From assembly GCF_000384395.1 (NCBI RefSeq), contig NZ_ARWE01000001.1:3508501-3572500 (forward strand): a stretch of 64,000 nucleotides of DNA, given 5' to 3'. How positions within the stretch are numbered: the stretch's first letter is position 1; the number at the start of each line of letters is the position of its first letter. The notes under the pieces were generated by a model. That model was given only the letters and a program-made list of their open reading frames with translations, did no database searches and was not told the DNA's origin. Made by a program: the position numbers and the translations under genes. This document shows positions 1 through 64,000 of this stretch, piece by piece. This DNA is from Geopsychrobacter electrodiphilus DSM 16401. GTDB lineage: Bacteria > Desulfobacterota > Desulfuromonadia > Desulfuromonadales > Geopsychrobacteraceae.

Positions 1-1
1 C

Positions 2-3238
<3,237 letters not shown>

Positions 3239-3290
3239 GAGACTGATTTTTGCGACAAGGGTTGAAAACAGAAAAGTTAACTGATTGGCA

Positions 3291-3452
3291 GGAGCCTGAC
3301 TGGTTTGACGAACCGTAGCGAGAAATTGGATTTTCGAGTCCTTATTTTCGGGAATTTGAGAGCGAATAGCACCGCTATTTGTCGAAAATTGGCGGAGATA
3401 AGGGCCGAAAAACCGGTTTCGCAGTAGGTTCTTGTTAAGCCAGACAGGTTCC
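3291..3452. repeat. Long imperfect inverted repeat between narG and narH
   Basis: The stretch folds back on itself over about 160 nt. The outer arms are GGAGCCTGACTGG (3291-3303) and CCAGACAGGTTCC (3440-3452), matching at 11 of 13 positions. Middle arms around 3331-3350 and 3389-3412 share TTTTCG and CCTTAT blocks, and AATAGC/GCTATT forms the tip near 3365-3380. This resembles a dispersed intergenic repeat or small non-autonomous element rather than a simple terminator, since no U-tract follows. Inside an operon it could stabilise narG mRNA or set the narG:narH ratio. A second stretch at 38540-38670 shares a GCTTAGCCAGAC-like end and may be related. Confidence 0.55.
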
Positions 3453-3471
3453 TAGACCAGGGAGAGATTTT

Positions 3472-4959
3472 ATGGATATTCGCGCACAGGTCTCATCGGT
3501 ATTTCACCTCGACAAGTGCATCGGTTGCCACACCTGCAGCATCGCCTGCAAGAACCTGTGGACCGACCGCCGCGGGAATGAATACATGTGGTGGAACAAC
3601 GTCGAAACCAAGCCCGGCACCGGCTACCCGACCAAATGGGAAGACCAGGAGAAATACAACGGCGGCTGGGAGCGGGTCGGTACTCAACTGCGCCTCAAAC
3701 AGGGGGGCAAAGCCGCGACCATCGGCAAGATCTTTCACAATCCTGACCTGCCGACCATGGACGACTACTACGAGCCGTTCACCTATAAGTACGCCGATCT
3801 GACCAATGCTCCGGCGGGGACCGATCAGCCGACCGCTCGCGCTGTATCAATGGTCAGCGGCAAGCCGATGAAAATCGAAGCCGGTCCCAACTGGGACGAT
3901 GACCTCTCCGGTTCAACAGTCTACGCCGCCAATGATCCCGGCGTCATCGAGCTGAGCGCAGAGCAGCAGCAGCAGCTGTTCACCATCGAGAAGATGGTGA
4001 TGTTCCACCTGCCGCGCATTTGTAATCACTGCAGCAACCCGGCCTGCGTCGCCAGTTGCCCCTCGGGCGCGATTTACAAGCGCGGTGAGGATGGCATCGT
4101 CCTGATCAATCAGGACAAGTGCCGCGGCTGGCGGATGTGCGTCTCGGCCTGCCCCTACAAGAAGACCTACTACGGCTGGAGCAGCGGCAAGTCGGAGAAA
4201 TGTATCCTCTGCTTCCCGCGTCAGGAGGCGGGTGAAGCCCCGGCCTGTTTCCATGCTTGCGTCGGCCGAATCCGCTACCTCGGCGTGCTGCTCTACGATG
4301 CCGATAAAATCGAAGAAACCGCCATGAAAGCCGATGGCGAACTGGCCGCCGCCCAGCGCGAAATGATCCTCGATCCCTTTGATCCACAGGTGCTCGCCGC
4401 GGCGCGCAAGGGGGGGATGGCCGAGCAGATTATCAAGGCGGCGCAGAAATCGCCGGTTTACAAGTTCGTCAAGGAGTGGGGGATCGCCCTGCCGCTCCAC
4501 CCCGAATTCCGCACCCTGCCAATGCTCTTCTACGTGCCGCCGCTGTTGCCGGTGCTCTCGACCGAACATCAGGGAACCCAGAAACTGGCAGATGATTTCT
4601 TCACCAGCCTCGAGCAGGCCCGCCTGCCGCTGATGTACCTGGCCGGGCTCTTTGCCGGTGGCAACGAGGAAGAGGTCAAGGCGGTCTATCGGCGCTTAAT
4701 CGCGGTGCGTATCCAGCGCCGGGCCGAAACCGTCGGTGACATGGCCGAGGCCGAGGTCGCCAAGGCAAGGGAACTGGCCGGTCTCGACAGCAAAACACTG
4801 GACGCCATCTACCGCATGACCAGCCTGACCCGCATCAAGGAGCGGATCCAGGTGCCGCCGATGCTGCGCGAGCAGGCGGTTGAGGCTGGGATGGATCCCG
4901 AAGAGTACAAGCAGTCGATGGGCTTCGGCAGCCGCAAAGCGCCGAAGAGACGGTGGTAA
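3472..4959 (+). CDS. narH: Respiratory nitrate reductase beta subunit NarH
   Basis: The iron-sulphur electron-transfer subunit linking NarI haems to NarG; 495 residues, the normal length. Four Cys clusters are visible: C16/C19/C22/C26 (CIGCHTCSIAC), C184/C187/C192/C196 (CNHCSNPACVASC), C217..C222..C226 and C244/C247 (CILC). In CRGWRMC, Trp220 replaces a Cys, the hallmark of the [3Fe-4S] cluster of NarH. A good Shine-Dalgarno (GGGAGA at 3460-3465) precedes the ATG. It is separated from narG by a fold-back repeat but is tightly linked to narJ downstream. Confidence 0.98.
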   Translation: MDIRAQVSSVFHLDKCIGCHTCSIACKNLWTDRRGNEYMWWNNVETKPGTGYPTKWEDQEKYNGGWERVGTQLRLKQGGKAATIGKIFHNPDLPTMDDYYEPFTYKYADLTNAPAGTDQPTARAVSMVSGKPMKIEAGPNWDDDLSGSTVYAANDPGVIELSAEQQQQLFTIEKMVMFHLPRICNHCSNPACVASCPSGAIYKRGEDGIVLINQDKCRGWRMCVSACPYKKTYYGWSSGKSEKCILCFPRQEAGEAPACFHACVGRIRYLGVLLYDADKIEETAMKADGELAAAQREMILDPFDPQVLAAARKGGMAEQIIKAAQKSPVYKFVKEWGIALPLHPEFRTLPMLFYVPPLLPVLSTEHQGTQKLADDFFTSLEQARLPLMYLAGLFAGGNEEEVKAVYRRLIAVRIQRRAETVGDMAEAEVAKARELAGLDSKTLDAIYRMTSLTRIKERIQVPPMLREQAVEAGMDPEEYKQSMGFGSRKAPKRRW

Positions 4960-4961
4960 TT

Positions 4962-5519
4962 ATGAATCTGGAACTCTGTCTTTCCTTCAGCAGACTGCTG
5001 AGCTATCCGAAAACTCAGGTCAAGACCCTTGCTGCCGACTGTTACCGGCAGCTGAAAGATTTTGACCCGCAGGCCGCGGTGGCCTTCGCCCCCTTTAGCA
5101 CTTTTATCGAGCAGCAGAAGCTGCCGCAGATCGAAGAGCTCTATACCTCGGCCTTTGACCTGCAGGCGCTCAGCTTTCCCTACGTCGGCTACCAGCTATG
5201 CGGCGAAAGTCAGGCGCGCACGATGTTTTTGATGAAGCTGCAGGAGATCTACACTCAGCAGAATTTCTCCTCTGAGGGTGAGCTGCCCGACCACCTGAGC
5301 GTCATGCTGCGCTTCATCGGCACAGTCCCCGACCCACAGGGGAATCAAGAGATCATTCGCGATGGGCTGTTGCCAGCGCTGGAGAAAATTATTCAGGGGA
5401 TCGAAAACCAACAACACCCCTACCGCCAGCTGCTGGTGTCCCTGCAGACCTATCTGACCAACCTTATCGCAACTGAACTGCCTGAAAGCGCACCGCAGAA
5501 GGAGGTATCCCATGGCTGA
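4962..5519 (+). CDS. narJ: Nitrate reductase assembly chaperone NarJ
   Basis: Cytoplasmic chaperone (TorD/NarJ type) that holds NarG until the molybdenum cofactor is inserted; 185 residues. The helical N-terminal NLELCLSFSRLLSYP and central QALSFPYVGYQLCGES are typical of the family. The ATG at 4962, 2 bp after the narH stop, is preferred over an in-frame GTG at 4953 that overlaps narH. It overlaps narI by 8 bp, so translation is probably coupled. The function rests on position and family resemblance; no enzymatic motif is expected. Confidence 0.93.
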   Translation: MNLELCLSFSRLLSYPKTQVKTLAADCYRQLKDFDPQAAVAFAPFSTFIEQQKLPQIEELYTSAFDLQALSFPYVGYQLCGESQARTMFLMKLQEIYTQQNFSSEGELPDHLSVMLRFIGTVPDPQGNQEIIRDGLLPALEKIIQGIENQQHPYRQLLVSLQTYLTNLIATELPESAPQKEVSHG

Positions 5520-6189
5520 TCTGATCCTGTTCGGCGTCTTTCCCTATGTCGCGATAGCTCTGGCGATCGGGGTCGGCATCTACCGCTACTGCATCGACCG
5601 CTACTCTTACTCTTCGCAGTCTTCACAGTTTCTCGAGAGCCGCGCGCTCTTCTGGGGCTCGATCCCCTGGCACTACGCGATTCTGCTGATTCTGATCGCG
5701 CATTTTCTGGCCTTTCTGGTCCCGGCCGGTTGGGGCGCTCTGCTCGGTTCACCGGCGCGCCTGGTCTTGCTCGAAATCACCGGCATGGCGCTCGGCATCA
5801 CCACCCTGATTGCGCTGGTGATTCTGATCTTCCGCCGCATCATCAACTCGCGTATCAACGCCGTGACCAGCAGTATCGACTGGCTACTGCTTTTCGTACT
5901 TCTGCTGCAAGTTGGCACCGGGGTCTATATCGCCATCAGCCTGCGCTGGGGCGGCGTCTGGTATGTCCACACCATTTCCCCCTGGCTCTGGTCGCTGGTC
6001 AAACTCGATCCGCAAATCAGCTATCTGGCGAACATGCCATGGATCGTCCAACTGCATGCGGTCAACGCCTTTCTGCTGGTGGCGATCTTTCCCTTTTCAC
6101 GTCTGGTACACGTGGTCAGCATCCCCCTCGGCTATCTAGGTCGTCCCTACCAGGTCGTGGTCTGGTATCGCCAGCGCCGCAGTAGCTGA
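5512..6189 (+). CDS. narI: Respiratory nitrate reductase gamma subunit NarI (cytochrome b)
   Basis: Membrane dihaem cytochrome b that oxidises quinol and anchors NarGH to the inner membrane; 225 residues with five hydrophobic segments. Candidate haem ligands are H54, H64, H182 and H200; the 18-residue spacing of the last pair and 10-residue spacing of the first equal those of E. coli NarI (56/66 and 187/205). A GGAGGT Shine-Dalgarno (5501-5506) lies inside the end of narJ and the genes overlap by 8 bp. It completes a canonical GHJI set. Confidence 0.97.
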   Translation: MADLILFGVFPYVAIALAIGVGIYRYCIDRYSYSSQSSQFLESRALFWGSIPWHYAILLILIAHFLAFLVPAGWGALLGSPARLVLLEITGMALGITTLIALVILIFRRIINSRINAVTSSIDWLLLFVLLLQVGTGVYIAISLRWGGVWYVHTISPWLWSLVKLDPQISYLANMPWIVQLHAVNAFLLVAIFPFSRLVHVVSIPLGYLGRPYQVVVWYRQRRSS

Positions 6190-6254
6190 AGATCAGTTTT
6201 CTCAGGGGAATGAGGCTCCCTTTACTCTGAATTCAGACCGAAAAGGTTTTCTTT

Positions 6255-7781
6255 ATGATGGAACAAAAGGCGACGGCCACTTCGCACAAGATGCTGTTTC
6301 TCAACACCCTGGCCTTTACCGTCTGCTTCGCCGCCTGGATGTTCAACGGCGTGTTGGTGACCTTTCTGGCCGATAATCAGATCTTCAACTGGGGACCCAT
6401 TGAGATCGGCTGGCTGATGGGGATTCCGGTGTTGACCGGTTCGCTGTTCCGTCTGCCGGCCGGGATGCTGACCGACAAGTTCGGCGGCAAGCCGGTCTAC
6501 GGCACGCTGCTGTTTATCTGCGCCATCCCCATGTACCTGCTGTCGTACGCCGACAGCTTCACGACCTTCGCCCTGTGCAGCTTCGGCTTCGGCCTGGCCG
6601 GGGTCAGCTTTTCGATCGGCATCGCCTTCTCCTCGGTCTGGTACCCACGCGAACGTCAGGGCACGGCGCTGGGGATCTTCGGCGCCGGCAACGCCGGTGC
6701 CGCCCTGACCACCATGTTTGCCCCGACCCTGCTCTACCATCTGACCAGCAACGGCGCCAACCTTGAGGGCTGGCGGCAGTTGCCGACCTACTACGCCATG
6801 GTGCTCGCCGCCATGGGAGTGATCTTCTTTCTCTTCGCCGAGAACAAAAAACCGGCCTCGTCAACCAAAACCTTCACCCAGATGCTGACGCCCTTAAAAA
6901 ATGTGCGGGTCTGGCGTTTCGGGCTCTATTACTTCCTGGTCTTCGGTTGCTTCGTCGCCTTCTCCCAATGGCTGGTCCCCTACTTCGTCAATGTCTATTA
7001 CCTGCCGCTGGTCACTGCCGGACTCTTTGCCTCGGCCTTCAGCCTCCCATCCGGGGTGATCCGGGCGCTGGGCGGCTGGCTCTCCGACAGGTTCGGCGGC
7101 CGCTCTGTCATGTACTGGGTGCTGGGCGCCTCGGTCCTTATCAGCTTTCTGGTGACCGTGCCGAAGATGGAAGTCTACTCCCCTGGCCGCGGCGTCATGG
7201 CGGGCAAAGGCGGAATCGTCACGGCGGTCAGCGCCCAATCGATCAGCGTCGGTGACCGGGTCTACAAGCTGAAGCTCAAGCCCCAGGATCTTGGAACCTT
7301 CGACGACAAAATGCTGATCCTGCCGACCAAGCAGGCCTGGCAGGAAGCGGCGGTCGAGGTCGGACAGACGGTGAAGAAGAAGGAGCTGCTGGCCAAGGGG
7401 GTGACGCGCATCTTCTTTCAGGCCAACGTCTGGATCTTCGCCATCCTCATCATCCTGCTCGGCAGCACCTGGGGTATCGGCAAGGCTGCCGTTTACAAGC
7501 TGATTCCTGATTATTTTCCCGATGAGGTCGGGGTGGTCGGCGGCATGGTCGGCGTGCTCGGGGGCTTGGGTGGTTTCTTCTGCCCGATCATCTTCGGTTA
7601 TCTGCTGGAATATACCGGGCTCTGGAGCAGCTGCTGGATCTTCATGTGCGGGCTGTCACTGGTCTGCCTGCTCTGGATGCACCTCACAGTCAGTAAACTG
7701 ATGAAAGAAAAACACCCGAAAGATATGAAAAAGATCGAGCGAGATAAGCATAAAATCATCGGAGAAGCCCTCAAGGAGTAA
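6255..7781 (+). CDS. narK: NarK-type nitrate/nitrite transporter with a soluble insert
   Basis: Major facilitator superfamily transporter, probably importing nitrate or exchanging it with nitrite for the reductase encoded upstream; 508 residues. N-terminal helices carry the NarK-like FRLPAGMLTDKFGG loop (cytoplasmic MFS motif) and SFSIGIAFSSVWYP; the C-terminal half has GIGKAAVYKLIPDYFP..VGVVGGMVG. Between two helices, at about residues 302-390, sits an extra hydrophilic stretch of roughly 80 residues. Its pattern (GGIVTAVSAQSISVGDRV ... VEVGQTVKKKELLAKG) resembles lipoyl/biotinyl-type beta barrels, but I see no AMKM-type modification site. Ordinary NarK proteins lack this. Two ATGs (6255, 6258) are possible. 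It is followed 5 bp later by a second transporter. Confidence 0.92.
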   Translation: MMEQKATATSHKMLFLNTLAFTVCFAAWMFNGVLVTFLADNQIFNWGPIEIGWLMGIPVLTGSLFRLPAGMLTDKFGGKPVYGTLLFICAIPMYLLSYADSFTTFALCSFGFGLAGVSFSIGIAFSSVWYPRERQGTALGIFGAGNAGAALTTMFAPTLLYHLTSNGANLEGWRQLPTYYAMVLAAMGVIFFLFAENKKPASSTKTFTQMLTPLKNVRVWRFGLYYFLVFGCFVAFSQWLVPYFVNVYYLPLVTAGLFASAFSLPSGVIRALGGWLSDRFGGRSVMYWVLGASVLISFLVTVPKMEVYSPGRGVMAGKGGIVTAVSAQSISVGDRVYKLKLKPQDLGTFDDKMLILPTKQAWQEAAVEVGQTVKKKELLAKGVTRIFFQANVWIFAILIILLGSTWGIGKAAVYKLIPDYFPDEVGVVGGMVGVLGGLGGFFCPIIFGYLLEYTGLWSSCWIFMCGLSLVCLLWMHLTVSKLMKEKHPKDMKKIERDKHKIIGEALKE

Positions 7782-7786
7782 TAACT

Positions 7787-9391
7787 ATGTCGATCAATCT
7801 GGAAAAATGGGATGTCGAGGACGAGAAGTTCTGGGAATCCGAAGGCAAGAAGATTGCCAACCGCAACCTGTGGATTTCGATCCCCAGCCTGCTCTGCGGC
7901 TTCGCCGTCTGGCTCTACTGGGGGATCATCACGGTACAGATGATCAACCTCGGCTACCCCTTCAGCCAGTCGCAGCTCTTCACCCTGTCGGCGATTGCCG
8001 GTCTGACCGGCGCGACCCTGCGTATTCCGAGTTCGTTCCTGATCCGCATCGCCGGTGGCCGCAACACTATTTTCTTTACCACCGCCCTGCTGATGATCCC
8101 GGCGGTCGGCACCGGTATAGCGCTGCAGAACATCAACACCCCGATTGAGGTCTACTACCTGCTCGCCCTGCTCTCCGGGTTCGGCGGCGGCAACTTCGCC
8201 TCATCGATGTCGAACATCAGCTTCTTCTTCCCGAAGAAGGTCCAGGGGACCTCCCTCGGCCTGAATGCCGGCTTGGGGAACTTCGGCGTCACCACCATGC
8301 AGATTCTGATTCCGCTGTCCATGACCTTCGGCCTGTTCGGCGGCAAGTCACAGACCCTGATCAACACCAGCGGCACCTTGATCGGCAAAATCCCGGCGGG
8401 GACCGAGACCTACATCCATAATGCCGGGTATATCTGGCTGATCCTGCTGATCCCCCTGGCCTTTGCCGGCTACTTCGGCATGAACAACATCAAAACCAAG
8501 ACGGTCACCCCCAACCTGAGCTCAACCGGCAAGTCCTTCGCCATGATCACCGGACTGCTGCTCATCGCCTTTGTTACCGCCGTGGCCGGACTCTATCTGA
8601 TGTTGCCCCCACCTATCGGGCTCGGACTGCTGAGCAAGTGGATCGTGTTGCCGCTGGTGATCGCCGCCACGGTCTACGGCATGAAATACCTGACCAGCGG
8701 CGGACTGCGTGAAAACCTCGACCGCCAGTACAAGATCTTCAACAACAAGCACACCTGGGCCATGACCATCATCTACACCATGACCTTCGGTTCCTTCATC
8801 GGCTACTCGGCGGCCTTCGCGCTGTCGATCAAGGTTATCTTCGGCTTCTCGCACATCATGACCGCTGGCGTCATGACCCATAACACCATCAACCCCAACG
8901 GTCCCAGCGCCCTGATGTTCGCCTGGATGGGTCCCTTCATCGGCGCGCTGATCCGCCCGGTCGGCGGCAAGATCGCCGACAAGCTGGGCGGCGCCATCGT
9001 CACCCAGTGGGTTTCGATCGTGATGATCGTCTCGGCCCTCGGCTGCGCCTATTTCATGAAGGCAGCCTACGCCTCCGCCACCCCGGAGACGGTCTTCGTC
9101 CCCTTTTTGATCCTGTTCATCATCCTCTTCGCCGCGACCGGTGTCGGCAACGGCTCGACCTTCCGCTCGGTGGCGATGATCTTCAACGCCGAACAAGCCG
9201 GCCCAGTCTTGGGTTGGACCTCGGCGGTCGCCGCCTACGGCGCTTTTATCATCCCCAAGGTCTTCGGCGAACAGATCAAGGCCACCACCCCCGAAAATGC
9301 CCTCTACGGCTTCGCGATTTTCTACTTCGTCTGCCTGGTGCTAAACTGGTGGTTCTACACGCGCAAAGGCGCCTACATCCAGAACCCGTAA
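7787..9391 (+). CDS. narK: NarK-type nitrate/nitrite transporter (second copy)
   Basis: A second MFS nitrate/nitrite transporter, 534 residues, with a short N-terminal cytoplasmic extension. The first conserved Arg sits in LRIPSSFLIRIAGGRN and the nitrate-signature Gly-rich segments are GNFASSMSNISFFFPK and GLNAGLGNFGV; a second signature is seen in the C-terminal half (GVGNGSTFRSVAMIF). It has no soluble insert, in contrast with the upstream copy. Two different NarKs beside one reductase is a common arrangement in which one may act as nitrate/proton symporter and the other as nitrate/nitrite antiporter; which is which cannot be read from sequence alone. Confidence 0.95.
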   Translation: MSINLEKWDVEDEKFWESEGKKIANRNLWISIPSLLCGFAVWLYWGIITVQMINLGYPFSQSQLFTLSAIAGLTGATLRIPSSFLIRIAGGRNTIFFTTALLMIPAVGTGIALQNINTPIEVYYLLALLSGFGGGNFASSMSNISFFFPKKVQGTSLGLNAGLGNFGVTTMQILIPLSMTFGLFGGKSQTLINTSGTLIGKIPAGTETYIHNAGYIWLILLIPLAFAGYFGMNNIKTKTVTPNLSSTGKSFAMITGLLLIAFVTAVAGLYLMLPPPIGLGLLSKWIVLPLVIAATVYGMKYLTSGGLRENLDRQYKIFNNKHTWAMTIIYTMTFGSFIGYSAAFALSIKVIFGFSHIMTAGVMTHNTINPNGPSALMFAWMGPFIGALIRPVGGKIADKLGGAIVTQWVSIVMIVSALGCAYFMKAAYASATPETVFVPFLILFIILFAATGVGNGSTFRSVAMIFNAEQAGPVLGWTSAVAAYGAFIIPKVFGEQIKATTPENALYGFAIFYFVCLVLNWWFYTRKGAYIQNP

Positions 9392-9401
9392 AAGCTAAAG
9401 A

Positions 9402-9427
9402 GACAGGCTCCGCCGTTGGTGCCTGTC
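9402..9427 (+). terminator. Hairpin after the second narK
   Basis: GACAGGC (9402-9408) and GCCTGTC (9421-9427) form a 7-bp stem closing a 12-nt loop. There is no clear U-run, so it may be an attenuator or mRNA-end stabiliser between the nar genes and the PAS gene rather than a strong terminator. Confidence 0.4.
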
Positions 9428-9447
9428 CCCCTTTCAGAGGAGAATCC

Positions 9448-9870
9448 ATGTTTCCCGAAAAACTCAGCCAACAGATCATCCAAAACGCCCCCGATGCCAT
9501 TTTGTATGTCGACAGCAAAGGTTTGATCCAGCACTGGAACCAAGGCTCCGAGCGCATCTTTGGTTTTACCGCCAGCGAGGCGGTCGGGCAGTCCCTCGAC
9601 ATTATCATCCCCGAAAAGCTGCGCGGCAGGCACTGGGAAGGCTATTACAAGGTCATGGCCAGCGGCGAGTCCCGCTACGGCACCGAGCTGCTTTCCGTCC
9701 CGGCTTTGCATCGCGATGGCCAGCGGCTGTCGGTCGATTTCAGCATCATAATGTTGAAAGATGACCAGGGAAAAGTCACGGGGATCGCGTCGCTCATGCG
9801 CGACGTGACCGCCCAGCGCCAGAAGGAGAAAGAGTTGCGGGAAAGGATAGCTGCACTGGAAGGGCAATAA
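9448..9870 (+). CDS. Small stand-alone PAS-domain protein
   Basis: A 140-residue cytoplasmic protein made almost entirely of one PAS domain (YVDSKGLIQHWNQGSERIFGF, then PEKLRGRHWEGY and the C-terminal PAC part IASLMRDVTAQRQKEKELRERI) ending in a short helix. There is no kinase, cyclase or DNA-binding output domain. The start ATG at 9448 has an AGAGGAGAA Shine-Dalgarno. Its location directly behind the nitrate genes suggests a sensory or ligand-binding role in nitrate respiration, but this is inference; many such PAS proteins bind haem, flavin or small acids. Confidence 0.85.
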   Translation: MFPEKLSQQIIQNAPDAILYVDSKGLIQHWNQGSERIFGFTASEAVGQSLDIIIPEKLRGRHWEGYYKVMASGESRYGTELLSVPALHRDGQRLSVDFSIIMLKDDQGKVTGIASLMRDVTAQRQKEKELRERIAALEGQ

Positions 9871-10230
9871 TGTTAAATGACATTCTGTCCTGAGCCACGG
9901 TGTTTAATTTAAAGTGGACATCCATTTATCAATTAGCAGGTATTAAATTTTATACTTGAGTAGGATTTTAAACAGGCGGGCAATCCCCACTAAGGACGCG
10001 AAAATGGATACATTTTCAGTGGGCAAGTGCAAGAGGAGGAATCTGTTCAAGAGGTTCATCTGGACGGTTGATGCTTTTGGACGCTTAACCCTTCTGGCTA
10101 CCTGGCCCGGCAGAACAACGCCTGAGATAATCTACGCATCACCCATAATCCACACAACAAACAGGGCGACCCATGGGTCGCCCTGTTTGTTGTCTTATCT
10201 CGATTTGGCTAACCAGCAAACGGACGGTGC
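9871..10230. other. Intergenic stretch of about 360 bp
   Basis: No convincing gene. A short open frame (about 97 codons) is present but has no Shine-Dalgarno, no recognisable family and would run through the palindrome and into the 3' end of cstA. The left part (9890-9960) is AT-rich. The only clear element is the 40-bp palindrome at 10154-10193. Confidence 0.6.
10154..10193. terminator. Perfect 40-bp palindrome, likely bidirectional terminator
   Basis: The sequence is self-complementary over 20 bp per arm, centred between 10173 and 10174 on CCATGG, with arms containing CAAACAGGGCGACC. It lies between the convergent PAS gene (plus) and cstA (minus), 38 bp past the cstA stop codon. The arm ends are A/T-rich (ACAAC/GTTGT), giving a modest U-rich tail in both directions, which suits a shared terminator. 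Confidence 0.75.
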
Positions 10231-11661
10231 TTATTCCGCTTCGGCCTGAAGCTCGTCGCTCTCAATCTCGCAGCCGCTGAAACGGATCATGAAGGCTGCG
10301 AAGCTGGCGGCGGCAACCAGCAGTCCGACGACCGATGCAACCTGCAGCGACAGCCCGAAACCGATCTTGGCATAGGCCAGGTAGGTGGCGGCGACGGCGG
10401 TCATGAAGGTCGCCGGGATGGTGCCGATCCAGTGGTTGCGGCCATGCCGGATCATGTAAGCTGCGCCGGCCCAGAGCACGATGGTCGCCAGGGTCTGGTT
10501 GGCCCAGCCGAAATAACGCCAGATCACGCCGAATTCGGCCTGCGAAATGATGATCCCGACGATGAACAGCGGGATCGCCAGCAGCAGCCGCTTGGCCATG
10601 GATTTCTGCTCAAAATTGAAAGTGTCGGCAATAATCAGTCGCGCGCTGCGGAAAGCCGTATCCCCGGAAGAGATCGGCAGGATGATAACCCCGATGATCG
10701 CCATCAGCCCACCGATCGGGCCGAGCAGGGTGGTGGAGATTTCATTGACCACCGCCGCCGGGCCGCCGTGGCTGAGCGCCACCCCCAGCGCATCGGAGCC
10801 ATGATAAAAGGCTATGCCGAGAGTCGCCCAGATCAGGGCGATGACCCCTTCACCGATCATTGTCCCGTAAAAGAGCTTACGCCCGTCACGCTCGTTGCCG
10901 ACACAGCGGGCCATCAACGGCGACTGGGTGGCGTGAAAACCACTGACCGCGCCACAGGCGATAGTGATGAACATCAGCGGCCACATCGGTAACCCCTTGG
11001 GATGCAGGTTGGCCAGGGTCATCTGCGGGAACAGATCATACCCCTGATAGAGCAGAGCGCTGGTCAGGCCGACAGCCATGAAGATCAGGATCGCGCCGAA
11101 CAGCGGATAGATGCGGCCGATGATCTGGTTGATCGGCAGAATGGTTGCCAGGAAATAGTAGCCGAAGATGAGAACAACCCAGACCGGCACCGACAGCGGC
11201 GAAAGCTTGGCCAGCAGACCCGCCGGGCCGACGACAAAGACCACCCCGACCAGCAGCAGCAGGATAATGGAGAAGACACGCATGAACTGCTTGAAGCCGT
11301 TGCCGAGCTGATAACCGACCACGTCGGGGATACTCTTGCCGCCATGGCGGATCGAGAGCATCCCGGAGAAATAGTCATGCACAGCGCCGCCGAAGATGCA
11401 GCCGAAGACAATCCACAAGAGGGCGGCAGGACCGTAGAGCGCGCCGAGGATCGGGCCGAAGATCGGGCCGAGTCCGGCAATATTGAGCAGCTGAATCAGG
11501 TAGATTTTGCGCGGCGACATCTCGACATAATCGACGCCGTCGGCCATGGTTTTTGCCGGGGTCAAACGGTTCGGTTGCGGGCCGAAGGCGCGGTCGACAA
11601 TCTTGCCGTAGACGAAGTAGCCGACGATCAGGGCGGCCACGCAGGAAAAGAAATACAACAT
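10231..11661 (-). CDS. cstA: CstA/BtsT-family peptide or pyruvate transporter
   Basis: Multi-helix inner-membrane transporter of the carbon starvation (CstA) family; E. coli members CstA and BtsT (YjiY) take up pyruvate and peptides. The 476 residues include the family core GPIFGPILGALYGPAALLWI, GAVHDYFSGMLSIRHGGKS and PISSGDTAFRSARLI. It is shorter than the ~700-residue E. coli proteins, as in other short CstA homologues. The start ATG at 11661 is chosen over an in-frame upstream ATG at 11715 because GGAGG lies 7 nt before it. The next genes upstream on the same strand encode a BtsS/BtsR-like pair, the same partnership that controls btsT in E. coli, supporting pyruvate as substrate. Confidence 0.92.
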   Translation of the reverse strand: MLYFFSCVAALIVGYFVYGKIVDRAFGPQPNRLTPAKTMADGVDYVEMSPRKIYLIQLLNIAGLGPIFGPILGALYGPAALLWIVFGCIFGGAVHDYFSGMLSIRHGGKSIPDVVGYQLGNGFKQFMRVFSIILLLLVGVVFVVGPAGLLAKLSPLSVPVWVVLIFGYYFLATILPINQIIGRIYPLFGAILIFMAVGLTSALLYQGYDLFPQMTLANLHPKGLPMWPLMFITIACGAVSGFHATQSPLMARCVGNERDGRKLFYGTMIGEGVIALIWATLGIAFYHGSDALGVALSHGGPAAVVNEISTTLLGPIGGLMAIIGVIILPISSGDTAFRSARLIIADTFNFEQKSMAKRLLLAIPLFIVGIIISQAEFGVIWRYFGWANQTLATIVLWAGAAYMIRHGRNHWIGTIPATFMTAVAATYLAYAKIGFGLSLQVASVVGLLVAAASFAAFMIRFSGCEIESDELQAEAE

Positions 11662-11733
11662 AAAAAAACCTCCATCCGTTTGAGTTTGGCCAAAAGTAAG
11701 CATTTCTTCGGTCAAATAAAATAGCGGATGGGG

Positions 11734-11762
11734 TCAACGGTCGGATCTCGAAAGTGACCGGC
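11734..11762 (-). promoter_or_regulatory. Candidate LytTR (BtsR-like) direct repeat before cstA
   Basis: On the minus strand GCCGGTCA, 13 bp, ACCGTTGA gives two half-sites 21 bp apart, the spacing used by E. coli BtsR. The match to ACC(A/G)CT is imperfect. A TTGACC direct repeat with 22-bp period (11710-11715 and 11732-11737) overlaps it. It is weaker than the sites at 52808 and 55356. Confidence 0.3.
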
Positions 11763-11818
11763 GGTCTGGAGCAGGTGACAGGTTTTAAGGGGGAAGAATC
11801 AAGACAAGCTGGCGATCC

Positions 11819-12529
11819 CTAGAGCTCGAAGGTCTCCTTCAATGGCCTGACGTAGCGTCGGCTGACCGGCAGCTGGCGACCGGAGCGGGTCTGAATTTCG
11901 GCGAGCCCCCCTTCCAGAAAACGGATCTCGTCGATGAGCGCGGGGTTGATCAGATACTGCTTGTGACAAGGCACCAGGCTGGTGCGGGCGGCCAGGGTCT
12001 TGAGGGTCAGATCGGTAAAAAACTCCCCCTCAGCGGTCACCAGGTAAACCCCGCCGAAATCGGAGCGCACGTATTCTACGCTCTGCGGGTCGATCAACTT
12101 GACACGGTTGGCCAGGCAGCAGGGGATCCGTTTCAGCTCCGCCTGCGGATAAGAAACGGCGCGGCCGCCGGCATCCTCCTGCTTCAGCTTGTCGATGGTC
12201 TTGCGCAGGCGCTCGGGATCGACCGGTTTCAGCAGGTAGTCGAGGGCCTGCTCCTCGAAGGCTTTGACCGCGTACTGATCGTAAGCGGTGACAAACACGA
12301 CGCGCGGCAGATGCTTTTCATCCAGCATGCTGAGCAATTCAAAACCATTTAAGACCGGCATATCGACGTCCAGAAACAGCACCTGCGGTTTCTCCCGGTT
12401 GATCAGGCGCAAAGCTTCCATGACGTTGCTGCAGCTGCCGACAATTTCGAAGCTGGCGCTCGCTTCCAGCAGCCGCTGCAGCTCCTTGCGCGCATGGCTC
12501 TCATCATCCACGATCAGGGCACGCATCAT
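11819..12529 (-). CDS. btsR: LytTR-family response regulator, BtsR-like
   Basis: A 236-residue DNA-binding response regulator. The N-terminal receiver has LIVDDE and the phosphoacceptor in LFLDVDMP (D55); the C-terminal LytTR domain (about residues 135-236) contains VKLIDPQSVEYVRS and SRRYVRPLKE. It overlaps the kinase gene upstream by 4 bp, so they are co-translated. E. coli BtsR activates btsT in response to pyruvate; the neighbour cstA is the obvious target here. A paralogue is encoded at 54620-55330. The symbol is assigned by close resemblance, not by experiment. Confidence 0.9.
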   Translation of the reverse strand: MMRALIVDDESHARKELQRLLEASASFEIVGSCSNVMEALRLINREKPQVLFLDVDMPVLNGFELLSMLDEKHLPRVVFVTAYDQYAVKAFEEQALDYLLKPVDPERLRKTIDKLKQEDAGGRAVSYPQAELKRIPCCLANRVKLIDPQSVEYVRSDFGGVYLVTAEGEFFTDLTLKTLAARTSLVPCHKQYLINPALIDEIRFLEGGLAEIQTRSGRQLPVSRRYVRPLKETFEL

Positions 12530-14205
12530 AACTCTCCCCCTTCGGGCAACGGGATCCGCACCATGACCCGGGTGTACTGCTGCGGCACGCAGGAGACCTC
12601 GATGCCGCAGTCCGCCCCGAACAGGTTTTTGATCCGCTTATCGACAATATTCATCCCCAGCCCTTCGCCGCAGGGCTTGTCGCCGTAGGTGCCGGCATCA
12701 TCCTCGATCATGAGTTCAGCATGCCCGGCGACCCGCTGAACCGAGATTGTCACCTGGCCGCCTTCCAGCACCTGCGAGATCCCATGCTTGATCGCGTTTT
12801 CGATCAACGGCTGCAGGGTGAAGGTCGGGATCTGCAGCGTCCAGAGCGCGGGATCGATCCGGGTGATCACCTTGAGCCGCTCCTCGAAGCGCGCCTCTTC
12901 GATCATCAGGTAGGAGTGAACATGCTCCATCTCCTCCTTGAGACTGACCAGCTCGCCCGAACGCATCAGGTTTTTGCGGAAGAAGTTAGAGAGCTGCAGC
13001 TGCAGCTCGCAGGCGCGCTGTGCATCGCTGCGGGTGATGGATATGATGGTGTTCAAGGCATTGAACAGAAAATGCGGGTTGACCTGGGCCTGCACCAGCT
13101 TCAGTTCGGATTGGACGAGCAGATTCTTCTGCTCGGCGTAGCGCGCCCGCAACAGCTGATCCGAGAGCAGATTGGCCAGCCCCTCACCGAGGGAACGATT
13201 GAGGTTGAGAAACAGCTTGCTCTTCGGTTCAAACAGGATGATGGTGCCGATCACCTCCTGCTCGACGTGCAACGGCACCACCAGTTCGGAACCGAGGGGA
13301 CAACCGGCCAGACGGGTACAGCTGAAGGGGATGTTGAAACCATCGGCATAGCATACCTGATTGCTCTGGATCGCCCGCAGGGTATATTCCGAGACGAGCG
13401 CCAGTCCCGGCAGATGATGATCGGCCCCCAGACCTGAAAAAGCTAAAATCCGTTCGCGATCGGTGATGCAGACGGCCCCCACCTGGGTCTCCTGATGGAT
13501 AATCTGGACCAGTTGCCGGGCGCTCTCCGGGTTGAACCCGGAGCTCAGGATCTCCAAGGTGCGATCGGCGACCTTGAGCGCGCGGGCCGAGAAGTGAGCC
13601 CCAAAGCGATCATAGGCGTTGCGCTGATCGCGAATAATGCTGATGAACAGCGCGGCCCCGGCGGAATTGGCAAGCATCATCGGCAGAGCGATGGTCTTGA
13701 CCAGTCCCAGCGCCTGATCGAAGGGTTTGGCCAGCAGCAGAATAATCACCATCTGCATTGCTTCGGCGTAAAAGGTGGCACCCAGGGCGACTAAGGGGAG
13801 GTAGATCTGCTCCTGACGGCCGCGGCGCACCAGATAAAGATGCACCAGCCCGCCGATCAATCCTTCGACGGTTGTCGATATCCCGCAGGCCTCGGCAGTA
13901 AAACCGCCGAGCAGATAACGGTGCAGGCCTCCGGTCAGGCCGGTTGCAACTCCCAGTAGCGGGCCGCCAATCAGCCCCGCCAGCACCGGCCCGATGGCCC
14001 GCGTATTCGCGATGGCATCCTGGATCGGCAGACCGAAATAGGTCCCGAGAATCGAAAAGGAAGAAAAGATCAAGTAGAGCAAAAACTTATGCTTGAAGCG
14101 CAGATGCTCGCTGGTCAGCGGTCGAAAGGCCGGAGACTTGGTGAACAGGTAAGCGATAACCAGGAAGATAGACATCTGCTGGAGCAGATGAAAAATCAGG
14201 TTCAT
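12526..14205 (-). CDS. btsS: LytS-type sensor histidine kinase, BtsS-like pyruvate sensor
   Basis: A 559-residue membrane kinase (E. coli BtsS: 561). It has an N-terminal 5TM-LYT membrane domain (residues 1-190), a GAF-like segment (about 220-340: VGAVCITDRERILAFSGLGADHHLPG) and a HisKA-type HPHFLFNALNTI-like region (QVNPHFLFNALNTI) with a C-terminal ATPase (LQPLIENAIKHG, EGLGMNIVDKRIK). The membrane domain keeps R69, R96, C107 and S110, which align with a constant offset of 3 to Arg72, Arg99, Cys110 and Ser113 of E. coli BtsS, reported to be needed for pyruvate binding. Its stop overlaps the regulator start. A second copy lies at 52944-54623. Confidence 0.92.
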   Translation of the reverse strand: MNLIFHLLQQMSIFLVIAYLFTKSPAFRPLTSEHLRFKHKFLLYLIFSSFSILGTYFGLPIQDAIANTRAIGPVLAGLIGGPLLGVATGLTGGLHRYLLGGFTAEACGISTTVEGLIGGLVHLYLVRRGRQEQIYLPLVALGATFYAEAMQMVIILLLAKPFDQALGLVKTIALPMMLANSAGAALFISIIRDQRNAYDRFGAHFSARALKVADRTLEILSSGFNPESARQLVQIIHQETQVGAVCITDRERILAFSGLGADHHLPGLALVSEYTLRAIQSNQVCYADGFNIPFSCTRLAGCPLGSELVVPLHVEQEVIGTIILFEPKSKLFLNLNRSLGEGLANLLSDQLLRARYAEQKNLLVQSELKLVQAQVNPHFLFNALNTIISITRSDAQRACELQLQLSNFFRKNLMRSGELVSLKEEMEHVHSYLMIEEARFEERLKVITRIDPALWTLQIPTFTLQPLIENAIKHGISQVLEGGQVTISVQRVAGHAELMIEDDAGTYGDKPCGEGLGMNIVDKRIKNLFGADCGIEVSCVPQQYTRVMVRIPLPEGGEL

Positions 14206-14390
14206 CCGTTTGTGACCCTTCTTTTTGCTGGGGAGAATATCAGCGCACTATTGTAGCAGACTTAAATCTATTTCTGTGCCCTCTTGACGAAAGCACCAAT
14301 CCCACCCCTCACACATTCCCTTGTTAAAATTATCCCCGCCGTTAAACCGTCGCAATGGTATTATGCATGTTCACCTTGAGGATTTCGCAA

Positions 14391-15137
14391 ATGAAAGACC
14401 TTCTCCCGTTTGACATTGCACCCCAGCCTGACGAAATCACCTGCGGTCCGACCTGTCTGCAGGCCATCTATCAATATTATACGGACCCGATCGGGCTGAC
14501 CCAGACCATTGACGAAGTGCCGATGCTCGAAGGGGGCGGGACCCTGGCGGTGCTCCTCGCCTGTCACGCCCTGCAGCGCGGCTATCGTGCAACCATCTAC
14601 ACCTACAAATTGCAGATCTTCGATCCGACCTGGATCGATCTGCCCAGAGAGGTTCTGGTTGATAAGCTTCTCGCCCAGGCGGCCTTCAAAAACGATCCCA
14701 AAATCCAGGTGGCAACCGACGCCTATCTCAAATTTATCGCCCTCGGCGGGCAGCTGAAGGCACAGGACCTGAACGGTAGCCTGATCCGCGGCTTTCTGAA
14801 ACAGGGCACGCCGATCATCGCCGGGCTGTCGGCGACCTTCCTCTACCGCAGCGCTCGCGAATTCGGCCCCAATTGTGACTACGACGATGTGCGGGGAGAG
14901 CCATCCGGCCACTTTGTCGTGCTGCATGGCTATGATCGTGAAGCGCGAACCGTGCATGTCGCAGATCCGCTCCAGAGCAACCCCATGACCGGAACCCGCA
15001 AATACACCGCCAGCATCGACCGGGTGATCAATGCTATCCTGCTCGGAGTGCTGACCTACGATGCCAACCTGCTGATCATTCAGCCTGCCAAGGAGAAAAA
15101 ATCACATGCCCAGGCCCACCCTGATCGTCGTCGATGA
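14391..15137 (+). CDS. C39-like cysteine peptidase/transglutaminase-fold protein
   Basis: A 248-residue cytoplasmic protein resembling the peptidase C39-like family. Catalytic candidates are the Cys in EITCGPTCLQAI, the His in PSGHFVVLHGYD and the Asp in VADPLQSNP, the usual Cys-His-Asp order. The ATG at 14391 has GAGG 9 nt upstream and is preferred to upstream in-frame ATGs at 14355 and 14367. It overlaps the next gene by 32 bp and begins a four-gene operon with two amide-bond ligases and an amidohydrolase. It may process or transfer a peptide made by the ligases; there is no ABC transporter domain, unlike bacteriocin C39 peptidases. Confidence 0.8.
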   Translation: MKDLLPFDIAPQPDEITCGPTCLQAIYQYYTDPIGLTQTIDEVPMLEGGGTLAVLLACHALQRGYRATIYTYKLQIFDPTWIDLPREVLVDKLLAQAAFKNDPKIQVATDAYLKFIALGGQLKAQDLNGSLIRGFLKQGTPIIAGLSATFLYRSAREFGPNCDYDDVRGEPSGHFVVLHGYDREARTVHVADPLQSNPMTGTRKYTASIDRVINAILLGVLTYDANLLIIQPAKEKKSHAQAHPDRRR

Positions 15138-16590
15138 CCCAGCCCAGTGGCCCCTGGATATTCCCGGTGTCGAACGGGTGCCAGCCCGTTCCTACCTGAC
15201 CGATCCCCGCTATCTTGAATTGAAGGGCGCGGAAGTTTACAACCTCTGCCGTTCCTATCGTTACCAGAGTATCGGTTACTATGTTTCGCTTTTGGCAGCA
15301 GCCCGCGGCCACAAACCGAGCCCGAGCGTAACCGCCGTGCAGGACCTGAAATCCCAGACCATCATGCGCATCGCCTCGGATGACCTACAGGCGTTGATTC
15401 AGAAGAGCCTCGAGACGATCCAGTCTAAGGAGTTTGTGCTCAGCATCTACTTCGGACGCAACGTCGCCAAACGCCACGACCGGTTGGCCGCACAGCTCTT
15501 CACCCTGTTCCAGGCGCCGCTGTTGCGCGCCAATTTCGTAATCGGTGAGAAGAGCGGCAAATGGTCACTGTCCAACCTGAGAGCGATCAGCGCCAGCGAC
15601 ATCCCGCCCGAGCATCAGCCGTTTGTACTCGAAGTCGCACAGGAATACTTCTCCGGCAAGCGCCGCCGCATCGCCAAAAAAACCGGTAAGCGCTACGACC
15701 TGGCGATTCTGACGAATCCGGCTGACCCCGAACCGCCGTCTGATGAAAAGGCGCTGAAACGTTTCGTGCGCGCCGCTGAAACCGTCGGTTTCTCGACTGA
15801 ATTCATCACCCGCGACGATTTTGCCAAACTCGGTGAGTTCGACGCCCTGCTCATCCGCGAGACGACCAGCGTCAACCACCACACCTACCGCTTCGCGCGC
15901 AAGGCGGTAGCCGAAGGGCTGGTGGCGATTGATGATCCGGAGTCGATCCTCAAGTGCACCAACAAGGTTTTCTTGGCCGAGTTGATGGAGCACAACAATA
16001 TCCCGGCCCCCAAGACGCTCATCGTCCATCGTGACAACCGCGATCAGGTCGCCGAAAAACTCGGCCTGCCGGTAGTCTTGAAACAACCGGACAGCTCCTT
16101 TTCGCAGGGGGTGGTCAAGGTCAGCGCGCTGGCGGAGCTGAAACCGACGATCAACAAAATGCTCGAAAAATCCGATCTTATCATCGCCCAGGAATATCTG
16201 CCGACCGACTTCGACTGGCGGATCGGGGTCTTTGACCGGCAGCCGATCTACGCCTGCCGTTACTACATGGCCAAGGGACACTGGCAGATCCTTAAACGCG
16301 ACAACAACGGAGTCAAGAACGACGAGGGGCGCTACGACACGCTTCCGGTCGAGCATGTCCCAGGTGCGGTCATCAAGCTGGCGTTGAAAATCTGCAACCT
16401 GATCGGTGACGGCCTCTACGGGGTCGACCTGAAACAGTCGGGGAGCAAGGTCTACGTCATCGAGGTCAACGACAACCCGAACCTCGACGCCGGGGTCGAA
16501 GATCAGGTGCTCAAGGATGAACTCTACCTGCGGATCATGCGCGTCATGTTTCGGCGGGTAGAGAAACGCAAGGAAGGATTCACGGCATGA
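15106..16590 (+). CDS. RimK-like ATP-grasp ligase with N-terminal RLAN-type domain
   Basis: A 494-residue ATP-grasp amino-acid ligase. The first ~200 residues (VYNLCRSYRYQSIGYYVSLLAAARGH) match the N-terminal domain typical of RimK-like ligases in these clusters; the ATP-grasp domain follows (about 270-480), with LPVVLKQPDSSFSQGVVKV for ATP binding and GVDLKQSGSKVYVIEVNDNPNLD for Mg binding. RimK proteins add Glu to a carboxylate. Overlaps with both neighbours (32 bp and 4 bp) show one operon. The acceptor is unknown; the adjacent GCS2 ligase and amidohydrolase suggest a small peptide or modified amino acid rather than ribosomal protein S6. Confidence 0.9.
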   Translation: MPRPTLIVVDDPAQWPLDIPGVERVPARSYLTDPRYLELKGAEVYNLCRSYRYQSIGYYVSLLAAARGHKPSPSVTAVQDLKSQTIMRIASDDLQALIQKSLETIQSKEFVLSIYFGRNVAKRHDRLAAQLFTLFQAPLLRANFVIGEKSGKWSLSNLRAISASDIPPEHQPFVLEVAQEYFSGKRRRIAKKTGKRYDLAILTNPADPEPPSDEKALKRFVRAAETVGFSTEFITRDDFAKLGEFDALLIRETTSVNHHTYRFARKAVAEGLVAIDDPESILKCTNKVFLAELMEHNNIPAPKTLIVHRDNRDQVAEKLGLPVVLKQPDSSFSQGVVKVSALAELKPTINKMLEKSDLIIAQEYLPTDFDWRIGVFDRQPIYACRYYMAKGHWQILKRDNNGVKNDEGRYDTLPVEHVPGAVIKLALKICNLIGDGLYGVDLKQSGSKVYVIEVNDNPNLDAGVEDQVLKDELYLRIMRVMFRRVEKRKEGFTA

Positions 16591-17822
16591 GTGAACGGGC
16601 GCCGCTACACCTCTTCGAAGGCTACGGCATCGAGCTTGAGTACATGATCGTCGACCGCGATTCCCTGGCGGTCAAACCGGTCACCGACCGGGTGCTGCAG
16701 CAGGTTTCCGGGGAGATCGTCAACGAGATCGAGCGCGGTCCGCTGTGCTGGTCAAACGAACTGGTGCTGCATGTCATCGAGCTGAAGACCAACGGCCCGG
16801 CCCCTGGCCTCAAGGGCCTTGCCGCGCAGTTCCAGAGCGGGATCGCGCAGGTCAATGAACAGTTGGCAGGGCTTAACGCGCGTCTGCTCGGCACCGCGAT
16901 GCACCCCTGGATGGAGCCGCACCGCGAAACCGTCCTCTGGCCGCACGAGAACAGTCCGATCTATGACGCCTACAACCGGATCTTCGGCTGTCAGGGGCAC
17001 GGCTGGTCCAACCTGCAGAGCATGCACATCAACCTGCCCTTCTCAGGTGATGCCGAATTCGGGCGACTGCATGCCGCTATCCGCCTGGTCCTGCCGCTAT
17101 TGCCGGCGCTGGCCGCCAGTTCGCCGATCGTTTCAGGCGAGGCGACCGGCCTGCTCGACAACCGGCTGGAGTTCTATCGCAACAACCAGAAGATGATCCC
17201 CGAAATTGCCGGGCAGGTCATCCCCGAAGCGGTCTTCACCCGCGCGGACTATGAGGACCAGATTCTGGCGGCGACCTACCGCGCGATCGCCCCGCATGAT
17301 CCACAGAATGTGCTGCAGGAGGAATGGCTCAACTCAAGGGGCGCGATTGCTCGCTTCGAACGCAGCGCCATCGAGATTCGTCTCCTCGATATTCAGGAAT
17401 GCCCCATGGCCGATCTGGCGATTGCCGCTCTGACCATCGCTCTGATTCGGGCGCTGTGCAAGGAGTGCTGGATCGGGCTTCATCACCAGCAGGAGATCGC
17501 GGTCGCGCCGCTCGCCGAACTCTTTAAAAGAACCCTGCAGGGGGGTGGCGATGATCTGATCGACGTGCCGGACTATCTGTCCTGCTTCGGAGTCCTTGAA
17601 GAGCGGATCAGCGTCGCCGATCTCTGGCGGCGAATCTACGAACAGCTGGAAAGCGACATCCCCATGGAATACCGCGCAGCGCTGGAGGTGATTCTGCACA
17701 CTGGCCCGCTGGCCGGACGGATCCTGCAGGCGTTGCCGCAAGGGTTCAGCCAGGCGGAGCTTGCAGCTGTCTACCGCCAGCTGGCGGATTGTCTGCACCA
17801 GGGGGTAATGTTTCATGGCTGA
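16587..17822 (+). CDS. Glutamate-cysteine ligase family 2 (GCS2/YbdK-like) ligase
   Basis: A carboxylate-amine ligase of 411 residues. The start FEGYGIELEYMIVD has the Glu-rich metal/ATP motif of glutamine synthetase-fold GCS2 proteins; LELKTNGP-like VIELKTNGPAPG, MHINLPFSGDAEFGRLHAAIRLVLPLLPALAASSP and ARFERSAIEIRLLDIQECP follow in family order. It overlaps the ATP-grasp ligase by 4 bp and the amidohydrolase by 8 bp. Classical glutathione synthesis is unlikely because no dedicated glutathione synthetase is present; it more likely joins Glu or a related acid to an amine in a cassette-specific product. Confidence 0.88.
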   Translation: MSERAPLHLFEGYGIELEYMIVDRDSLAVKPVTDRVLQQVSGEIVNEIERGPLCWSNELVLHVIELKTNGPAPGLKGLAAQFQSGIAQVNEQLAGLNARLLGTAMHPWMEPHRETVLWPHENSPIYDAYNRIFGCQGHGWSNLQSMHINLPFSGDAEFGRLHAAIRLVLPLLPALAASSPIVSGEATGLLDNRLEFYRNNQKMIPEIAGQVIPEAVFTRADYEDQILAATYRAIAPHDPQNVLQEEWLNSRGAIARFERSAIEIRLLDIQECPMADLAIAALTIALIRALCKECWIGLHHQQEIAVAPLAELFKRTLQGGGDDLIDVPDYLSCFGVLEERISVADLWRRIYEQLESDIPMEYRAALEVILHTGPLAGRILQALPQGFSQAELAAVYRQLADCLHQGVMFHG

Positions 17823-18525
17823 ACCGCGCTGGAGGCTGCTGCTCAGCTGTGAACACGGCGGCAATCTGGTCCCGGAACCCTACCAGGGGTTGTTCGCCGG
17901 ACAGGAGGCGCTGCTGAAAACACACCGGGGTTACGACATCGGCATTGAACCTTTTGCCCGCCGACTGGCAGCCGAGCTTAAGGCCCCGCTCCAGCTGACG
18001 CTTGTCAGCCGCCTGCTGATCGAACTCAACCGCTCCCCCGGTCACCCGGCGCTCTTCTCCGAGTTCACTCGCAATCTCAACCCCGCTGAACGCGAGGCGC
18101 TGCTGAAACAGCACTACCGTCCTTATCGGGCTGCAATCATGCAGCAGATCGAGCAGCTGCTGGCCAGTCATTGCCGAGTCTGTCATGTCTCACTGCACAG
18201 CTTCACCCCGGAACTGCATGGTGAACTGCGCAATGCCGATATCGGCCTGCTTTACGACCCGCAACGACCGCTGGAGAAACAGTTCTGCCTGAACTGGCAG
18301 AAGCAGATTGAAAAGCACAAGGACAGCTGGCGGGTGCGGCGCAACTATCCCTACCGCGGCGCCGCCGACGGCCTGATCACCCAACTACGCCGCCGCTTCC
18401 CGGCGGAGAGCTACCTCGGCTTCGAATTGGAGTTGAACCAGTGCTGGCCACTACAGGGTGGAGAGCGCTGGGAAGCGTTGCAGGTCTTGATTGGTGAAAC
18501 CCTCCTCGCGGCCATCAAACAATAA
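17815..18525 (+). CDS. N-formylglutamate amidohydrolase-family protein
   Basis: A 236-residue putative metal-dependent amidohydrolase. Family hallmarks are LLLSCEHGGNLVP (Glu and His of the zinc site), HRGYDIG, SRLLIELNRSPGH and HVSLHSFTPEL. N-formylglutamate deformylation belongs to histidine degradation, but no hut gene is nearby; the operon position with two ligases and a cysteine peptidase suggests it hydrolyses an amide in the same product or recycles it. Last gene of the four-gene cassette. Confidence 0.88.
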   Translation: MAEPRWRLLLSCEHGGNLVPEPYQGLFAGQEALLKTHRGYDIGIEPFARRLAAELKAPLQLTLVSRLLIELNRSPGHPALFSEFTRNLNPAEREALLKQHYRPYRAAIMQQIEQLLASHCRVCHVSLHSFTPELHGELRNADIGLLYDPQRPLEKQFCLNWQKQIEKHKDSWRVRRNYPYRGAADGLITQLRRRFPAESYLGFELELNQCWPLQGGERWEALQVLIGETLLAAIKQ

Positions 18526-18570
18526 AATATCTATAAAACAGCGAGTTAGCTAAAAAAGTGCGGCATTCAT

Positions 18571-18616
18571 GATAAACTGTGACCAACAGGTAGCGACCGC
18601 CGCAGGCCTGAACCTG
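18571..18616 (+). promoter_or_regulatory. Conserved promoter-like box plus leader hairpin, copy A
   Basis: GATAAACTG (18571-18579, -10-like), seven variable bases, then a 30-nt block (18587-18616) that matches copy B at 28737-28766 in 23 of 30 positions. It can form a 5-bp stem CAGGT/GCCTG with an inner GCG/CGC stem; the stem bases are kept while the loop differs, and stem position 5 changes U-G to C-G. It lies 55 nt before the DUF1059 start codon. It could be an RNA leader element or a palindromic operator. Confidence 0.5.
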
Positions 18617-18671
18617 AGATGTTGAAAGTTGTTGGGTACAAAACAACAACGTCCGGGAAAGGAGAAATTTT

Positions 18672-18866
18672 ATGGGACGCAAATATGTCGATTGCCGAGA
18701 ACTTTCGGGTGACGCTCATTGTTCCACAACCATTGCTGCGGAAAATGATAAGGAACTGATGCAGGCCGCACTTAAACATGCCATCAATGTGCACGGATTG
18801 GCTAACACTGCCGAATTACGCAAGCAGATCAGCTCCCACTTCAAAGAAGGTAACCCGCCGCTGTGA
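18672..18866 (+). CDS. DUF1059 small protein (copy A)
   Basis: A 64-residue soluble protein of the DUF1059 family, function unknown. It begins GRKYVDCRELSGDAHCSTTI, with two Cys, followed by the family's central ALKHAINVHGLAN helix. AAAGGAGAAA provides the ribosome-binding site. A close paralogue (copy B, 28820-29014) keeps the same length, both Cys, the same hairpin in its leader and a near-identical terminator. The strong ribosome site and dedicated terminator point to a monocistronic, well-expressed gene. Confidence 0.88.
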   Translation: MGRKYVDCRELSGDAHCSTTIAAENDKELMQAALKHAINVHGLANTAELRKQISSHFKEGNPPL

Positions 18867-18888
18867 TGCCATCTGGCAGGCTGAGTTT

Positions 18889-18920
18889 AAGGGACACCCC
18901 TTGCGGAGTGTCCCTTTTTT
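18889..18920 (+). terminator. Rho-independent terminator of DUF1059 copy A
   Basis: AAGGGACAC (18889-18897) pairs with GTGTCCCTT (18908-18916), followed by a T-run to 18920. The stem is nearly the same as that after copy B at 29043. Confidence 0.88.
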
Positions 18921-18960
18921 GTATTCAGAAAAGATCAGCCGATGATCAGACCAACGCTCA

Positions 18961-19596
18961 CTAGGCCAGGTGTGCGTATTGCTGAAATTCAGTGTCGTAT
19001 CCTCTGGCAACGCTGACCAGTTGAGAGCGGTTGCTGACATTCATCCGCTTAAAAATTCTGCTGACATGCGCCTTAATGGTGTGCTCACTCAAGCAGAGTT
19101 TTTCTCCAATCTCACGATTTTTGTCGCCTAAGGTAATCAACTGAATAATTTTCTTGTCCTGCTCACTCAAACTTCTGACGCCGCCATTCTCAGTCATCGC
19201 GCCATTACGGCCCAGCAGTGATTTTAGATGTTTCTGATCGATCCAGATCTCACCTTCGTGAACGACCTTGAGTGCCTTATGAAACATTTCGATGCTGGCG
19301 TCTGGAGAGATAATCCCTTGAATTTTATGACAAACCAGCAGACAGGCAATCTCCTGGTCTTTCAATCCGGTATCCAGTAGAACCGTTTTGGCTTCCGGGT
19401 AGGAGAGCTGAAGGGCATGAAAATCCTGGTTGGCATCGAACAACAAAATATCCGGCGCCAGCGAAGAGTCCTTGCTGTGGAAATGAGAAAATGCCTTGTT
19501 CTGCGGATTTTCTGAAGTGATTTTATACAGACCCTCACCCAAAATATTATTGCTGACGGCGATCAAGACATTGATCTGTTCGTGGTCAGTCCTCAT
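18961..19596 (-). CDS. LuxR-family regulator with degenerate receiver
   Basis: A 211-residue transcription factor. The C-terminal LuxR HTH (about 140-200: LSEQDKKIIQLITLGDKNREIGEKLCLSEHTIKAHVSRIFKRMNV) is intact. The N-terminal part has a receiver-like fold with D54 (DILLFDAN), but the usual acidic pair after strand 1 is missing (VLIAVSNN), so phosphorylation is doubtful. It lies downstream of a large lipoprotein gene and on the same strand as a CsgD-like regulator (22524-23255), suggesting all three form one regulatory locus. There are 82 bp and a strong hairpin between it and the lipoprotein. Confidence 0.85.
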   Translation of the reverse strand: MRTDHEQINVLIAVSNNILGEGLYKITSENPQNKAFSHFHSKDSSLAPDILLFDANQDFHALQLSYPEAKTVLLDTGLKDQEIACLLVCHKIQGIISPDASIEMFHKALKVVHEGEIWIDQKHLKSLLGRNGAMTENGGVRSLSEQDKKIIQLITLGDKNREIGEKLCLSEHTIKAHVSRIFKRMNVSNRSQLVSVARGYDTEFQQYAHLA

Positions 19597-19643
19597 GACA
19601 GCTAGCCTCCTGATTTTAGCGGAGTTGGAAGAGCTCTAAAGCT

Positions 19644-19671
19644 GGTCGGGTGCGATACGTCGCACCCGACC
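19644..19671 (-). terminator. Strong hairpin after the lipoprotein gene
   Basis: GGTCGGGTGCGA (19644-19655) and TCGCACCCGACC (19660-19671) form a perfect 12-bp stem with a TACG tetraloop, 8 bp past the lipoprotein stop. There is no long U-run, so it may be a terminator or an mRNA-end protector. Confidence 0.65.
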
Positions 19672-19678
19672 ACAAAAT

Positions 19679-22261
19679 TTAGAGGCCTGCCATCGGTTCC
19701 TCAACCGGATCATGAATAATGCTGTGAATAAAAACAATCACGCGCCGGACATCATCTGCATGCTGCACAAATGCTGCGATATTGCTGGCCGGCTCATCGC
19801 CTTCCCCTCTGACACCGACTTCACCGTCAAGCACCCGGGTCCAGACGAAGTCGTCCTGAGCGATGTATGGGCAGACATCCTCTGACCGTTCTACAAAGTT
19901 AACCGGAACACCCGCAAAATCGATCACCGGGTCAGACGTCGGATCAGACATCGGGCCATAGTCAGCCATCGGGCAATGTGAAACGTCGGAGAAGTCCGCG
20001 TATCCATTCACAAGATGAGCGATCCCGGTCGGTTGTCCCTGGGAACCGTCGCCATATTTCAGATAGCCCATACCGTGCTCATTCAGCACCTCATCCGCCA
20101 AGGTGATTGCGAGGGTGAAGGTCTCTTTGGTCCCTTCAAGGTTCACCGTCACCGGCACTTCCAGGGTGCCTGATTTCATCAACGCACCATAAATGGCCAG
20201 ATTCTCGAGCGGTGAATCGATGGCGGCATCCACCCGGACTGTATCCAGATAATTTCCCTCAGCGTCATAAACCTCTTTCTCGGTCGTCAGCACAATCCGC
20301 CCGGCCAGATCGCGTTTGATCCCCACCGCGGCATTGATCCGGTTGACCACCTCGTAGAGATGACGATCCATCATGCCCGGATTGTTGAGCGAGGAGCGGA
20401 CACAATTCAGCCGACCCATCTCGACTTCCATGACGTAGTCCTCATAGCCGAGCAGTGGAGTGCACTTGAACTGCCCGTCCTGATATTCCTCGAGCACCAT
20501 TGGCACCGTATCGCTGGGAGTGGTCAGCGGATTGCCGGCTTCATCAAGAACAGGCACGCCGTCTTCATCCAGAACCGGCAACTCGAGTGGTTGCGAGGCG
20601 AGCGGCTGGACACAACCCAGAGTTTCGTCAAGCAAAGGCACACCGTTAGCGTCGCGCTTAAGAACCCAGAGATCCCCATAAAGATCTTTGGCCTCCAGCG
20701 GACCCAGTTGATTGATGCCCATGAGGGTATTGATAAAGACCGTTGCATCTATACTCACCGGAACTTCCTTGCCCGATGCGGCCCCGAGAGCGGCCGCTGC
20801 GGTTTCTAGCATCAGGTGCCGGTCATACTGGCCTTTCATGATTTCGGGCATCATGCCATGGCCCGGATAACGTACCAGGATCTCTCCATCCCATGTCGGG
20901 GCGATCCCGTCATTCGGTGCATCCTGAATGATGCTATGAATAACCACGATCATCTTGCGCGCATCATCGGCATGCTTGGCAAAGCCGCGAATATTTTCAC
21001 CCTGATATAAATCTTCGGCAAAAAACCGCTGCCACACATCCTCGCGTTGATCCGTGTAGGTGCACCCTCCGCCCGAAGGATCAGCTTCGGGGTGAAACTG
21101 CACATAAGCCATGGGGTGTCCGTGGTAGTCATCTTTGGTGGAGTGGGTCACGCCCGACAGGTCGGCGTAGCCATTGATCAAACCGACCCCTCGCTCGCGC
21201 CCCGGAGTGCCATCACGCAAATAGGACAACGCGCCCAGATACAGATCTGGCCGGATCTCCAGCCAGGGCGCCGGCAGGAGCTGCCCCTCTTCACCAATCT
21301 TCTGGATGCCGTAGCCGGCCAGGCGACCTTCAACCATCAGCGCCCGGTAAAGGGCCAGGTTTTCACGGGGCGAGTCGATAGGCGACTGGACAAGTTCGGT
21401 GCCGATGACCTCCCCCTGTTCGTTGATCAGATCCTGCTCGCCGATCAGAACCAGTCTGCCGGACAGGTCAGTCCTGACTGCGATCGAACTGTTGATATTG
21501 TTGATTGCCTCTTCCAAAGCCCGAGCCATGTTGTCCGGATTTTTTACCGAAGAGCGGATCATGTTCAAGCGCCCCATTTCAACCGGTATGGTGAAATCTT
21601 CGTATCCCTCGACTACCGTGCATTTATATTCACCATCCTTGTACTCCTCAAGGAGCATCGGGACCGTGTCACTGAAATAATAGAGTGCCTCGCCCTGTTC
21701 ATCGAACATCTGATTTCCGTCATTATCCAGCTGCGGTAACTCGATCGGTTCCGACGCAATCGGCTGCTCGCATCCGATTGCGTCCAACACTGGCGCACCG
21801 TTGTCATCTCTGAGCGTGACCCACAGATCACCGTAAAGGCAGCCCATCTCTGTCTCCGAGCTGGAAGCTGCAGCCGGAACGACCGTCAGGTCAAGCTGGT
21901 TGATCCCAAAGACCGTGTTAACGAAGACCACCTGCTCAATCCCGATCGGATTCTCTTTACCGGTTGCCGCCGCCAGAAATGACGCCGCAGAGTCAAGAAT
22001 TGCGGGGTCAAGCTGTGCCTCGGGTACCGGGCCGGGGACCGGGTCAGTTACCGGGTCAGTTACCGGGTCAGTTACCGGGTCAGTTACCGGGTCAGTTACC
22101 GGGTCGGTTACCGGGTCGGTTACCGGGTCGGTTACCGGGTCGGTTACCTGCGGTTGATCTAGCGGCAACGCAGTCGTGTTAGTCTCCCCACATCCCTGAA
22201 GGCCGATGACCGACAAGACAATAAAGACCCAGCCAAATCTTCTCCATACTCGCAACAACAT
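19679..22261 (-). CDS. Large duplicated lipoprotein with VTDP repeat linker
   Basis: An 860-residue predicted lipoprotein of unknown function. The start at 22261 is chosen because GGAGG lies just before it and it gives a clean signal peptide with lipobox LQGC (Cys24). Residues 39-74 are nine VTDP repeats, then come two homologous halves of about 380 residues (about 85-475 and 480-860). Both halves carry ATGKE/ASGKE, VNT..GINQL/INT..GINQL, LYGDLWV, SDTVPM.LEEY.DG..KCT, EMGRLN..RSS, SP.ENLA.Y.ALM, a GYAD(L/F)S.V(T/S)H block and HADD.R..(V/I)..IHSII. I recognise no known family. It is probably surface-exposed or periplasmic, standing off the membrane on the repeat stalk. Two LuxR-type regulators flank it. 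Confidence 0.8.
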   Translation of the reverse strand: MLLRVWRRFGWVFIVLSVIGLQGCGETNTTALPLDQPQVTDPVTDPVTDPVTDPVTDPVTDPVTDPVTDPVTDPVPGPVPEAQLDPAILDSAASFLAAATGKENPIGIEQVVFVNTVFGINQLDLTVVPAAASSSETEMGCLYGDLWVTLRDDNGAPVLDAIGCEQPIASEPIELPQLDNDGNQMFDEQGEALYYFSDTVPMLLEEYKDGEYKCTVVEGYEDFTIPVEMGRLNMIRSSVKNPDNMARALEEAINNINSSIAVRTDLSGRLVLIGEQDLINEQGEVIGTELVQSPIDSPRENLALYRALMVEGRLAGYGIQKIGEEGQLLPAPWLEIRPDLYLGALSYLRDGTPGRERGVGLINGYADLSGVTHSTKDDYHGHPMAYVQFHPEADPSGGGCTYTDQREDVWQRFFAEDLYQGENIRGFAKHADDARKMIVVIHSIIQDAPNDGIAPTWDGEILVRYPGHGMMPEIMKGQYDRHLMLETAAAALGAASGKEVPVSIDATVFINTLMGINQLGPLEAKDLYGDLWVLKRDANGVPLLDETLGCVQPLASQPLELPVLDEDGVPVLDEAGNPLTTPSDTVPMVLEEYQDGQFKCTPLLGYEDYVMEVEMGRLNCVRSSLNNPGMMDRHLYEVVNRINAAVGIKRDLAGRIVLTTEKEVYDAEGNYLDTVRVDAAIDSPLENLAIYGALMKSGTLEVPVTVNLEGTKETFTLAITLADEVLNEHGMGYLKYGDGSQGQPTGIAHLVNGYADFSDVSHCPMADYGPMSDPTSDPVIDFAGVPVNFVERSEDVCPYIAQDDFVWTRVLDGEVGVRGEGDEPASNIAAFVQHADDVRRVIVFIHSIIHDPVEEPMAGL
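22041..22148. repeat. 12-bp tandem repeat, nine units, coding for VTDP
   Basis: Nine perfect-period units start at 22041 and every 12 bp after; five read GGGTCAGTTACC and four read GGGTCGGTTACC. Each adds four residues, so copy-number changes never break the frame. The unit sequence change (A to G) splits the array into two blocks, as expected from slippage or unequal exchange. Confidence 0.93.
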
Positions 22262-22523
22262 ACCCTGCCTCCTTTCGTTGATATGCCAACGCCAGAGCAA
22301 CAGAATCGGGACATTCATATTTTTGGAAATCGCACTCTCTGTACCCGATTTGAGTATTGCCACTCAACGCCGCATCAACTTGCGTTTAATACCCAAAACC
22401 CAGACAGCCTTCACCATGGTCAGTCAATTATTGACCCTTTCCGGTACCTTGCAATTAGACGAAAGGATGATTTAACGGACCATTTACGCGATCAAAAAGG
22501 CTCAGAAGAAAGGATGATAAAAA

Positions 22524-23255
22524 TTAGGGAAGGATGCTTTCATAGGGAAAAAGGATGAGGAAGGGGAAGCGGACTAATAGGTTATTTTTCGCCCATAGCA
22601 CGGCCTGTACTCTGCTGGCGACATCGATTTTACGAAAAATATTTTGCAGGTGGGTTTTTACGGTGTGGGTGCTGATGCATAACTGCTCAGCTATGGCCTT
22701 GTTGGAAGCCCCTGTGGACAGGAAATGCAGGATTTCTATTTCGCGCGCAGACATGGAATGCTTAACTGGTTCCGACTGCCCGTTCCCGGCGTAGCTCTCC
22801 AGCAGGCATTCGGAGAGCAGACCTCGTGAAACCCAGAGCTCCCCGGAATTAATCGTACAGATCCCGTTAAGCAGATCTTCGGTAGGGTCATCCTCATACA
22901 AAAGTCCCCGGGCCCCATTTCTTAGAGCTGCTTTTTCAATTTCGAGGCCGTGAACAACATTGAACAGGACCAGCATATCTTGAGAATGGACCTGCCAGGC
23001 CTGGGATTGAAGCAGTTGCATCAAATTCTCTCGGTCCATTGTCCGGGTGTCCACCATGATCATTTTCTGACCAAAAGGAACCCCCTGATTGCTGACAGGG
23101 ACATCTTCAAGTTTATTGACCTCATACCACCGGGCAGCCGTGTGATTCTTGATATAATTGATGATGAGTTCGCGTTCGAAGCGCAAGGAGCCAACGAAAT
23201 AAATATGACGGCCGCGGTATTGGCAATCAGCACATCGACTCGCAAAGTATTTCAT
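22524..23255 (-). CDS. CsgD/VpsT-like LuxR-family regulator
   Basis: A 243-residue regulator resembling CsgD and VpsT, which control biofilm matrix genes. The C-terminal HTH (about 168-226: MSAREIEILHFLSTGASNKAIAEQ, STHTVKTHLQNIFRKI) ends with VQAVLWAKNNL, close to the CsgD ending. The receiver-like domain has D69, and W141-V-S-R144 sits where VpsT carries its c-di-GMP-binding W(F/L/M)(T/S)R motif; Val at position 2 departs from the strict consensus. The start has AAGGGTGAG upstream. It lies 262 bp upstream of the lipoprotein gene on the same strand; the lipoprotein is its likely target. c-di-GMP binding is inference. Confidence 0.85.
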   Translation of the reverse strand: MKYFASRCADCQYRGRHIYFVGSLRFERELIINYIKNHTAARWYEVNKLEDVPVSNQGVPFGQKMIMVDTRTMDRENLMQLLQSQAWQVHSQDMLVLFNVVHGLEIEKAALRNGARGLLYEDDPTEDLLNGICTINSGELWVSRGLLSECLLESYAGNGQSEPVKHSMSAREIEILHFLSTGASNKAIAEQLCISTHTVKTHLQNIFRKIDVASRVQAVLWAKNNLLVRFPFLILFPYESILP

Positions 23256-23465
23256 ATACTCACCCTTGCACGATTAGAGCATGGATAAAGAACCTGACCT
23301 TGGTCTTCAATTTTAAGGCATAAAACCCGTTTGGCAAGGAATTTTCAAAAATAAAACATCAGTTTTTCGACCATTTAGCACACACAAGTCGATCATTCCG
23401 AAAGACAAAACATTTTATAATGTTCCTTATCAAAGAACTGTTTAAAGCGCGCCTGCTGCATTAAA

Positions 23466-23499
23466 CACAAAAGCCCCATCACACACTGGCGATGGGGCT
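23466..23499 (-). terminator. Terminator of the DRDQ-rich protein gene
   Basis: On the minus strand AGCCCCATC pairs with GATGGGGCT (23472-23480 with 23491-23499) followed by TTTTGTG. It lies about 38 bp past the stop of the gene at 23537. Confidence 0.85.
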
Positions 23500-23536
23500 G
23501 GAGGAGCATCACTTTTAATTTGGCCCGACGGAGTTA

Positions 23537-23938
23537 TTAGTTCCCACCTCGGCTGGAGCCACCTGCACCCTGGGATCCACGATGGCCTCTTTCCATCCCT
23601 TGCGGAACCTTATCAGGGAGAGATTTCCCCATAGCTTTGGCGCGTTCCTGCATTCTCTCATGATGACGCATGCGAAACTGCTCTCTCTCCTCCTGAGTTT
23701 TCTGCGCACGCAGCTGCGTCCGATACTCACGTTGTTCCTTGTCACTCATCAGCTGTGCGCCATAGATCCTGTCATTGTCCTGCAGGCGATCCTGATCCCT
23801 CAGCTGGTCCTGATCCGACGTCGGGTCCATCAACTGGGTGCGATCCTGATCGCGGTCACGATCCTGATCGGCAGCGAGAGCAATCCCAATGCCCCAGCAA
23901 TTCATCACAATGAAAAGTGCCAGCATAACTTTGATCAT
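23537..23938 (-). CDS. Small secreted Asp/Arg/Gln-rich protein
   Basis: A 133-residue exported protein of unknown function. The start at 23938, with GGGAGG upstream, gives a signal peptide (MIKVMLALFIVMNCWG..ALA). The mature part begins with DQDRDRDQDR-type low-complexity repeats, followed by YGAQLMSDKEQREYRTQL and a charged helix (EEREQFRMRHHERMQERAKAMG) seen in many small uncharacterised proteobacterial periplasmic proteins. The tail is Gly/Ser/Arg-rich. No catalytic motif is visible. It has its own terminator. Confidence 0.75.
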   Translation of the reverse strand: MIKVMLALFIVMNCWGIGIALAADQDRDRDQDRTQLMDPTSDQDQLRDQDRLQDNDRIYGAQLMSDKEQREYRTQLRAQKTQEEREQFRMRHHERMQERAKAMGKSLPDKVPQGMERGHRGSQGAGGSSRGGN

Positions 23939-24364
23939 GACGTCCTCCCTTTCCTCGGCAACCGGGTTAATAACAAAACATCCCTTGCACACAAATTATA
24001 AACCAGCGATTCGAAGTCTTTCGGCTCTATTTGCGAGACCTTCGTATCAATCCAGAAGTGGCAGCAAAGCGATCCATACGCCCGATTCGCACAAAATCTA
24101 TCATTTAAAAACCTGTGAGTAACGGCCCGGAGATCCTCATGCCTGAGCTACATCTGCTCGATCTTTGCCCCAAAAGAGAGCATTTCGATCACTCCTGGGC
24201 GTAAATTCTATTGTTAATCTTAGGCGCTCGTCTTAATCTCCAAAAATCAACATCCGGTGCGGCATTGCAACCTTAACTGGCCTCATCTGCTGCTCGGCAA
24301 GGGGTTACCTAGCGGGCTTTCTAACGGCGCTGGGGTAGATAAATTTAATGGGAGAGGGAAAACC
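23939..24364. other. Intergenic region between divergent genes (426 bp)
   Basis: This region holds the upstream sequences of the small secreted protein gene (minus) and of the RND efflux operon (plus). No open frame, RNA gene or clear repeat was recognised. Promoters are expected near both ends, but I cannot name a box with confidence. Confidence 0.5.
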
Positions 24365-25552
24365 ATGAAACACCACACACCAACAACCCGTGGAACCAGG
24401 CCTCTATCCTTGATGAAACCTGCCGGGATTACCTGGCTTTTCACCCTTCTTTTTCTGTTGTTGGTCCTGAGCGGCTGTTCGGAGAACAAAGCGGGGCGGT
24501 CAGCCCAAGCCAAATCCGCGCCGAAGCCCCTGCCGGTCAAAATCGCCAGCGTTGTACTTAAGGATATGCCCGTCGAACTGCGTGCCATCGGCAGCGCCGA
24601 AGCCTTCGCCCGGGTCGAGATTCGCTCGCAGGTCAGCGGCCTGCTCGAACAGGTCGGGTTTAAGGAGGGGGATCGGATCAAAAAAGGAGACCTGCTGTTC
24701 CGTATCGATTCACGTCCCTTTGCCAGCCGGCTTGAGCAGGCGAGTGCGGCCCTGTCCAGAGACCGCGCCGAACTTGAAAATGCGCGCAAACAGGTCGCGC
24801 GCTATCTCCCCGCCGCTACGCAGGGCTACGCTTCCGTCGAGCAGTCCGATCAGGCCCAGACCAGCGTGGCGAGCCTGGAGGCCACGCTGCTGGCCGATCA
24901 GGCCGCGCTCAAGAATGCGCGCCTCGAGCTGGATAATTGCACGATCAGCTCGCCCCTCTCCGGCTACAGCGGCGAGCTGCTGGTCGATCCCGGCGCGCTG
25001 ATCAAGGCGACGGATCAGGCTTTGGTGACGATCAATCAGACCTCACCGATCAAGGTCAGTTTCACCCTGCCTGAACAAGCCCTGCCGGAACTCAAGAAGC
25101 ATCTTAAGGCCGGGGATATGGAGGTGTTCGTCGATTCCGCCGGCACCCAGGTGACCGGCAAGCTCAGCTTTGTCGATAATCAGGTGAATCAGGCGACCGG
25201 CACCATCCGCCTCAAGGCCATTGTTAACAATGATCTCCGCCAGCTGTGGCCGGGAGAATTCGTTAACGTCCGCCTGCGCTTGACCACCATCAAGAGCGCA
25301 AGCGTCATTCCGACCCGCGCGATACAGTCCAGTCAGACTGGAGATTTCGTCTACGTGGTCAAGAGCGATCAGACGGTTGAACAGCGTTCCGTCAATGTGG
25401 CATTCAGCGTTGACGATCAGAGCGTGATTGAAAAGGGTCTCGACCCGGGGGAAACGGTGGTCACCGACGGCCAGCTGCGCTTGCGCCCCGGAGCCATGGT
25501 TAAAGCGCTTGAGGACCCCGCGACAACCGCTGCCCCCAAGGCGGCCCAATGA
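24365..25552 (+). CDS. RND efflux periplasmic adaptor (membrane fusion) lipoprotein
   Basis: A 395-residue adaptor linking an RND pump to an outer-membrane channel. The N-terminal signal ends in a lipobox (VLSGC, Cys38). Then come the MFP barrel-sandwich halves (VEIRSQVSGLLEQVGFKEGDRIKKGDLLFRID and CTISSPLSGYSGELLVDPGAL) flanking an alpha-hairpin, and a beta-barrel (GEFVNVRLRL). The ATG at 24365 with GGAGAGGG upstream is chosen over a frame start at 24257. It overlaps the pump gene by 4 bp. No TolC-like gene follows, so the channel is encoded elsewhere. Confidence 0.93.
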   Translation: MKHHTPTTRGTRPLSLMKPAGITWLFTLLFLLLVLSGCSENKAGRSAQAKSAPKPLPVKIASVVLKDMPVELRAIGSAEAFARVEIRSQVSGLLEQVGFKEGDRIKKGDLLFRIDSRPFASRLEQASAALSRDRAELENARKQVARYLPAATQGYASVEQSDQAQTSVASLEATLLADQAALKNARLELDNCTISSPLSGYSGELLVDPGALIKATDQALVTINQTSPIKVSFTLPEQALPELKKHLKAGDMEVFVDSAGTQVTGKLSFVDNQVNQATGTIRLKAIVNNDLRQLWPGEFVNVRLRLTTIKSASVIPTRAIQSSQTGDFVYVVKSDQTVEQRSVNVAFSVDDQSVIEKGLDPGETVVTDGQLRLRPGAMVKALEDPATTAAPKAAQ

Positions 25553-28500
25553 ACATTTCCGCCCTGTTTATCCGCCGCCCGGTCATGACCAGCCTGGTCA
25601 TGTCGGCGATCTTGATCTTCGGCACCTTTGCCTACCAGCTGCTGGCAGTCAACGATCTGCCGAGTATTGATTTTCCGACCATCCAGGTGCGCGCCAGCCT
25701 CCCCGGCGCCAGCCCCGAAACCATGGCCAGCGCCGTGGCGACCCCGCTCGAACGTCAGCTTTCGACCATCGCCGGGATTGATTCCTTAAGCTCCACCAAC
25801 GGTGAAGGCTCGACTATCATCACCATTCAGTTCGCCCTCGATCGGGATATCGACGCGGCCGCTCAGGATGTACAGACCGCCATTTCTCAGGCGGCGCGAC
25901 GTCTGCCGCGTGAAATGTCGAGCCCCCCTTCGATCCGCAAGGTCAACCCGGCCGCTTCGTCAATCCTCTACCTGGCAATGACCTCAAAAACCCTGCCCCT
26001 CTCCGAGGTCAACGAGTTTGCCGATACGGTCATCGCGCCGAGCATCTCCATGGTCAACGGAGTGGCACAGGTCAATGTTTACGGCTCGCAGAAGTATGCC
26101 GTGCGGATCGGCCTCGACCCGCGCAAGCTGGCGAGTCTGAAGATCGGCCTCGACGAGGTCGAGCAGGTGCTCGCCAAATGGAATGTCAACCTGCCCACCG
26201 GCGGGCTGGAGGGGGAGAATCAGTCGTTCACCATCCAGGTCAGCGGTCAGCTTTATAACGCCGCCGCCTTCCGTAAGCTGGTCGTGGCCTATCGTGACGC
26301 GGCACCGGTGCGCCTGTCCGACATCGCCACCGTCAGCGACAGCGTCGAGAACGACAAGGTCGCTGCCTGGTTCAGCACCAAACAACAGACCACCCGCGCG
26401 GTCATTCTGGCGATCCAGCGCCAGCCCGGCACCAACACCATCAAAGTCGTCAACGACATCATCAAGCAGCTGCCGAGCTTCCGCCAGCAGCTCCCCGGTG
26501 CGGTCGAGCTGAATCTCATGTACGACCGCTCCAGCTCGATCCGCGAATCGGTCGCCGAAGTCAAACTTACCCTGTTAATCACCATCGCACTGGTGATCCT
26601 GGTGATCTTTCTCTTTCTGCGCAACCTCTCGGCGACGATCATCCCCGCCCTGGCGCTGCCGCTGTCGATCGTCGGCACCTTCGCCGCCATGCAGCTGCTC
26701 GGCTATTCGGTCAACAACATCACCCTGCTGGCATTAACCCTGTCGGTCGGCTTTGTCGTGGATGACGCCATCGTCATGCTCGAAAACATCGTGCGTCACA
26801 TGGAGCATGGCGAGACGGCGCGCGAAGCGGCCTTCAAGGGTGCGCAGGAGATCGGCTTCACCATCATCTCCATGACCATCTCGCTGGTCGCGGTCTTTAT
26901 TCCGGTGCTCTTCATGGCCGGCATGCTTGGACGGGTGCTGCACGAGTTTGCGGTGACCATCACGGTGGCGATTCTGATCTCGGGTTTTGTCTCGCTGACC
27001 CTGACCCCGATGCTCGGCAGCCGCTTCCTCAAACCACCTTCCAACAAGCAGCATAGTGCTCTGTATAACCTGATGGAGCGCTTCTTCGCTGGCTGGTTGC
27101 GACTCTATGATAAATCACTTCACTGGGTGCTGCGCTTCCGTCGCCTAACCCTGGTGTTGACCCTGGTGCTGACCCTGGTGACGATCTGGCTGTTCAGCCG
27201 GATGCCGACCGGGCTCTTCCCGCCCGACGATGTCGGCGCGCTGCGCGGCATCACCGAAGGCACACAGGGGGTTTCCTTCGAAGAGATGAAACGCAACCAG
27301 GCACAGCTGGCGGCAATTATTATTCAGGACCCCGATGTCGAGGCCTTCATGTCCTCGGTCGGCGCTGCCGGTTCACGGGTCGGCTCCAACAGCGGCTTTA
27401 TGTTCATCAAACTCAAGCCGCGCGCTGAGCGCAAGGCGGACGCCGATCAGATTATCCAGCGCCTGCGCCCCAAACTCACCGGTGTCCCGGGGATCAAAAT
27501 CTTCTTGCAGAATCCGCCGCCGATCCGGCTTGAAACCAAGAGCAGCAAAGCTCAGTACCAGTTCGTGCTGCAGGATCCCGACAGCACAGAGCTCTATGCC
27601 CATGCCGAAAAATTTGAAGAGCAGCTGCGCAACCTGCCCCAGCTGCAGGATGTCACCTCCGACCTCGAGATCAAGAATCCGCAGCTGAACCTGACCATCG
27701 ACCGTGACCGCGCCGCGGCCCTCGGCGTCAGCGCCGAGCAGATCGAGAGCACCCTTTACTCGGCCTACGGCACCCGCCAGGTCTCGACGATCTTCACCCC
27801 GACCAATCAGTATCAGGTCATCATGGAGCTGGCGCCGCAGTACCAGACCGACCCGGCGGCGCTCGAACTGCTCTATGTTCGCTCAGATCGGGGCGCGCTG
27901 GTGCCCCTGAAATCGCTGGTCAGCATCACACGCGGCCTGGGCCCGCTGTCGGTCAATCATCTGGGCCAGATCACTGCGGTGACCATCTCGTTCAACTTGC
28001 GCCCGGATGTTCCGTTAGGGGACGCGGTCAAGCTCATCGAGCAAGCGGCGCTCAGCCTGCCGGCAACCATCACCACCGGTTTTCAGGGCGCCGCCCAGGT
28101 TTATCAGGCCTCGACCAAGGGGCTGGCCCTGCTGCTGATTCTGGCGGTCCTGGTCATCTATCTGGTGCTGGGAATTCTGTATGAGAGTTACATCCATCCG
28201 CTGACGATCCTCTCCGGCCTGCCGTCGGCCGGCTTCGGCGCTCTGATCACCCTAATGATCTTCGGCAAGGATCTCAACCTCTACGCCTTCGTCGGTATTA
28301 TCATGCTGGTCGGGATCGTCAAGAAGAACGCGATCATGATGATCGACTTCGCGCTGGAGGCCCAACGCACCGAAGGGAAGGCCCCGCTGGACGCGATCGT
28401 CCAGGGCTGCCTGGTGCGTTTTCGACCGATCATGATGACCACCATGGCGGCGCTGATGGGCACCCTGCCCATCGCCATCGGCATCGGTGCCGGCGCCGAA

Positions 28501-28686
28501 TCACGCCGCGCCCTGGGCCTCGCCGTAGTCGGCGGGCTGCTGGTGTCGCAGCTCATGACCCTGTATATCACCCCGGTCATCTACTACTACATGGACCGGG
28601 CGCAGGCCTGGGTTAAGATGCGTCTCTTCAGGCAGGGGGAGAATAAACCGGCGAGGATTACGACGTCAGAGCAAAAACAACGATAA
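25549..28686 (+). CDS. RND multidrug efflux permease (HAE1/AcrB family)
   Basis: A 1045-residue inner-membrane proton-driven pump with twelve helices and two large periplasmic loops. Seen: the N-terminal FIRRPVMTSLVM, the helix-4 proton-relay motif GFVVDDAIVMLENI (paired Asp), and the duplicated second half GIVKKNAIMMIDFALE followed by MTTMAALMGTLPIAIGIGAG. The two halves and Asp pair indicate the multidrug (HAE1) rather than metal (CusA) class. It is translationally coupled to the adaptor gene. Substrates cannot be told from sequence. Confidence 0.96.
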   Translation: MNISALFIRRPVMTSLVMSAILIFGTFAYQLLAVNDLPSIDFPTIQVRASLPGASPETMASAVATPLERQLSTIAGIDSLSSTNGEGSTIITIQFALDRDIDAAAQDVQTAISQAARRLPREMSSPPSIRKVNPAASSILYLAMTSKTLPLSEVNEFADTVIAPSISMVNGVAQVNVYGSQKYAVRIGLDPRKLASLKIGLDEVEQVLAKWNVNLPTGGLEGENQSFTIQVSGQLYNAAAFRKLVVAYRDAAPVRLSDIATVSDSVENDKVAAWFSTKQQTTRAVILAIQRQPGTNTIKVVNDIIKQLPSFRQQLPGAVELNLMYDRSSSIRESVAEVKLTLLITIALVILVIFLFLRNLSATIIPALALPLSIVGTFAAMQLLGYSVNNITLLALTLSVGFVVDDAIVMLENIVRHMEHGETAREAAFKGAQEIGFTIISMTISLVAVFIPVLFMAGMLGRVLHEFAVTITVAILISGFVSLTLTPMLGSRFLKPPSNKQHSALYNLMERFFAGWLRLYDKSLHWVLRFRRLTLVLTLVLTLVTIWLFSRMPTGLFPPDDVGALRGITEGTQGVSFEEMKRNQAQLAAIIIQDPDVEAFMSSVGAAGSRVGSNSGFMFIKLKPRAERKADADQIIQRLRPKLTGVPGIKIFLQNPPPIRLETKSSKAQYQFVLQDPDSTELYAHAEKFEEQLRNLPQLQDVTSDLEIKNPQLNLTIDRDRAAALGVSAEQIESTLYSAYGTRQVSTIFTPTNQYQVIMELAPQYQTDPAALELLYVRSDRGALVPLKSLVSITRGLGPLSVNHLGQITAVTISFNLRPDVPLGDAVKLIEQAALSLPATITTGFQGAAQVYQASTKGLALLLILAVLVIYLVLGILYESYIHPLTILSGLPSAGFGALITLMIFGKDLNLYAFVGIIMLVGIVKKNAIMMIDFALEAQRTEGKAPLDAIVQGCLVRFRPIMMTTMAALMGTLPIAIGIGAGAESRRALGLAVVGGLLVSQLMTLYITPVIYYYMDRAQAWVKMRLFRQGENKPARITTSEQKQR

Positions 28687-28720
28687 ATCAGTCGGTTTCC
28701 TACAAGAATGGCGAGAATGC

Positions 28721-28766
28721 GATAAACTGATGCCTGCAGGCAGCGGCTGGCGCAAGCCTGTTCCTG
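28721..28766 (+). promoter_or_regulatory. Conserved promoter-like box plus leader hairpin, copy B
   Basis: GATAAACTG (28721-28729), seven variable bases, then a 30-nt block (28737-28766) matching copy A. The stem CAGGC/GCCTG encloses GCG-loop-CGC. Spacing to the DUF1059 start is 53 nt, almost the same as in copy A. Confidence 0.5.
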
Positions 28767-28819
28767 TTGTGTGCGGCGGTTGTTTTCAATACTGTGACTG
28801 CCGGGGAAGGAGAAGCCTT

Positions 28820-29014
28820 ATGGGACGCAAATATGTGGAATGTCGTCATCTTTCAGGTGACACTCATTGTCCCAAAACTCTTGTCGCTGACAGCGACAAC
28901 GAACTGATGGAGGCCGTGATCAAGCACGCGATCAACGCTCATGGTCTTGCCAACACCTCGAGTTTCCGCAAAGAGGTCAGCACACACTTCAAAGAAGGCA
29001 ATCCACCACTTTGA
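28820..29014 (+). CDS. DUF1059 small protein (copy B)
   Basis: A 64-residue paralogue of the protein at 18672-18866: GRKYVECRHLSGDTHCPKTL, central IKHAINAHGLANT and an identical C-terminal HFKEGNPPL. The ATG at 28820 follows GGGAAGGAGA. Leader hairpin and terminator are shared with copy A, so the whole transcription unit was duplicated, not just the gene. Function unknown; the conserved Cys pair could bind metal or act in redox. Confidence 0.88.
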   Translation: MGRKYVECRHLSGDTHCPKTLVADSDNELMEAVIKHAINAHGLANTSSFRKEVSTHFKEGNPPL

Positions 29015-29042
29015 ATCTGGCTGACATGCAGTGAATATTTCA

Positions 29043-29071
29043 GGGACACCTCTCGCGGAGTGTCCCTTTTT
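29043..29071 (+). terminator. Rho-independent terminator of DUF1059 copy B
   Basis: GGGACAC (29043-29049) pairs with GTGTCCC (29060-29066), followed by five T. Same stem as the terminator at 18889. Confidence 0.88.
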
Positions 29072-29173
29072 CATATCCAGGATTATCTGTTATGCTCGGT
29101 TCCGTGGTCGGAGGGGGCTATCACTCCTCAGAACGAGCGTTCGCGCGCCGCTGGACACAGAAAAGAACGAGCT

Positions 29174-29554
29174 ATGAACGACACGACGAACTTCAAAGTT
29201 TGTCTGGTTTGCCAGACTGCCTGGCCGACGCGTGACGCCTTTATTAACGACGCTGAGGTCGGATTGATCGGCTATCAGGCCAACTTTGTCGCTCCGGAAA
29301 GAGGCCTGTTTTTATTCAACCATTCCTGTAACGGGACCCTCTCGATCGCAGTGGATGCCTTTGCCGACCTCTACGCAGGACCGGTATTCACCGAGCGAAA
29401 AACCGGTTCTGATGAATGCCCCGGCTACTGCCTGCACCAGAACAACCTGAGGCCCTGCCCGGCCACATGCGAATGCGCCTACGTTCGGGAGATTCTGCAG
29501 CTACTGTCCAGACCCGAAAAAAATCCGACCTCGTCTCTGCCAGAACCGGTTTAA
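29174..29554 (+). CDS. Small Cys-rich hypothetical protein
   Basis: A 126-residue soluble protein with no signal peptide and nine or so Cys: CLVCQTAW near the N-terminus, FLFNHSCNGTLSIAVDAFADLY in the middle and a C-terminal cluster ECPGYCLHQNNLRPCPATCECAYV. The clustered Cys suggest zinc or Fe-S binding, but the spacing matches no family I know. The ATG at 29174 follows a weak AAGAACGAG ribosome site. The Cache sensor 102 bp downstream may be co-transcribed and also ends in a Cys-rich module. Confidence 0.6.
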   Translation: MNDTTNFKVCLVCQTAWPTRDAFINDAEVGLIGYQANFVAPERGLFLFNHSCNGTLSIAVDAFADLYAGPVFTERKTGSDECPGYCLHQNNLRPCPATCECAYVREILQLLSRPEKNPTSSLPEPV

Positions 29555-29656
29555 TTTACTTTTCCGGTTCATTACCTTACCCTTCTGTTTCGAACTTGGT
29601 ATGATCTCGGAACAACTGCTATTGATCGAGTTTTTATTTTGGTTTGGAAGGAATCC

Positions 29657-30790
29657 ATGGCCCGTAAAAATCAGCGGCTCATTCTCACAATCAGCCTGCT
29701 GCTGGTTGTCGGGTTTTTACTCACCAGTCTTGCCAGCTTCTTCGTTTCGCGTGCTTCACTCCGGCAGCAGATCACTCAAAGCACCCTGCCGCTGACCAGC
29801 GACACCATCTATTCAGAAATTCAGCGCGACCTCTTAAAGCCGATTTTCATCTCATCCCTGATGGCCCAGGATACCTTCTTGCGCGACTGGGTTCTTGCAG
29901 GGGAAAAAGCCCCCACGGCTATGACCCGCTACCTCAAGGAAATCCAGGAGCGTTATCAGACTGAAACCAGTTTTTTCATCTCGGAGAAGACAGGCACCTA
30001 TTATCAGGCCAAAGGAATTCTCAAACATATTTCGCCCGACAATAAACGCGACGCCTGGTATTTCCGGGTGCGCAACATGGCCGCTGATTATGAAGTCAAC
30101 ATTGATCAGGACATGGCCAATCTCGACACCATGACGGTCTTCATCAATTATAAGGTCTTCGACTTTTCGGGAAAATTTATCGGCGCCACGGGAGTAGGGC
30201 TGACGGTCAATTCGGTCAAAACCCTGCTCGACAGCTATCAGCAGAAATACGGGCGCGAAGTTTATTTTATTGATCGGAAAGGCGCTGTAACCTTGCATAG
30301 CGACAATTTTCCGGAGGGGATCACGACCCTGTCGATGAAACCTGGAATCTCGTCCCTGAAAGATGCCATCCTTACCTCTGAGAATGGCGTCTTTTCGTTC
30401 CAGAACCAGGGGAGCAGGGTCCATCTCAATTCGCGTTTCATCCCCGAATTTAACTGGTACCTGCTGGTCGAGCAGAATGAAGATGCTGCACTCAGCAGTA
30501 TCTATAAAACTCTGGTCATCAACCTGCTGATCTGCGCGGCACTAACCGCAATTGTGCTCTTTTTGACCCACTTGACCATCAAGTCTTACCAGTCCCGGAT
30601 TGAAACCCTGCGCGGCATCGTGCCGATCTGCGCCTTTTGCAAAAAAGTTCGTGACGACCAGGGCTACTGGAACCAGGTCGAAGCTTATATCGAAAAGCAC
30701 TCCGAAGCCGAATTTTCTCACTCCTACTGCCCTGACTGTGTCGATAAAAACTTTCCACAATACGCAGACAAGATCAATAAGCGCTCGTGA
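29657..30790 (+). CDS. Membrane Cache-domain sensor with C-terminal Cys motif
   Basis: A 377-residue protein: a helix at about 9-30, a periplasmic double-Cache domain (about 35-285; TSFFISEKTGTYYQAKG, RDAWYFRVRNM, GVGLTVNSVKTLL), a second helix (about 290-312), and a short cytoplasmic tail with VPICAFCKKVRDDQGYWNQV ... HSYCPDCV. That Cys tail (two CxxC pairs) is found at the ends of many sensors with PAS or GGDEF domains. There is no kinase, cyclase or methyl-accepting domain, so the output is unclear; the Cys pairs may bind a metal and recruit a partner. Start 29657 is chosen for GGAAGGA at 4 nt spacing. Confidence 0.82.
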   Translation: MARKNQRLILTISLLLVVGFLLTSLASFFVSRASLRQQITQSTLPLTSDTIYSEIQRDLLKPIFISSLMAQDTFLRDWVLAGEKAPTAMTRYLKEIQERYQTETSFFISEKTGTYYQAKGILKHISPDNKRDAWYFRVRNMAADYEVNIDQDMANLDTMTVFINYKVFDFSGKFIGATGVGLTVNSVKTLLDSYQQKYGREVYFIDRKGAVTLHSDNFPEGITTLSMKPGISSLKDAILTSENGVFSFQNQGSRVHLNSRFIPEFNWYLLVEQNEDAALSSIYKTLVINLLICAALTAIVLFLTHLTIKSYQSRIETLRGIVPICAFCKKVRDDQGYWNQVEAYIEKHSEAEFSHSYCPDCVDKNFPQYADKINKRS

Positions 30791-30937
30791 TGAGGGTGGC
30801 CAGGGCACGCCGATTCAAACTCAATAGTTCCAGACCTCATTCTATTTAAACCTTGCATCTCCCCCGGCAACCGACTAAGGTCGGCGTCTTTTGCTTTACC
30901 ACTTCTGTTACAAATCCCCCCCTTTTGAGGACAATAA

Positions 30938-32467
30938 ATGTACGAATTTCTCGTCAATAAGACGGCTAGCTACAAAAATGACATTCTCTCCGGCCTGACA
31001 GTTTCGCTGGCGCTGGTACCCGAAGCGGTCGCTTTCGCCTTCGTCGCCGGTGTTCAGCCCCTGGTCGGTCTTTATGCCGCCTTTATGGTCGGACTGATCA
31101 CCGCGGTTCTGGGTGGCCGACCGGGGATGATCTCCGGGGCGACCGGTGCGCTGGCGGTGGTGATGATCGACCTGGTCGCCACGCATGGCGTCGAGTATCT
31201 GTTTGCGACCGTGGTGCTGATGGGGATCATCCAGATCAGTGCCGGGGTGCTGCGTCTGGGCAAGTTTATCCGCCTGATTCCGCATCCGGTGATGCTTGGT
31301 TTTGTCAACGGTCTGGGGATTGTCATCTTTCTCGCCCAACTCGGCCAGTTCAAAATCGCCGACAAGGACAACGTACTGCATTGGATGCAGGACCCGCCGC
31401 TCTATTTGATGCTCGGCCTTGTCGCCCTTACCATGGCGATCATCATCCTTCTCCCTAAACTCACCAAAGCCGTCCCCGCTGCCCTGGTCGCGATATTGGT
31501 GGTCACCGCGCTGGTCCATGGTTTCGGCCTTGACACCCGCACCGTCGGCGACCTCGCTTCATTAGCCGGAGGCCTGCCGGACTTTCATATCCCGATGGTG
31601 GTTCTAACCCTGGACAGCATCAAAATCATCCTCCCCTACGCGATAATCCTCGCCGCCATCGGCCTGATCGAATCGTTGATGACCCTGACCTTGATCGACG
31701 AAGTCACCGAAACCCGTGGTCGCGGCAACCGCGAATGCATCGGTCAAGGCGTCGCCAATGTCGTGACCGGTTTCTTCGGTGGCATGGGCGGTTGCGCCAT
31801 GATTGGTCAGAGCATCATCAACGTCAATTCGGGTGGACGCGGACGCCTATCAGGGATTGCGGCGGTGCTCTTTCTGCTCAGCTACATTCTCTTCGCTTCG
31901 GATCTGATCGAGATGATTCCGCTGGCCGCACTGATCGGCGTGATGTTTATGGTGGTAGTCGGAACCTTCGCCTGGTCGAGCCTGCGCATCCTGCATAAGA
32001 TCCCTCTTACAGATGCCCTGGTCCTGGTCCTGGTTTCAGCGGTCACCGTCTTTACCGATCTGGCCATCGCCGTCGCCATCGGTGTGATCGTATCGGCGCT
32101 GGTCTTCGCCTGGCAGAACGCGCGGCGCATCTATGCTGAAATTTCAACGGAAGCAAACGGGACAAAAACCTATTGCCTGCATGGCCCCCTGTTCTTCGGC
32201 TCGGTCCGTTCTTTCCACGATCAATTCACTCCGGCAGACGATCCCGACGAAGTGGTTATCGACTTTCAGCGCTCACGCGTCTGCGACCATTCGGGGCTCG
32301 AAGCGGTCAGCAGCCTCACCGAACGCTATCTGGGGCAGGGGAAGAAACTGCGCTTGAAACACCTGAGCGCCGAATGCCGTACCCTGCTCAGCAACGCCGG
32401 AAGCATGATTGAGGTCAACGTCATCGAAGACCCGCGCTACCGCGTGGCGCTGGATGAACTAGCCTGA
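30938..32467 (+). CDS. SulP-family anion transporter with STAS domain
   Basis: A 509-residue inner-membrane anion transporter. The opening [21 protein letters not shown] and [32 protein letters not shown] are the SulP signature; the C-terminal STAS domain (about 405-505; [21 protein letters not shown]) is cytoplasmic. Family members carry sulphate, bicarbonate or other anions; the substrate is undetermined. A clear terminator follows. Confidence 0.93.
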
Positions 32468-32486
32468 CAGGCATTCAATGATGAGA

Positions 32487-32524
32487 AAAGGCCACCTCGA
32501 ACTATTCGGGGTGGCCTTTATTTG
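32487..32524 (+). terminator. Terminator of the SulP gene
   Basis: AAAGGCCACC (32487-32496) pairs with GGTGGCCTTT (32510-32519), followed by ATTTG. It lies 20 bp past the stop codon and just before the insertion element. Confidence 0.88.
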
Positions 32525-32658
32525 GGCTTTGTTAGTGATTTGTACTGCAGCTGGAGCCCCCTGTGCTATTAACCCTAAGGTGAAGCAAGACCCCCCTGTG
32601 CCAGCATAGTTGTCGCCTCTAGCTAAACTCAACACTATTGGGGGCAGTTAGGTGGCAC

Positions 32659-33174
32659 ATGTATTCCAAAGCGTTCAGAGCCTTGATGGTTAGGAAGATG
32701 GCAGATCCAAACGGACCTGGCCCAATGTCTATTGCCAAGGACATTGGCGTCTCACGAAGCACCCTCTATCGATGGGCGGGTGAAACTGATACCGTAGATG
32801 TTGCTGCTCTCCCTGACCCGCCCTCATTCTCCAAATCCATGCAGAGGATGTCCAGCATGAAACGACCGCAAGATTGGAGTCCTGAAGAGAAACTGGCTGC
32901 TGTGCTTGAGGCGACTTCCCTTTCAGAGGAAGATCTTGGTCCCTTCTTGCGCAGTCGGGGCTTACATGAAGCCCATTTGCAACAGTGGCATGAGCAGATA
33001 CTGGTAGGACTTGAACCAGCCCCAACAACACGTGTTGTCAGAAAACGCATTCAGGAACTCGAGAAAGAACTCAATCGCAAAGATAAGGCTTTGGCTGAAG
33101 CTGCGGCTTTGCTGGTTCTCAAAAAAAAAGCCCAGGACATTTGGGGGGACGAGGACGACGACACGACCCTGTAG
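32659..33174 (+). CDS. IS3-family transposase OrfA
   Basis: A 171-residue helix-turn-helix protein (ISRSTLYRW-like DIGVSRSTLYRWAGET near residue 38, DWSPEEKLAAVLEA near residue 73) ending in a leucine-zipper-like heptad helix (RKRIQELEKELNRKDKALAEAAALL). It binds the inverted repeats. The run of nine A at 33121-33129 near its end is a slippery site; a -1 shift there enters the OrfB frame and makes the OrfAB transposase. Confidence 0.92.
   Translation: MYSKAFRALMVRKMADPNGPGPMSIAKDIGVSRSTLYRWAGETDTVDVAALPDPPSFSKSMQRMSSMKRPQDWSPEEKLAAVLEATSLSEEDLGPFLRSRGLHEAHLQQWHEQILVGLEPAPTTRVVRKRIQELEKELNRKDKALAEAAALLVLKKKAQDIWGDEDDDTTL
33121..33129 (+). promoter_or_regulatory. A9 slippery site for -1 translational frameshift
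   Basis: Nine A followed by G (reads as AAAAAAG) at the end of OrfA. The upstream frame is phase 1 and the OrfB frame is phase 0, so a -1 shift joins them; the OrfB frame is open through the site. Confidence 0.75.
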
Positions 33175-34235
33175 CGAGAAAGAAGGTGCTAGCCCTAATC
33201 GAGCAAGCAGTGCGCTGTGGAGCCAGGTTGGAGCCCGCCGCTCGGATGCTCGGGTTAACAGCCCGAACTGTACAGCGATGGCGAGGTCAGCATGGTGGCT
33301 ACGACCGACGCAATGGTCCAAAGGTCACACCAGCGAACAAGCTGTCCTCTTCAGAACGACAACAGGTCCTGTCAGTGTCCAATTCCCTGGGGTATCGAGA
33401 CCTCTCTCCTCGGCAGATCGTCCCCCGCCTGGCTGATAAAGGGCAGTATATCGCTTCGGAATCGACCTTCTACCGCATTTTGCGAGCTGAAGGTCAATTA
33501 GCGCATCGGGAACGCTGCCGACCAGTCAAGCATCGTCGCCCAAAGGAGAAAAAAGCAACCGGCCCATGCCAGGTGTGGTCCTGGGATATCTCCTATCTCA
33601 GATCAATAGTGAGGGGCCAGTTCTTCTATTTGTACCTGATTCTCGACATCTGGAGCCGTAAGATCATGGCGGCAACGGTCTTTTCCGTGGAGGGAGACCA
33701 GAATGCCTCTTTGTTGTTCATGGATGTGATTTGCAATCACAATATAAACCCCGAAGGGCTGATCCTGCATTCTGACAACGGCAGTCCAATGAAGGGATCG
33801 ACGATGTTGGCAACCCTTCAGCGCCTGGGTGTGATGCCTTCTTTTAGTCGGCCTAGTGTCAGCAATGACAACCCTTTCTCGGAGTCGCTGTTCCGCACTT
33901 TGAAGTATCGACCGGAATACCCCTCGCACCCTTTTGCGTCTGTACAACAGGCACAGCAATGGGTTGATCGATTCGTTCTTTGGTACAACACCGAACATCG
34001 GCACAGCGAGATCCGCTTCGTGACTCCGGATGAACGTCACTACGGGCAGGAAAAAGCCATTCTAGATAAACGCAAAGAAGTTTACGAGCTGGCTAGACAA
34101 AAGACCCCTAGCCGTTGGACTCAGCAGACCCGCAACTGGAAACCGATTGAAATTGTTGTGCTAAACCCGGCACCCGAAAGGCCCTCCGAAGAGGGCCTCC
34201 GAAGAGGGCCTCAACATAGCGATATAATTAAATGA
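33141..34235 (+). CDS. IS3-family transposase OrfB (DDE catalytic part)
   Basis: A 364-residue integrase-core segment, expressed mainly as the OrfAB fusion. The N-terminal HTH (ARMLGLTARTVQRW) is followed by the HTH_21-like SPRQIVPRLADKGQY region and the rve core with D (WSWDISYL), D (LHSDNGSPMKG) and E (NPFSESLFRTLKYRPEYP). The TTG at 33141 is only nominal. The last 20 codons contain a tandem GAAGAGGGCCTC duplication next to a hairpin-forming AGGCCCTC. Confidence 0.92.
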   Translation: MGGRGRRHDPVARKKVLALIEQAVRCGARLEPAARMLGLTARTVQRWRGQHGGYDRRNGPKVTPANKLSSSERQQVLSVSNSLGYRDLSPRQIVPRLADKGQYIASESTFYRILRAEGQLAHRERCRPVKHRRPKEKKATGPCQVWSWDISYLRSIVRGQFFYLYLILDIWSRKIMAATVFSVEGDQNASLLFMDVICNHNINPEGLILHSDNGSPMKGSTMLATLQRLGVMPSFSRPSVSNDNPFSESLFRTLKYRPEYPSHPFASVQQAQQWVDRFVLWYNTEHRHSEIRFVTPDERHYGQEKAILDKRKEVYELARQKTPSRWTQQTRNWKPIEIVVLNPAPERPSEEGLRRGPQHSDIIK

Positions 34236-34287
34236 GGTGACAACTATCTTGACACCCGCCGAGACCCCATTATTGAGCAACTTATAG

Positions 34288-34324
34288 GAAAGCCCCGGTC
34301 TGTATAAACAAGCGGGGGCTTTCT
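34288..34324. terminator. Terminator-like hairpin right of the IS
   Basis: AAAGCCCC (34289-34296) pairs with GGGGCTTT (34315-34322). It lies about 200 bp beyond the 3' end of the minus-strand nitrilase gene and just outside the IS; it could terminate either direction. Confidence 0.55.
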
Positions 34325-34520
34325 TGTGTTTCAAATCGTGACTTATGAGAAGGGACAGATCTTCTCTTCACCGAGTCTCCAGACCGACAATTCAGAAGAT
34401 CCTTACTCTCAATGAAGGACCTCAGTATGTTAGATGTTAATACAAATTTATCCCTGTTGCCTTGAAGAAATATTCTCATCAGATAATTGCCCATGATTTA
34501 ATTTCGCCAAAGTTACTGAT

Positions 34521-35642
34521 TTAATCTTCTATACGTTGCCAACTGTTGTTTACTGTTTTAAAGATCCCTTGGACTTTCAGCGGTGCACGAGTGGTTCGGG
34601 GGTCAAACTCGTGAAGCATCGGTAAGCTGAAATAGTACAGCCTTGTTGCTGCCCCGAAACGTAGACGGCAGACCGGTAAGCCATTAAAATCATCAACTTG
34701 GTACTCGGGGGTGCCTGCCGTTAAAATTTTGTGGCTTTTATGAAAAAGAACTGACGAATGGCCAAAGCTAAATGATTCCTTTTTGGGTAGTCCACTCGTC
34801 TCTGCCGAGGTATTGCAAAACACGGTGATCGTATTTCGGACTCCAGGCGTATACTGCATATATTCGCCATAAAAACCATTAACTACGTCACGAAATGCCG
34901 TGTGTTCGGGTTTTGGATTGCATTCCAAAACCATCAGCAGATCAAGTTGTTGGCGACTATTAAAAAATAAATGATTGGCTTTGTCGACTATTGCGCTGAT
35001 GTTCGACTGGTAAAGGTCACGGTAAATATAATCGAAGCAGATCAGGCTCATGAAATGTAAGCTGTTCGGCTGACAATGGAACAGTGGGAAAACCTTCCCT
35101 CGGTAGAGGTTGTGCAGTGAATCAAGGTGCTCTTCCCCGACATACGGATGACTTTTGGCCTGCATGAACACCCTTAACCTGCCATCATTTTCCTTGACCG
35201 CGGTAATGCTCCAGTTGGTTGGAAGTTCATTGCTGTCACCGCTATCGAGATCCTGAATGACCGAAGCCAGTGCTTCAGGGTTGTCATTAGGGTAGCGCTC
35301 CAGAAACTCCCGGTACTTCACCAGTGGCACATGGTCCACCCCAAAAAACGTCACTGTATTTGGCCGGAATCTTTCTTTTATGAATGCCAGGGCACTGTCA
35401 ACATATTCGCCCGAAATAGCCGCTTCTGGAAGAGCCAGAAAATGGCATTTTTTCAAGTTCCCGTCACCCGTAGCAACGAGTTCGAAGACCGCCTTCACTT
35501 CCTCCCACTTATTTTTAGGGTTGGCCAGTCGACAGGAAAAATCGGCCAAGCCCAAATGATTGGGAATCTGGCAAACCATGTAGTGCAAAGGATCGCCAAG
35601 AGGCAGGTCGATATTGATTTGTTTTTCGATGATTTCAAACAT
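34521..35642 (-). CDS. Stand-alone nitrilase-superfamily (carbon-nitrogen hydrolase-like) protein
   Basis: A 373-residue protein I read as nitrilase-like from a plausible Glu-Lys-Cys triad: E73 in ALPEAAISG, K163 in MQAKSHPYVG and C202 in LICFDYIY. The triad spacing is longer than in classic nitrilases, with inserts. Its start at 35642 has GGGAGA 7 nt upstream. The region is AT-richer than the rest of the window and lies beside an IS, suggesting acquisition by transfer. No pathway partner is visible. Nitrilase-like domains of atypical length occur in some phage-defence genes (with reverse transcriptases), but no such partner is here, so the function stays open. Confidence 0.65.
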   Translation of the reverse strand: MFEIIEKQINIDLPLGDPLHYMVCQIPNHLGLADFSCRLANPKNKWEEVKAVFELVATGDGNLKKCHFLALPEAAISGEYVDSALAFIKERFRPNTVTFFGVDHVPLVKYREFLERYPNDNPEALASVIQDLDSGDSNELPTNWSITAVKENDGRLRVFMQAKSHPYVGEEHLDSLHNLYRGKVFPLFHCQPNSLHFMSLICFDYIYRDLYQSNISAIVDKANHLFFNSRQQLDLLMVLECNPKPEHTAFRDVVNGFYGEYMQYTPGVRNTITVFCNTSAETSGLPKKESFSFGHSSVLFHKSHKILTAGTPEYQVDDFNGLPVCRLRFGAATRLYYFSLPMLHEFDPRTTRAPLKVQGIFKTVNNSWQRIED

Positions 35643-36149
35643 CACAAAATCTCCCAAAAGATCTTAGATTGGTGTCGTCACAAGCGTTAACTGTCGATAA
35701 ATTCGTGAATTTTTTCAGAAACATTCTTTAATTTAACAGCTATCGTTATTCACGTTCCACCAGAGCCTAAAGAGGTGACACCGGTTCTTCGGGTTGTTTC
35801 CAACAGTAAGTCATCATTGATTTTCAAACAAGTGAAGGGGGGATAACATCTAAAAGATTGTAAGTTTTAACTGGGGGGGGAACGTCTTGGATTTTGTACT
35901 GCATTGTTTTCGAGACCAAAATCTGATTGGTTTTAAGGTTACAAAATACCCTGAGATTCGAGAAAGCACCCATCGCAATCGGTTCATGCCATACTGCTAG
36001 CCATCGATTGCCACGAAGAACATGGTGAGCGGGTCAGCATCAAAAGAGTCCGTGAGCTACGCAACAATATTCGCAATAAGACCGCAGCTTAGGCCCGCCA
36101 GATATCATTGGCCTGGAGTTCGGGGCCTTTGCAACTTCTTAACCGGAGA
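35643..36149. other. AT-rich intergenic region (about 510 bp) with a possible gene remnant
   Basis: No intact gene. A run of eight G near 35873-35880 stands out. Around 35980-36092 one plus frame reads without stop as HAILLAIDCHEEHGERVS then IKRVRELRNNIRNKTAA and a stop codon, with higher GC than its surroundings; this could be the tail of a lost gene or transposase, but no family is recognised. Confidence 0.4.
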
Positions 36150-36428
36150 CTACTGACTTTTTTTAACTTTTGTGTGATAAACGTGTCTTACGTGTATCAA
36201 GCTCGCTAGTTTTAATACCGGCTTTATCAATAACTGCACACTGCCAACGATAAACAGCCAAGTGCCACGCTCCACCAAGGAATTTGAAAGAAAGAAAAAA
36301 CTTCCTACCAAAAACCAGATTGCGATCAAAAGATCATTTATCGCTCCTACAGCCTCATATCTGCGTTGAACAATTACATGTTCTCGACCTAAATCAAATT
36401 CCATACTTAGACTTTCGTGCTCGCTCAT
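36150..36428 (-). CDS. YrhK-like small membrane protein
   Basis: A 92-residue protein with two predicted helices (INDLLIAIWFLVGSFFFL and WLFIVGSVQLLIKPVLKL). The arrangement RRYEAVGAINDLLIAIWFLVG matches the YrhK-like domain seen in small bacterial membrane proteins. AAGGAGAAAA precedes the ATG. It lies at the edge of the AT-rich patch, 15 bp downstream of a glycosyltransferase gene on the same strand. Function unknown. Confidence 0.65.
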   Translation of the reverse strand: MSEHESLSMEFDLGREHVIVQRRYEAVGAINDLLIAIWFLVGSFFFLSNSLVERGTWLFIVGSVQLLIKPVLKLASLIHVRHVYHTKVKKSQ

Positions 36429-36443
36429 TTTTCTCCTTAATCC

Positions 36444-37460
36444 TTAGTCAGCCGCGCCGCGCAATACTTCTTCGAGCAAATCGCCTAACCGCTCCCCTTC
36501 AATTTCAGCCGAGAAGCTCAGGAGATCAGGACGACTCAAGCGTTGCCGCAGGGTCGGTTCGGTAATCAATCTGAGCGCCTGGCGCTCAAAATCAAGGTCG
36601 TCGTCAAACACCAGGCCATTGTCCTCAGGCCGCACAACGCTGGCGTTTCCGGGGATATTGCGCGCTAGAATCGGACGCCCGAGGCTGGCAGCTTCGACCA
36701 GGGCGTTAGGCACCCCTTCGGAGGTTGAATTATTCAGAATCAAATCAGACTGCAGCAGCACATCGGGCATCGCAGCATAGGGAATCTCGCCCAGATAGTA
36801 AGTGCGTGGCTGCATTTGGAGTGCGGCGAAGAATTGAGCGGCATATTCAGTATCGAGAACCGGGCCACAAAATGCCAGATGCAAGTTCGGAGTGCACTTC
36901 AGCAGACCTCTCGCCATCTTCGCCAGTTCAAGGCTCCCCTTCACCGGGCGCAGACTGCCGGGGTGCAACATCAACAGATCTTCTGCAGAGAGTCCGAGGT
37001 TACTCCGCAAGGGATAACCGGCGGCGCCAAGCACAATCCCTGGGGGCAACAGCTTTAACTTGGCGATCCAGGGATTATTTGTCTCCTGCAGACCACTGAA
37101 AGCAATAGGGTTCTGCACGATAACAGCGCTGGCTCCAGTCAGGGTTCGATTGATAATTAACGCGCGCTCCGGGTTATTCAGGTCACGGTTGAGATCGGTA
37201 CCGGTCAGCAGCACGGCGTAGGGGATATCGAACTGCGCCTGACTCAGCAACCAGGGCTTCCCGCTGCGATAGGCATGCAGCAGCAGAACGATGTCCGGCG
37301 GCGATTGCAAGGCTTCAAGAATCGGGGCAGGTTCGTTCTCGGCCACCTCAATAATGCGTATCTGCCAGCCGCGATGCGACAGGCTCAGGGCAAAACGGCT
37401 GGCGCTGACATGGTTGCCGGTGGTATGGGGTTGACGGGGGATGATGATCAGCAGATTCAT
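36444..37460 (-). CDS. Glycosyltransferase family 4-like protein
   Basis: A 338-residue GT-B glycosyltransferase. The N-terminal half has PHTTGNHVSASRFALSLSHRGW and LLTGTDLNRDL; the C-terminal half has HPGSLRPVKGSLELAKM, LGEIPYAAMPDVLLQSDLILNNSTSEGVPNALVEA with the nucleotide-sugar-binding Glu (E..PNALVEA). The LTGTD(L)xRD motif recalls the selenosugar synthase-like group (SenB), but no selenoneine partner gene is next to it. Acceptor unknown. Confidence 0.82.
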   Translation of the reverse strand: MNLLIIIPRQPHTTGNHVSASRFALSLSHRGWQIRIIEVAENEPAPILEALQSPPDIVLLLHAYRSGKPWLLSQAQFDIPYAVLLTGTDLNRDLNNPERALIINRTLTGASAVIVQNPIAFSGLQETNNPWIAKLKLLPPGIVLGAAGYPLRSNLGLSAEDLLMLHPGSLRPVKGSLELAKMARGLLKCTPNLHLAFCGPVLDTEYAAQFFAALQMQPRTYYLGEIPYAAMPDVLLQSDLILNNSTSEGVPNALVEAASLGRPILARNIPGNASVVRPEDNGLVFDDDLDFERQALRLITEPTLRQRLSRPDLLSFSAEIEGERLGDLLEEVLRGAAD

Positions 37461-37539
37461 TACGACTCGATAAATTTCAATGGGTTGTTCCGGAAGGTCC
37501 GGATCAACGACTAAGAGGTGGATAAGGCCAGGTACGCAC

Positions 37540-37567
37540 TTGCCTTTACGACCACAACGGCTATCAT
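37540..37567 (+). promoter_or_regulatory. Candidate promoter for a leaderless small gene
   Basis: TTGCCT (37540-37545), 16 bp, TATCAT (37562-37567). Transcription would begin at about 37574, exactly the ATG of the next gene, which has no properly spaced Shine-Dalgarno. Confidence 0.4.
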
Positions 37568-37573
37568 CAAGGG

Positions 37574-37783
37574 ATGATAAAGCTGATCTGGATTGGCATA
37601 TCCGCCATCATACTGCCATTTCTGGTAATGGCGCTCGAATATATCTGGGCACTGGTCTCCGGCGCAAAGGGCGAACACCTCGCTTCGGCCGGTTTCTGGG
37701 GGGTGATGCTTGGCTACTATCTGCTTCCCGTGGGAATCGTGCTGCTTGTCATCGGACTGCTCGGATGGTTAATGAAACGCTGA
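37574..37783 (+). CDS. Small two-helix membrane protein
   Basis: A 69-residue protein with two hydrophobic segments (IWIGISAIILPFLVMALEYI and GYYLLPVGIVLLVIGLLGWL) separated by a short polar loop. No family recognised. AAGGG abuts the start codon, too close to work as a normal ribosome site, so a leaderless message or a different start is possible. Downstream is a hairpin shared with the convergent DJ-1 gene. Confidence 0.55.
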   Translation: MIKLIWIGISAIILPFLVMALEYIWALVSGAKGEHLASAGFWGVMLGYYLLPVGIVLLVIGLLGWLMKR

Positions 37784-37792
37784 GGCAGAAGG

Positions 37793-37818
37793 CCGCAGCC
37801 GGGATCAACCGACTGCGG
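37793..37818. terminator. Hairpin between convergent genes
   Basis: CCGCAGCCGG (37793-37802) pairs with CCGACTGCGG (37809-37818) with one mismatch (C-A). It is placed to end both the small membrane gene and the DJ-1 gene. Confidence 0.55.
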
Positions 37819-37837
37819 CGGAGTAGACGTTCTCAGA

Positions 37838-38512
37838 CTAGAACAGTTTAACCATCTCTTGTGCGACCGCCTCAGATGAGGCCGGATTCTGCCCGGTTAA
37901 CAGCTTGCCGTCAATCTCAATATGACTCCCCCAGTCGGCACCTTTGGCGTAGAGACCGCCATTTTTCTTGAGCATATCTTCCACCAGAAACGGCACTATT
38001 TTAGTCAGTTGTACCGCCTCTTCTTCGCTGTTGCTGAAACCGGTCACGCGTTTCCCCTTGACCAGCGGGGCACCATCGACACCCTTGGCATGACGCAGCA
38101 CGCCGGGGGCATGGCAGACCAGACCCAGGGGTTTTCCGGCACGGTAAAAAGCTTCGATCAGTGCGATTGAGGCCTTGTCTTCGGCCAGGTCCCAGAGCGG
38201 CCCGTGACCACCAGGGTAAAAGATGGCGTCAAAATCAGCGGCGTTGAGCGTATCAAGACGCCGGGTGTTGGCGAGCAATTTTTGCGCGGCGGCATCCTCA
38301 CGAAAGCGCGCGGTCGCGGCGGTATGAAAGTCCGGCTCATCACTTTTGGGATCCAGCGGCGGCTGACCGCCCTGCGGCGAAGCCAGGGTGACCTCAGCCT
38401 TGCTGTCGATAAACGTGTAGTAGGGCGAAGCGAATTCTTCCAGCCAGAAACCGGTCTTGAGGCCGGTGTCACCTAATTTGTCATGTGAAGTCAAAACCAT
38501 CAAAATCTTCAT
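37838..38512 (-). CDS. DJ-1/PfpI (Hsp31-like) protein
   Basis: A 224-residue member of the DJ-1/PfpI superfamily. The nucleophile elbow AGKPLGLVCHAPGVL contains the catalytic Cys; FDAIFYPGGHGPLWDL supplies the upstream part and E in the N-terminal region assists. Close to Hsp31-type glyoxalase III/chaperones that remove methylglyoxal. It sits beside a CurA-type reductase and a NemR-like repressor, all concerned with reactive electrophiles, though no matching operator is seen right upstream of this gene. Confidence 0.88.
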   Translation of the reverse strand: MKILMVLTSHDKLGDTGLKTGFWLEEFASPYYTFIDSKAEVTLASPQGGQPPLDPKSDEPDFHTAATARFREDAAAQKLLANTRRLDTLNAADFDAIFYPGGHGPLWDLAEDKASIALIEAFYRAGKPLGLVCHAPGVLRHAKGVDGAPLVKGKRVTGFSNSEEEAVQLTKIVPFLVEDMLKKNGGLYAKGADWGSHIEIDGKLLTGQNPASSEAVAQEMVKLF

Positions 38513-38539
38513 CTATGTCTCCTTTAAGAGTGAAAAGTT

Positions 38540-38670
38540 AGTGGCGTCGCAAAAACTCACCAACTGCGGTGTTTCTGCAATCGTCTCACTGCTTCGACGT
38601 ACGTAAATACGCCTCATTGTTCGACAATTGCGCGCCTTGCATTTGGCGTTTTTTGCTTAGCCAGACAATC
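38540..38670. repeat. Possible fold-back repeat between DJ-1 and CurA genes
   Basis: A GC-mixed stretch with imperfect self-complementarity around CGTACG (38598-38603): for example TGCAATCGTCT (38576) against GTTCGACAATTGCG (38620). It ends GCTTAGCCAGAC, like the GTTAAGCCAGAC end of the element at 3291-3452. The relationship is suggestive only. Confidence 0.3.
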
Positions 38671-38700
38671 TGATACTTTTTGCGAAAGCATCAAAGTTGC

Positions 38701-39741
38701 CTATTGTGCGTCATTGACGCGGATGACCAGCTTGCCGAAATTCTGCCCCTGCAGCAGGCCAATAAAGGCCTCGGGAGCATGCTCCAGCCCTTCAATGAGA
38801 TGTTCACGATATTTAATTCGTCCCGCGCCGAGCCACTGCGCCATCTCCTTGGCAAACTCGGGATAACGCTGACCATAGTCATCAAAAATGATGAACCCCT
38901 GCACCCTGAGCCGCTTGGTCAAAACCGTGCGCATCAGCAGCGACAGGCGGTCAGGACCGGCGGGAAGCTCGGTGGCGTTGTACTGTGAGATCAGCCCACA
39001 GACCGGGATGCGCGCGCCGGTGCTCAGCAGCGGAAGCACGGCGTCGAAGACCTTACCGCCGACATTTTCATAATAGATGTCGATGCCGGCGCTGCAGACC
39101 TGTTTAAGTTGGGCAGCAAAATCGGGTGCCTTGTGATCCAGGCATTCATCAAAACCAAGCACCTCTTTGGCGTACTGGCATTTTTCGCTTCCACCCGCCA
39201 CTCCGATCACCCGACAGCCTTTGAGCTTGCCGATCTGACCGACGGTAGCACCCACCGGCCCGGTCGCCGCCGCTACGACCAGCGTCTCGCCGGCTTTGGG
39301 CCGGCCAATGTCGAGCAGCCCCATGTACGCGGTAAAGCCGGGCATCCCCATGATTCCCAAAGCATAGGATGGATTTTGCGGAGCGGATCCCAACGCGGTC
39401 AGGCCGGTCCCGTCGGAGATGGCGTAATCCTGCCAGCCACTATAGGCCAGCACCCAGTCGCCGACCCGGTAATCCGGGTGCCGGGTTACTTCAACCTGAC
39501 TGACCGTCGCGCCGAGCATCACCTGGTTCAGCTGCACCGGAGGAGCATACGAGGGGGCATCGCTCATCCGGCCGCGCATATAGGGGTCGAGGGACAGGTA
39601 GATACTGCGCAGCAGCACCTCCCCTTCCGCGGGCACGGGTTTGGTGGTCTCTTTAAGACGAAAATTCGCTGTAGTCGGCGCCCCGACCGGGCGTGATGCC
39701 AGCAGAATCTGGCGATTTTTTTCTCTGGTTGATTTCATCAT
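38701..39741 (-). CDS. curA: NADPH-dependent 2-alkenal/curcumin reductase (CurA family)
   Basis: A 346-residue medium-chain dehydrogenase/reductase without zinc. IYLSLDPYMRGRMSD, the NADPH-binding AAATGPVGATVGQIGKLKGCRVIGVAGG (split at Gly-rich loop) and YYENVGGKVFDAVLPLL are the leukotriene B4 12-hydroxydehydrogenase/CurA signature. It reduces the C=C bond of alpha,beta-unsaturated carbonyls. Two ATGs in a row (39741 and 39738) are possible, the second better spaced from AAGGA. The palindromic operator at 39817 links it to the TetR regulator upstream. Confidence 0.92.
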   Translation of the reverse strand: MMKSTREKNRQILLASRPVGAPTTANFRLKETTKPVPAEGEVLLRSIYLSLDPYMRGRMSDAPSYAPPVQLNQVMLGATVSQVEVTRHPDYRVGDWVLAYSGWQDYAISDGTGLTALGSAPQNPSYALGIMGMPGFTAYMGLLDIGRPKAGETLVVAAATGPVGATVGQIGKLKGCRVIGVAGGSEKCQYAKEVLGFDECLDHKAPDFAAQLKQVCSAGIDIYYENVGGKVFDAVLPLLSTGARIPVCGLISQYNATELPAGPDRLSLLMRTVLTKRLRVQGFIIFDDYGQRYPEFAKEMAQWLGAGRIKYREHLIEGLEHAPEAFIGLLQGQNFGKLVIRVNDAQ

Positions 39742-39816
39742 TCTATCCTTGGGTTAGAAATTAAGTTACTTGAAGGCCAGCCTCCTCGGTGCATATCCGT
39801 CTCGCGGCCGGGATAG

Positions 39817-39831
39817 TAGACCAGTCGTCTA
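39817..39831. promoter_or_regulatory. NemR-like TetR operator upstream of curA
   Basis: TAGAC, CAGTC, GTCTA: inverted half-sites with 5 bp between. It lies about 76 bp upstream of curA, overlapping a likely minus-strand -10 (TACTAT). A near-identical copy is at 40497. Confidence 0.78.
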
Positions 39832-39877
39832 GCTGGAAGTGAAAAAGATCACCTCGTAAAATCTGGCCAGCATGCTG

Positions 39878-40474
39878 CTAAAGCAGGCCCTTGTTTTTCA
39901 GCAACGCTTTCGTTGTCTCCAGGGTCCGCTGCATGGCTGCGCCGTTCTGCTGCAATTTGCTCATCAGACTCGCCCCCAGCCACAGGTGATAAAGCAGTTC
40001 GGCGCTTCGTGCCGCGGGCATTTCAACGATGGAGCCGTCGCCGATACCGGCCTCAATACAGCCCGCGAGCCGTTCGATAATCCGTGAAGATCCATGCAGC
40101 AGGGCCAGCCGCATCGGCTCGGACAGATCCGCCACTTCGGCGCTGAGCTTGACCACCAGACACTTCTGCTCAGCACAGTCGGCTGACTGGGTTTCAACCC
40201 AGCGTTGCCAGTACCCCATCAGGCGCGTATAGCCCGTGCCGCGGGACGGGTCGAACAGTTCATCCAGGGCGAGCTGATAGGCCTTGAAGTAACTGAGGAT
40301 CAACTCTTCGCCAAACTGCTCTTTCGATTTGAAATAGTAGTAGAAAGAACCCTTCGGCACCCCTGCATACTGGAGAATTTGTGCCAGCCCGACGGTGGAA
40401 AAGCCCTTGCTGGCAATCAGCTGGTAACCACTGTCCAGAATCTGTTGTTTTGTCGCGCTGGTTTCGGATTTCAT
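39878..40474 (-). CDS. TetR-family repressor (NemR/AcuR-like)
   Basis: A 198-residue repressor. The N-terminal HTH (ILDSGYQLIASKGFSTVGLAQILQYAGVPKGSFYYYFKSKEQFG) is typical of the NemR/AcuR group, and Cys in the ligand domain (ADCAEQKCLVVKLSAEVADLSEPM) are at the position of redox-sensing Cys in that group. Two identical-type operators occur, one overlapping its own promoter (40497) and one before curA (39817), so it probably represses itself and curA until modified by quinones or aldehydes. Cys-based sensing is inference. Confidence 0.9.
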   Translation of the reverse strand: MKSETSATKQQILDSGYQLIASKGFSTVGLAQILQYAGVPKGSFYYYFKSKEQFGEELILSYFKAYQLALDELFDPSRGTGYTRLMGYWQRWVETQSADCAEQKCLVVKLSAEVADLSEPMRLALLHGSSRIIERLAGCIEAGIGDGSIVEMPAARSAELLYHLWLGASLMSKLQQNGAAMQRTLETTKALLKNKGLL

Positions 40475-40496
40475 AGTTCTGACCTTAACCTATAAT

Positions 40497-40511
40497 AGAC
40501 CGGTCGTCTAG
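40497..40511. promoter_or_regulatory. NemR-like TetR operator at the tetR promoter
   Basis: TAGAC, CGGTC, GTCTA (40497-40511). It is 22 bp upstream of the regulator start and overlaps its likely -10, which fits autorepression. It matches the copy at 39817 in 14 of 15 bases. Confidence 0.8.
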
Positions 40512-40648
40512 TACTTTTTTAAATAATCCTTATTCCCTTCTGCTGCTGCACTTATATTGCCGAAATGCGCTCAGGGCGTGTTGATTTGAGGCTAAATCGG
40601 TTATGCTCTGCCGACATAATCAGGAAACAGATGTAAAGGATTCCCCCT

Positions 40649-41242
40649 ATGTTGACCATGTTTATCAGCGTCTACCTCAAGATGTTCATGATTCTCACGC
40701 CGTTTTTCGTGATCTCGGCCTTTTTGTCCCTGACCCAGAAGTACACCGCGGCCGAGCGACAACAGACCGCTATCAAGGTCACCCTGGCGGTGATCGTCAC
40801 CTGCTTTGTCTTCTTTGTCTTCGGACGTTATATTTTTGCGCTGTTCGGGATCACCCTCGATGCCTTCCGCATCGGCGCCGGGGCGGTGCTGTTTATCTCG
40901 GCCATCGGCTTGATTCAGGGGACGCGCATCGTCGCCTCAACCGACCCCGACCAGGAGCTGGCCGTGGTGCCGCTGGCGATTCCGATCACCGTCGGTCCGG
41001 GCACTATCGGCGCCCTGCTGGTTATGGGTGCGAGCTTAAAGGGGATGCCGGACAAGATCGTCGCGAGCGCGGCGCTCCTGGCCGCGATCCTCTCGGTCGG
41101 CGGGTTGCTGCTGGTTTCGGGCCGCCTGGAGAAGGTCATCGGTCAACAGGGGCTGGTCATCCTCACCAAACTCACCGGTCTCTTCGTCTCGGCGATTGCG
41201 GCGCAGATCTTCTTTACCGGGGTCAAAAACTTTCTCGGCTGA
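40649..41242 (+). CDS. MarC-family membrane protein
   Basis: A 197-residue protein with six helices of the MarC/YchE/YhgN family, function unknown despite the name. Typical motifs are PFFVISAFLSLTQKYTAAER near the N-terminus and PLAIPITVGPGTIGALLVMG in the middle. AAAGGA precedes the ATG, and TATGCT at 40600-40605 could be its -10. Convergent with the mechanosensitive channel gene. Confidence 0.92.
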   Translation: MLTMFISVYLKMFMILTPFFVISAFLSLTQKYTAAERQQTAIKVTLAVIVTCFVFFVFGRYIFALFGITLDAFRIGAGAVLFISAIGLIQGTRIVASTDPDQELAVVPLAIPITVGPGTIGALLVMGASLKGMPDKIVASAALLAAILSVGGLLLVSGRLEKVIGQQGLVILTKLTGLFVSAIAAQIFFTGVKNFLG

Positions 41243-41269
41243 CATGCGCGTTACCCTCACAGCGCGAAA

Positions 41270-42220
41270 TCAGGGTTCGGCAGGGCTGCTCGTATCTGTG
41301 CCGAACAGCGCCTCGGGCCGGGTCCCCGGCTTCCCTTCCCGGTCGTTAAGATAATGGCGCTGAGTCGGATAGGCAAAGTCAATGTTGTCATGACGACCAA
41401 AAACTTCGAGCACCGATTCCCAGATATCCTGTTCGGTCGTGCGACGTTTGCGCGGATCACAGAGGTAACGCATAGTCAGCATCACCCCTGAATCCTTGAC
41501 CGCGGTATAGACTGTTGGCGTCAAGGTCCGGTAAAAAATCATATATTTCTTGGCCGCTTCACGTAGTTCCTGCTGAGCTGTCGCACTGATCGCGCCACCG
41601 TGGTGGTTAACCACCTCCAGCAATAACGCCTTCGCCATGCGCCAGTCACTCTCGAATGTCACCAGCACCGGGATTTCGTTCCAGATATACTGAAACCCTT
41701 GCCGGTAGTTCGCCAGCACTTCGGAAAAAATCTTGCCGTTCGGGACGTGCAGGATCCGGCCTGTGCTCTGATCGGCATCGACCCAGTTGCCAATCTCCAT
41801 CAGGCTGAACATGAAGATCCGCTGGTCGATGACATCACCGCGCTGATCACCGATCTGCACCCTGTCCCCCACTTTGAACGGTTGGCGCCAGAGGATAAAC
41901 CCCCAGCCCGCCAGGTTAACCAGAGGGGATTGCAGAGCGATGGCCAGGCCGGCGGAGAGCAGCCCGAGGTAGGTTGAAATCGCCTCAAAGCCGGTAAACC
42001 AGATGCGCCCGACCACCAGAAATGCGAGCGGCCAGGTAATATAAATGACGATCTTGCGGATGCGGTATTGCGCCGTAATCTCCCGCCCGCGCAGCAGGAT
42101 CCGCAAGGTTATCAGGCGAATGATCCAAAAAATCAGCAGTGCCAGCAGCGAGTAGAAAAGTTTCCCCTCAAAACCCTGTCCGGCTAAAATATGCTCGCGC
42201 AGATAGTTCCAGAAATCCAT
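41270..42220 (-). CDS. MscS-family mechanosensitive channel
   Basis: A 316-residue small-conductance channel protein with three or four N-terminal helices and the pore helix/MscS core GLLSAGLAIALQSPLVNLAGWGFILWRQPFKVGDRVQIG (two segments), then the beta domain and HVPNGKIFSE. The start at 42220 has GGGAGGGCGCT upstream and is chosen over an in-frame ATG at 42313. It would release solutes on osmotic downshock, or act as a more specialised channel. Confidence 0.92.
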   Translation of the reverse strand: MDFWNYLREHILAGQGFEGKLFYSLLALLIFWIIRLITLRILLRGREITAQYRIRKIVIYITWPLAFLVVGRIWFTGFEAISTYLGLLSAGLAIALQSPLVNLAGWGFILWRQPFKVGDRVQIGDQRGDVIDQRIFMFSLMEIGNWVDADQSTGRILHVPNGKIFSEVLANYRQGFQYIWNEIPVLVTFESDWRMAKALLLEVVNHHGGAISATAQQELREAAKKYMIFYRTLTPTVYTAVKDSGVMLTMRYLCDPRKRRTTEQDIWESVLEVFGRHDNIDFAYPTQRHYLNDREGKPGTRPEALFGTDTSSPAEP

Positions 42221-42372
42221 AGCGCCCTCCCGGGTCATTAAAGCCTCAGCGCCGCATGGCGTCGAACGGCCAAACCGATTTTCAGATGATGCCTTATAAC
42301 TATAGCGCCCCAAAAAGCCTAAAGACTCAAAATATGCGTGAGGAGTTTAGCTTTTTCAAGTACTCTGCGCGC

Positions 42373-43137
42373 ATGAAGAAACCCCCTGTAACCGAACTCT
42401 TCCCGCTTGTGCACTTTGACCGGCCCTGGCAACTGCTGCGCCCGGCAGCCATCACTGACCCTGTCGCCAGCATCCGCTTCGATGATGATTTGCTGCAGCG
42501 GGTTGGCAGCGGCGAGCTCGGCCCCAGCCTCTGCATCAGGCAGGGGCCGCAAAGCCTGGCGGTGACGAAACGTGAGTCACGCATGCCAAATTTTGCCCTG
42601 GCCGCAGAAACCCTGGCGCTACAGGGCTGGCCGCTGGTGGTGCGGAGTTCGGGGGGGTCCTGTGTGCCGCAGGGGCCGGGCATAATCAACCTGTCCCTGA
42701 TTCATCCGCGCCTTAAAAACTGGACCCTGGAAGATGGCTATCGGCTGGTGTGTCACCTGCTGGAGGGCCTGCTCGCAACCTATGGCTTGCATGCCGAAAC
42801 GGGTGAGGTGCCTGGTTCCTTCTGCGATGGACGCTACAACCTGCAGGTCGGCGGCCAGAAACTGGTCGGTACGGCGCAACGTTGGGCGGGGAGTAATCGC
42901 GAACAGGCGGCGATTCTGGTCCATGCCTGCCTGCTGGTCGACCTGGATCTGGACGCCGCAACGTCACAGATCAACCACCTCTATCGGATGTGCAGCAACC
43001 CCCTGCAGTTTGACCCAGCCGCCTGCACCAGTCTGCGCCAATGCCTCGAGAACCCTGCTTTTGTGAGCCCCGATGTTTTTATCACCGAGGTCGAAGAACG
43101 CCTGGCGCGCCTGCTGCTGGAGTCTTTTGCGATTTAG
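42373..43137 (+). CDS. Lipoate-protein ligase/biotinyl-transferase family protein
   Basis: A protein of about 254 residues of the BPL/LPL catalytic family. RSSGGSCVPQGPGIINLSLIHP is the equivalent of the lipoate-adenylate loop RxSGGGxVxHxxGxxN, GSFCDGRYNL follows, and K163 in GGQKLVGTAQR is the catalytic Lys. The His and Gly of the loop are changed, so it may be a specialised ligase or transferase. No Shine-Dalgarno is visible at 42373; alternative ATGs exist at 42334, 42286 and 42256. Confidence 0.8.
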   Translation: MKKPPVTELFPLVHFDRPWQLLRPAAITDPVASIRFDDDLLQRVGSGELGPSLCIRQGPQSLAVTKRESRMPNFALAAETLALQGWPLVVRSSGGSCVPQGPGIINLSLIHPRLKNWTLEDGYRLVCHLLEGLLATYGLHAETGEVPGSFCDGRYNLQVGGQKLVGTAQRWAGSNREQAAILVHACLLVDLDLDAATSQINHLYRMCSNPLQFDPAACTSLRQCLENPAFVSPDVFITEVEERLARLLLESFAI

Positions 43138-43149
43138 AAGCCGAGACGC

Positions 43150-43188
43150 CAAAAAAACCTCAGCTGGGTCGTTAACCCACAGCTCAGG
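43150..43188 (-). terminator. Terminator between convergent genes
   Basis: On the minus strand CCTGAGCTGTGGGT pairs with ACCCAGCTGAGG and is followed by seven T. It is a good rho-independent terminator for the haem-binding gene and, on the plus strand, may slow read-through of the ligase gene. Confidence 0.8.
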
Positions 43189-43217
43189 TCTGGTCGGCGA
43201 AACAAGAGACCTTCAAT

Positions 43218-43652
43218 CTACTTCTTTTCCTTATCGCCGAACGTTGCCACCAGGCCGGAGATGAGGGTCTGAGTCTCAGCATCGGTCAAACGCGCTTCAG
43301 GATGAGGGAGCAGATAATACCAGGGCGGCATCTCCCCTTCCCTGACAGCCCCTGCCGCCTCATCCCCTTTATTTCTCTGCTGCGGCCCCCAGTTTGACAC
43401 GTTAAAATGCTGCCGCCCCTCCTCCACATCGCTTTGGACCAACCAGGAAACCGGCGCGTAATTGCTGTATTTCGGCCATTTGGTAACATGGCTGTGACAA
43501 TCCCCACAGGCCTTAAGAAACAAGGCTTTGGTTTGGTTACTGTTCCACTGCGGTTCCGAGACAACCGCCGGATTTGAATGATCCTTCCCATAAGGGATGA
43601 ATTGCATGGCCACAAGCACCAGGATAACAATCCCGAAAATTTTCAATTTCAT
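43218..43652 (-). CDS. Haem-binding (monohaem c-type) membrane-anchored protein
   Basis: A 144-residue protein with an N-terminal helix (IFGIVILVLVAMQFIPYG) that anchors or exports it, and one CxxCH haem site: C49-G-D-C52-H53. Downstream WPKYSNYAPVSWLVQSDVEEGRQHFNVSNW and EMPPWYYLLPHPEARLT match the haem_bd-type domain found in many Bacteroidetes and proteobacteria. Likely a periplasmic electron carrier or sensor. It has its own terminator. Confidence 0.88.
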   Translation of the reverse strand: MKLKIFGIVILVLVAMQFIPYGKDHSNPAVVSEPQWNSNQTKALFLKACGDCHSHVTKWPKYSNYAPVSWLVQSDVEEGRQHFNVSNWGPQQRNKGDEAAGAVREGEMPPWYYLLPHPEARLTDAETQTLISGLVATFGDKEKK

Positions 43653-43743
43653 AAATAAGACTCCCGTTGATTTCGGTTTAAGACCGCGCTGACCCCCCTC
43701 AGCAAGCCTCTAACTTCTAGCGGTTAGGTCATGGATTGTCAAC

Positions 43744-45354
43744 TCAAAGGCGGGACGAACTGCTAAAGAAAACCGCATGATTCGAGGTAAATAACGGTGG
43801 AGTGCGGTTGACGATTTTACGGATCGATTGCGACCCGAGCAGGCGCTGATCCAGGAAGCGACGGGCGGCGGAACGGTCCCAACCGGTTTCGGCGGTAAAC
43901 TTTTGATAGAGCCCGAGGGGACGGTGATCGCCGATGGGGTCGGTGGATGAAATACCGTACAGCTCGGGATTATCCAGCAGGCCCGAGGCGCGCGGCAGGT
44001 TCATGATCGATAGATTAAGAAACCCGATCCGGGCTGCATGCTGTTCCAGAAAATTGAGGGTCAATTCGGCGTCATGCTCGGTTTCACCGGGGGTGCCGAG
44101 CATAATATAGACAAAACTGGCGATCCCGGCGGCGGCGAGATTGGTCAGAATTCGCGCCGCAGTTTCGAGCCTCACCCCCTTACCGAGGCGATCGAGCACC
44201 GCTTGCGATCCGCTTTCCAGCCCCAGCTGCAGCATTCGGCAACCACTTTTGGCCAAGCTTGCGACAAAATCGGCATCTTCCAGCGCCGCTTCAAAGCGTA
44301 CGAAGCCGAACCAGTTGAGATCACTCAGCTCCGCGGCGTGCTCAGCCAGGACCTTCAACATATTGACCGGGATCGCGTTATCGGTCAGTTGAATATGCCG
44401 GATACCGTAAGTGTCGGCCAGCTGCCGCATGAGAGCAGGGAGTTCGGCCGGCCGCGCGGCGGTATAAGCATGCACCGGCGCGGCGGCCTCGGGGCAGAAC
44501 AGGCAGCGCTGCCAGTAACAGCCACGCGAAGCCGTGAGCGGCAGGATCGGCTGCGGCGAGAAATAATCCGACAGACGGGCGAAACTGAAATCCGGGGCAA
44601 AGCCGATCGTCGTCGCATCCTGTAACAGGTAGTCGGCTCCGGCCGCATCATGACCCAACCTGGCCAGGGCGGTCTCGCCCGGTCCGAAGACCAGATGATC
44701 AAAGATCGGCAGACGCAGACCGAGGCGGCGCAGCGGTTCGCGCCAGGAAGAGATCAAGCCTCCACCCGCGACCAGCAGCACCTCGGGCAGGGCCCGGCGC
44801 AGCAGGCCGGCCAGCTCAAATGCCGGCAACGCCTGGTGCAGGTAATTGATCGAGATCGCAATTATCCGCGGCTGCACCGCACAAATTCTGGGGAGCAGTT
44901 CCTGGTTAAAGTAGTCAGCAAACAGGCTGGGGGAAGCCCCGGATGCAATGCGCTCAAGATCTTCAGGCGCAAAGGGGGAGAGACCCGCGTGCTGATAATC
45001 ACCCAGAGTCAGCCGCTCTGCACCGCAAGGGCTGTTCCACAGGGCAAGCAGTCGGTTTAAATAACGGACGGCTGTGTTGTAGCGTGAAAAATTTTGCACG
45101 GCACCTGCAGAACGCAGCAGGGCCAGAGAGGCGGTGCGATGGCGCAGAGCTCGACTGAGGTTGGTCTCGGCAACCCCCTTCGCTTGAAGGGTGAGCCTCT
45201 CTCCGTCGAGCAGATAAAGATAGGCATCAAGGTTGGCGTCAAGCGCCCTGGCTTGAAGCCCCTCGGCCCTTAAGTGGGCCAGCAGCACCGCCAGCGCCAG
45301 GGGTGGCTCGGCCGGTTTAAGCGCCGGTGGTTGAAGCAGCAGAATATCTGTCAT
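43744..45354 (-). CDS. B12-binding-domain radical SAM protein
   Basis: A 536-residue enzyme with an N-terminal cobalamin-binding-like domain (ILLLQPPALKPAEPPLALAVLLAHLRAEG ... VAGGGLISSW, two segments) and a radical SAM domain with SRGCYWQRCLFC: the cluster spacing is Cx4CxxC rather than the standard Cx3CxxC, as in the GCYW subgroup. GLESGSQAVLDRLGKGV and FVYIMLGTPGETEHDA follow. Substrate unknown. It is divergent from the SseB-like gene. Confidence 0.88.
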   Translation of the reverse strand: MTDILLLQPPALKPAEPPLALAVLLAHLRAEGLQARALDANLDAYLYLLDGERLTLQAKGVAETNLSRALRHRTASLALLRSAGAVQNFSRYNTAVRYLNRLLALWNSPCGAERLTLGDYQHAGLSPFAPEDLERIASGASPSLFADYFNQELLPRICAVQPRIIAISINYLHQALPAFELAGLLRRALPEVLLVAGGGLISSWREPLRRLGLRLPIFDHLVFGPGETALARLGHDAAGADYLLQDATTIGFAPDFSFARLSDYFSPQPILPLTASRGCYWQRCLFCPEAAAPVHAYTAARPAELPALMRQLADTYGIRHIQLTDNAIPVNMLKVLAEHAAELSDLNWFGFVRFEAALEDADFVASLAKSGCRMLQLGLESGSQAVLDRLGKGVRLETAARILTNLAAAGIASFVYIMLGTPGETEHDAELTLNFLEQHAARIGFLNLSIMNLPRASGLLDNPELYGISSTDPIGDHRPLGLYQKFTAETGWDRSAARRFLDQRLLGSQSIRKIVNRTPPLFTSNHAVFFSSSSRL

Positions 45355-45642
45355 GGTTTGATGCTCGTCACAGAAGCGGGAGAATTATCATCACCCAGTC
45401 TCAAAGGTTTAACCTCAAAAGTCACGCATTTCCTGAGCTTGAAAATCAAATCGCCCTGAGGTGGGTTACCTGAGCACCTTTGGCCGCTGACCGCTCTCGA
45501 ACGCCAGGCTGTAATCATGGAATCAGGTCGCAGACCGACGTGACTCAGTGGCCATGACAAAGTGCCGTCCAATCTGTTAAGCTGTTCGCCTTTGCCGTTC
45601 TCCCTTGGACTCTTTAAAACTGAGACATAAAGGTGATTTTTC

Positions 45643-46044
45643 ATGACTGAACTTGACCAGGCCCTAGCCGCCCTCAACGCGAACCCCGAAGACCCGAAGG
45701 CCAGGATGGACTTTTATGGCCGCTTCCTGCACACGATCTTCTTCGTTCCGATCCAGAAGATTAAATCCCTTGTAGAGGGAGTAGAAAAAGAGGTCGAACT
45801 GCCGCTGATCATCGAAAATGACGGCAGCGACTTTCTGGTGTTTTTTGATGATCAGAAACGACTGAACGTTTGGGCCGAGAAACATGCGCCCTGCGTACAG
45901 ATGCCAGGATATGCAATTGCCGAGATCAGCTCGCCAGGGGTTTGGTGGGCGATGAACGTCGGCACCGCCCATGATAAACAGTTCAACCCGGACGAGATTG
46001 CCTGGCTGAAGGACGTCCTCGCGCGCTCCAAAGGGGCGGCTTAA
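45643..46044 (+). CDS. SseB-like (N-terminal domain) protein
   Basis: A 133-residue soluble protein matching the SseB N-terminal family: RMDFYGRFLHTIFFVPIQK, LPLIIENDGSDFLVFFDDQKRLNVWAEKH and a C-terminal helical part. Function is not established in most bacteria. It lies 10 bp upstream of the U32 gene and is probably co-transcribed with it. Confidence 0.8.
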   Translation: MTELDQALAALNANPEDPKARMDFYGRFLHTIFFVPIQKIKSLVEGVEKEVELPLIIENDGSDFLVFFDDQKRLNVWAEKHAPCVQMPGYAIAEISSPGVWWAMNVGTAHDKQFNPDEIAWLKDVLARSKGAA

Positions 46045-46054
46045 AAGTAACTTG

Positions 46055-48322
46055 ATGATGCAAAAAAAGCTTGAACTCCTCGCACCGGGCGGTGATCTTG
46101 ATTCGATCAAGGCGGCCATTGTCGCTGGTGCCGACGCCATTTACTGCGGTCTGAATAAATTCAATGCCCGCAACCGGGCGACCAATATCGAATTTGATGA
46201 CCTGATCGAGATGATCAATCTGGCTCATCGGCACAACTGCAAGATCTTTCTGACGATCAATATCATCATCCTTGAAAACGAGATCAAGGCCCTGTTCAAA
46301 CTGCTGAACCGCCTGGTCAACACCAGCCTGGACGGCGTCATTGTTCAGGATTTAGGCCTGCTTTATCTCTTATCCAGGTACTTCAAAACCCTGCCGATTC
46401 ACGCCTCGACCCAACTGACTACGCACAATACCGGGCAGATCGAATTTCTGGCCGAACTCTCAACGACCCGGGTCAATCTCTCGCGCGAACTTAACATCCA
46501 TGAGATTCAGGAGCTCGTACAGGTCGGACATCAGCGCCAGATATCGAGTGAAGTCTTTGTTCATGGTTCCAACTGCATCTGTTTTTCCGGCCTCTGCTAT
46601 ATCAGCTCAGTGCTCGAGGGCAAATCGGGTAATCGCGGACGCTGCAGCCAGCCCTGCCGCGAACAATACCTGACCACGCCGGCGGGGATGAACTTCCCGC
46701 TTAATCTCAAGGATAATTCCGCCTTTTACGACCTTGAGCAACTCTCTGCCGCCGGGGTTGACTCGCTCAAGATTGAAGGGCGGATGAAAAAGTTTCATTA
46801 CGTTTATACGGTGGTGAACGCCTGGCGTAAGCTGCTCGACACTTTTTACGCCCACGCTCACGCGACGCGCGACAATGCCGCCCTGTATCAGGTGTTTAAC
46901 CGGGATTTCAGCAACGCCTTCCTGCAGGGGGATATCAGCAAAGAGCTGTTTATTGATAATCCGCGGGATCATTCAGCGCTCCATTTTGCGGCATTAAAGG
47001 GGGACGTCAGTCCCGACGGCATGGACAGCATCAAGGATGAGATTCATGCCTCACGCACCCGGATCATCACCGAAGTCCAACGCAAGATCGCCTGCCTGGA
47101 CACCGCAAAGCCGCGGTTAACCATCAGCATCGCCGGAGAAGCGGGAACCCCTCTCAAGGTAACGATGATGACGCCGGAGACCTCCTGCGTCATCTGTTCG
47201 GAAACTGCGCTGGTCCCGGCCGCGGCCGGCAACAAAAAAAGCAGCGCTCAGCAACTGGATTACGCGAGCCTCCATCAGCGCTTCGGCGCCATCCACGAGA
47301 GCGCATATGAACTCGCGCCGTTAAATCTCGATAAGCTGCGCCCGGGACTTTTTCTTCCGTTTAAAGAGCTGACCACGATCAGAAAAAGGATCCTGTTCTG
47401 CCTAAACGGCTCACAAGACCAGGTTGCACCGGTTACCCCCCCGCGCCTGACGCTCCCCGGCCGCGCGCCTGCCAGACCGCGCCTCGCGGTGTTGATCTCC
47501 GAACGGCAGCAGCTGGAAGCGTGCAGCGAAACCAGCGCCGATATCTTTTATCAACTGCCCAGCTGCTTTGCCGCCGATTATACCGAGCTTGTCGACCTTT
47601 TTTTGGAAAACCCTGATGTGACCCCCTGGTTCCCGGCGGTGCTCATCGGCAAAAACTACCTGGCGGCGCTCGACATTCTGGAGCGGATCGCACCGCAACA
47701 GATCGTGACCGACAACACCGGCATCGCCCATGCGGCGCAAAAAAAAGGGCTGCGCTGGATCGCGGGCCCCTGTCTGAATACGGTCAACTCCTTCAGCCTG
47801 TTATGCCTGAAAGAAAAATTCAACTGTTCCGGTGCTTTCATCTCCAATGAAATCAGCCGCGATCAGATGAAAAATATTGTGCCCCCCGCAGACTTTGCCC
47901 TCTACTACAGCATCTACCACCCGATTCTACTCATGACCAGCCGCCAATGCCTGATGCATCAGATTGAAGGCTGTGAAAAAAGCCGCATTGACGAGGATTG
48001 CCTGCTGCAGTGCAGCAGATCGACAGGTATCACGAACGCCAAAGGGGTCAGGCTGATTATCGAAAAGAGCGCCGGTTGCTACCATCGCATCTACAACAAC
48101 CTTAATTTCCTGAATCCCGACATAGTGCACGATTTGCCCGGAACGTTCAGCGCCTTCCTGATCGATCTCAGCCAGGTAAAAACCGAGACCCGAATAGACT
48201 TGGATAACCGCCGCATCATCAGCCTTTTTGAGGCTTTGCTCGCAGGAAAACCGGGGTCAAAAGCCCAACTCGAGCAGAATATCCAGCCAGTCACCAACGC
48301 CCAGTACGCCAGAGGGCTCTAA
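46055..48322 (+). CDS. U32 peptidase-family protein (RlhA-like, Fe-S)
   Basis: A 755-residue protein of the U32 family, several members of which hydroxylate RNA (RlhA, TrhP). The N-terminal barrel begins ELLAPGGDLDSIKAAIVAGADAIYCGL; four Cys, C174, C181, C197 and C201, have nearly the spacing of the Fe-S ligands in E. coli RlhA (169, 176, 193, 197). A long C-terminal extension repeats part of the fold. A TTG at 46052 and ATGs at 46055 and 46058 are all possible starts. The exact RNA or protein target is unknown. Confidence 0.88.
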   Translation: MMQKKLELLAPGGDLDSIKAAIVAGADAIYCGLNKFNARNRATNIEFDDLIEMINLAHRHNCKIFLTINIIILENEIKALFKLLNRLVNTSLDGVIVQDLGLLYLLSRYFKTLPIHASTQLTTHNTGQIEFLAELSTTRVNLSRELNIHEIQELVQVGHQRQISSEVFVHGSNCICFSGLCYISSVLEGKSGNRGRCSQPCREQYLTTPAGMNFPLNLKDNSAFYDLEQLSAAGVDSLKIEGRMKKFHYVYTVVNAWRKLLDTFYAHAHATRDNAALYQVFNRDFSNAFLQGDISKELFIDNPRDHSALHFAALKGDVSPDGMDSIKDEIHASRTRIITEVQRKIACLDTAKPRLTISIAGEAGTPLKVTMMTPETSCVICSETALVPAAAGNKKSSAQQLDYASLHQRFGAIHESAYELAPLNLDKLRPGLFLPFKELTTIRKRILFCLNGSQDQVAPVTPPRLTLPGRAPARPRLAVLISERQQLEACSETSADIFYQLPSCFAADYTELVDLFLENPDVTPWFPAVLIGKNYLAALDILERIAPQQIVTDNTGIAHAAQKKGLRWIAGPCLNTVNSFSLLCLKEKFNCSGAFISNEISRDQMKNIVPPADFALYYSIYHPILLMTSRQCLMHQIEGCEKSRIDEDCLLQCSRSTGITNAKGVRLIIEKSAGCYHRIYNNLNFLNPDIVHDLPGTFSAFLIDLSQVKTETRIDLDNRRIISLFEALLAGKPGSKAQLEQNIQPVTNAQYARGL

Positions 48323-48429
48323 CCACAAAGGAACAACTCTCTTCATCCGCAAAAATGGTCCGCGCTTTTTTTATAGTTCACCACCTCGGCCATGAAAAAA
48401 TTTCGTAAACAGATCAAGGATAACAGGAG

Positions 48430-48481
48430 CTTAACAATTCTTAACTCTTACCCTTGAATAATATGCGTTACCTTAACAATT
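48430..48481. promoter_or_regulatory. Direct repeats upstream of the receiver protein gene
   Basis: CTTAACAATT occurs at 48430-48439 and 48472-48481, 42 bp apart (four helical turns), the second within the palindrome AACAATTGTT. They look like regulator-binding sites for the gene at 48568; the binding protein is unknown. Confidence 0.4.
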
Positions 48482-48567
48482 GTTCGATACAATTAAATTC
48501 ATTAAAGACGTTGTTTCGCTAAACCTTGGCGAAAAGATGAGTGCTGATCAGCGCACGGGGGGTCTGC

Positions 48568-49038
48568 ATGGAGTACCAACTCAGGGCGGTCGTTTTTGAC
48601 GACGTTTCCGCCTGCCGAGAGCTACTTGTCGAAGTCCTTGAAAACCGCGGATATCGGGTCGTCAGCCATTCCGATCTGTCCGCCCACCCTCTGTATACAA
48701 ACCCTGAAGCCACCTGCTCCAGTTCTGCATGCCCGGATATCCTGTTGACCGACAATCGCATGCCGTATATGACCGGTCTCGAATTTTTGAACCGTCAACG
48801 GCAATGTAACTGCCCTCTCAGTCCGTCGGCAAAAGCCATCTTCTCGGGAAGCTGGACCACGGAGGAACTCCAGCAGTCTCAGCAGCTGGGGTGCCAGATC
48901 TTTCACAAACCCTATGAATTTGACCTTATCGAAGCCTGGCTGGATGAGCAGGAAGCACTGATCCTTGCACGCAGAGCGGCAACTGGCCGAACACCCATTA
49001 CGGGGAAAAAACATCCCGAAGAAGAACCCGTCGAATAG
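48568..49038 (+). CDS. Stand-alone response-regulator receiver protein
   Basis: A 156-residue receiver with LRAVVFDDVSACRELLVEVL and the phosphoacceptor in DILLTDNRMPYMTG; the conserved Lys appears in IFHKPYEFDLIE. There is no output domain. The start at 48568 has a GGGGGG ribosome site; an upstream in-frame GTG at 48541 is possible. The C-terminus is a charged tail. It may relay phosphate or be a sink for a kinase encoded elsewhere; the OmpR-type regulator gene follows 66 bp later. Confidence 0.85.
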   Translation: MEYQLRAVVFDDVSACRELLVEVLENRGYRVVSHSDLSAHPLYTNPEATCSSSACPDILLTDNRMPYMTGLEFLNRQRQCNCPLSPSAKAIFSGSWTTEELQQSQQLGCQIFHKPYEFDLIEAWLDEQEALILARRAATGRTPITGKKHPEEEPVE

Positions 49039-49104
49039 AGACCGCTGCGGCATGTGTAGCCGGTTCGGCTTCACATCCCCTGGCGACTGAAAGCGAGGAG
49101 GCGC

Positions 49105-49809
49105 ATGTCAATTTTAGTCATTGAAGATGATATTGCTGTCGGCTCTCTGCTTCTGGAATTCCTGCAACCCGAAGGATTCTCGGTTGAAGTCGTGCAGGAC
49201 GGGGTCACCGGTCTGGAGCGCAGCCTGTCCGGAGAACATCGCATTGTCATTCTGGATGTAAAACTGCCGGGCTTGAATGGATTTGAGGTTCTGCACCGGA
49301 TCAGGGCAGAGTCGGACATTCCGATCCTGATGCTGACCGTTTACAGCAAAGATGAGCAACGCATCAGAGGGCTGGAGCTGGGCGCCGATGATTATCTGCC
49401 GAAGCCCTTCAACCCCAGAGAGCTCCTCGCGCGCATCCACAACATCTTACGGCGCAGTCAGCAGTCCCCCTCCGCGCTGAAACAGACAGACAGGCTACAG
49501 GTCGGAGACATCCTGCTCGACCTGGGCTCGCATAGAGCCTACCGTAGCGGCGAAAATATCCAGCTGACTGCCGCAGAATTCTCCCTGCTTGAGATTCTGC
49601 TCTCGCGTGCCGGACATGTTGTCCCCCGTGAAGAGCTCGTCCATCATGTGCAGGGCCGCCAAAACAACCCCTATGACCGCAGCATTGACGTCCACATCAG
49701 TCACTTGCGTAAAAAACTCTCCTGTCACCCCGATGGCTCGGAACGCATCAAGTCTGTGCGCGGGGTCGGACATTTCTATTCGCTTCCTGCCGATAATTTA
49801 GCCGACTGA
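49105..49809 (+). CDS. OmpR/PhoB-family response regulator (orphan)
   Basis: A 234-residue DNA-binding regulator. The receiver has SILVIEDD, phosphoacceptor Asp in IVILDVKLPGLNGFE and the Lys in DDYLPKPF; the winged-helix domain (about 135-230) has LTAAEFSLLEILLSRAGHVV, RSIDVHISHLRKKL and IKSVRGVGHFY. AGCGAGGAGG precedes the ATG. No histidine kinase gene is adjacent. Together with the receiver gene upstream it may form a phosphorelay branch. Confidence 0.93.
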   Translation: MSILVIEDDIAVGSLLLEFLQPEGFSVEVVQDGVTGLERSLSGEHRIVILDVKLPGLNGFEVLHRIRAESDIPILMLTVYSKDEQRIRGLELGADDYLPKPFNPRELLARIHNILRRSQQSPSALKQTDRLQVGDILLDLGSHRAYRSGENIQLTAAEFSLLEILLSRAGHVVPREELVHHVQGRQNNPYDRSIDVHISHLRKKLSCHPDGSERIKSVRGVGHFYSLPADNLAD

Positions 49810-49908
49810 GACCCAGCTGAAAAAAAGACCTCGCGCGGATCTTCCCGCCTGCCGCCGACACCTTGCACAAGGGTATCGGGACAGCTCGAAGCGGAGCCAC
49901 AGGAGCGC

Positions 49909-50520
49909 TCAATGGCTGGCTGGCGGTAGTTGCCGCGCAATTCTCTGTGACAGCCCGACGCTGCAGTTGTAGACAACATCCCTGGTACGGCCTGAGATAT
50001 CTCCGCACAACTGGCGCGTTTGCCACAAAAGCTTTCCATCTTTGCGGGCAAAAATTTCTGCGACAGCGGTTAGATCGAGAGATTTCGACTCATATCCGGT
50101 GTCACACAGAGCCGCATCGAGATATTCGACAACGCGCAAACGAAAGATCCCGTCGACGCTTTGCGGGGCGTTGTGAAGCAACTCGGCGCCGCTCATGCCG
50201 GCGACCGGATCGGGCCGGTTACTGTTGTCCAGTGGCGGCACCTTGAAATCAACCACCTGGTAACCCAGATCCTGCAAGGACTGCTTCATCTGCCGATAAA
50301 TATCGTCACCTATATCGGGTTGACAAAAGGCGTCCGGGCGGGTTTTATCCCAGGTCGTGCGAATCATGGCCAGCGTCTTCACGTCTGCTGGGAGCGGCTG
50401 CAGGGTTTTCACCGGCCGTGGGTAACCGAGACAGCCGGTCAGCATCAACAGGCCGGCAACGACCATAAAATACCTGAGATTCCTTTTTATTGATGAAAAG
50501 TCAGCACTGCGTACAAGCAT
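49909..50520 (-). CDS. Putative lipoprotein of unknown function
   Basis: A 203-residue predicted lipoprotein. The start at 50520 has GGAGG 6 nt upstream and gives a signal peptide with lipobox MLTGC. The mature part has Cys in FCQPDIGDD, CDTGY, LCGDISG and YNCSVGL and the run PDIGDDIYRQMKQSLQDLGYQVVDF, resembling proteins of the outer-membrane-associated lipoprotein type. No family assigned. It ends 99 bp from the convergent OmpR-type regulator gene. Confidence 0.72.
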   Translation of the reverse strand: MLVRSADFSSIKRNLRYFMVVAGLLMLTGCLGYPRPVKTLQPLPADVKTLAMIRTTWDKTRPDAFCQPDIGDDIYRQMKQSLQDLGYQVVDFKVPPLDNSNRPDPVAGMSGAELLHNAPQSVDGIFRLRVVEYLDAALCDTGYESKSLDLTAVAEIFARKDGKLLWQTRQLCGDISGRTRDVVYNCSVGLSQRIARQLPPASH

Positions 50521-50660
50521 GGTGATCCTCCTTCGAATACGTTGCTTCAATATGGCGAGCGGTTGGCAGATTGCCACCTCACCCTCTCCATAGTATGCTC
50601 GGTAGAACCTGGCGCGCCATCCACAGATCTTCTTTTTTAAATAACCAACTCAAGGACCCT

Positions 50661-52760
50661 ATGCAACCGATTGAACAGAAAATCATCGACCTGCTCGCCC
50701 AGGGCACAAAAAAACCTTTAAGTCGGCGTGAAATTTCAGAACATCTCAACTTGCGCGGCGGAGAGCGAAAACTGCTGACCCGCTGCCTGGAACAACTGGT
50801 CAAGAGCGGAACCCTGCAGGAACGCAAAGGCGGGTACCGCTTGCGGCAATCGCAGCAGCGCACCCTGGAAGGGGTATTTTCGCTGGCGGAAAAAGGCTAC
50901 GGCTTTGTTCGACCCGATGATGCACAGGGCGAAGATCTGTTCATTCCGGCGCGGCACGTGGATACGGCGATGGACGGCGACCGGGTGCTGGTCGCGCTGG
51001 CGGTTTCCGCGCGGGACCGACGCCCCTACGCCAAGGTCATCAATGTGCTGCAGCGCGCCCACAGCCGTCTGGTCGGCCAGTACCGCATCCGCGGCAAATC
51101 GGCCCAGGTCTTTCCGCAAAATAAAAAACTCGGTGGCCCGGTTCAGGTCCCGCCCCACCCCGATGCGAACCCCGGCGATCTGGTCGAAGTCGAGATCGAG
51201 TATTATCCACACGGCGAGTTCAACGCCAGCGGGTGGATTATCGAGGTGCTGGGGGTGGCCGGCGACCCCAGGGTCGACATTGAAAGCGCGATCCGCACCC
51301 ATGGCCTGCCGCATCAATTCTCCTCGGCCGCACTGGCACAGGCGGGTCGGATCGGTGAATGCATCGACCCGGCTGAAATTGCAAGACGAACCGATCTGCG
51401 CCAGCTGCCACTGGTGACGATTGACGGCGAAACTGCCCGGGATTTTGACGACGCAGTGGCACTAAAAAAAACCGCGAGCGGCTATACCCTCTGGGTCTGT
51501 ATCGCCGACGTCTCGTATTACGTCGAACCGCAGAGCGCACTCGACAATGACGCGCTTGAGCGCGGCACCAGCGTCTATTTTCCCGGCTTCTGCCTGCCGA
51601 TGCTCCCCGAAGCCTTAAGCAACGGCATCTGCTCGCTCAACCCCGAAGAAGATCGGCTGGTGATGTGCGCCGAGCTGCAGTTCGATCTCAAAGGGAACCG
51701 CCAGCAATCCAACTTTTACCCGGCAGTGATGCGCAGCCAGGCACGCCTGACCTACACCAGCGTCGCCGCCTGTCTGGATGATCCGCAGACCTCTGAACTA
51801 CCGGCCGGCCTGATTGCGCAACTGCAACAGATGGCACAACTCGCCGCGGCATTGCGCGAGATGCGGCGCGCGCGTGGCAGTTTGGATATGGATCTGCCGG
51901 AAGTCGAGATTTTACTTGATGAGAGCGGCGCACCCTTCGAACTGATCAAGACCGAACGCACCCTGGCCCACCGCTTGATCGAGGAATTCATGCTGGCGGC
52001 CAATGAAGCGGTGGCCGAATACCTGACCCGCAAAAAACGCAACCTGCTCTACCGCATCCATGAAGAACCAGATCCCCTGAAATTGCAGGATCTGCAGCAG
52101 CTGGCCGCCGAATGCGGGGTCGGTCTGGTGCTGGGCAAAAACCTGCAGAAATCGCTGCAGCAGTTATTGCTCGATATTGCCGACAAACCCGAAGCGCGCA
52201 TGGTCAACCAACAGCTGCTGCGCAGCCTGAAGCAGGCCTGCTATGCCCCGCAGAACGCCGGCCATTTTGGCCTGGCCGCCGCCCACTATTGCCACTTCAC
52301 CTCGCCGATCCGCCGCTACCCTGACCTGATCATCCATCGCATCCTCAAACAGACCCTCGCGCCCGACCCGCACAGCAGCGCCATCTCGGAAGCGGAGCTT
52401 GTAACACTCGGGTTTGACACCTCGGCCAAGGAACGCCGGGCGATGCAGGCTGAACGTGACCTGGCTGATCTGCGCCGCTGCCAGATCATGGAGAAGCACC
52501 TGGGTGAAGAGTTTGACGGCACCATTTCATCGGTGGCGGAGTTCGGTTTTTTTGTTGAACTGGATGACCTGTTTGTCGATGGGCTGGTGCCGGTGCGCTC
52601 CCTGCAGGATGATTTTTATCATTTCGACGCGGCGCGACTTGCCCTGGTCGGCGAACGTCGCCGCCACGAATACAAGATCGGGACGCGCGTGCGGGTCAAG
52701 GTGGCCAAGGTTGAATTGGGCCGCAGACGGATCGACTTTTCGCTGATCTCCACGAAATAA
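50661..52760 (+). CDS. rnr: Ribonuclease R
   Basis: A 699-residue 3'-5' exoribonuclease. Domains in order: N-terminal winged helix (about 1-75), cold-shock OB folds (about 75-220, GVFSLAEKGYGFVRPDDAQGEDLFIP), the RNB catalytic domain with metal-binding Asp in DGETARDFDDAVAL (about 254-265) and HFTSPIRRYPDLIIHRIL, and a C-terminal S1 domain (about 615-695, FDGTISSVAEFGFFVELDDLFVDGLV). AAGGACCCT precedes the start. It degrades structured RNA. Confidence 0.97.
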   Translation: MQPIEQKIIDLLAQGTKKPLSRREISEHLNLRGGERKLLTRCLEQLVKSGTLQERKGGYRLRQSQQRTLEGVFSLAEKGYGFVRPDDAQGEDLFIPARHVDTAMDGDRVLVALAVSARDRRPYAKVINVLQRAHSRLVGQYRIRGKSAQVFPQNKKLGGPVQVPPHPDANPGDLVEVEIEYYPHGEFNASGWIIEVLGVAGDPRVDIESAIRTHGLPHQFSSAALAQAGRIGECIDPAEIARRTDLRQLPLVTIDGETARDFDDAVALKKTASGYTLWVCIADVSYYVEPQSALDNDALERGTSVYFPGFCLPMLPEALSNGICSLNPEEDRLVMCAELQFDLKGNRQQSNFYPAVMRSQARLTYTSVAACLDDPQTSELPAGLIAQLQQMAQLAAALREMRRARGSLDMDLPEVEILLDESGAPFELIKTERTLAHRLIEEFMLAANEAVAEYLTRKKRNLLYRIHEEPDPLKLQDLQQLAAECGVGLVLGKNLQKSLQQLLLDIADKPEARMVNQQLLRSLKQACYAPQNAGHFGLAAAHYCHFTSPIRRYPDLIIHRILKQTLAPDPHSSAISEAELVTLGFDTSAKERRAMQAERDLADLRRCQIMEKHLGEEFDGTISSVAEFGFFVELDDLFVDGLVPVRSLQDDFYHFDAARLALVGERRRHEYKIGTRVRVKVAKVELGRRRIDFSLISTK

Positions 52761-52807
52761 AATCCCACGCGGCAGCGTTTTCTAGCCGCAGACACCTCAC
52801 AACCTGA

Positions 52808-52836
52808 ACCACTAACCTGCTGTATAAGACCACTTA
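52808..52836 (+). promoter_or_regulatory. LytTR (BtsR-like) direct repeat upstream of second btsS
   Basis: ACCACTAA (52808-52815), 13 bp, ACCACTTA (52829-52836): two half-sites 21 bp apart. E. coli BtsR is reported to bind ACC(A/G)CT(C/T)A, 13 bp, ACC(A/G)CT(C/T)A. The match is close and the position (about 110 bp before the start) suits autoregulation. Confidence 0.6.
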
Positions 52837-52943
52837 GCATCGTTAAACTTTATGTCACCGCTGTGGCCTCAGTAGACTCTAAGTGCAGAATTTGCTACTG
52901 ATCTCTTCGGGCGGCTTGCCCCGCCCCCTTTCTGGAGCCGTTG

Positions 52944-54623
52944 ATGTCTATTGTCTATGCCTTGTTGCAGCAAATGGCGATTATTCTGGTCATCGCCTAC
53001 CTGTTCAGCAAATCTCCGGTGCTGAAATACTTTTCAGGTGACCAGCTGCGTCGCAAAGACAAGCTGGCCCTCTATTGCGTCTTTTCCCTGCTAGCGATCA
53101 CCGGCACCTACGTGGGCCTGCCGGTCCAGGGCGCAATCGCCAACATCCGGGCGATCGGTGCGGTTCTCGCCGGTCTGATCGGCGGGCCGGTACTCGGTGT
53201 AGCCGTCGGCCTGACCGCCGGTTTTCACCGTTACCTGCTCGGAGGGTTCACCGCCTTCTCCTGTGGGGTTTCAACGACCTTCGAGGGTCTGCTCGGCGGA
53301 CTGGTCTACCTCTATTTCGTCAAACGCAAGCAACCCGACAAGGTCTTTCTGCCGACGGTTGCGCTGCTCACCACCTTGGTCGCCGAAATCGGGCAGATGC
53401 TGATTATTCTGGCCCTCTCGCACCCCTATCAGGACGCCCTGGCCCTGGTCGAGGTGATCGCGTTTCCGATGATCAGCGCCAATGCGGTCGGAGCGGCGAT
53501 GTTTTTAAGTATGATTCGCGACCAGCGCCAGGTGCGCGACAACGCCGGGGCGCGTTTTTCAGCCAAGGCATTCAGCGTCGCCGACCTGACCCTCGACAGC
53601 CTCAGTCGCGGATTTAACTCCGAAACTGCCAAGGAGATGGTCGATATCATCCGCCAGGAAACCGGGGTTGGAGCCGTCGCCATTACCGATCGCGAAAAAA
53701 TTCTGGCCTTTTCGGGCATCGGCGCCGATCACCACCTGCCCGGAAATCCCATCAGCACTCAGGAATCGAAACAGGCTATCCGAGACAAGGTCGTGGTGTT
53801 TGCCGATGGCTTTTCGACCAAATTTCAATGCCCGATATCCAGTCCTTGCCTGCTCGGCTCGGCGCTGGTCTTTCCACTGCAGGTGGACCAGGAGGTCATC
53901 GGCTCGATCAGCCTCTATGAACCGAAAACCAAGCTTTTCCCCAACATCACCCGCTCCTTCGGCGAGGGGCTGGCGACCCTCTATTCTCATCAGCTGCTGC
54001 GCTCGCGTTATGAAGAGCAGAAATCGCTCCTGGTCAGTTCCGAACTAAAGTTGATCCAGGCACAGGTCAATCCGCACTTCCTCTTCAACGCCCTCAACAC
54101 CATTATCGCCGTCAGCCGTAAGGATGCTGGCCAAACCCGCAACCTGCTGCATCAGCTCTCCAATTTTTTTCGCACTAACCTCAAACGCAGAGGCGATATG
54201 AACACCCTCGAAGAGGAACTGGCGCATGTCAGCTCTTATTTGAAGATCGAAGAGGCACGCTTTGGTGAACGGCTGCAGGTCGCGATCGATGTCCCGCCAG
54301 AGCTTCTCTGTCAGCGCCTGCCGGTTTTTACCCTGCAGCCGTTGATTGAAAACGCCATCAAACACGGAATAGCCGAACTGCTGGATAATGGCCTGGTACA
54401 GATCAAGGCACGTCGCACCGGGACCCGGGCTATTATCGAAATCATCGACAACGCCGGCGCCTACCGCGAACCTCTTGATACTGAGGGACTCGGCATGAAA
54501 TTGGTCAACAAACGAATCAAAAACAGTTTCGGAGCTGATTTCGGGCTGGAGATCGACTGTACGCCTGGTCTGAAGACCTGCGCCCGGGTGAGTATTCCGT
54601 TCGTCGCCAGGGAGGATTCATGA
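52944..54623 (+). CDS. btsS: LytS-type sensor histidine kinase, BtsS-like (second copy)
   Basis: A 559-residue kinase, the same length as the copy at 12526-14205. The ATG at 52944 with GGAG upstream is used; a TTG sits just before it. 5TM-LYT domain with R69 (ANIRAIG), R96 and C107, S110 (HRYLLGGFTAFSCGVS), matching the four pyruvate-binding residues of E. coli BtsS; then GAF-like part (VGAVAITDREKILAFSGIGADHHLPG) and QVNPHFLFNALNTI, LQPLIENAIKHG, EGLGMKLVNKRIK. It overlaps its regulator by 4 bp and lies directly upstream of a TRAP transporter operon. Confidence 0.92.
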   Translation: MSIVYALLQQMAIILVIAYLFSKSPVLKYFSGDQLRRKDKLALYCVFSLLAITGTYVGLPVQGAIANIRAIGAVLAGLIGGPVLGVAVGLTAGFHRYLLGGFTAFSCGVSTTFEGLLGGLVYLYFVKRKQPDKVFLPTVALLTTLVAEIGQMLIILALSHPYQDALALVEVIAFPMISANAVGAAMFLSMIRDQRQVRDNAGARFSAKAFSVADLTLDSLSRGFNSETAKEMVDIIRQETGVGAVAITDREKILAFSGIGADHHLPGNPISTQESKQAIRDKVVVFADGFSTKFQCPISSPCLLGSALVFPLQVDQEVIGSISLYEPKTKLFPNITRSFGEGLATLYSHQLLRSRYEEQKSLLVSSELKLIQAQVNPHFLFNALNTIIAVSRKDAGQTRNLLHQLSNFFRTNLKRRGDMNTLEEELAHVSSYLKIEEARFGERLQVAIDVPPELLCQRLPVFTLQPLIENAIKHGIAELLDNGLVQIKARRTGTRAIIEIIDNAGAYREPLDTEGLGMKLVNKRIKNSFGADFGLEIDCTPGLKTCARVSIPFVAREDS

Positions 54624-55330
54624 TTCGCACCCTGATCATTGATGATGAGCAGCTGGCCCGCGAGGAACTGGCCATTCTGCTGGAGCATTCGGGCAAGTTC
54701 GACCTTATCGGCAGCTGTGCCAACGCCTTTGAAGCGCTCAAGCTGATTGGCCGCGAACGCCCCGAGCTGATCTTTCTCGACATAGAAATGCCGGTACTGG
54801 ATGGTTTTGAGATGCTCGGCATGATCGACACTGAACAGATGCCCCACGTTGTCTTTGTGACCGCCTACGATCAGCATGCCCTGCGCGCCTTCGAAGAGAA
54901 AACCCTCGACTATCTGATGAAGCCGATTGACCCCGAACGGCTGCAGAAAACCATCGCCAAGGTCCTGAACAACATCACCCGCGGGGTCACCCCCAGCTAC
55001 CCGGCAGCCTCGCTGCAGCGGATCCCCTGTCAGGTCTGCAACCGGGTTAAGCTGATCCCGCCGAGCGAAATCCACTACGTTGTTTCAGACTTAAGTGGCG
55101 TCCATGTCCTGACCGCGGACGAGAGCTTCTACACCGAGCTGACCCTCAGGGTACTGGAACAGCGGACCCTGCTGGTGCGTTGCCAGAAACAATACCTGGT
55201 CAACCCCAATGAAATTGATGAAATCATCATGCTCGACAACGGCCAGGCTGAAATCAAACTGCGCCAGGCGCAAAAAATCCCTGTCAGTCGCCGCTATCTG
55301 CGCCTCCTCAAAGAACAACTCGACCTTTAA
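54620..55330 (+). CDS. btsR: LytTR-family response regulator, BtsR-like (second copy)
   Basis: A 236-residue regulator parallel to the one at 11819-12529. Receiver with LIIDDEQLAREEL and phosphoacceptor in IFLDIEMP; LytTR domain with VKLIPPSEIHYVVSD and SRRYLRLLKEQ. It is co-translated with its kinase (ATGA overlap). The TRAP genes begin 192 bp downstream, preceded by a direct-repeat site, so TRAP is the likely target. Confidence 0.9.
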   Translation: MIRTLIIDDEQLAREELAILLEHSGKFDLIGSCANAFEALKLIGRERPELIFLDIEMPVLDGFEMLGMIDTEQMPHVVFVTAYDQHALRAFEEKTLDYLMKPIDPERLQKTIAKVLNNITRGVTPSYPAASLQRIPCQVCNRVKLIPPSEIHYVVSDLSGVHVLTADESFYTELTLRVLEQRTLLVRCQKQYLVNPNEIDEIIMLDNGQAEIKLRQAQKIPVSRRYLRLLKEQLDL

Positions 55331-55355
55331 TAAGCATCCTGTCAAATCCAAAATG

Positions 55356-55384
55356 ACCGCTTGGGCAGCAAATAGAACCGGTCA
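55356..55384 (+). promoter_or_regulatory. LytTR (BtsR-like) direct repeat upstream of dctP
   Basis: ACCGCTTG (55356-55363), 13 bp, ACCGGTCA (55377-55384): half-sites 21 bp apart, as in E. coli BtsR sites. It is about 140-165 bp before the dctP start. Confidence 0.55.
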
Positions 55385-55522
55385 GTCAGGGAGAGGTTGG
55401 TTTTCTCCGGCCAACCCCTTAAGACTGGGGGTGAGTGAAATAAAGTCCCTGCAAAGGGCTGAATCCCCTTTTTTTCGCGCACCCCTGGCGCTTATTTTAA
55501 CCTGTTCAGAGGAGAGAGAATC

Positions 55523-56611
55523 ATGCTCAAAAGCTTAAGTCGTTTTCTGGTCTGCACCCTTGTGGCCTGTGCCCTGCTGCTGGCCAGCGGGACCACACAC
55601 AAGGCCGAGGCTGCCGCCAAGTATCGCTGGAAACTGGCGCAAACCTGGGGGAGTGGCTTCCCTATCTTTGGTGATGCCGTTATCAAGATGGCTGACATGG
55701 TCAAAACCATGTCGAACGGTGAAATGGAAATCCGTATCGATTCCTCCAACAAGCATAAGTCCCCCTTCGGCATTCTCGACATGGTCAAAGAAGGCCAGTA
55801 CGAGATGGGGCATTCGGCGTCCTACTACTGGAAGGGCAAAGACATCAGCACCATGCCTTTCACCACCATGCCCTTCGGCATGATCGCCCCCGAGCAATAT
55901 GCCTGGTTCTACTATGGCGGCGGCATGGATCTGATGAAGGAAGTCTACGCCAAACAGGGAATTTACTCCTTTCCCGGCGGCAACACCGGCAATCAGATGG
56001 GCGGTTGGTTTCGCAAGGAGATCAAGACCCTGGACGATCTCAAGGGGCTCAAAATGCGCATCCCCGGCTTCGCCGGTGAAGTGGTCTCCAAACTCGGCGT
56101 TTCCGTCACCAACATCGCCCCGGGTGAGCTCTACACCGCCCTGGACCGTGGCACCATCGACGCGCTGGAATGGGTCGGACCCTCCCTCGACCTGAAGATG
56201 GGCTTTGAGAAGATTGCCGACTATTACTACACCGGTTGGCACGAGCCGGCCACCGAACTGCAGTTCATGGTCAACAAAGAGAAGTTCGACAGCCTGCCCC
56301 CGCATCTGCAGAAGATCCTGACCGTGGCCATGGAATTTTCCGCCTACGACATGTATGCCCGTTCCTATCATGAAAGCGCTGTCGGCCTGGCCTCGATCGA
56401 GAAGGACTACCCCAACGTCAAGATTCGCACCTTCCCCAAACCGATCATTGCGGCACTAAAAAAGGCGAATAAAGAACTGCTGGCCGAATACGAAGCAAAG
56501 AGTCCAGAATTCAAGAAGATTATGGAGTCCCAGAAGGCCTACATGAAGATGGCCCGCCGCTGGACTGAGATTTCTGACTATGCTTACCTCAAGGACAATC
56601 TCGAGAAATAA
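55523..56611 (+). CDS. dctP: TRAP transporter solute-binding protein (DctP; 2-oxoacid-like)
   Basis: A 362-residue periplasmic binding protein with a signal peptide (about 1-33, ..HKAEAA). The mature protein has QMGGWFRKEIKTLDDLKGLK, MRIPGFAGEVVSKLG, DALEWVGPSLDLKMGFEKI and YYYTGWHEPATELQFMVN, close to TakP-type binders of pyruvate and other 2-oxo monocarboxylates in which Arg and a Trp-His-Glu-Pro segment lie at the ligand. The start has GGAGAGAGAATC upstream. It is followed by a hairpin and then dctQ and dctM. Ligand identity is inferred. Confidence 0.92.
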   Translation: MLKSLSRFLVCTLVACALLLASGTTHKAEAAAKYRWKLAQTWGSGFPIFGDAVIKMADMVKTMSNGEMEIRIDSSNKHKSPFGILDMVKEGQYEMGHSASYYWKGKDISTMPFTTMPFGMIAPEQYAWFYYGGGMDLMKEVYAKQGIYSFPGGNTGNQMGGWFRKEIKTLDDLKGLKMRIPGFAGEVVSKLGVSVTNIAPGELYTALDRGTIDALEWVGPSLDLKMGFEKIADYYYTGWHEPATELQFMVNKEKFDSLPPHLQKILTVAMEFSAYDMYARSYHESAVGLASIEKDYPNVKIRTFPKPIIAALKKANKELLAEYEAKSPEFKKIMESQKAYMKMARRWTEISDYAYLKDNLEK

Positions 56612-56623
56612 ACCCATGAACAG

Positions 56624-56651
56624 CCTCAGGCCCGGTGAAAAGGGCCTGAGG
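56624..56651 (+). terminator. Hairpin between dctP and dctQ
   Basis: CCTCAGGCCC (56624-56633) pairs perfectly with GGGCCTGAGG (56642-56651), followed by TTTCTC. This is likely a partial terminator giving more binding protein than membrane subunits. Confidence 0.78.
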
Positions 56652-56680
56652 TTTCTCGCAAGTAGAGAGCGCGACTCGCC

Positions 56681-57220
56681 ATGTTGTTAAAGATTGAAAA
56701 ATGGATCGACCGTTTCATCGATATTATCGGCGGTATCGCCACGGTGGCCATGTTGTTGATGATGCTCAACGTCTTCTACGATGCCATCATGCGTTATGCC
56801 TTCAACGTCAGCTCTATCGGCATGCAGGAGATGGAGTGGCACCTGTTTTCTGTCGTCTTCCTGCTCGGCATCGCCTACGCGCTCAAGTCGGACGGACACG
56901 TGCGCGTCGATATCCTCTATGACCGCTGGTCGCCGCAGACGCAGGCGGTTATCAATATCGCCGGCACCCTGCTGCTGATGATCCCCTTGAGCCTGCTGAT
57001 CATTCACGGCTCCATATGGTTCGTTCATGAAGCCTACATCTCCGGCGAGATCAGTGGTGACCCGGGTGGGCTAACCCACCGCTGGCTGATCAAGGCGGTG
57101 ATCCCGCTGTCGTTCATCTTTCTGGTCATCTCCGCCATCGGCTTCATGATCCGCAACTTCAACATCTACCGCGGCATTGAGGCGCCAAAAGCGCACTCGG
57201 TCGAAGATGATGTGTTTTAG
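56681..57220 (+). CDS. dctQ: TRAP transporter small membrane subunit (DctQ)
   Basis: A 179-residue protein with four helices. GGIATVAMLLMMLNVFYDAIMRYAF and SIGMQEMEWHLFSVVFLLGIAYALKSDGHVRVDILY are the DctQ signature. It pairs with DctM to form the sodium-coupled membrane unit and lies between dctP and dctM. Confidence 0.95.
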   Translation: MLLKIEKWIDRFIDIIGGIATVAMLLMMLNVFYDAIMRYAFNVSSIGMQEMEWHLFSVVFLLGIAYALKSDGHVRVDILYDRWSPQTQAVINIAGTLLLMIPLSLLIIHGSIWFVHEAYISGEISGDPGGLTHRWLIKAVIPLSFIFLVISAIGFMIRNFNIYRGIEAPKAHSVEDDVF

Positions 57221-57274
57221 CCACCAGCTCACAAGCCCGTGTGTTTTTTCTCTGTATAAAAGGATAACTCTGCC

Positions 57275-58567
57275 ATGATCGGCATTTGCATGTTCGCCAC
57301 TGCCCTGCTGCTGTTGCTGCTCGGCTTCCCGGTCGCCTTCACCTTCGGCGGTGCCGCAGTCATCTTCGGCCTGCTCTCCGAAGGGACCAGAATCTTCAAC
57401 CTGATGCCGCATCGGATCTATGCGGTGATGAACAACACCATCCTGATGGCCATCCCGCTCTTCATCTTTATGGGCATCATTCTGCAGAAATCCAAACTGG
57501 CCGAGCGCCTGCTCGAGTCGATGGGTTCATTGTTCGGCGAAATCCGCGGCGGCATCGCCATCTCCACCGTCTTGGTCGGGGCGCTGCTCGCCGCATCGAC
57601 CGGGGTGGTCGGCGCCAGCGTGGTGGCGATGGGGGTCATCTCCCTGCCGGTGATGCTGAAATACAACTACGACAAACGCCTGGCGACGGGCACCATCTGC
57701 GCTTCGGGCACCCTCGGTCAGATCATCCCTCCCTCGATTATCCTGATCATCCTCGGCGATGTTTTCCAGCTGCCGGTCGGCGATCTGTTTAAGGCGGCCT
57801 TTTGGCCCGGCCTTTCGCTGGTGATGGTTTATATCGCCTACATCGTCGTCATCACCATTATCAACCCGAAACTGGCACCACCGATCCGCCTGGGGGAAGA
57901 ACATGGCAGCAAAAAACAGCAGGTCATAACCGCCCTCAAGGCGATCATTCCGCCACTGGTCCTGATAGTGATGGTGCTCGGTTCGATCCTGTTCGGGGTC
58001 GCCACCCCGACCGAATCAGCCGCCGTCGGCGGAATCGGCGCTGTCATCCTGGCGGGGCTCTACCGTCAGCTATCCTTCAAGATGGTCTGGGACGCCGCCT
58101 CTGAAACGACCAAAATCAGCGCCATGGTCTTCGCGATTCTCATCGGCGCCACCGCCTTCTCCATGGTCTTCACCTACACTGGCGGCGACTATCTAGTCGA
58201 AGACTTCATGATGGCGCTCCCCGGTGGCAAGTGGGGCTTTCTGATCTTCTCCATGGGCGCGATCATGATCCTCGGCTTTTTCATCGACTTCGTCGAAATC
58301 GCCTACATCATTGTACCGATCCTGGCCCCGATTGCCGACAAACTCGGCATCGACCCGCTCTGGTACGCGATTCTGGTTGCCATGAACCTGCAAACCTCGT
58401 TCTTAACCCCCCCCTTCGGCTTCAGCCTCTTTTACCTGAAAGGGGTCGCGCCGCCGGAGGTAAAAACCATGGATATCTACCGCGGGGTGACACCGTTTAT
58501 CGCCCTGCAGGTGATGGTGCTGGCCATTCTGGTCATCTTCCCGGGTTTCTTCGGCTTCGGCTCCTAG
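57275..58567 (+). CDS. dctM: TRAP transporter large permease (DctM)
   Basis: A 430-residue permease with about 12 helices. FCFAT-like IGICMFATALLLLLLGFPVAFTFGG, PLFIFMGIILQKSKLAERLLE and ASGTLGQIIPPSIILIILGD are typical; DFVEIAYIIVPILAPI near the C-terminus completes the family pattern. It carries the solute with sodium ions. A strong hairpin ends the operon. Confidence 0.96.
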   Translation: MIGICMFATALLLLLLGFPVAFTFGGAAVIFGLLSEGTRIFNLMPHRIYAVMNNTILMAIPLFIFMGIILQKSKLAERLLESMGSLFGEIRGGIAISTVLVGALLAASTGVVGASVVAMGVISLPVMLKYNYDKRLATGTICASGTLGQIIPPSIILIILGDVFQLPVGDLFKAAFWPGLSLVMVYIAYIVVITIINPKLAPPIRLGEEHGSKKQQVITALKAIIPPLVLIVMVLGSILFGVATPTESAAVGGIGAVILAGLYRQLSFKMVWDAASETTKISAMVFAILIGATAFSMVFTYTGGDYLVEDFMMALPGGKWGFLIFSMGAIMILGFFIDFVEIAYIIVPILAPIADKLGIDPLWYAILVAMNLQTSFLTPPFGFSLFYLKGVAPPEVKTMDIYRGVTPFIALQVMVLAILVIFPGFFGFGS

Positions 58568-58595
58568 AAAGCTGTCCGATATTATTCCCTGACAC

Positions 58596-58632
58596 CAGCA
58601 ACGCAGCGCCAGAGATTGTCGCTGCGTTGCTG
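58596..58632 (+). terminator. Strong hairpin ending the TRAP operon
   Basis: CAGCAACGCAGCG (58596-58608) and CGCTGCGTTGCTG (58620-58632) form a perfect 13-bp stem with an 11-nt loop. There is no U-run (ATTAAG follows), so it may be a processing or rho-linked end. Confidence 0.68.
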
Positions 58633-58824
58633 ATTAAGCCGCTCAATTCCAAAGGCTCATACCCTGCTCCCGCCAGATCAATCCTCCTTCAGCTCTCAGC
58701 ACCCGGCTCGTGATCCTGCTTAGCTCTTTACAACCCTCGGGCCTGAGGGCTATGCTGGGGGGTATTGTTCAACCGATCAAAAAAACAGGTTTATTTTTAA
58801 ACCAAGACAAAGGATCCCGACCCC

Positions 58825-59415
58825 ATGCTGAAACGTCTGACTCTGCTCCTGATTGCTGCGCTCGTCACCCTGCCCGCCCTGAGTGGCTGCGGCTACAACC
58901 AGATACAAAAAAATGAAGAAGCGGTGTTTGCCGCCTGGGCCAATGTCGAGGCCACCTATCAGCGCCGTAATGACCTGATCCCGAACCTGGTCGAGACGGT
59001 CAAGGGCTATGCTGCCCACGAAAAAGAGACCCTGGAGGCTGTCACCAAGGCCCGCGCCAGTGTCGGCCAGACCCAGATCAATACCGGCGATCTGGCGAAT
59101 CCAGCGGCGCTGCAGAAATTTCAGCAGGCCCAGGGTGCACTGTCGGGCGCGCTGTCGCGATTGCTCGTGGTTGCTGAACGCTACCCCGACCTCAAGGCCA
59201 ACCAGAACTTTCTCGATCTGCAGCATCAACTGGAAGGGACCGAAAACCGCATCAATGTTGCGCGGCAGCGCTACAACGCGGCGGTGCAGAATTTCAACGG
59301 CTCAATCCGCACCTTCCCTAACAACCTGACCAACAACTACCTGCTTCATCTTGAGCGCAAAGAGCCCTTCAAAGCCGAGGCGGGAGCTGAAACAGCGCCC
59401 AAGGTCAAGTTTTGA
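58825..59415 (+). CDS. lemA: LemA family lipoprotein
   Basis: A 196-residue LemA protein. The signal ends in lipobox ALSGC (Cys22), then VFAAWANVEATYQRRNDLIPNLVETVKGYAAHEKETL, the family hallmark, and NFNGSIRTFPNN. Function unclear; LemA is usually linked with TPM-domain proteins, as here. It overlaps the start of the next gene's frame. Confidence 0.95.
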   Translation: MLKRLTLLLIAALVTLPALSGCGYNQIQKNEEAVFAAWANVEATYQRRNDLIPNLVETVKGYAAHEKETLEAVTKARASVGQTQINTGDLANPAALQKFQQAQGALSGALSRLLVVAERYPDLKANQNFLDLQHQLEGTENRINVARQRYNAAVQNFNGSIRTFPNNLTNNYLLHLERKEPFKAEAGAETAPKVKF

Positions 59416-59417
59416 GC

Positions 59418-60140
59418 ATGTCCCTGCGCCGCATAACGCTGCTCTTGCTGATCGCCCTGCTGTTGCCGCTGAACCTGCTGGCTCTTGAGGTGCCCAAGCT
59501 GAACGGCTATGTCAATGACCAGGCCGGCCTCCTTTCACCGCAGACCACGCTGAAGATTGAAAGTTTTCTGCGCAGCTTCGAACAAAGCGACTCGACGCAA
59601 CTGGTAATATTGACAATCGATTCCCTGCAAGGGGAGTCCCTCGAGGATTACAGCCTGCGCGTTGCCGACAGCTGGAAAATTGGCCAAAAAGGGAAAGATA
59701 ACGGCGCCCTGCTGCTGATCGCCAAGGCCGAACACAAGATTCGCATCGAGGTCGGCTATGGCCTCGAAGGGAAGCTCACCGACCTGCTCACCGGCCGTAT
59801 TATCGACAATGAAATCACACCCCGCTTCAAGGCGGGCGATTACGAAGGCGGTATCATTGCCGGAGTTTCCGCCATGGCCGAAGCGGTGCGCGGTGAATAT
59901 CAGGGAACTGGCCACTCCGACCGCAAGAAAAAACGCAGCCCCTGGGGTTCACTCGCCCTGCTGCTCTTTCTGGGACCCGGCATGCTCCTGTTCGGTGGTG
60001 GTCGACGTGGACGGCGACGCGGCGGCTTTTTCGTCGGCGGACCCTTCATTGGTGGGGGTGGCGGCGGTTTTGGCGGCGGAGGTGGCTTCAGCGGCGGGGG
60101 TGGCGGCTTCGGAGGCGGCGGCTCTTCAGGCGGTTGGTAA
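59418..60140 (+). CDS. TPM-domain (YgcG-like) membrane protein with Gly-rich tail
   Basis: A 240-residue exported protein: signal peptide, a TPM domain (about 28-150; LNGYVNDQAGLLSP, DNGALLLIAKAEHKIRIEVGYGLEG), one transmembrane helix (LALLLFLGPGMLLFGG) and a C-terminal Gly/Phe/Ser-rich stretch ending SSGGW. The ATG at 59418 is preferred to the overlapping TTG at 59412. It pairs with LemA in many genomes and may act at the cell envelope. Confidence 0.9.
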   Translation: MSLRRITLLLLIALLLPLNLLALEVPKLNGYVNDQAGLLSPQTTLKIESFLRSFEQSDSTQLVILTIDSLQGESLEDYSLRVADSWKIGQKGKDNGALLLIAKAEHKIRIEVGYGLEGKLTDLLTGRIIDNEITPRFKAGDYEGGIIAGVSAMAEAVRGEYQGTGHSDRKKKRSPWGSLALLLFLGPGMLLFGGGRRGRRRGGFFVGGPFIGGGGGGFGGGGGFSGGGGGFGGGGSSGGW

Positions 60141-60240
60141 ATTCACCTCATCTGGCCAAAGCCCACCCTCTTCCGTGTGAAGAAGGGCTACCCTGATTCA
60201 AGCACAGCTCATCAAAAATCACTATAAAAGGCCCCTATAC

Positions 60241-60867
60241 ATGTCAGCCAAAGAATTTTTCACTCCGGCAGAACAAGCCCGCATCGAAGCGGCCGTACGA
60301 GAGGCCGAAAGTCGCACCAGCGGTGAAATCGTCCCGATGCTGGTTGATGACTCTTATGACTATCCGCGCTCCGAAATCCTGGGGGCCGGGCTGTTCGCGC
60401 TGGCGACGGCAACATCCCTCAGCTGGGCCTTTTTCGGTGAATCCCTCTGGCATTTTTTGTGGCTCTTCGCCCTCAGTTATTTTCCATTCAAACTGCTGAT
60501 CCGCAAACTGCCGAACCTCAAGCGGCGCCTCATCCATCCCGCTGAGATCAGCGAAGAGGTCAAAGAACGCGCCATCGTCGCCTTCCTCGAAAATGGGCTG
60601 CATCACACCCGGGACGAAACCGGGATCCTGATTCTGCTCTCGCTCTTTGAACGCCGGGTTTATGTGTTGGCTGATCGCGGCATCAACAATGCGGTTGCGC
60701 ACGACACCTGGGACGGCGTCGTCGATACCATCACCCGGGGGATGCTGCAGGGTGATGCCTGCAGCGCCCTCTGCAGTGCAATTGAAACCTGTGGTCAGTT
60801 ACTGCAGGAAAACTTCCCGGTCAAAACAGATGATACGGATGAGCTGCCAAACCTGATCATCGACTGA
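60241..60867 (+). CDS. TPM-domain protein, second
   Basis: A 208-residue protein: an N-terminal helical region FFTPAEQARIEAAVREAESRTSGEIVPMLVD, two helices around 48-85, then a cytoplasmic or periplasmic TPM-like part (ETGILILLSLFERRVYVLADRGINNAV). It belongs with the LemA/TPM genes just upstream (101 bp). Role unknown. Confidence 0.88.
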   Translation: MSAKEFFTPAEQARIEAAVREAESRTSGEIVPMLVDDSYDYPRSEILGAGLFALATATSLSWAFFGESLWHFLWLFALSYFPFKLLIRKLPNLKRRLIHPAEISEEVKERAIVAFLENGLHHTRDETGILILLSLFERRVYVLADRGINNAVAHDTWDGVVDTITRGMLQGDACSALCSAIETCGQLLQENFPVKTDDTDELPNLIID

Positions 60868-60928
60868 ACTAAAAATCTCCGCCCGTGCAGTTCATCTGCC
60901 GAGCGTCCCCCTTGTTCAAGGTTTAACC

Positions 60929-61876
60929 ATGTGCAACATCATAAAAATACTTGTTATCAGCCCGCTGATGTTGCTGATGCTCCTGATCGGTTCGGCCTCT
61001 GCGGCCGAGTCTCCGGTCTATTATTCCGATTACTTCTCTTTTATCGGTCAGGATGAAACCGGCTACCTGCTCTTCGCCCTCGATAACAACCGGGGAGTAG
61101 ATAAGGGTAAATTTCAGGCCGCGCATTTTGGCGTTCTCTACGATGAACATCAGGGCTGGATCGACCTGGTCGGCACGGGGGCATATCCAAATCCCACGGA
61201 AATGTTGACCAAAATCCCCTACTCCACGACCTTTCAGATCTATGGACACTCGAATAGCGGGATCAGAATTCAAAGCCGCATCAACGATCTACGCCTCGAA
61301 ATCAATCCCCTCCAGGTCAAACTCATAGGCCCGGACCCCGAACGCCACCAGCGCTGGGGCAACGCCGCAGCAGTGCTGTACTGGCAGGGGCGTACCATTC
61401 CTGGCCGGGTCATCCACGAGGAGTTGGATCTCGATAACCGGAACCGTCTGACCCACCGCTATTCCAGCGACTGGGATAATTTTCAGGGGTTTTATCTGGC
61501 CCTGTTGAATGGGCCCCCGGCCAGTTGGGGAGATATCTATCTGCAGGCTGAGGGGAAGAAGAATCTCAAGACCTTCGGCTTTTTTGATTCGGGTCACGAA
61601 CAGGCAAAGATCAGCGCGCCTGATCTGGAGGTCAACAAAAAGGGCTGGGCCCTCGGTTTTTATCGCTGGGACAAGGGCTGGCAGATGCACCTCAACCCCG
61701 TGCCGAGCGCCGAGCTTCCGGACCCTCTCACCCCTTTACTGACCCTTAAGCAGGTCAGTCGCCAGACGATCAGCAACTGGGGGATCGGCGGCTTCGCCAT
61801 CAGCGTGGTCGAAGGAAAGATTGAAACCGATGGCCGCAGCAATCGCGTGCTCGGGTTCGCTGAATTGATCAAATAG
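60929..61876 (+). CDS. Exported protein of unknown function
   Basis: A 315-residue protein with a signal peptide (ISPLMLLMLLIGSASA, cleavage near residue 26). The mature part is rich in aromatic residues and beta-strand patterns (VYYSDYFSFIGQDETGYLLFALDNNRG, WGNAAAVLYWQGRTIPGRVIHEEL, WALGFYRWDKGWQMHLNP). A lipocalin-like (AttH/CrtC-type) fold is possible but I am not sure. Its last 8 bp overlap the convergent LysR gene. Confidence 0.6.
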   Translation: MCNIIKILVISPLMLLMLLIGSASAAESPVYYSDYFSFIGQDETGYLLFALDNNRGVDKGKFQAAHFGVLYDEHQGWIDLVGTGAYPNPTEMLTKIPYSTTFQIYGHSNSGIRIQSRINDLRLEINPLQVKLIGPDPERHQRWGNAAAVLYWQGRTIPGRVIHEELDLDNRNRLTHRYSSDWDNFQGFYLALLNGPPASWGDIYLQAEGKKNLKTFGFFDSGHEQAKISAPDLEVNKKGWALGFYRWDKGWQMHLNPVPSAELPDPLTPLLTLKQVSRQTISNWGIGGFAISVVEGKIETDGRSNRVLGFAELIK

Positions 61877-62765
61877 ACCCGGATTCGGCCTTCAGCGCTT
61901 GAAACATCTTCCAGAGTTCAGCGGCCACCGGCCCGACTACTTCGTCCCGACGGCGCGCAACGCGAATTTCAAGCTGCGGCCTGTCACCATAATCCTCGAT
62001 CTGCATCACCTCCAGCTGTCCACTCTTCAGTTCATCCGCAATCATATGCAGTTGCAACCGCCCCCAGCCCATCCCGGCCAGCAGAATCTGCTTTTTGGTC
62101 TGATGATCGTTGACCAGCCAACGCCGCCCATCAACAATCACCCCCAGACTTTTCTTACGCGGCTGGCGGCTGCTGTCGCGCACGACCACCTGAACCCGGT
62201 CTTTCAAATCAGCCAGCGACAAGGAATGGGCAGTGAATTCTGCCAGAAAGTCCGGGGCGGCGACGGGCACCATCTGGACCCGACTGAACGGGAAGGATTG
62301 CAGTTGAATGTTCTCTTCGAACCAGGGGGTGATGGCAATATCCGCGTCACTCTGCTCCAGTCGTTCCAGAGCACCCCAAAGCCTCTCGCCAACCAGTTCG
62401 ATCGCAGTTTGCGGATATTTTTTTTCGAGCCGCCGCAACACCTCAAGCACCAGTGGCACCGGGCAACTCTCTTCAATCGCGATACATAACCTGGCTTCGT
62501 GCCCGCTGGCCAGATGAGCGGCCAGATCGGTCAAATGAGTCCCCTGCCGCAAGACTTCACGGGCCTGCTGACAGATCCTTTCGCCGGCCGGGGTTAAGCG
62601 GGCCCGATATTGATCCCGCGCCAGGAGGGTCAATCCGAGTTCATCTTCCAGCTTGCGGATCCCGACGCTGAGGGTCGGTTGCGTTCGGTGCAAGGCCTCA
62701 GCCGCAGCCAGCACGCTGCCGGACTCGGCAATCTGCACCAGAATTTTAAGTTGATCAAGAGTCAT
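61869..62765 (-). CDS. LysR-family transcriptional regulator
   Basis: A 298-residue LysR protein: N-terminal winged HTH (MTLDQLKILVQIAESGSVLAAAEALHRTQPTLSVGIRKLEDELG) and a periplasmic-binding-like effector domain (RLCIAIEESCPVPLVLEVLRRLEKKYP onward). The start at 62765 follows AAGGAGAATC and is preferred to an upstream ATG at 62804. It is divergent from the YceI and dioxygenase genes and probably controls them. Confidence 0.93.
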   Translation of the reverse strand: MTLDQLKILVQIAESGSVLAAAEALHRTQPTLSVGIRKLEDELGLTLLARDQYRARLTPAGERICQQAREVLRQGTHLTDLAAHLASGHEARLCIAIEESCPVPLVLEVLRRLEKKYPQTAIELVGERLWGALERLEQSDADIAITPWFEENIQLQSFPFSRVQMVPVAAPDFLAEFTAHSLSLADLKDRVQVVVRDSSRQPRKKSLGVIVDGRRWLVNDHQTKKQILLAGMGWGRLQLHMIADELKSGQLEVMQIEDYGDRPQLEIRVARRRDEVVGPVAAELWKMFQALKAESGSI

Positions 62766-62908
62766 TACGATTCTCCTTGAATTAATAATAATAGATTTCA
62801 TCAATACTCATTGTCGAATATAAATATTATTTTTCTATAGCGCCGTCCAGTATTGTGACCAAAATGGTTTTATTTCGAAGCTCAATGACCCGAAACAGGA
62901 GAACCAAC

Positions 62909-63489
62909 ATGTTAAAAAATCACTCTTGTCCATCGCACTGCTATTCGCCTTCGCCCAACCCGGCTTCAGCGCCAGCTACAAAATCGACCCGATGCACTCG
63001 GAAGTCGGCTTCACAGTGCAACACCTGATGTTCTTCAAAGTCAGCGGTTACTTTACCGACTTTGAGGATACAATTGAGGCTGATTCTCAGGCCAGGACGC
63101 TCTCTGCTGCGGCCGCCGTGATCAAAACCACCTCGGTCGATACGCGCATCGGAAAGCGGGGCAATCACCTGCGCAGCGCCGACTTTTTCGACGCGGCCAA
63201 GTTTCCTGAAATGATCTTTGTCAGCAAAAAGGTCGAGGGGAGCGGCAACGACATCAAGGTTTACGGCGACCTGACGATTCGCGGCACCACCAAACCGATT
63301 GTTCTCAGCGGCGCATTTCTCGGTGAGAACAAAGATGCCTGGGGCAATGTCCGCGCCGGATTTGCCGCCAAAGGGATGATCAACCGCAAGGATTTCGGCC
63401 TGACCTGGAACGCAATCCTTGAGTCCGGCGGGGTGACCGTCGGCGATGACGTAGAGATTACCCTGCAAGTTGAAGCGATCAAAAGTTAA
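62909..63489 (+). CDS. yceI: YceI-family periplasmic protein, apparently frameshifted in the signal peptide
   Basis: YceI lipid-binding-like beta-barrel protein. The best start (ATG 62909, CAGGAGAACC upstream) is in a different frame from the protein. With one extra A in the run at 62914-62919 the reading becomes MLKKSLLSIALLFAFAQPGF, a standard signal peptide leading into the YceI body (SYKIDPMHSEVGFTVQHLMF, LRSADFFDAAKFPEMIF, DLTIRGTTKPIVL, VTVGDDVEITLQVEAIKS). As written only a TTG at 62926 gives an in-frame start, with no positively charged N-terminus. The base may be a sequencing error, a real mutation or a phase-variable homopolymer. Corrected length would be 193 residues. Confidence 0.88.
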
Positions 63490-63616
63490 AGAGCTTTTTC
63501 TGGCACACCAACAGCACGTGGGATCCAGAAGTTGAACCATAGATCGAAGAGCTGAACAGTTTCGAGCCAACAAATCGCTGCAAGTGCCCATCAGGAGCAC
63601 ACTTAGGAGATACAGT

Positions 63617-64000
63617 ATGCAAGAATTACCCGCCATCTTTCTTTCGCACGGGGCACCGGATCTGGTGCTCTCGCAGGAACCCGCCCGGCAGGCGCTCATT
63701 GATCTGGGTAAAAGTCTACCCCGACCCAAGGGGATCCTGATCATTTCGGCGCATTGGCAAGCGGCGCAGTTCACCCTGGGGGAAGCCCTGCAATTTTCCA
63801 CAATTTATGATTTCGGTGGTTTTCCTGCCGAGCTTTATCGTTTGACATACCCGGCTCAGGGCGCCGCGTGGCTGATCAGCCTTTGTCGCGAGGTGTTGCA
63901 GGAGGGGAATATTGATTTCAACGGCGATCCGCAGCGTGGCCTCGATCACGGAGCCTGGATTCCCTTGATGCTCGCCTGGCCCGAAGCCGAGATCCCGGTG
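63617..64000 (+). CDS. ygiD: DODA-type extradiol dioxygenase (YgiD-like), 3' end outside window
   Basis: The first 128 residues of a class III (LigB-type) extradiol dioxygenase. LPAIFLSHGAPDLVL gives one metal His, and GILIISAHWQA the second; TIYDFGGFPAELYRLTYPA and GLDHGAWIPLMLAWPEAEIPV follow as in YgiD/4,5-DOPA dioxygenases. TAGGAGA precedes the ATG. It is transcribed with or after the YceI gene and divergent from LysR. Substrate could be a catechol or another aromatic. Confidence 0.92.
   Translation, partial: MQELPAIFLSHGAPDLVLSQEPARQALIDLGKSLPRPKGILIISAHWQAAQFTLGEALQFSTIYDFGGFPAELYRLTYPAQGAAWLISLCREVLQEGNIDFNGDPQRGLDHGAWIPLMLAWPEAEIPV

Follow-up and report, generated by a model that had tools for sequence, protein, structure and literature searches.

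The window, a stretch of 64,000 nucleotides from the genome of Geopsychrobacter electrodiphilus, contains two complete pairs of a BtsS-type sensor kinase and a BtsR-type response regulator (K1-R1 and K2-R2). As anticipated in a preliminary description of the region, each pair adjoins a different putative pyruvate transporter, a short CstA-family protein in the case of K1-R1 and the TRAP transporter dctPQM in the case of K2-R2. In our reading of the sequence, to which we assign a probability of about 0.75, both pairs would act as BtsS/BtsR-type switches for extracellular pyruvate, each activating the adjacent transporter, with shared targets being probable. The relevant features (window positions) are:

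10231..11661, minus strand: short CstA-family transporter, 476 residues from the likelier ATG; the reading frame opens at 11715
11734..11762, minus strand: candidate BtsR-type box GCCGGTCA-N13-ACCGTTGA 5' of cstA, 13.7 bits, rank 4 of 127,944
11819..12529, minus strand: R1, BtsR-type LytTR response regulator, 236 residues
12526..14205, minus strand: K1, BtsS-type 5TMR-LYT histidine kinase, 559 residues, pocket R69, R96, C107 and S110, H378
52808..52836, plus strand: candidate BtsR-type box ACCACTAA-N13-ACCACTTA 5' of K2, 20.2 bits, rank 1 of 127,944
52944..54623, plus strand: K2, BtsS-type 5TMR-LYT histidine kinase, 559 residues, pocket R69, R96, C107 and S110, H378
54620..55330, plus strand: R2, BtsR-type LytTR response regulator, 236 residues
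55356..55384, plus strand: candidate BtsR-type box ACCGCTTG-N13-ACCGGTCA 5' of dctP, 16.3 bits, rank 2 of 127,944
55523..56611, plus strand: dctP, TakP-like TRAP solute receptor, DctP domain match; Y102, Q158, R179, E216, W217 and E241 correspond to the six TakP pyruvate/Na+ ligands
56681..57220, plus strand: dctQ, TRAP small permease, DctQ domain match
57275..58567, plus strand: dctM, TRAP large permease, DctM domain match

In both pairs, the coordinates of kinase and regulator genes overlap by 4 nucleotides. The K2 frame has an alternative TTG start one codon before 52944, and the likelier start of the cstA frame (10231-11715, minus strand) is the ATG at 11661, which is preceded by GGAGG. 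The two kinases, whose equal length had been described correctly, are 58.5% identical and share 54% (K1) and 51% (K2) of their residues with BtsS of E. coli, as read from the MG1655 genome, compared to 28-29% with PyrS, which forms a far branch in our tree; a PyrS-type identity is thus ruled out. Their scores exceed the gathering scores for the 5TM-5TMR_LYT (K1 209 bits, K2 188 bits) and His_kinase domains (85 and 88 bits), whereas HATPase_c is matched above its cut-off of 26.4 bits by K1 (28.9 bits) and below it by K2 (20.3 bits). The GAF region of both proteins aligns with BtsS, with scores below gathering for GAF_2 (both kinases) and GAF_3 (K1), and H378 of both coincides with the phosphorylated H382 of BtsS. 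The genome encodes one more protein with a 5TMR-LYT domain (C1:3341986), a hybrid kinase combining PAS, HisKA and receiver domains, which was rejected as not BtsS-type. Both regulators carry Response_reg and LytTR domains and pass the cut-off of 246 bits for the NCBIfam BtsR equivalog (R1 321.1 bits, R2 316.5 bits).

The two transporters differ in their relationship to proteins of known function. The short CstA protein belongs to its family (PF02554, 187.8 bits at a gathering score of 27), but its 87.6 bits with NF011590, far below the cut-off of 1188, identify it as a family member rather than an E. coli-type CstA equivalog, and it is only 30% identical to BtsT. We infer from its linkage that it carries pyruvate. 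DctP is 68-70% identical to the proteins of structures 5cm6 and 4pet, which we take to hold pyruvate, and 37-38% to TakP of Rhodobacter sphaeroides, and it shares their fold with Z values of 40-44 (2hzk/2hzl for TakP). Its AlphaFold model reaches a pLDDT of 83.7 with a 32-row alignment and 34.7 without alignment. When mapped by hand, the six ligand residues listed above correspond to Y100, Q156, R177, E214, W215 and E240 of TakP, and these positions are invariant in all 32 aligned receptors. Published values for relatives, which include a Kd of about 0.26 µM for TakP (PMC1839085) and a Km of 16.5 µM for BtsT and 242 µM for CstA of E. coli (PMC7730263), suggest that the TRAP transporter would provide the scavenging route.

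A connection between regulators and transporters is suggested by the promoters. Scanned with a matrix built from 12 training boxes located outside the window, the sites 5' of K2, dctP and cstA occupy ranks 1, 2 and 4 of 127,944 window positions; the site at rank 3 (31764-31792) was judged by eye to be coding sequence. Among 3,924 random 361-bp stretches of the window, none reaches 16.2 bits and nine reach 13.6 bits. The boxes are of the ACCGCTTA-N13-ACCGCTTA-like type found at E. coli btsT, where the sequence in MG1655 is ACCGCTTA-N13-ACCACTCA. Compared to the BtsR consensus, which we take to be ACC(G/A)CT(C/T)A-N13-ACC(G/A)CT(C/T)A, the K2 box is off by one base and those of dctP and cstA are more degenerate, with the latter being the weakest of the three. 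The pattern ACCRCTNA-N13-ACCRCTNA has a single exact match in the 4.24 Mb genome, located 5' of K2. Looser half-site patterns (22 matches, 43 in a reversed control) and the box pattern with one mismatch (10 and 13) are no commoner genome-wide than in the control, and we thus claim no targets beyond the three promoters. A promoter and terminator scan of positions 52700-55560 found nothing exceeding shuffled sequence.

Equivalent boxes are found in relatives. Outside the training set, the dctP promoters of L088, L123 and L167 score 16.2-16.8 bits, and of 12 short-cstA promoters in other genomes seven score 19.2-26.1 bits and that of L228 14.6 bits, with the remaining four (L036, L039, L040, L168) at 6.6-9.2 bits, under the random 99% point of 9.3. 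A box is present in all ten dctP upstream regions with a linked BtsSR pair, eight of them training sites, compared to one in 68 regions without such a pair (L109, itself a training site). This comparison comprises 78 upstream regions from 77 of 80 loci, with L132 counted twice and L094, L100 and L116 having no upstream sequence. The genome of L109 has a fragment of a BtsS-like gene, which is located on a different contig. In the genome of L055, dctP has no box (0.6 bits) despite the presence of an intact-pocket kinase (L037), which has no transporter beside it. The kinase promoters of the K2 clade, including that of the window and likewise outside the training set, all score 14.9-20.2 bits (8/8), and those of the TRAP-linked kinases outside this clade (L123, L167, L043, L170) have no box (at most 4.3 bits).

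The common character of these sites bears on whether the pairs operate separately. The preliminary description had envisaged two pyruvate-sensing systems tuned to different routes, perhaps of low and high affinity. Its first part, two systems with two uptake routes for pyruvate or keto acids, is well supported by inference from intact pockets, conserved linkage, boxes at both transporters and the TakP-like receptor, whereas the tuning is not supported in this form, as the boxes are of one type and both operons may be open to control by R1 as well as R2. Two insulated circuits, in which K1-R1 would control only cstA and K2-R2 only the TRAP operon at different pyruvate thresholds, would be in line with the location of each pair next to its own transporter, with the tree, where K1 groups with L035 and L037 and K2 with seven TRAP kinases (support 100/100 each), with differences in detail between the window cstA and dctP boxes, and with lineage-specific changes flanking the pocket, which are each unique among 26 intact-pocket kinases (Glu at the position of BtsS L108 in K1, Ile at T71 and Phe at L97 in K2). 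However, promoters of R1-type and R2-type loci share the same motif and 13-base spacing, the best boxes of cstA (L219, L223) and of dctP (L062, L063) have identical half-sites, and the phospho-His helices of K1 and K2 are, by eye, very similar. Since the box type is shared, we disfavour separate circuits and regard them as rather unlikely. The three boxes being of one kind, R1 and R2 probably share targets, which would result in a single regulon for pyruvate uptake that receives input from two sensors; for actual cross-regulation between the pairs we see somewhat less than even odds. A box is present in the promoter of K2-R2 but not in that of K1-R1, and the TRAP branch is thus probably self-amplifying by autoregulation.

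The assignment of pyruvate as ligand rests on the membrane domain. In E. coli BtsS, R72, R99, C110 and S113 are described as critical (PMC10653868), and R69, R96, C107 and S110 of both kinases align with these residues, in agreement with the conservation proposed earlier. The shared pocket reflects more than overall similarity since seven kinases of the same order, 53-59% identical to K1, no longer have the full set, with some or all of these residues lost. It is improbable that the ligand of one or both sensors is a different 2-oxo or short acid, such as 2-oxobutyrate, lactate or a branched keto acid: the residues unique to K1 and K2 beside the pocket and the reported binding of several 2-oxo acids by TakP-type receptors, some longer ones better than pyruvate (PMC1839085), would be compatible with such specificity, but all four pocket residues are those of BtsS, where every substitution examined at C110 or S113, C110S and S113T included, is reported to prevent btsT expression (PMC10653868). 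In the favoured mechanism, pyruvate would bind to the R-R-C-S pocket and the kinase would autophosphorylate on H378 and hand the phosphate to its LytTR regulator, which is predicted to bind a direct repeat with a period of 21 bases and turn on the adjacent transporter. This would be the short CstA for R1 and, for R2, dctPQM, whose receptor would bind pyruvate or a close 2-oxo acid together with a cation.

The link between pocket and transporter extends to the 136 analysed genomes of the order, where 24 of 26 intact-pocket kinases have CstA or a DctP-type TRAP operon nearby compared to none of seven altered-pocket kinases (Fisher p 8e-6, uncorrected for relatedness; the table holds 33 of 35 kinases, leaving out L228, which has no pocket region, and L046, a contig-end fragment with an intact pocket). 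Among these genomes, two intact-pocket copies are found only in that of G. electrodiphilus. On the tree, the TRAP linkage requires four gains or losses, at least two of them forced by supported branches, and we thus do not claim a single origin. The distribution is patchy, with 8 of 394 genomes of the phylum and 30 of 136 in the order, own genome counted, and one of eight other genomes of the genus having a match at E <= 1e-100, which might indicate that duplication or transfer left K1 and K2 behind as redundant copies, one of them not functional in regulation, but this is very unlikely given that both genes are intact, that both pairs retain the pocket, the phospho-His, the regulator and promoter boxes and that the K2-TRAP arrangement is preserved in seven relatives.

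The pairs resemble BtsS/BtsR-btsT of E. coli in the families of kinase and regulator, the four pyruvate residues, the phospho-His, the box type and its 13-base spacing, and for K1-R1 in the CstA-family neighbour, but differ in the presence of two copies per genome, one beside a TRAP operon, and in the box at the K2-R2 promoter, which is absent from that of E. coli btsS (0.3 bits). In E. coli, PyrS/PyrR (YpdA/YpdB)-yhjX accompanies BtsSR as a further pyruvate system of the LytS/LytTR kind, an arrangement argued to provide low- and high-affinity sensing (PMC5552118). The window likewise has two candidate systems, here with both kinases of the BtsS type. Two BtsSR-type pairs in one genome are described for Aeromonas hydrophila, where reportedly no binding motif was found and the targets seemed unlike those of E. 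coli (PMC5552118), whereas here both neighbouring transporters have candidate boxes. Two-component control of a pyruvate transporter is also described for RpuS/R-MctP of Sinorhizobium fredii, there with an SLC5/STAC-family sensor and MctP as transporter (PMC9100948), and the accessible part of the TakP report does not mention LytS/LytTR control (PMC1839085). Literature searches found no published case of a TRAP operon under BtsSR control. With our analysis, the BtsSR paradigm would reach beyond gammaproteobacteria to Desulfuromonadales and beyond CstA-type pumps to a TRAP transporter, and the prediction is that two sensors act through a single, shared type of regulator site.

More tentatively, with chances that we place just short of one half, BtsSR may be a portable sensor cassette, whose DNA address is fixed while ligand pocket and neighbouring target change together across Desulfuromonadales; the two intact cassettes found here would then share one address and form a two-sensor, one-regulon pyruvate network, in which K1-R1 could prime the K2-R2-TRAP branch, which would amplify itself. 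PMC10653868 leaves to experiment whether and in what way receptors of this class change their ligand, a question for which natural altered-pocket kinases, some with the same boxes, offer a resource. While intact R-R-C-S pockets go with CstA or DctP-type TRAP transporters, altered ones are accompanied by methylmalonyl-CoA-decarboxylase-like, NfnAB-like and other genes, and a box alone does not imply pyruvate since four of these relatives (L042, L045, L047, L227) keep strong boxes of 21.3-26.1 bits beside genes that are neither CstA nor TRAP.

Open reading frames and domain searches bear out that two BtsS/BtsR-type pairs each lie next to their own transporter gene, placing this part of the preliminary description on more solid ground than the sequence-only reading:

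10231-14205, minus strand: BtsS-type kinase (K1), BtsR-type regulator (R1) and a CstA-family gene (open reading frames, domain search)
52944-58567, plus strand: BtsS-type kinase (K2), BtsR-type regulator (R2) and the TRAP operon dctPQM (open reading frames, domain search)

In both pairs, the kinase gene overlaps with the regulator gene by 4 nt. The host genome (4.24 Mb, a single contig) encodes three 5TMR-LYT proteins, namely K1, K2 and a hybrid kinase of different build, together with a single CstA-family gene and, elsewhere, three further DctP relatives, the best at 43% identity. In its double pairs it resembles Aeromonas hydrophila, where excerpts of an earlier study already describe two BtsSR-type pairs in one genome (PMC5552118). 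Among the matches listed in the open-licence literature, no BtsSR control of a TRAP operon was found. Two tandem MFS genes of NarK-like appearance (5512-9391) follow a reading frame that is narI-like by eye, and near K1 a row encoding a C39-like peptidase, a RimK-like ATP-grasp protein and one more reading frame (14355-17822) diverges from this kinase gene.

The two kinases are 58.5% identical and share 54% (K1) and 51% (K2) of their residues with BtsS and 28-29% with PyrS. Their proposed conservation of the BtsS pyruvate pocket (R72, R99, C110 and S113, described as essential in excerpts of PMC10653868) is confirmed by alignment, which also reveals the phospho-histidine in both. A survey of 136 genomes of the order, including the host's, at E <= 1e-100 identified 35 BtsS-type kinases in 30 genomes, five of which contain two. 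The pocket is readable in 34 of them, with 27 being intact (26 aligned kinases and the contig-end fragment L046) and seven altered in at least one position.

Altered pockets, residues at the positions of BtsS R72, R99, C110 and S113
L041, L227: R-R-A-A
L042: G-L-Y-S
L044: G-L-Y-A
L045: G-S-Q-S
L047: S-S-V-L
L217: R-S-S-S

Over their whole length, the altered kinases share 53-59% identity with K1, similar to several intact ones. Of the five genomes with two copies, four have an altered pocket in the second, and only the host's has both intact. Close to the pocket, K1 carries a Glu at the position of BtsS L108, and K2 an Ile at T71 and a Phe at L97, each found in one of the 26 intact kinases; judged from sequence, these would be places to look for a different affinity. 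In gammaproteobacterial BtsS-like subgroups (L182-L189), the pocket positions read R-R-C-A, R-R-C-G or R-R-G-G, with an insert ahead of the Cys in the five that contain it.

The state of the pocket is reflected in the neighbouring genes. Whereas the fetched stretch contains a CstA gene (14, in L036 about 5 kb away) or a DctP-type TRAP operon (10) for 24 of the 26 intact aligned kinases, neither is found at the seven altered ones (Fisher's p 8e-6, relatedness ignored), with L045 containing a TctA-type transporter instead. Among the intact kinases, only L037 and L220 depart from this pattern: L037 lacks a neighbouring transporter, and the contig of L220 stops 396 bases beyond the regulator. In L218, L221, L222 and L223 an extra reading frame of 224-251 residues occupies the same place between regulator and cstA; the one scanned (L221) has no Pfam match.

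The DctP of the window shares 68-70% of its residues with 4pet and 5cm6 and 37-38% with TakP, and its predicted model (pLDDT 83.7) superposes on all three at Z 40-44. TakP binds pyruvate with a Kd of about 0.26 uM via Y100, R177 and a cation that Q156, E214, W215 and E240 coordinate (PMC1839085, excerpts). All six ligands are kept in DctP (Y102, R179, Q158, E216, W217 and E241) and are invariant in 32 of 32 aligned receptors, comprising this protein and 31 from the 80 loci. The short CstA, a PF02554 member outside the E. coli equivalog, was detected in six of 20 genomes, 14 of which were picked as BtsS-positive, always beside or near an intact-pocket BtsSR pair, from which we infer that it transports pyruvate. 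Since excerpts on relatives report a Kd of 67 uM for BtsS (PMC10653868) and Km values of 16.5 uM for BtsT and 242 uM for CstA (PMC7730263), next to the value for TakP, the TRAP transporter is the likelier scavenger and CstA the likelier bulk route, although no sequence feature decides.

Aligned dctP promoters of relatives contain the motif ACCGCTTA-N13-ACCGCTTA, a repeat of the BtsR type. Upstream of btsT in MG1655, the sequence reads ACCGCTTA-N13-ACCACTCA. A matrix from 12 such boxes, all from other genomes, ranked the boxes of K2, dctP and cstA first, second and fourth among 127,944 positions on both window strands. The only exact match to ACCRCTNA-N13-ACCRCTNA in the genome lies upstream of K2; wider patterns show no enrichment across it, and the best site in the K1 promoter scores 5.2 bits, with no such box present. 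The preliminary proposal of two pyruvate-sensing systems tuned to different uptake routes is thus supported for the two pairs and transporters but probably not for their separateness, as one kind of box is found at cstA, K2 and dctP, and both pairs probably share one DNA address. In the proposed mechanism, external pyruvate would fill the pockets of K1 and K2, and phosphorylated R1 and R2 would bind this box upstream of cstA, K2-R2 and dctPQM, with the TRAP branch feeding back onto its own sensor genes.

In relatives, a box of at least 16.2 bits precedes dctP in 10 of 10 regions with linked BtsSR (eight being training sites) compared to one of 68 without (L109, a training site), and the non-training dctP sites of L088, L123 and L167 score 16.2-16.8 bits. 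The near-perfect box of L109 (2600-2628) belongs to a SAR324 genome (L109/L180) where a BtsS-like fragment and, next to it, a BtsR-like gene reside on a different contig from dctP. The genome of L055 has no box at dctP, although it contains the intact-pocket kinase L037. Outside the host genome, 12 short-cstA promoters absent from the training set were scored: seven reach 19.2-26.1 bits, that of L228 14.6 with its start moved (7.1 before), and those of L036, L039, L040 and L168 6.6-9.2, near the random 99% point of 9.3. Kinase promoters carry the box in all eight non-training cases of the K2 clade, which unites K2 with seven TRAP-linked kinases (14.9-20.2 bits), whereas TRAP-linked kinases outside it (L123, L167, L043 and L170) have none at their own promoter; self-amplification is therefore predicted for the K2 clade and not for TRAP-linked pairs in general. 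Among 13 CstA-linked relatives, 11 kinase promoters score at most 7.7 bits, L040 15.6 and L168 9.4, and the E. coli btsS promoter 0.3.

A second TRAP operon (DctP about 42% identical to the first) adjoins K2-R2-dctPQM in the Desulfuromusa-type loci L029, L034 and L225; a similar one in the host genome lies far from K2-R2 (C1:1025653), and no box was found upstream of it in L029, L034 or the host. Altered-pocket kinases adjoin methylmalonyl-CoA-decarboxylase-like genes in L045 (1137-5622) and L047 (1897-8567), with an mmdA-like gene below the cut-off and a Na+-pump beta subunit (Pfam) in both, and strong boxes directly 3' of the regulator gene plus another half-site at a 21-base step. The R-R-A-A kinase of L227 (1753-5244) is accompanied by a 21.3-bit box upstream of NfnAB/sulfide-dehydrogenase-like genes, and the R-S-S-S kinase of L217 (6369-9597) adjoins a glycerate kinase gene, with no strong box found after its regulator gene.

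In a phylogenetic tree, K1 and K2 fall into separate clades, each with 100/100 support. TRAP linkage requires four gains or losses, at least two of them forced, and BtsSR-TRAP coupling also occurs outside the K2 clade in L123 (Denitrovibrio, another phylum) and L167. K1 and K2 thus appear to descend from old lineages inherited separately, and not from a recent local duplication.
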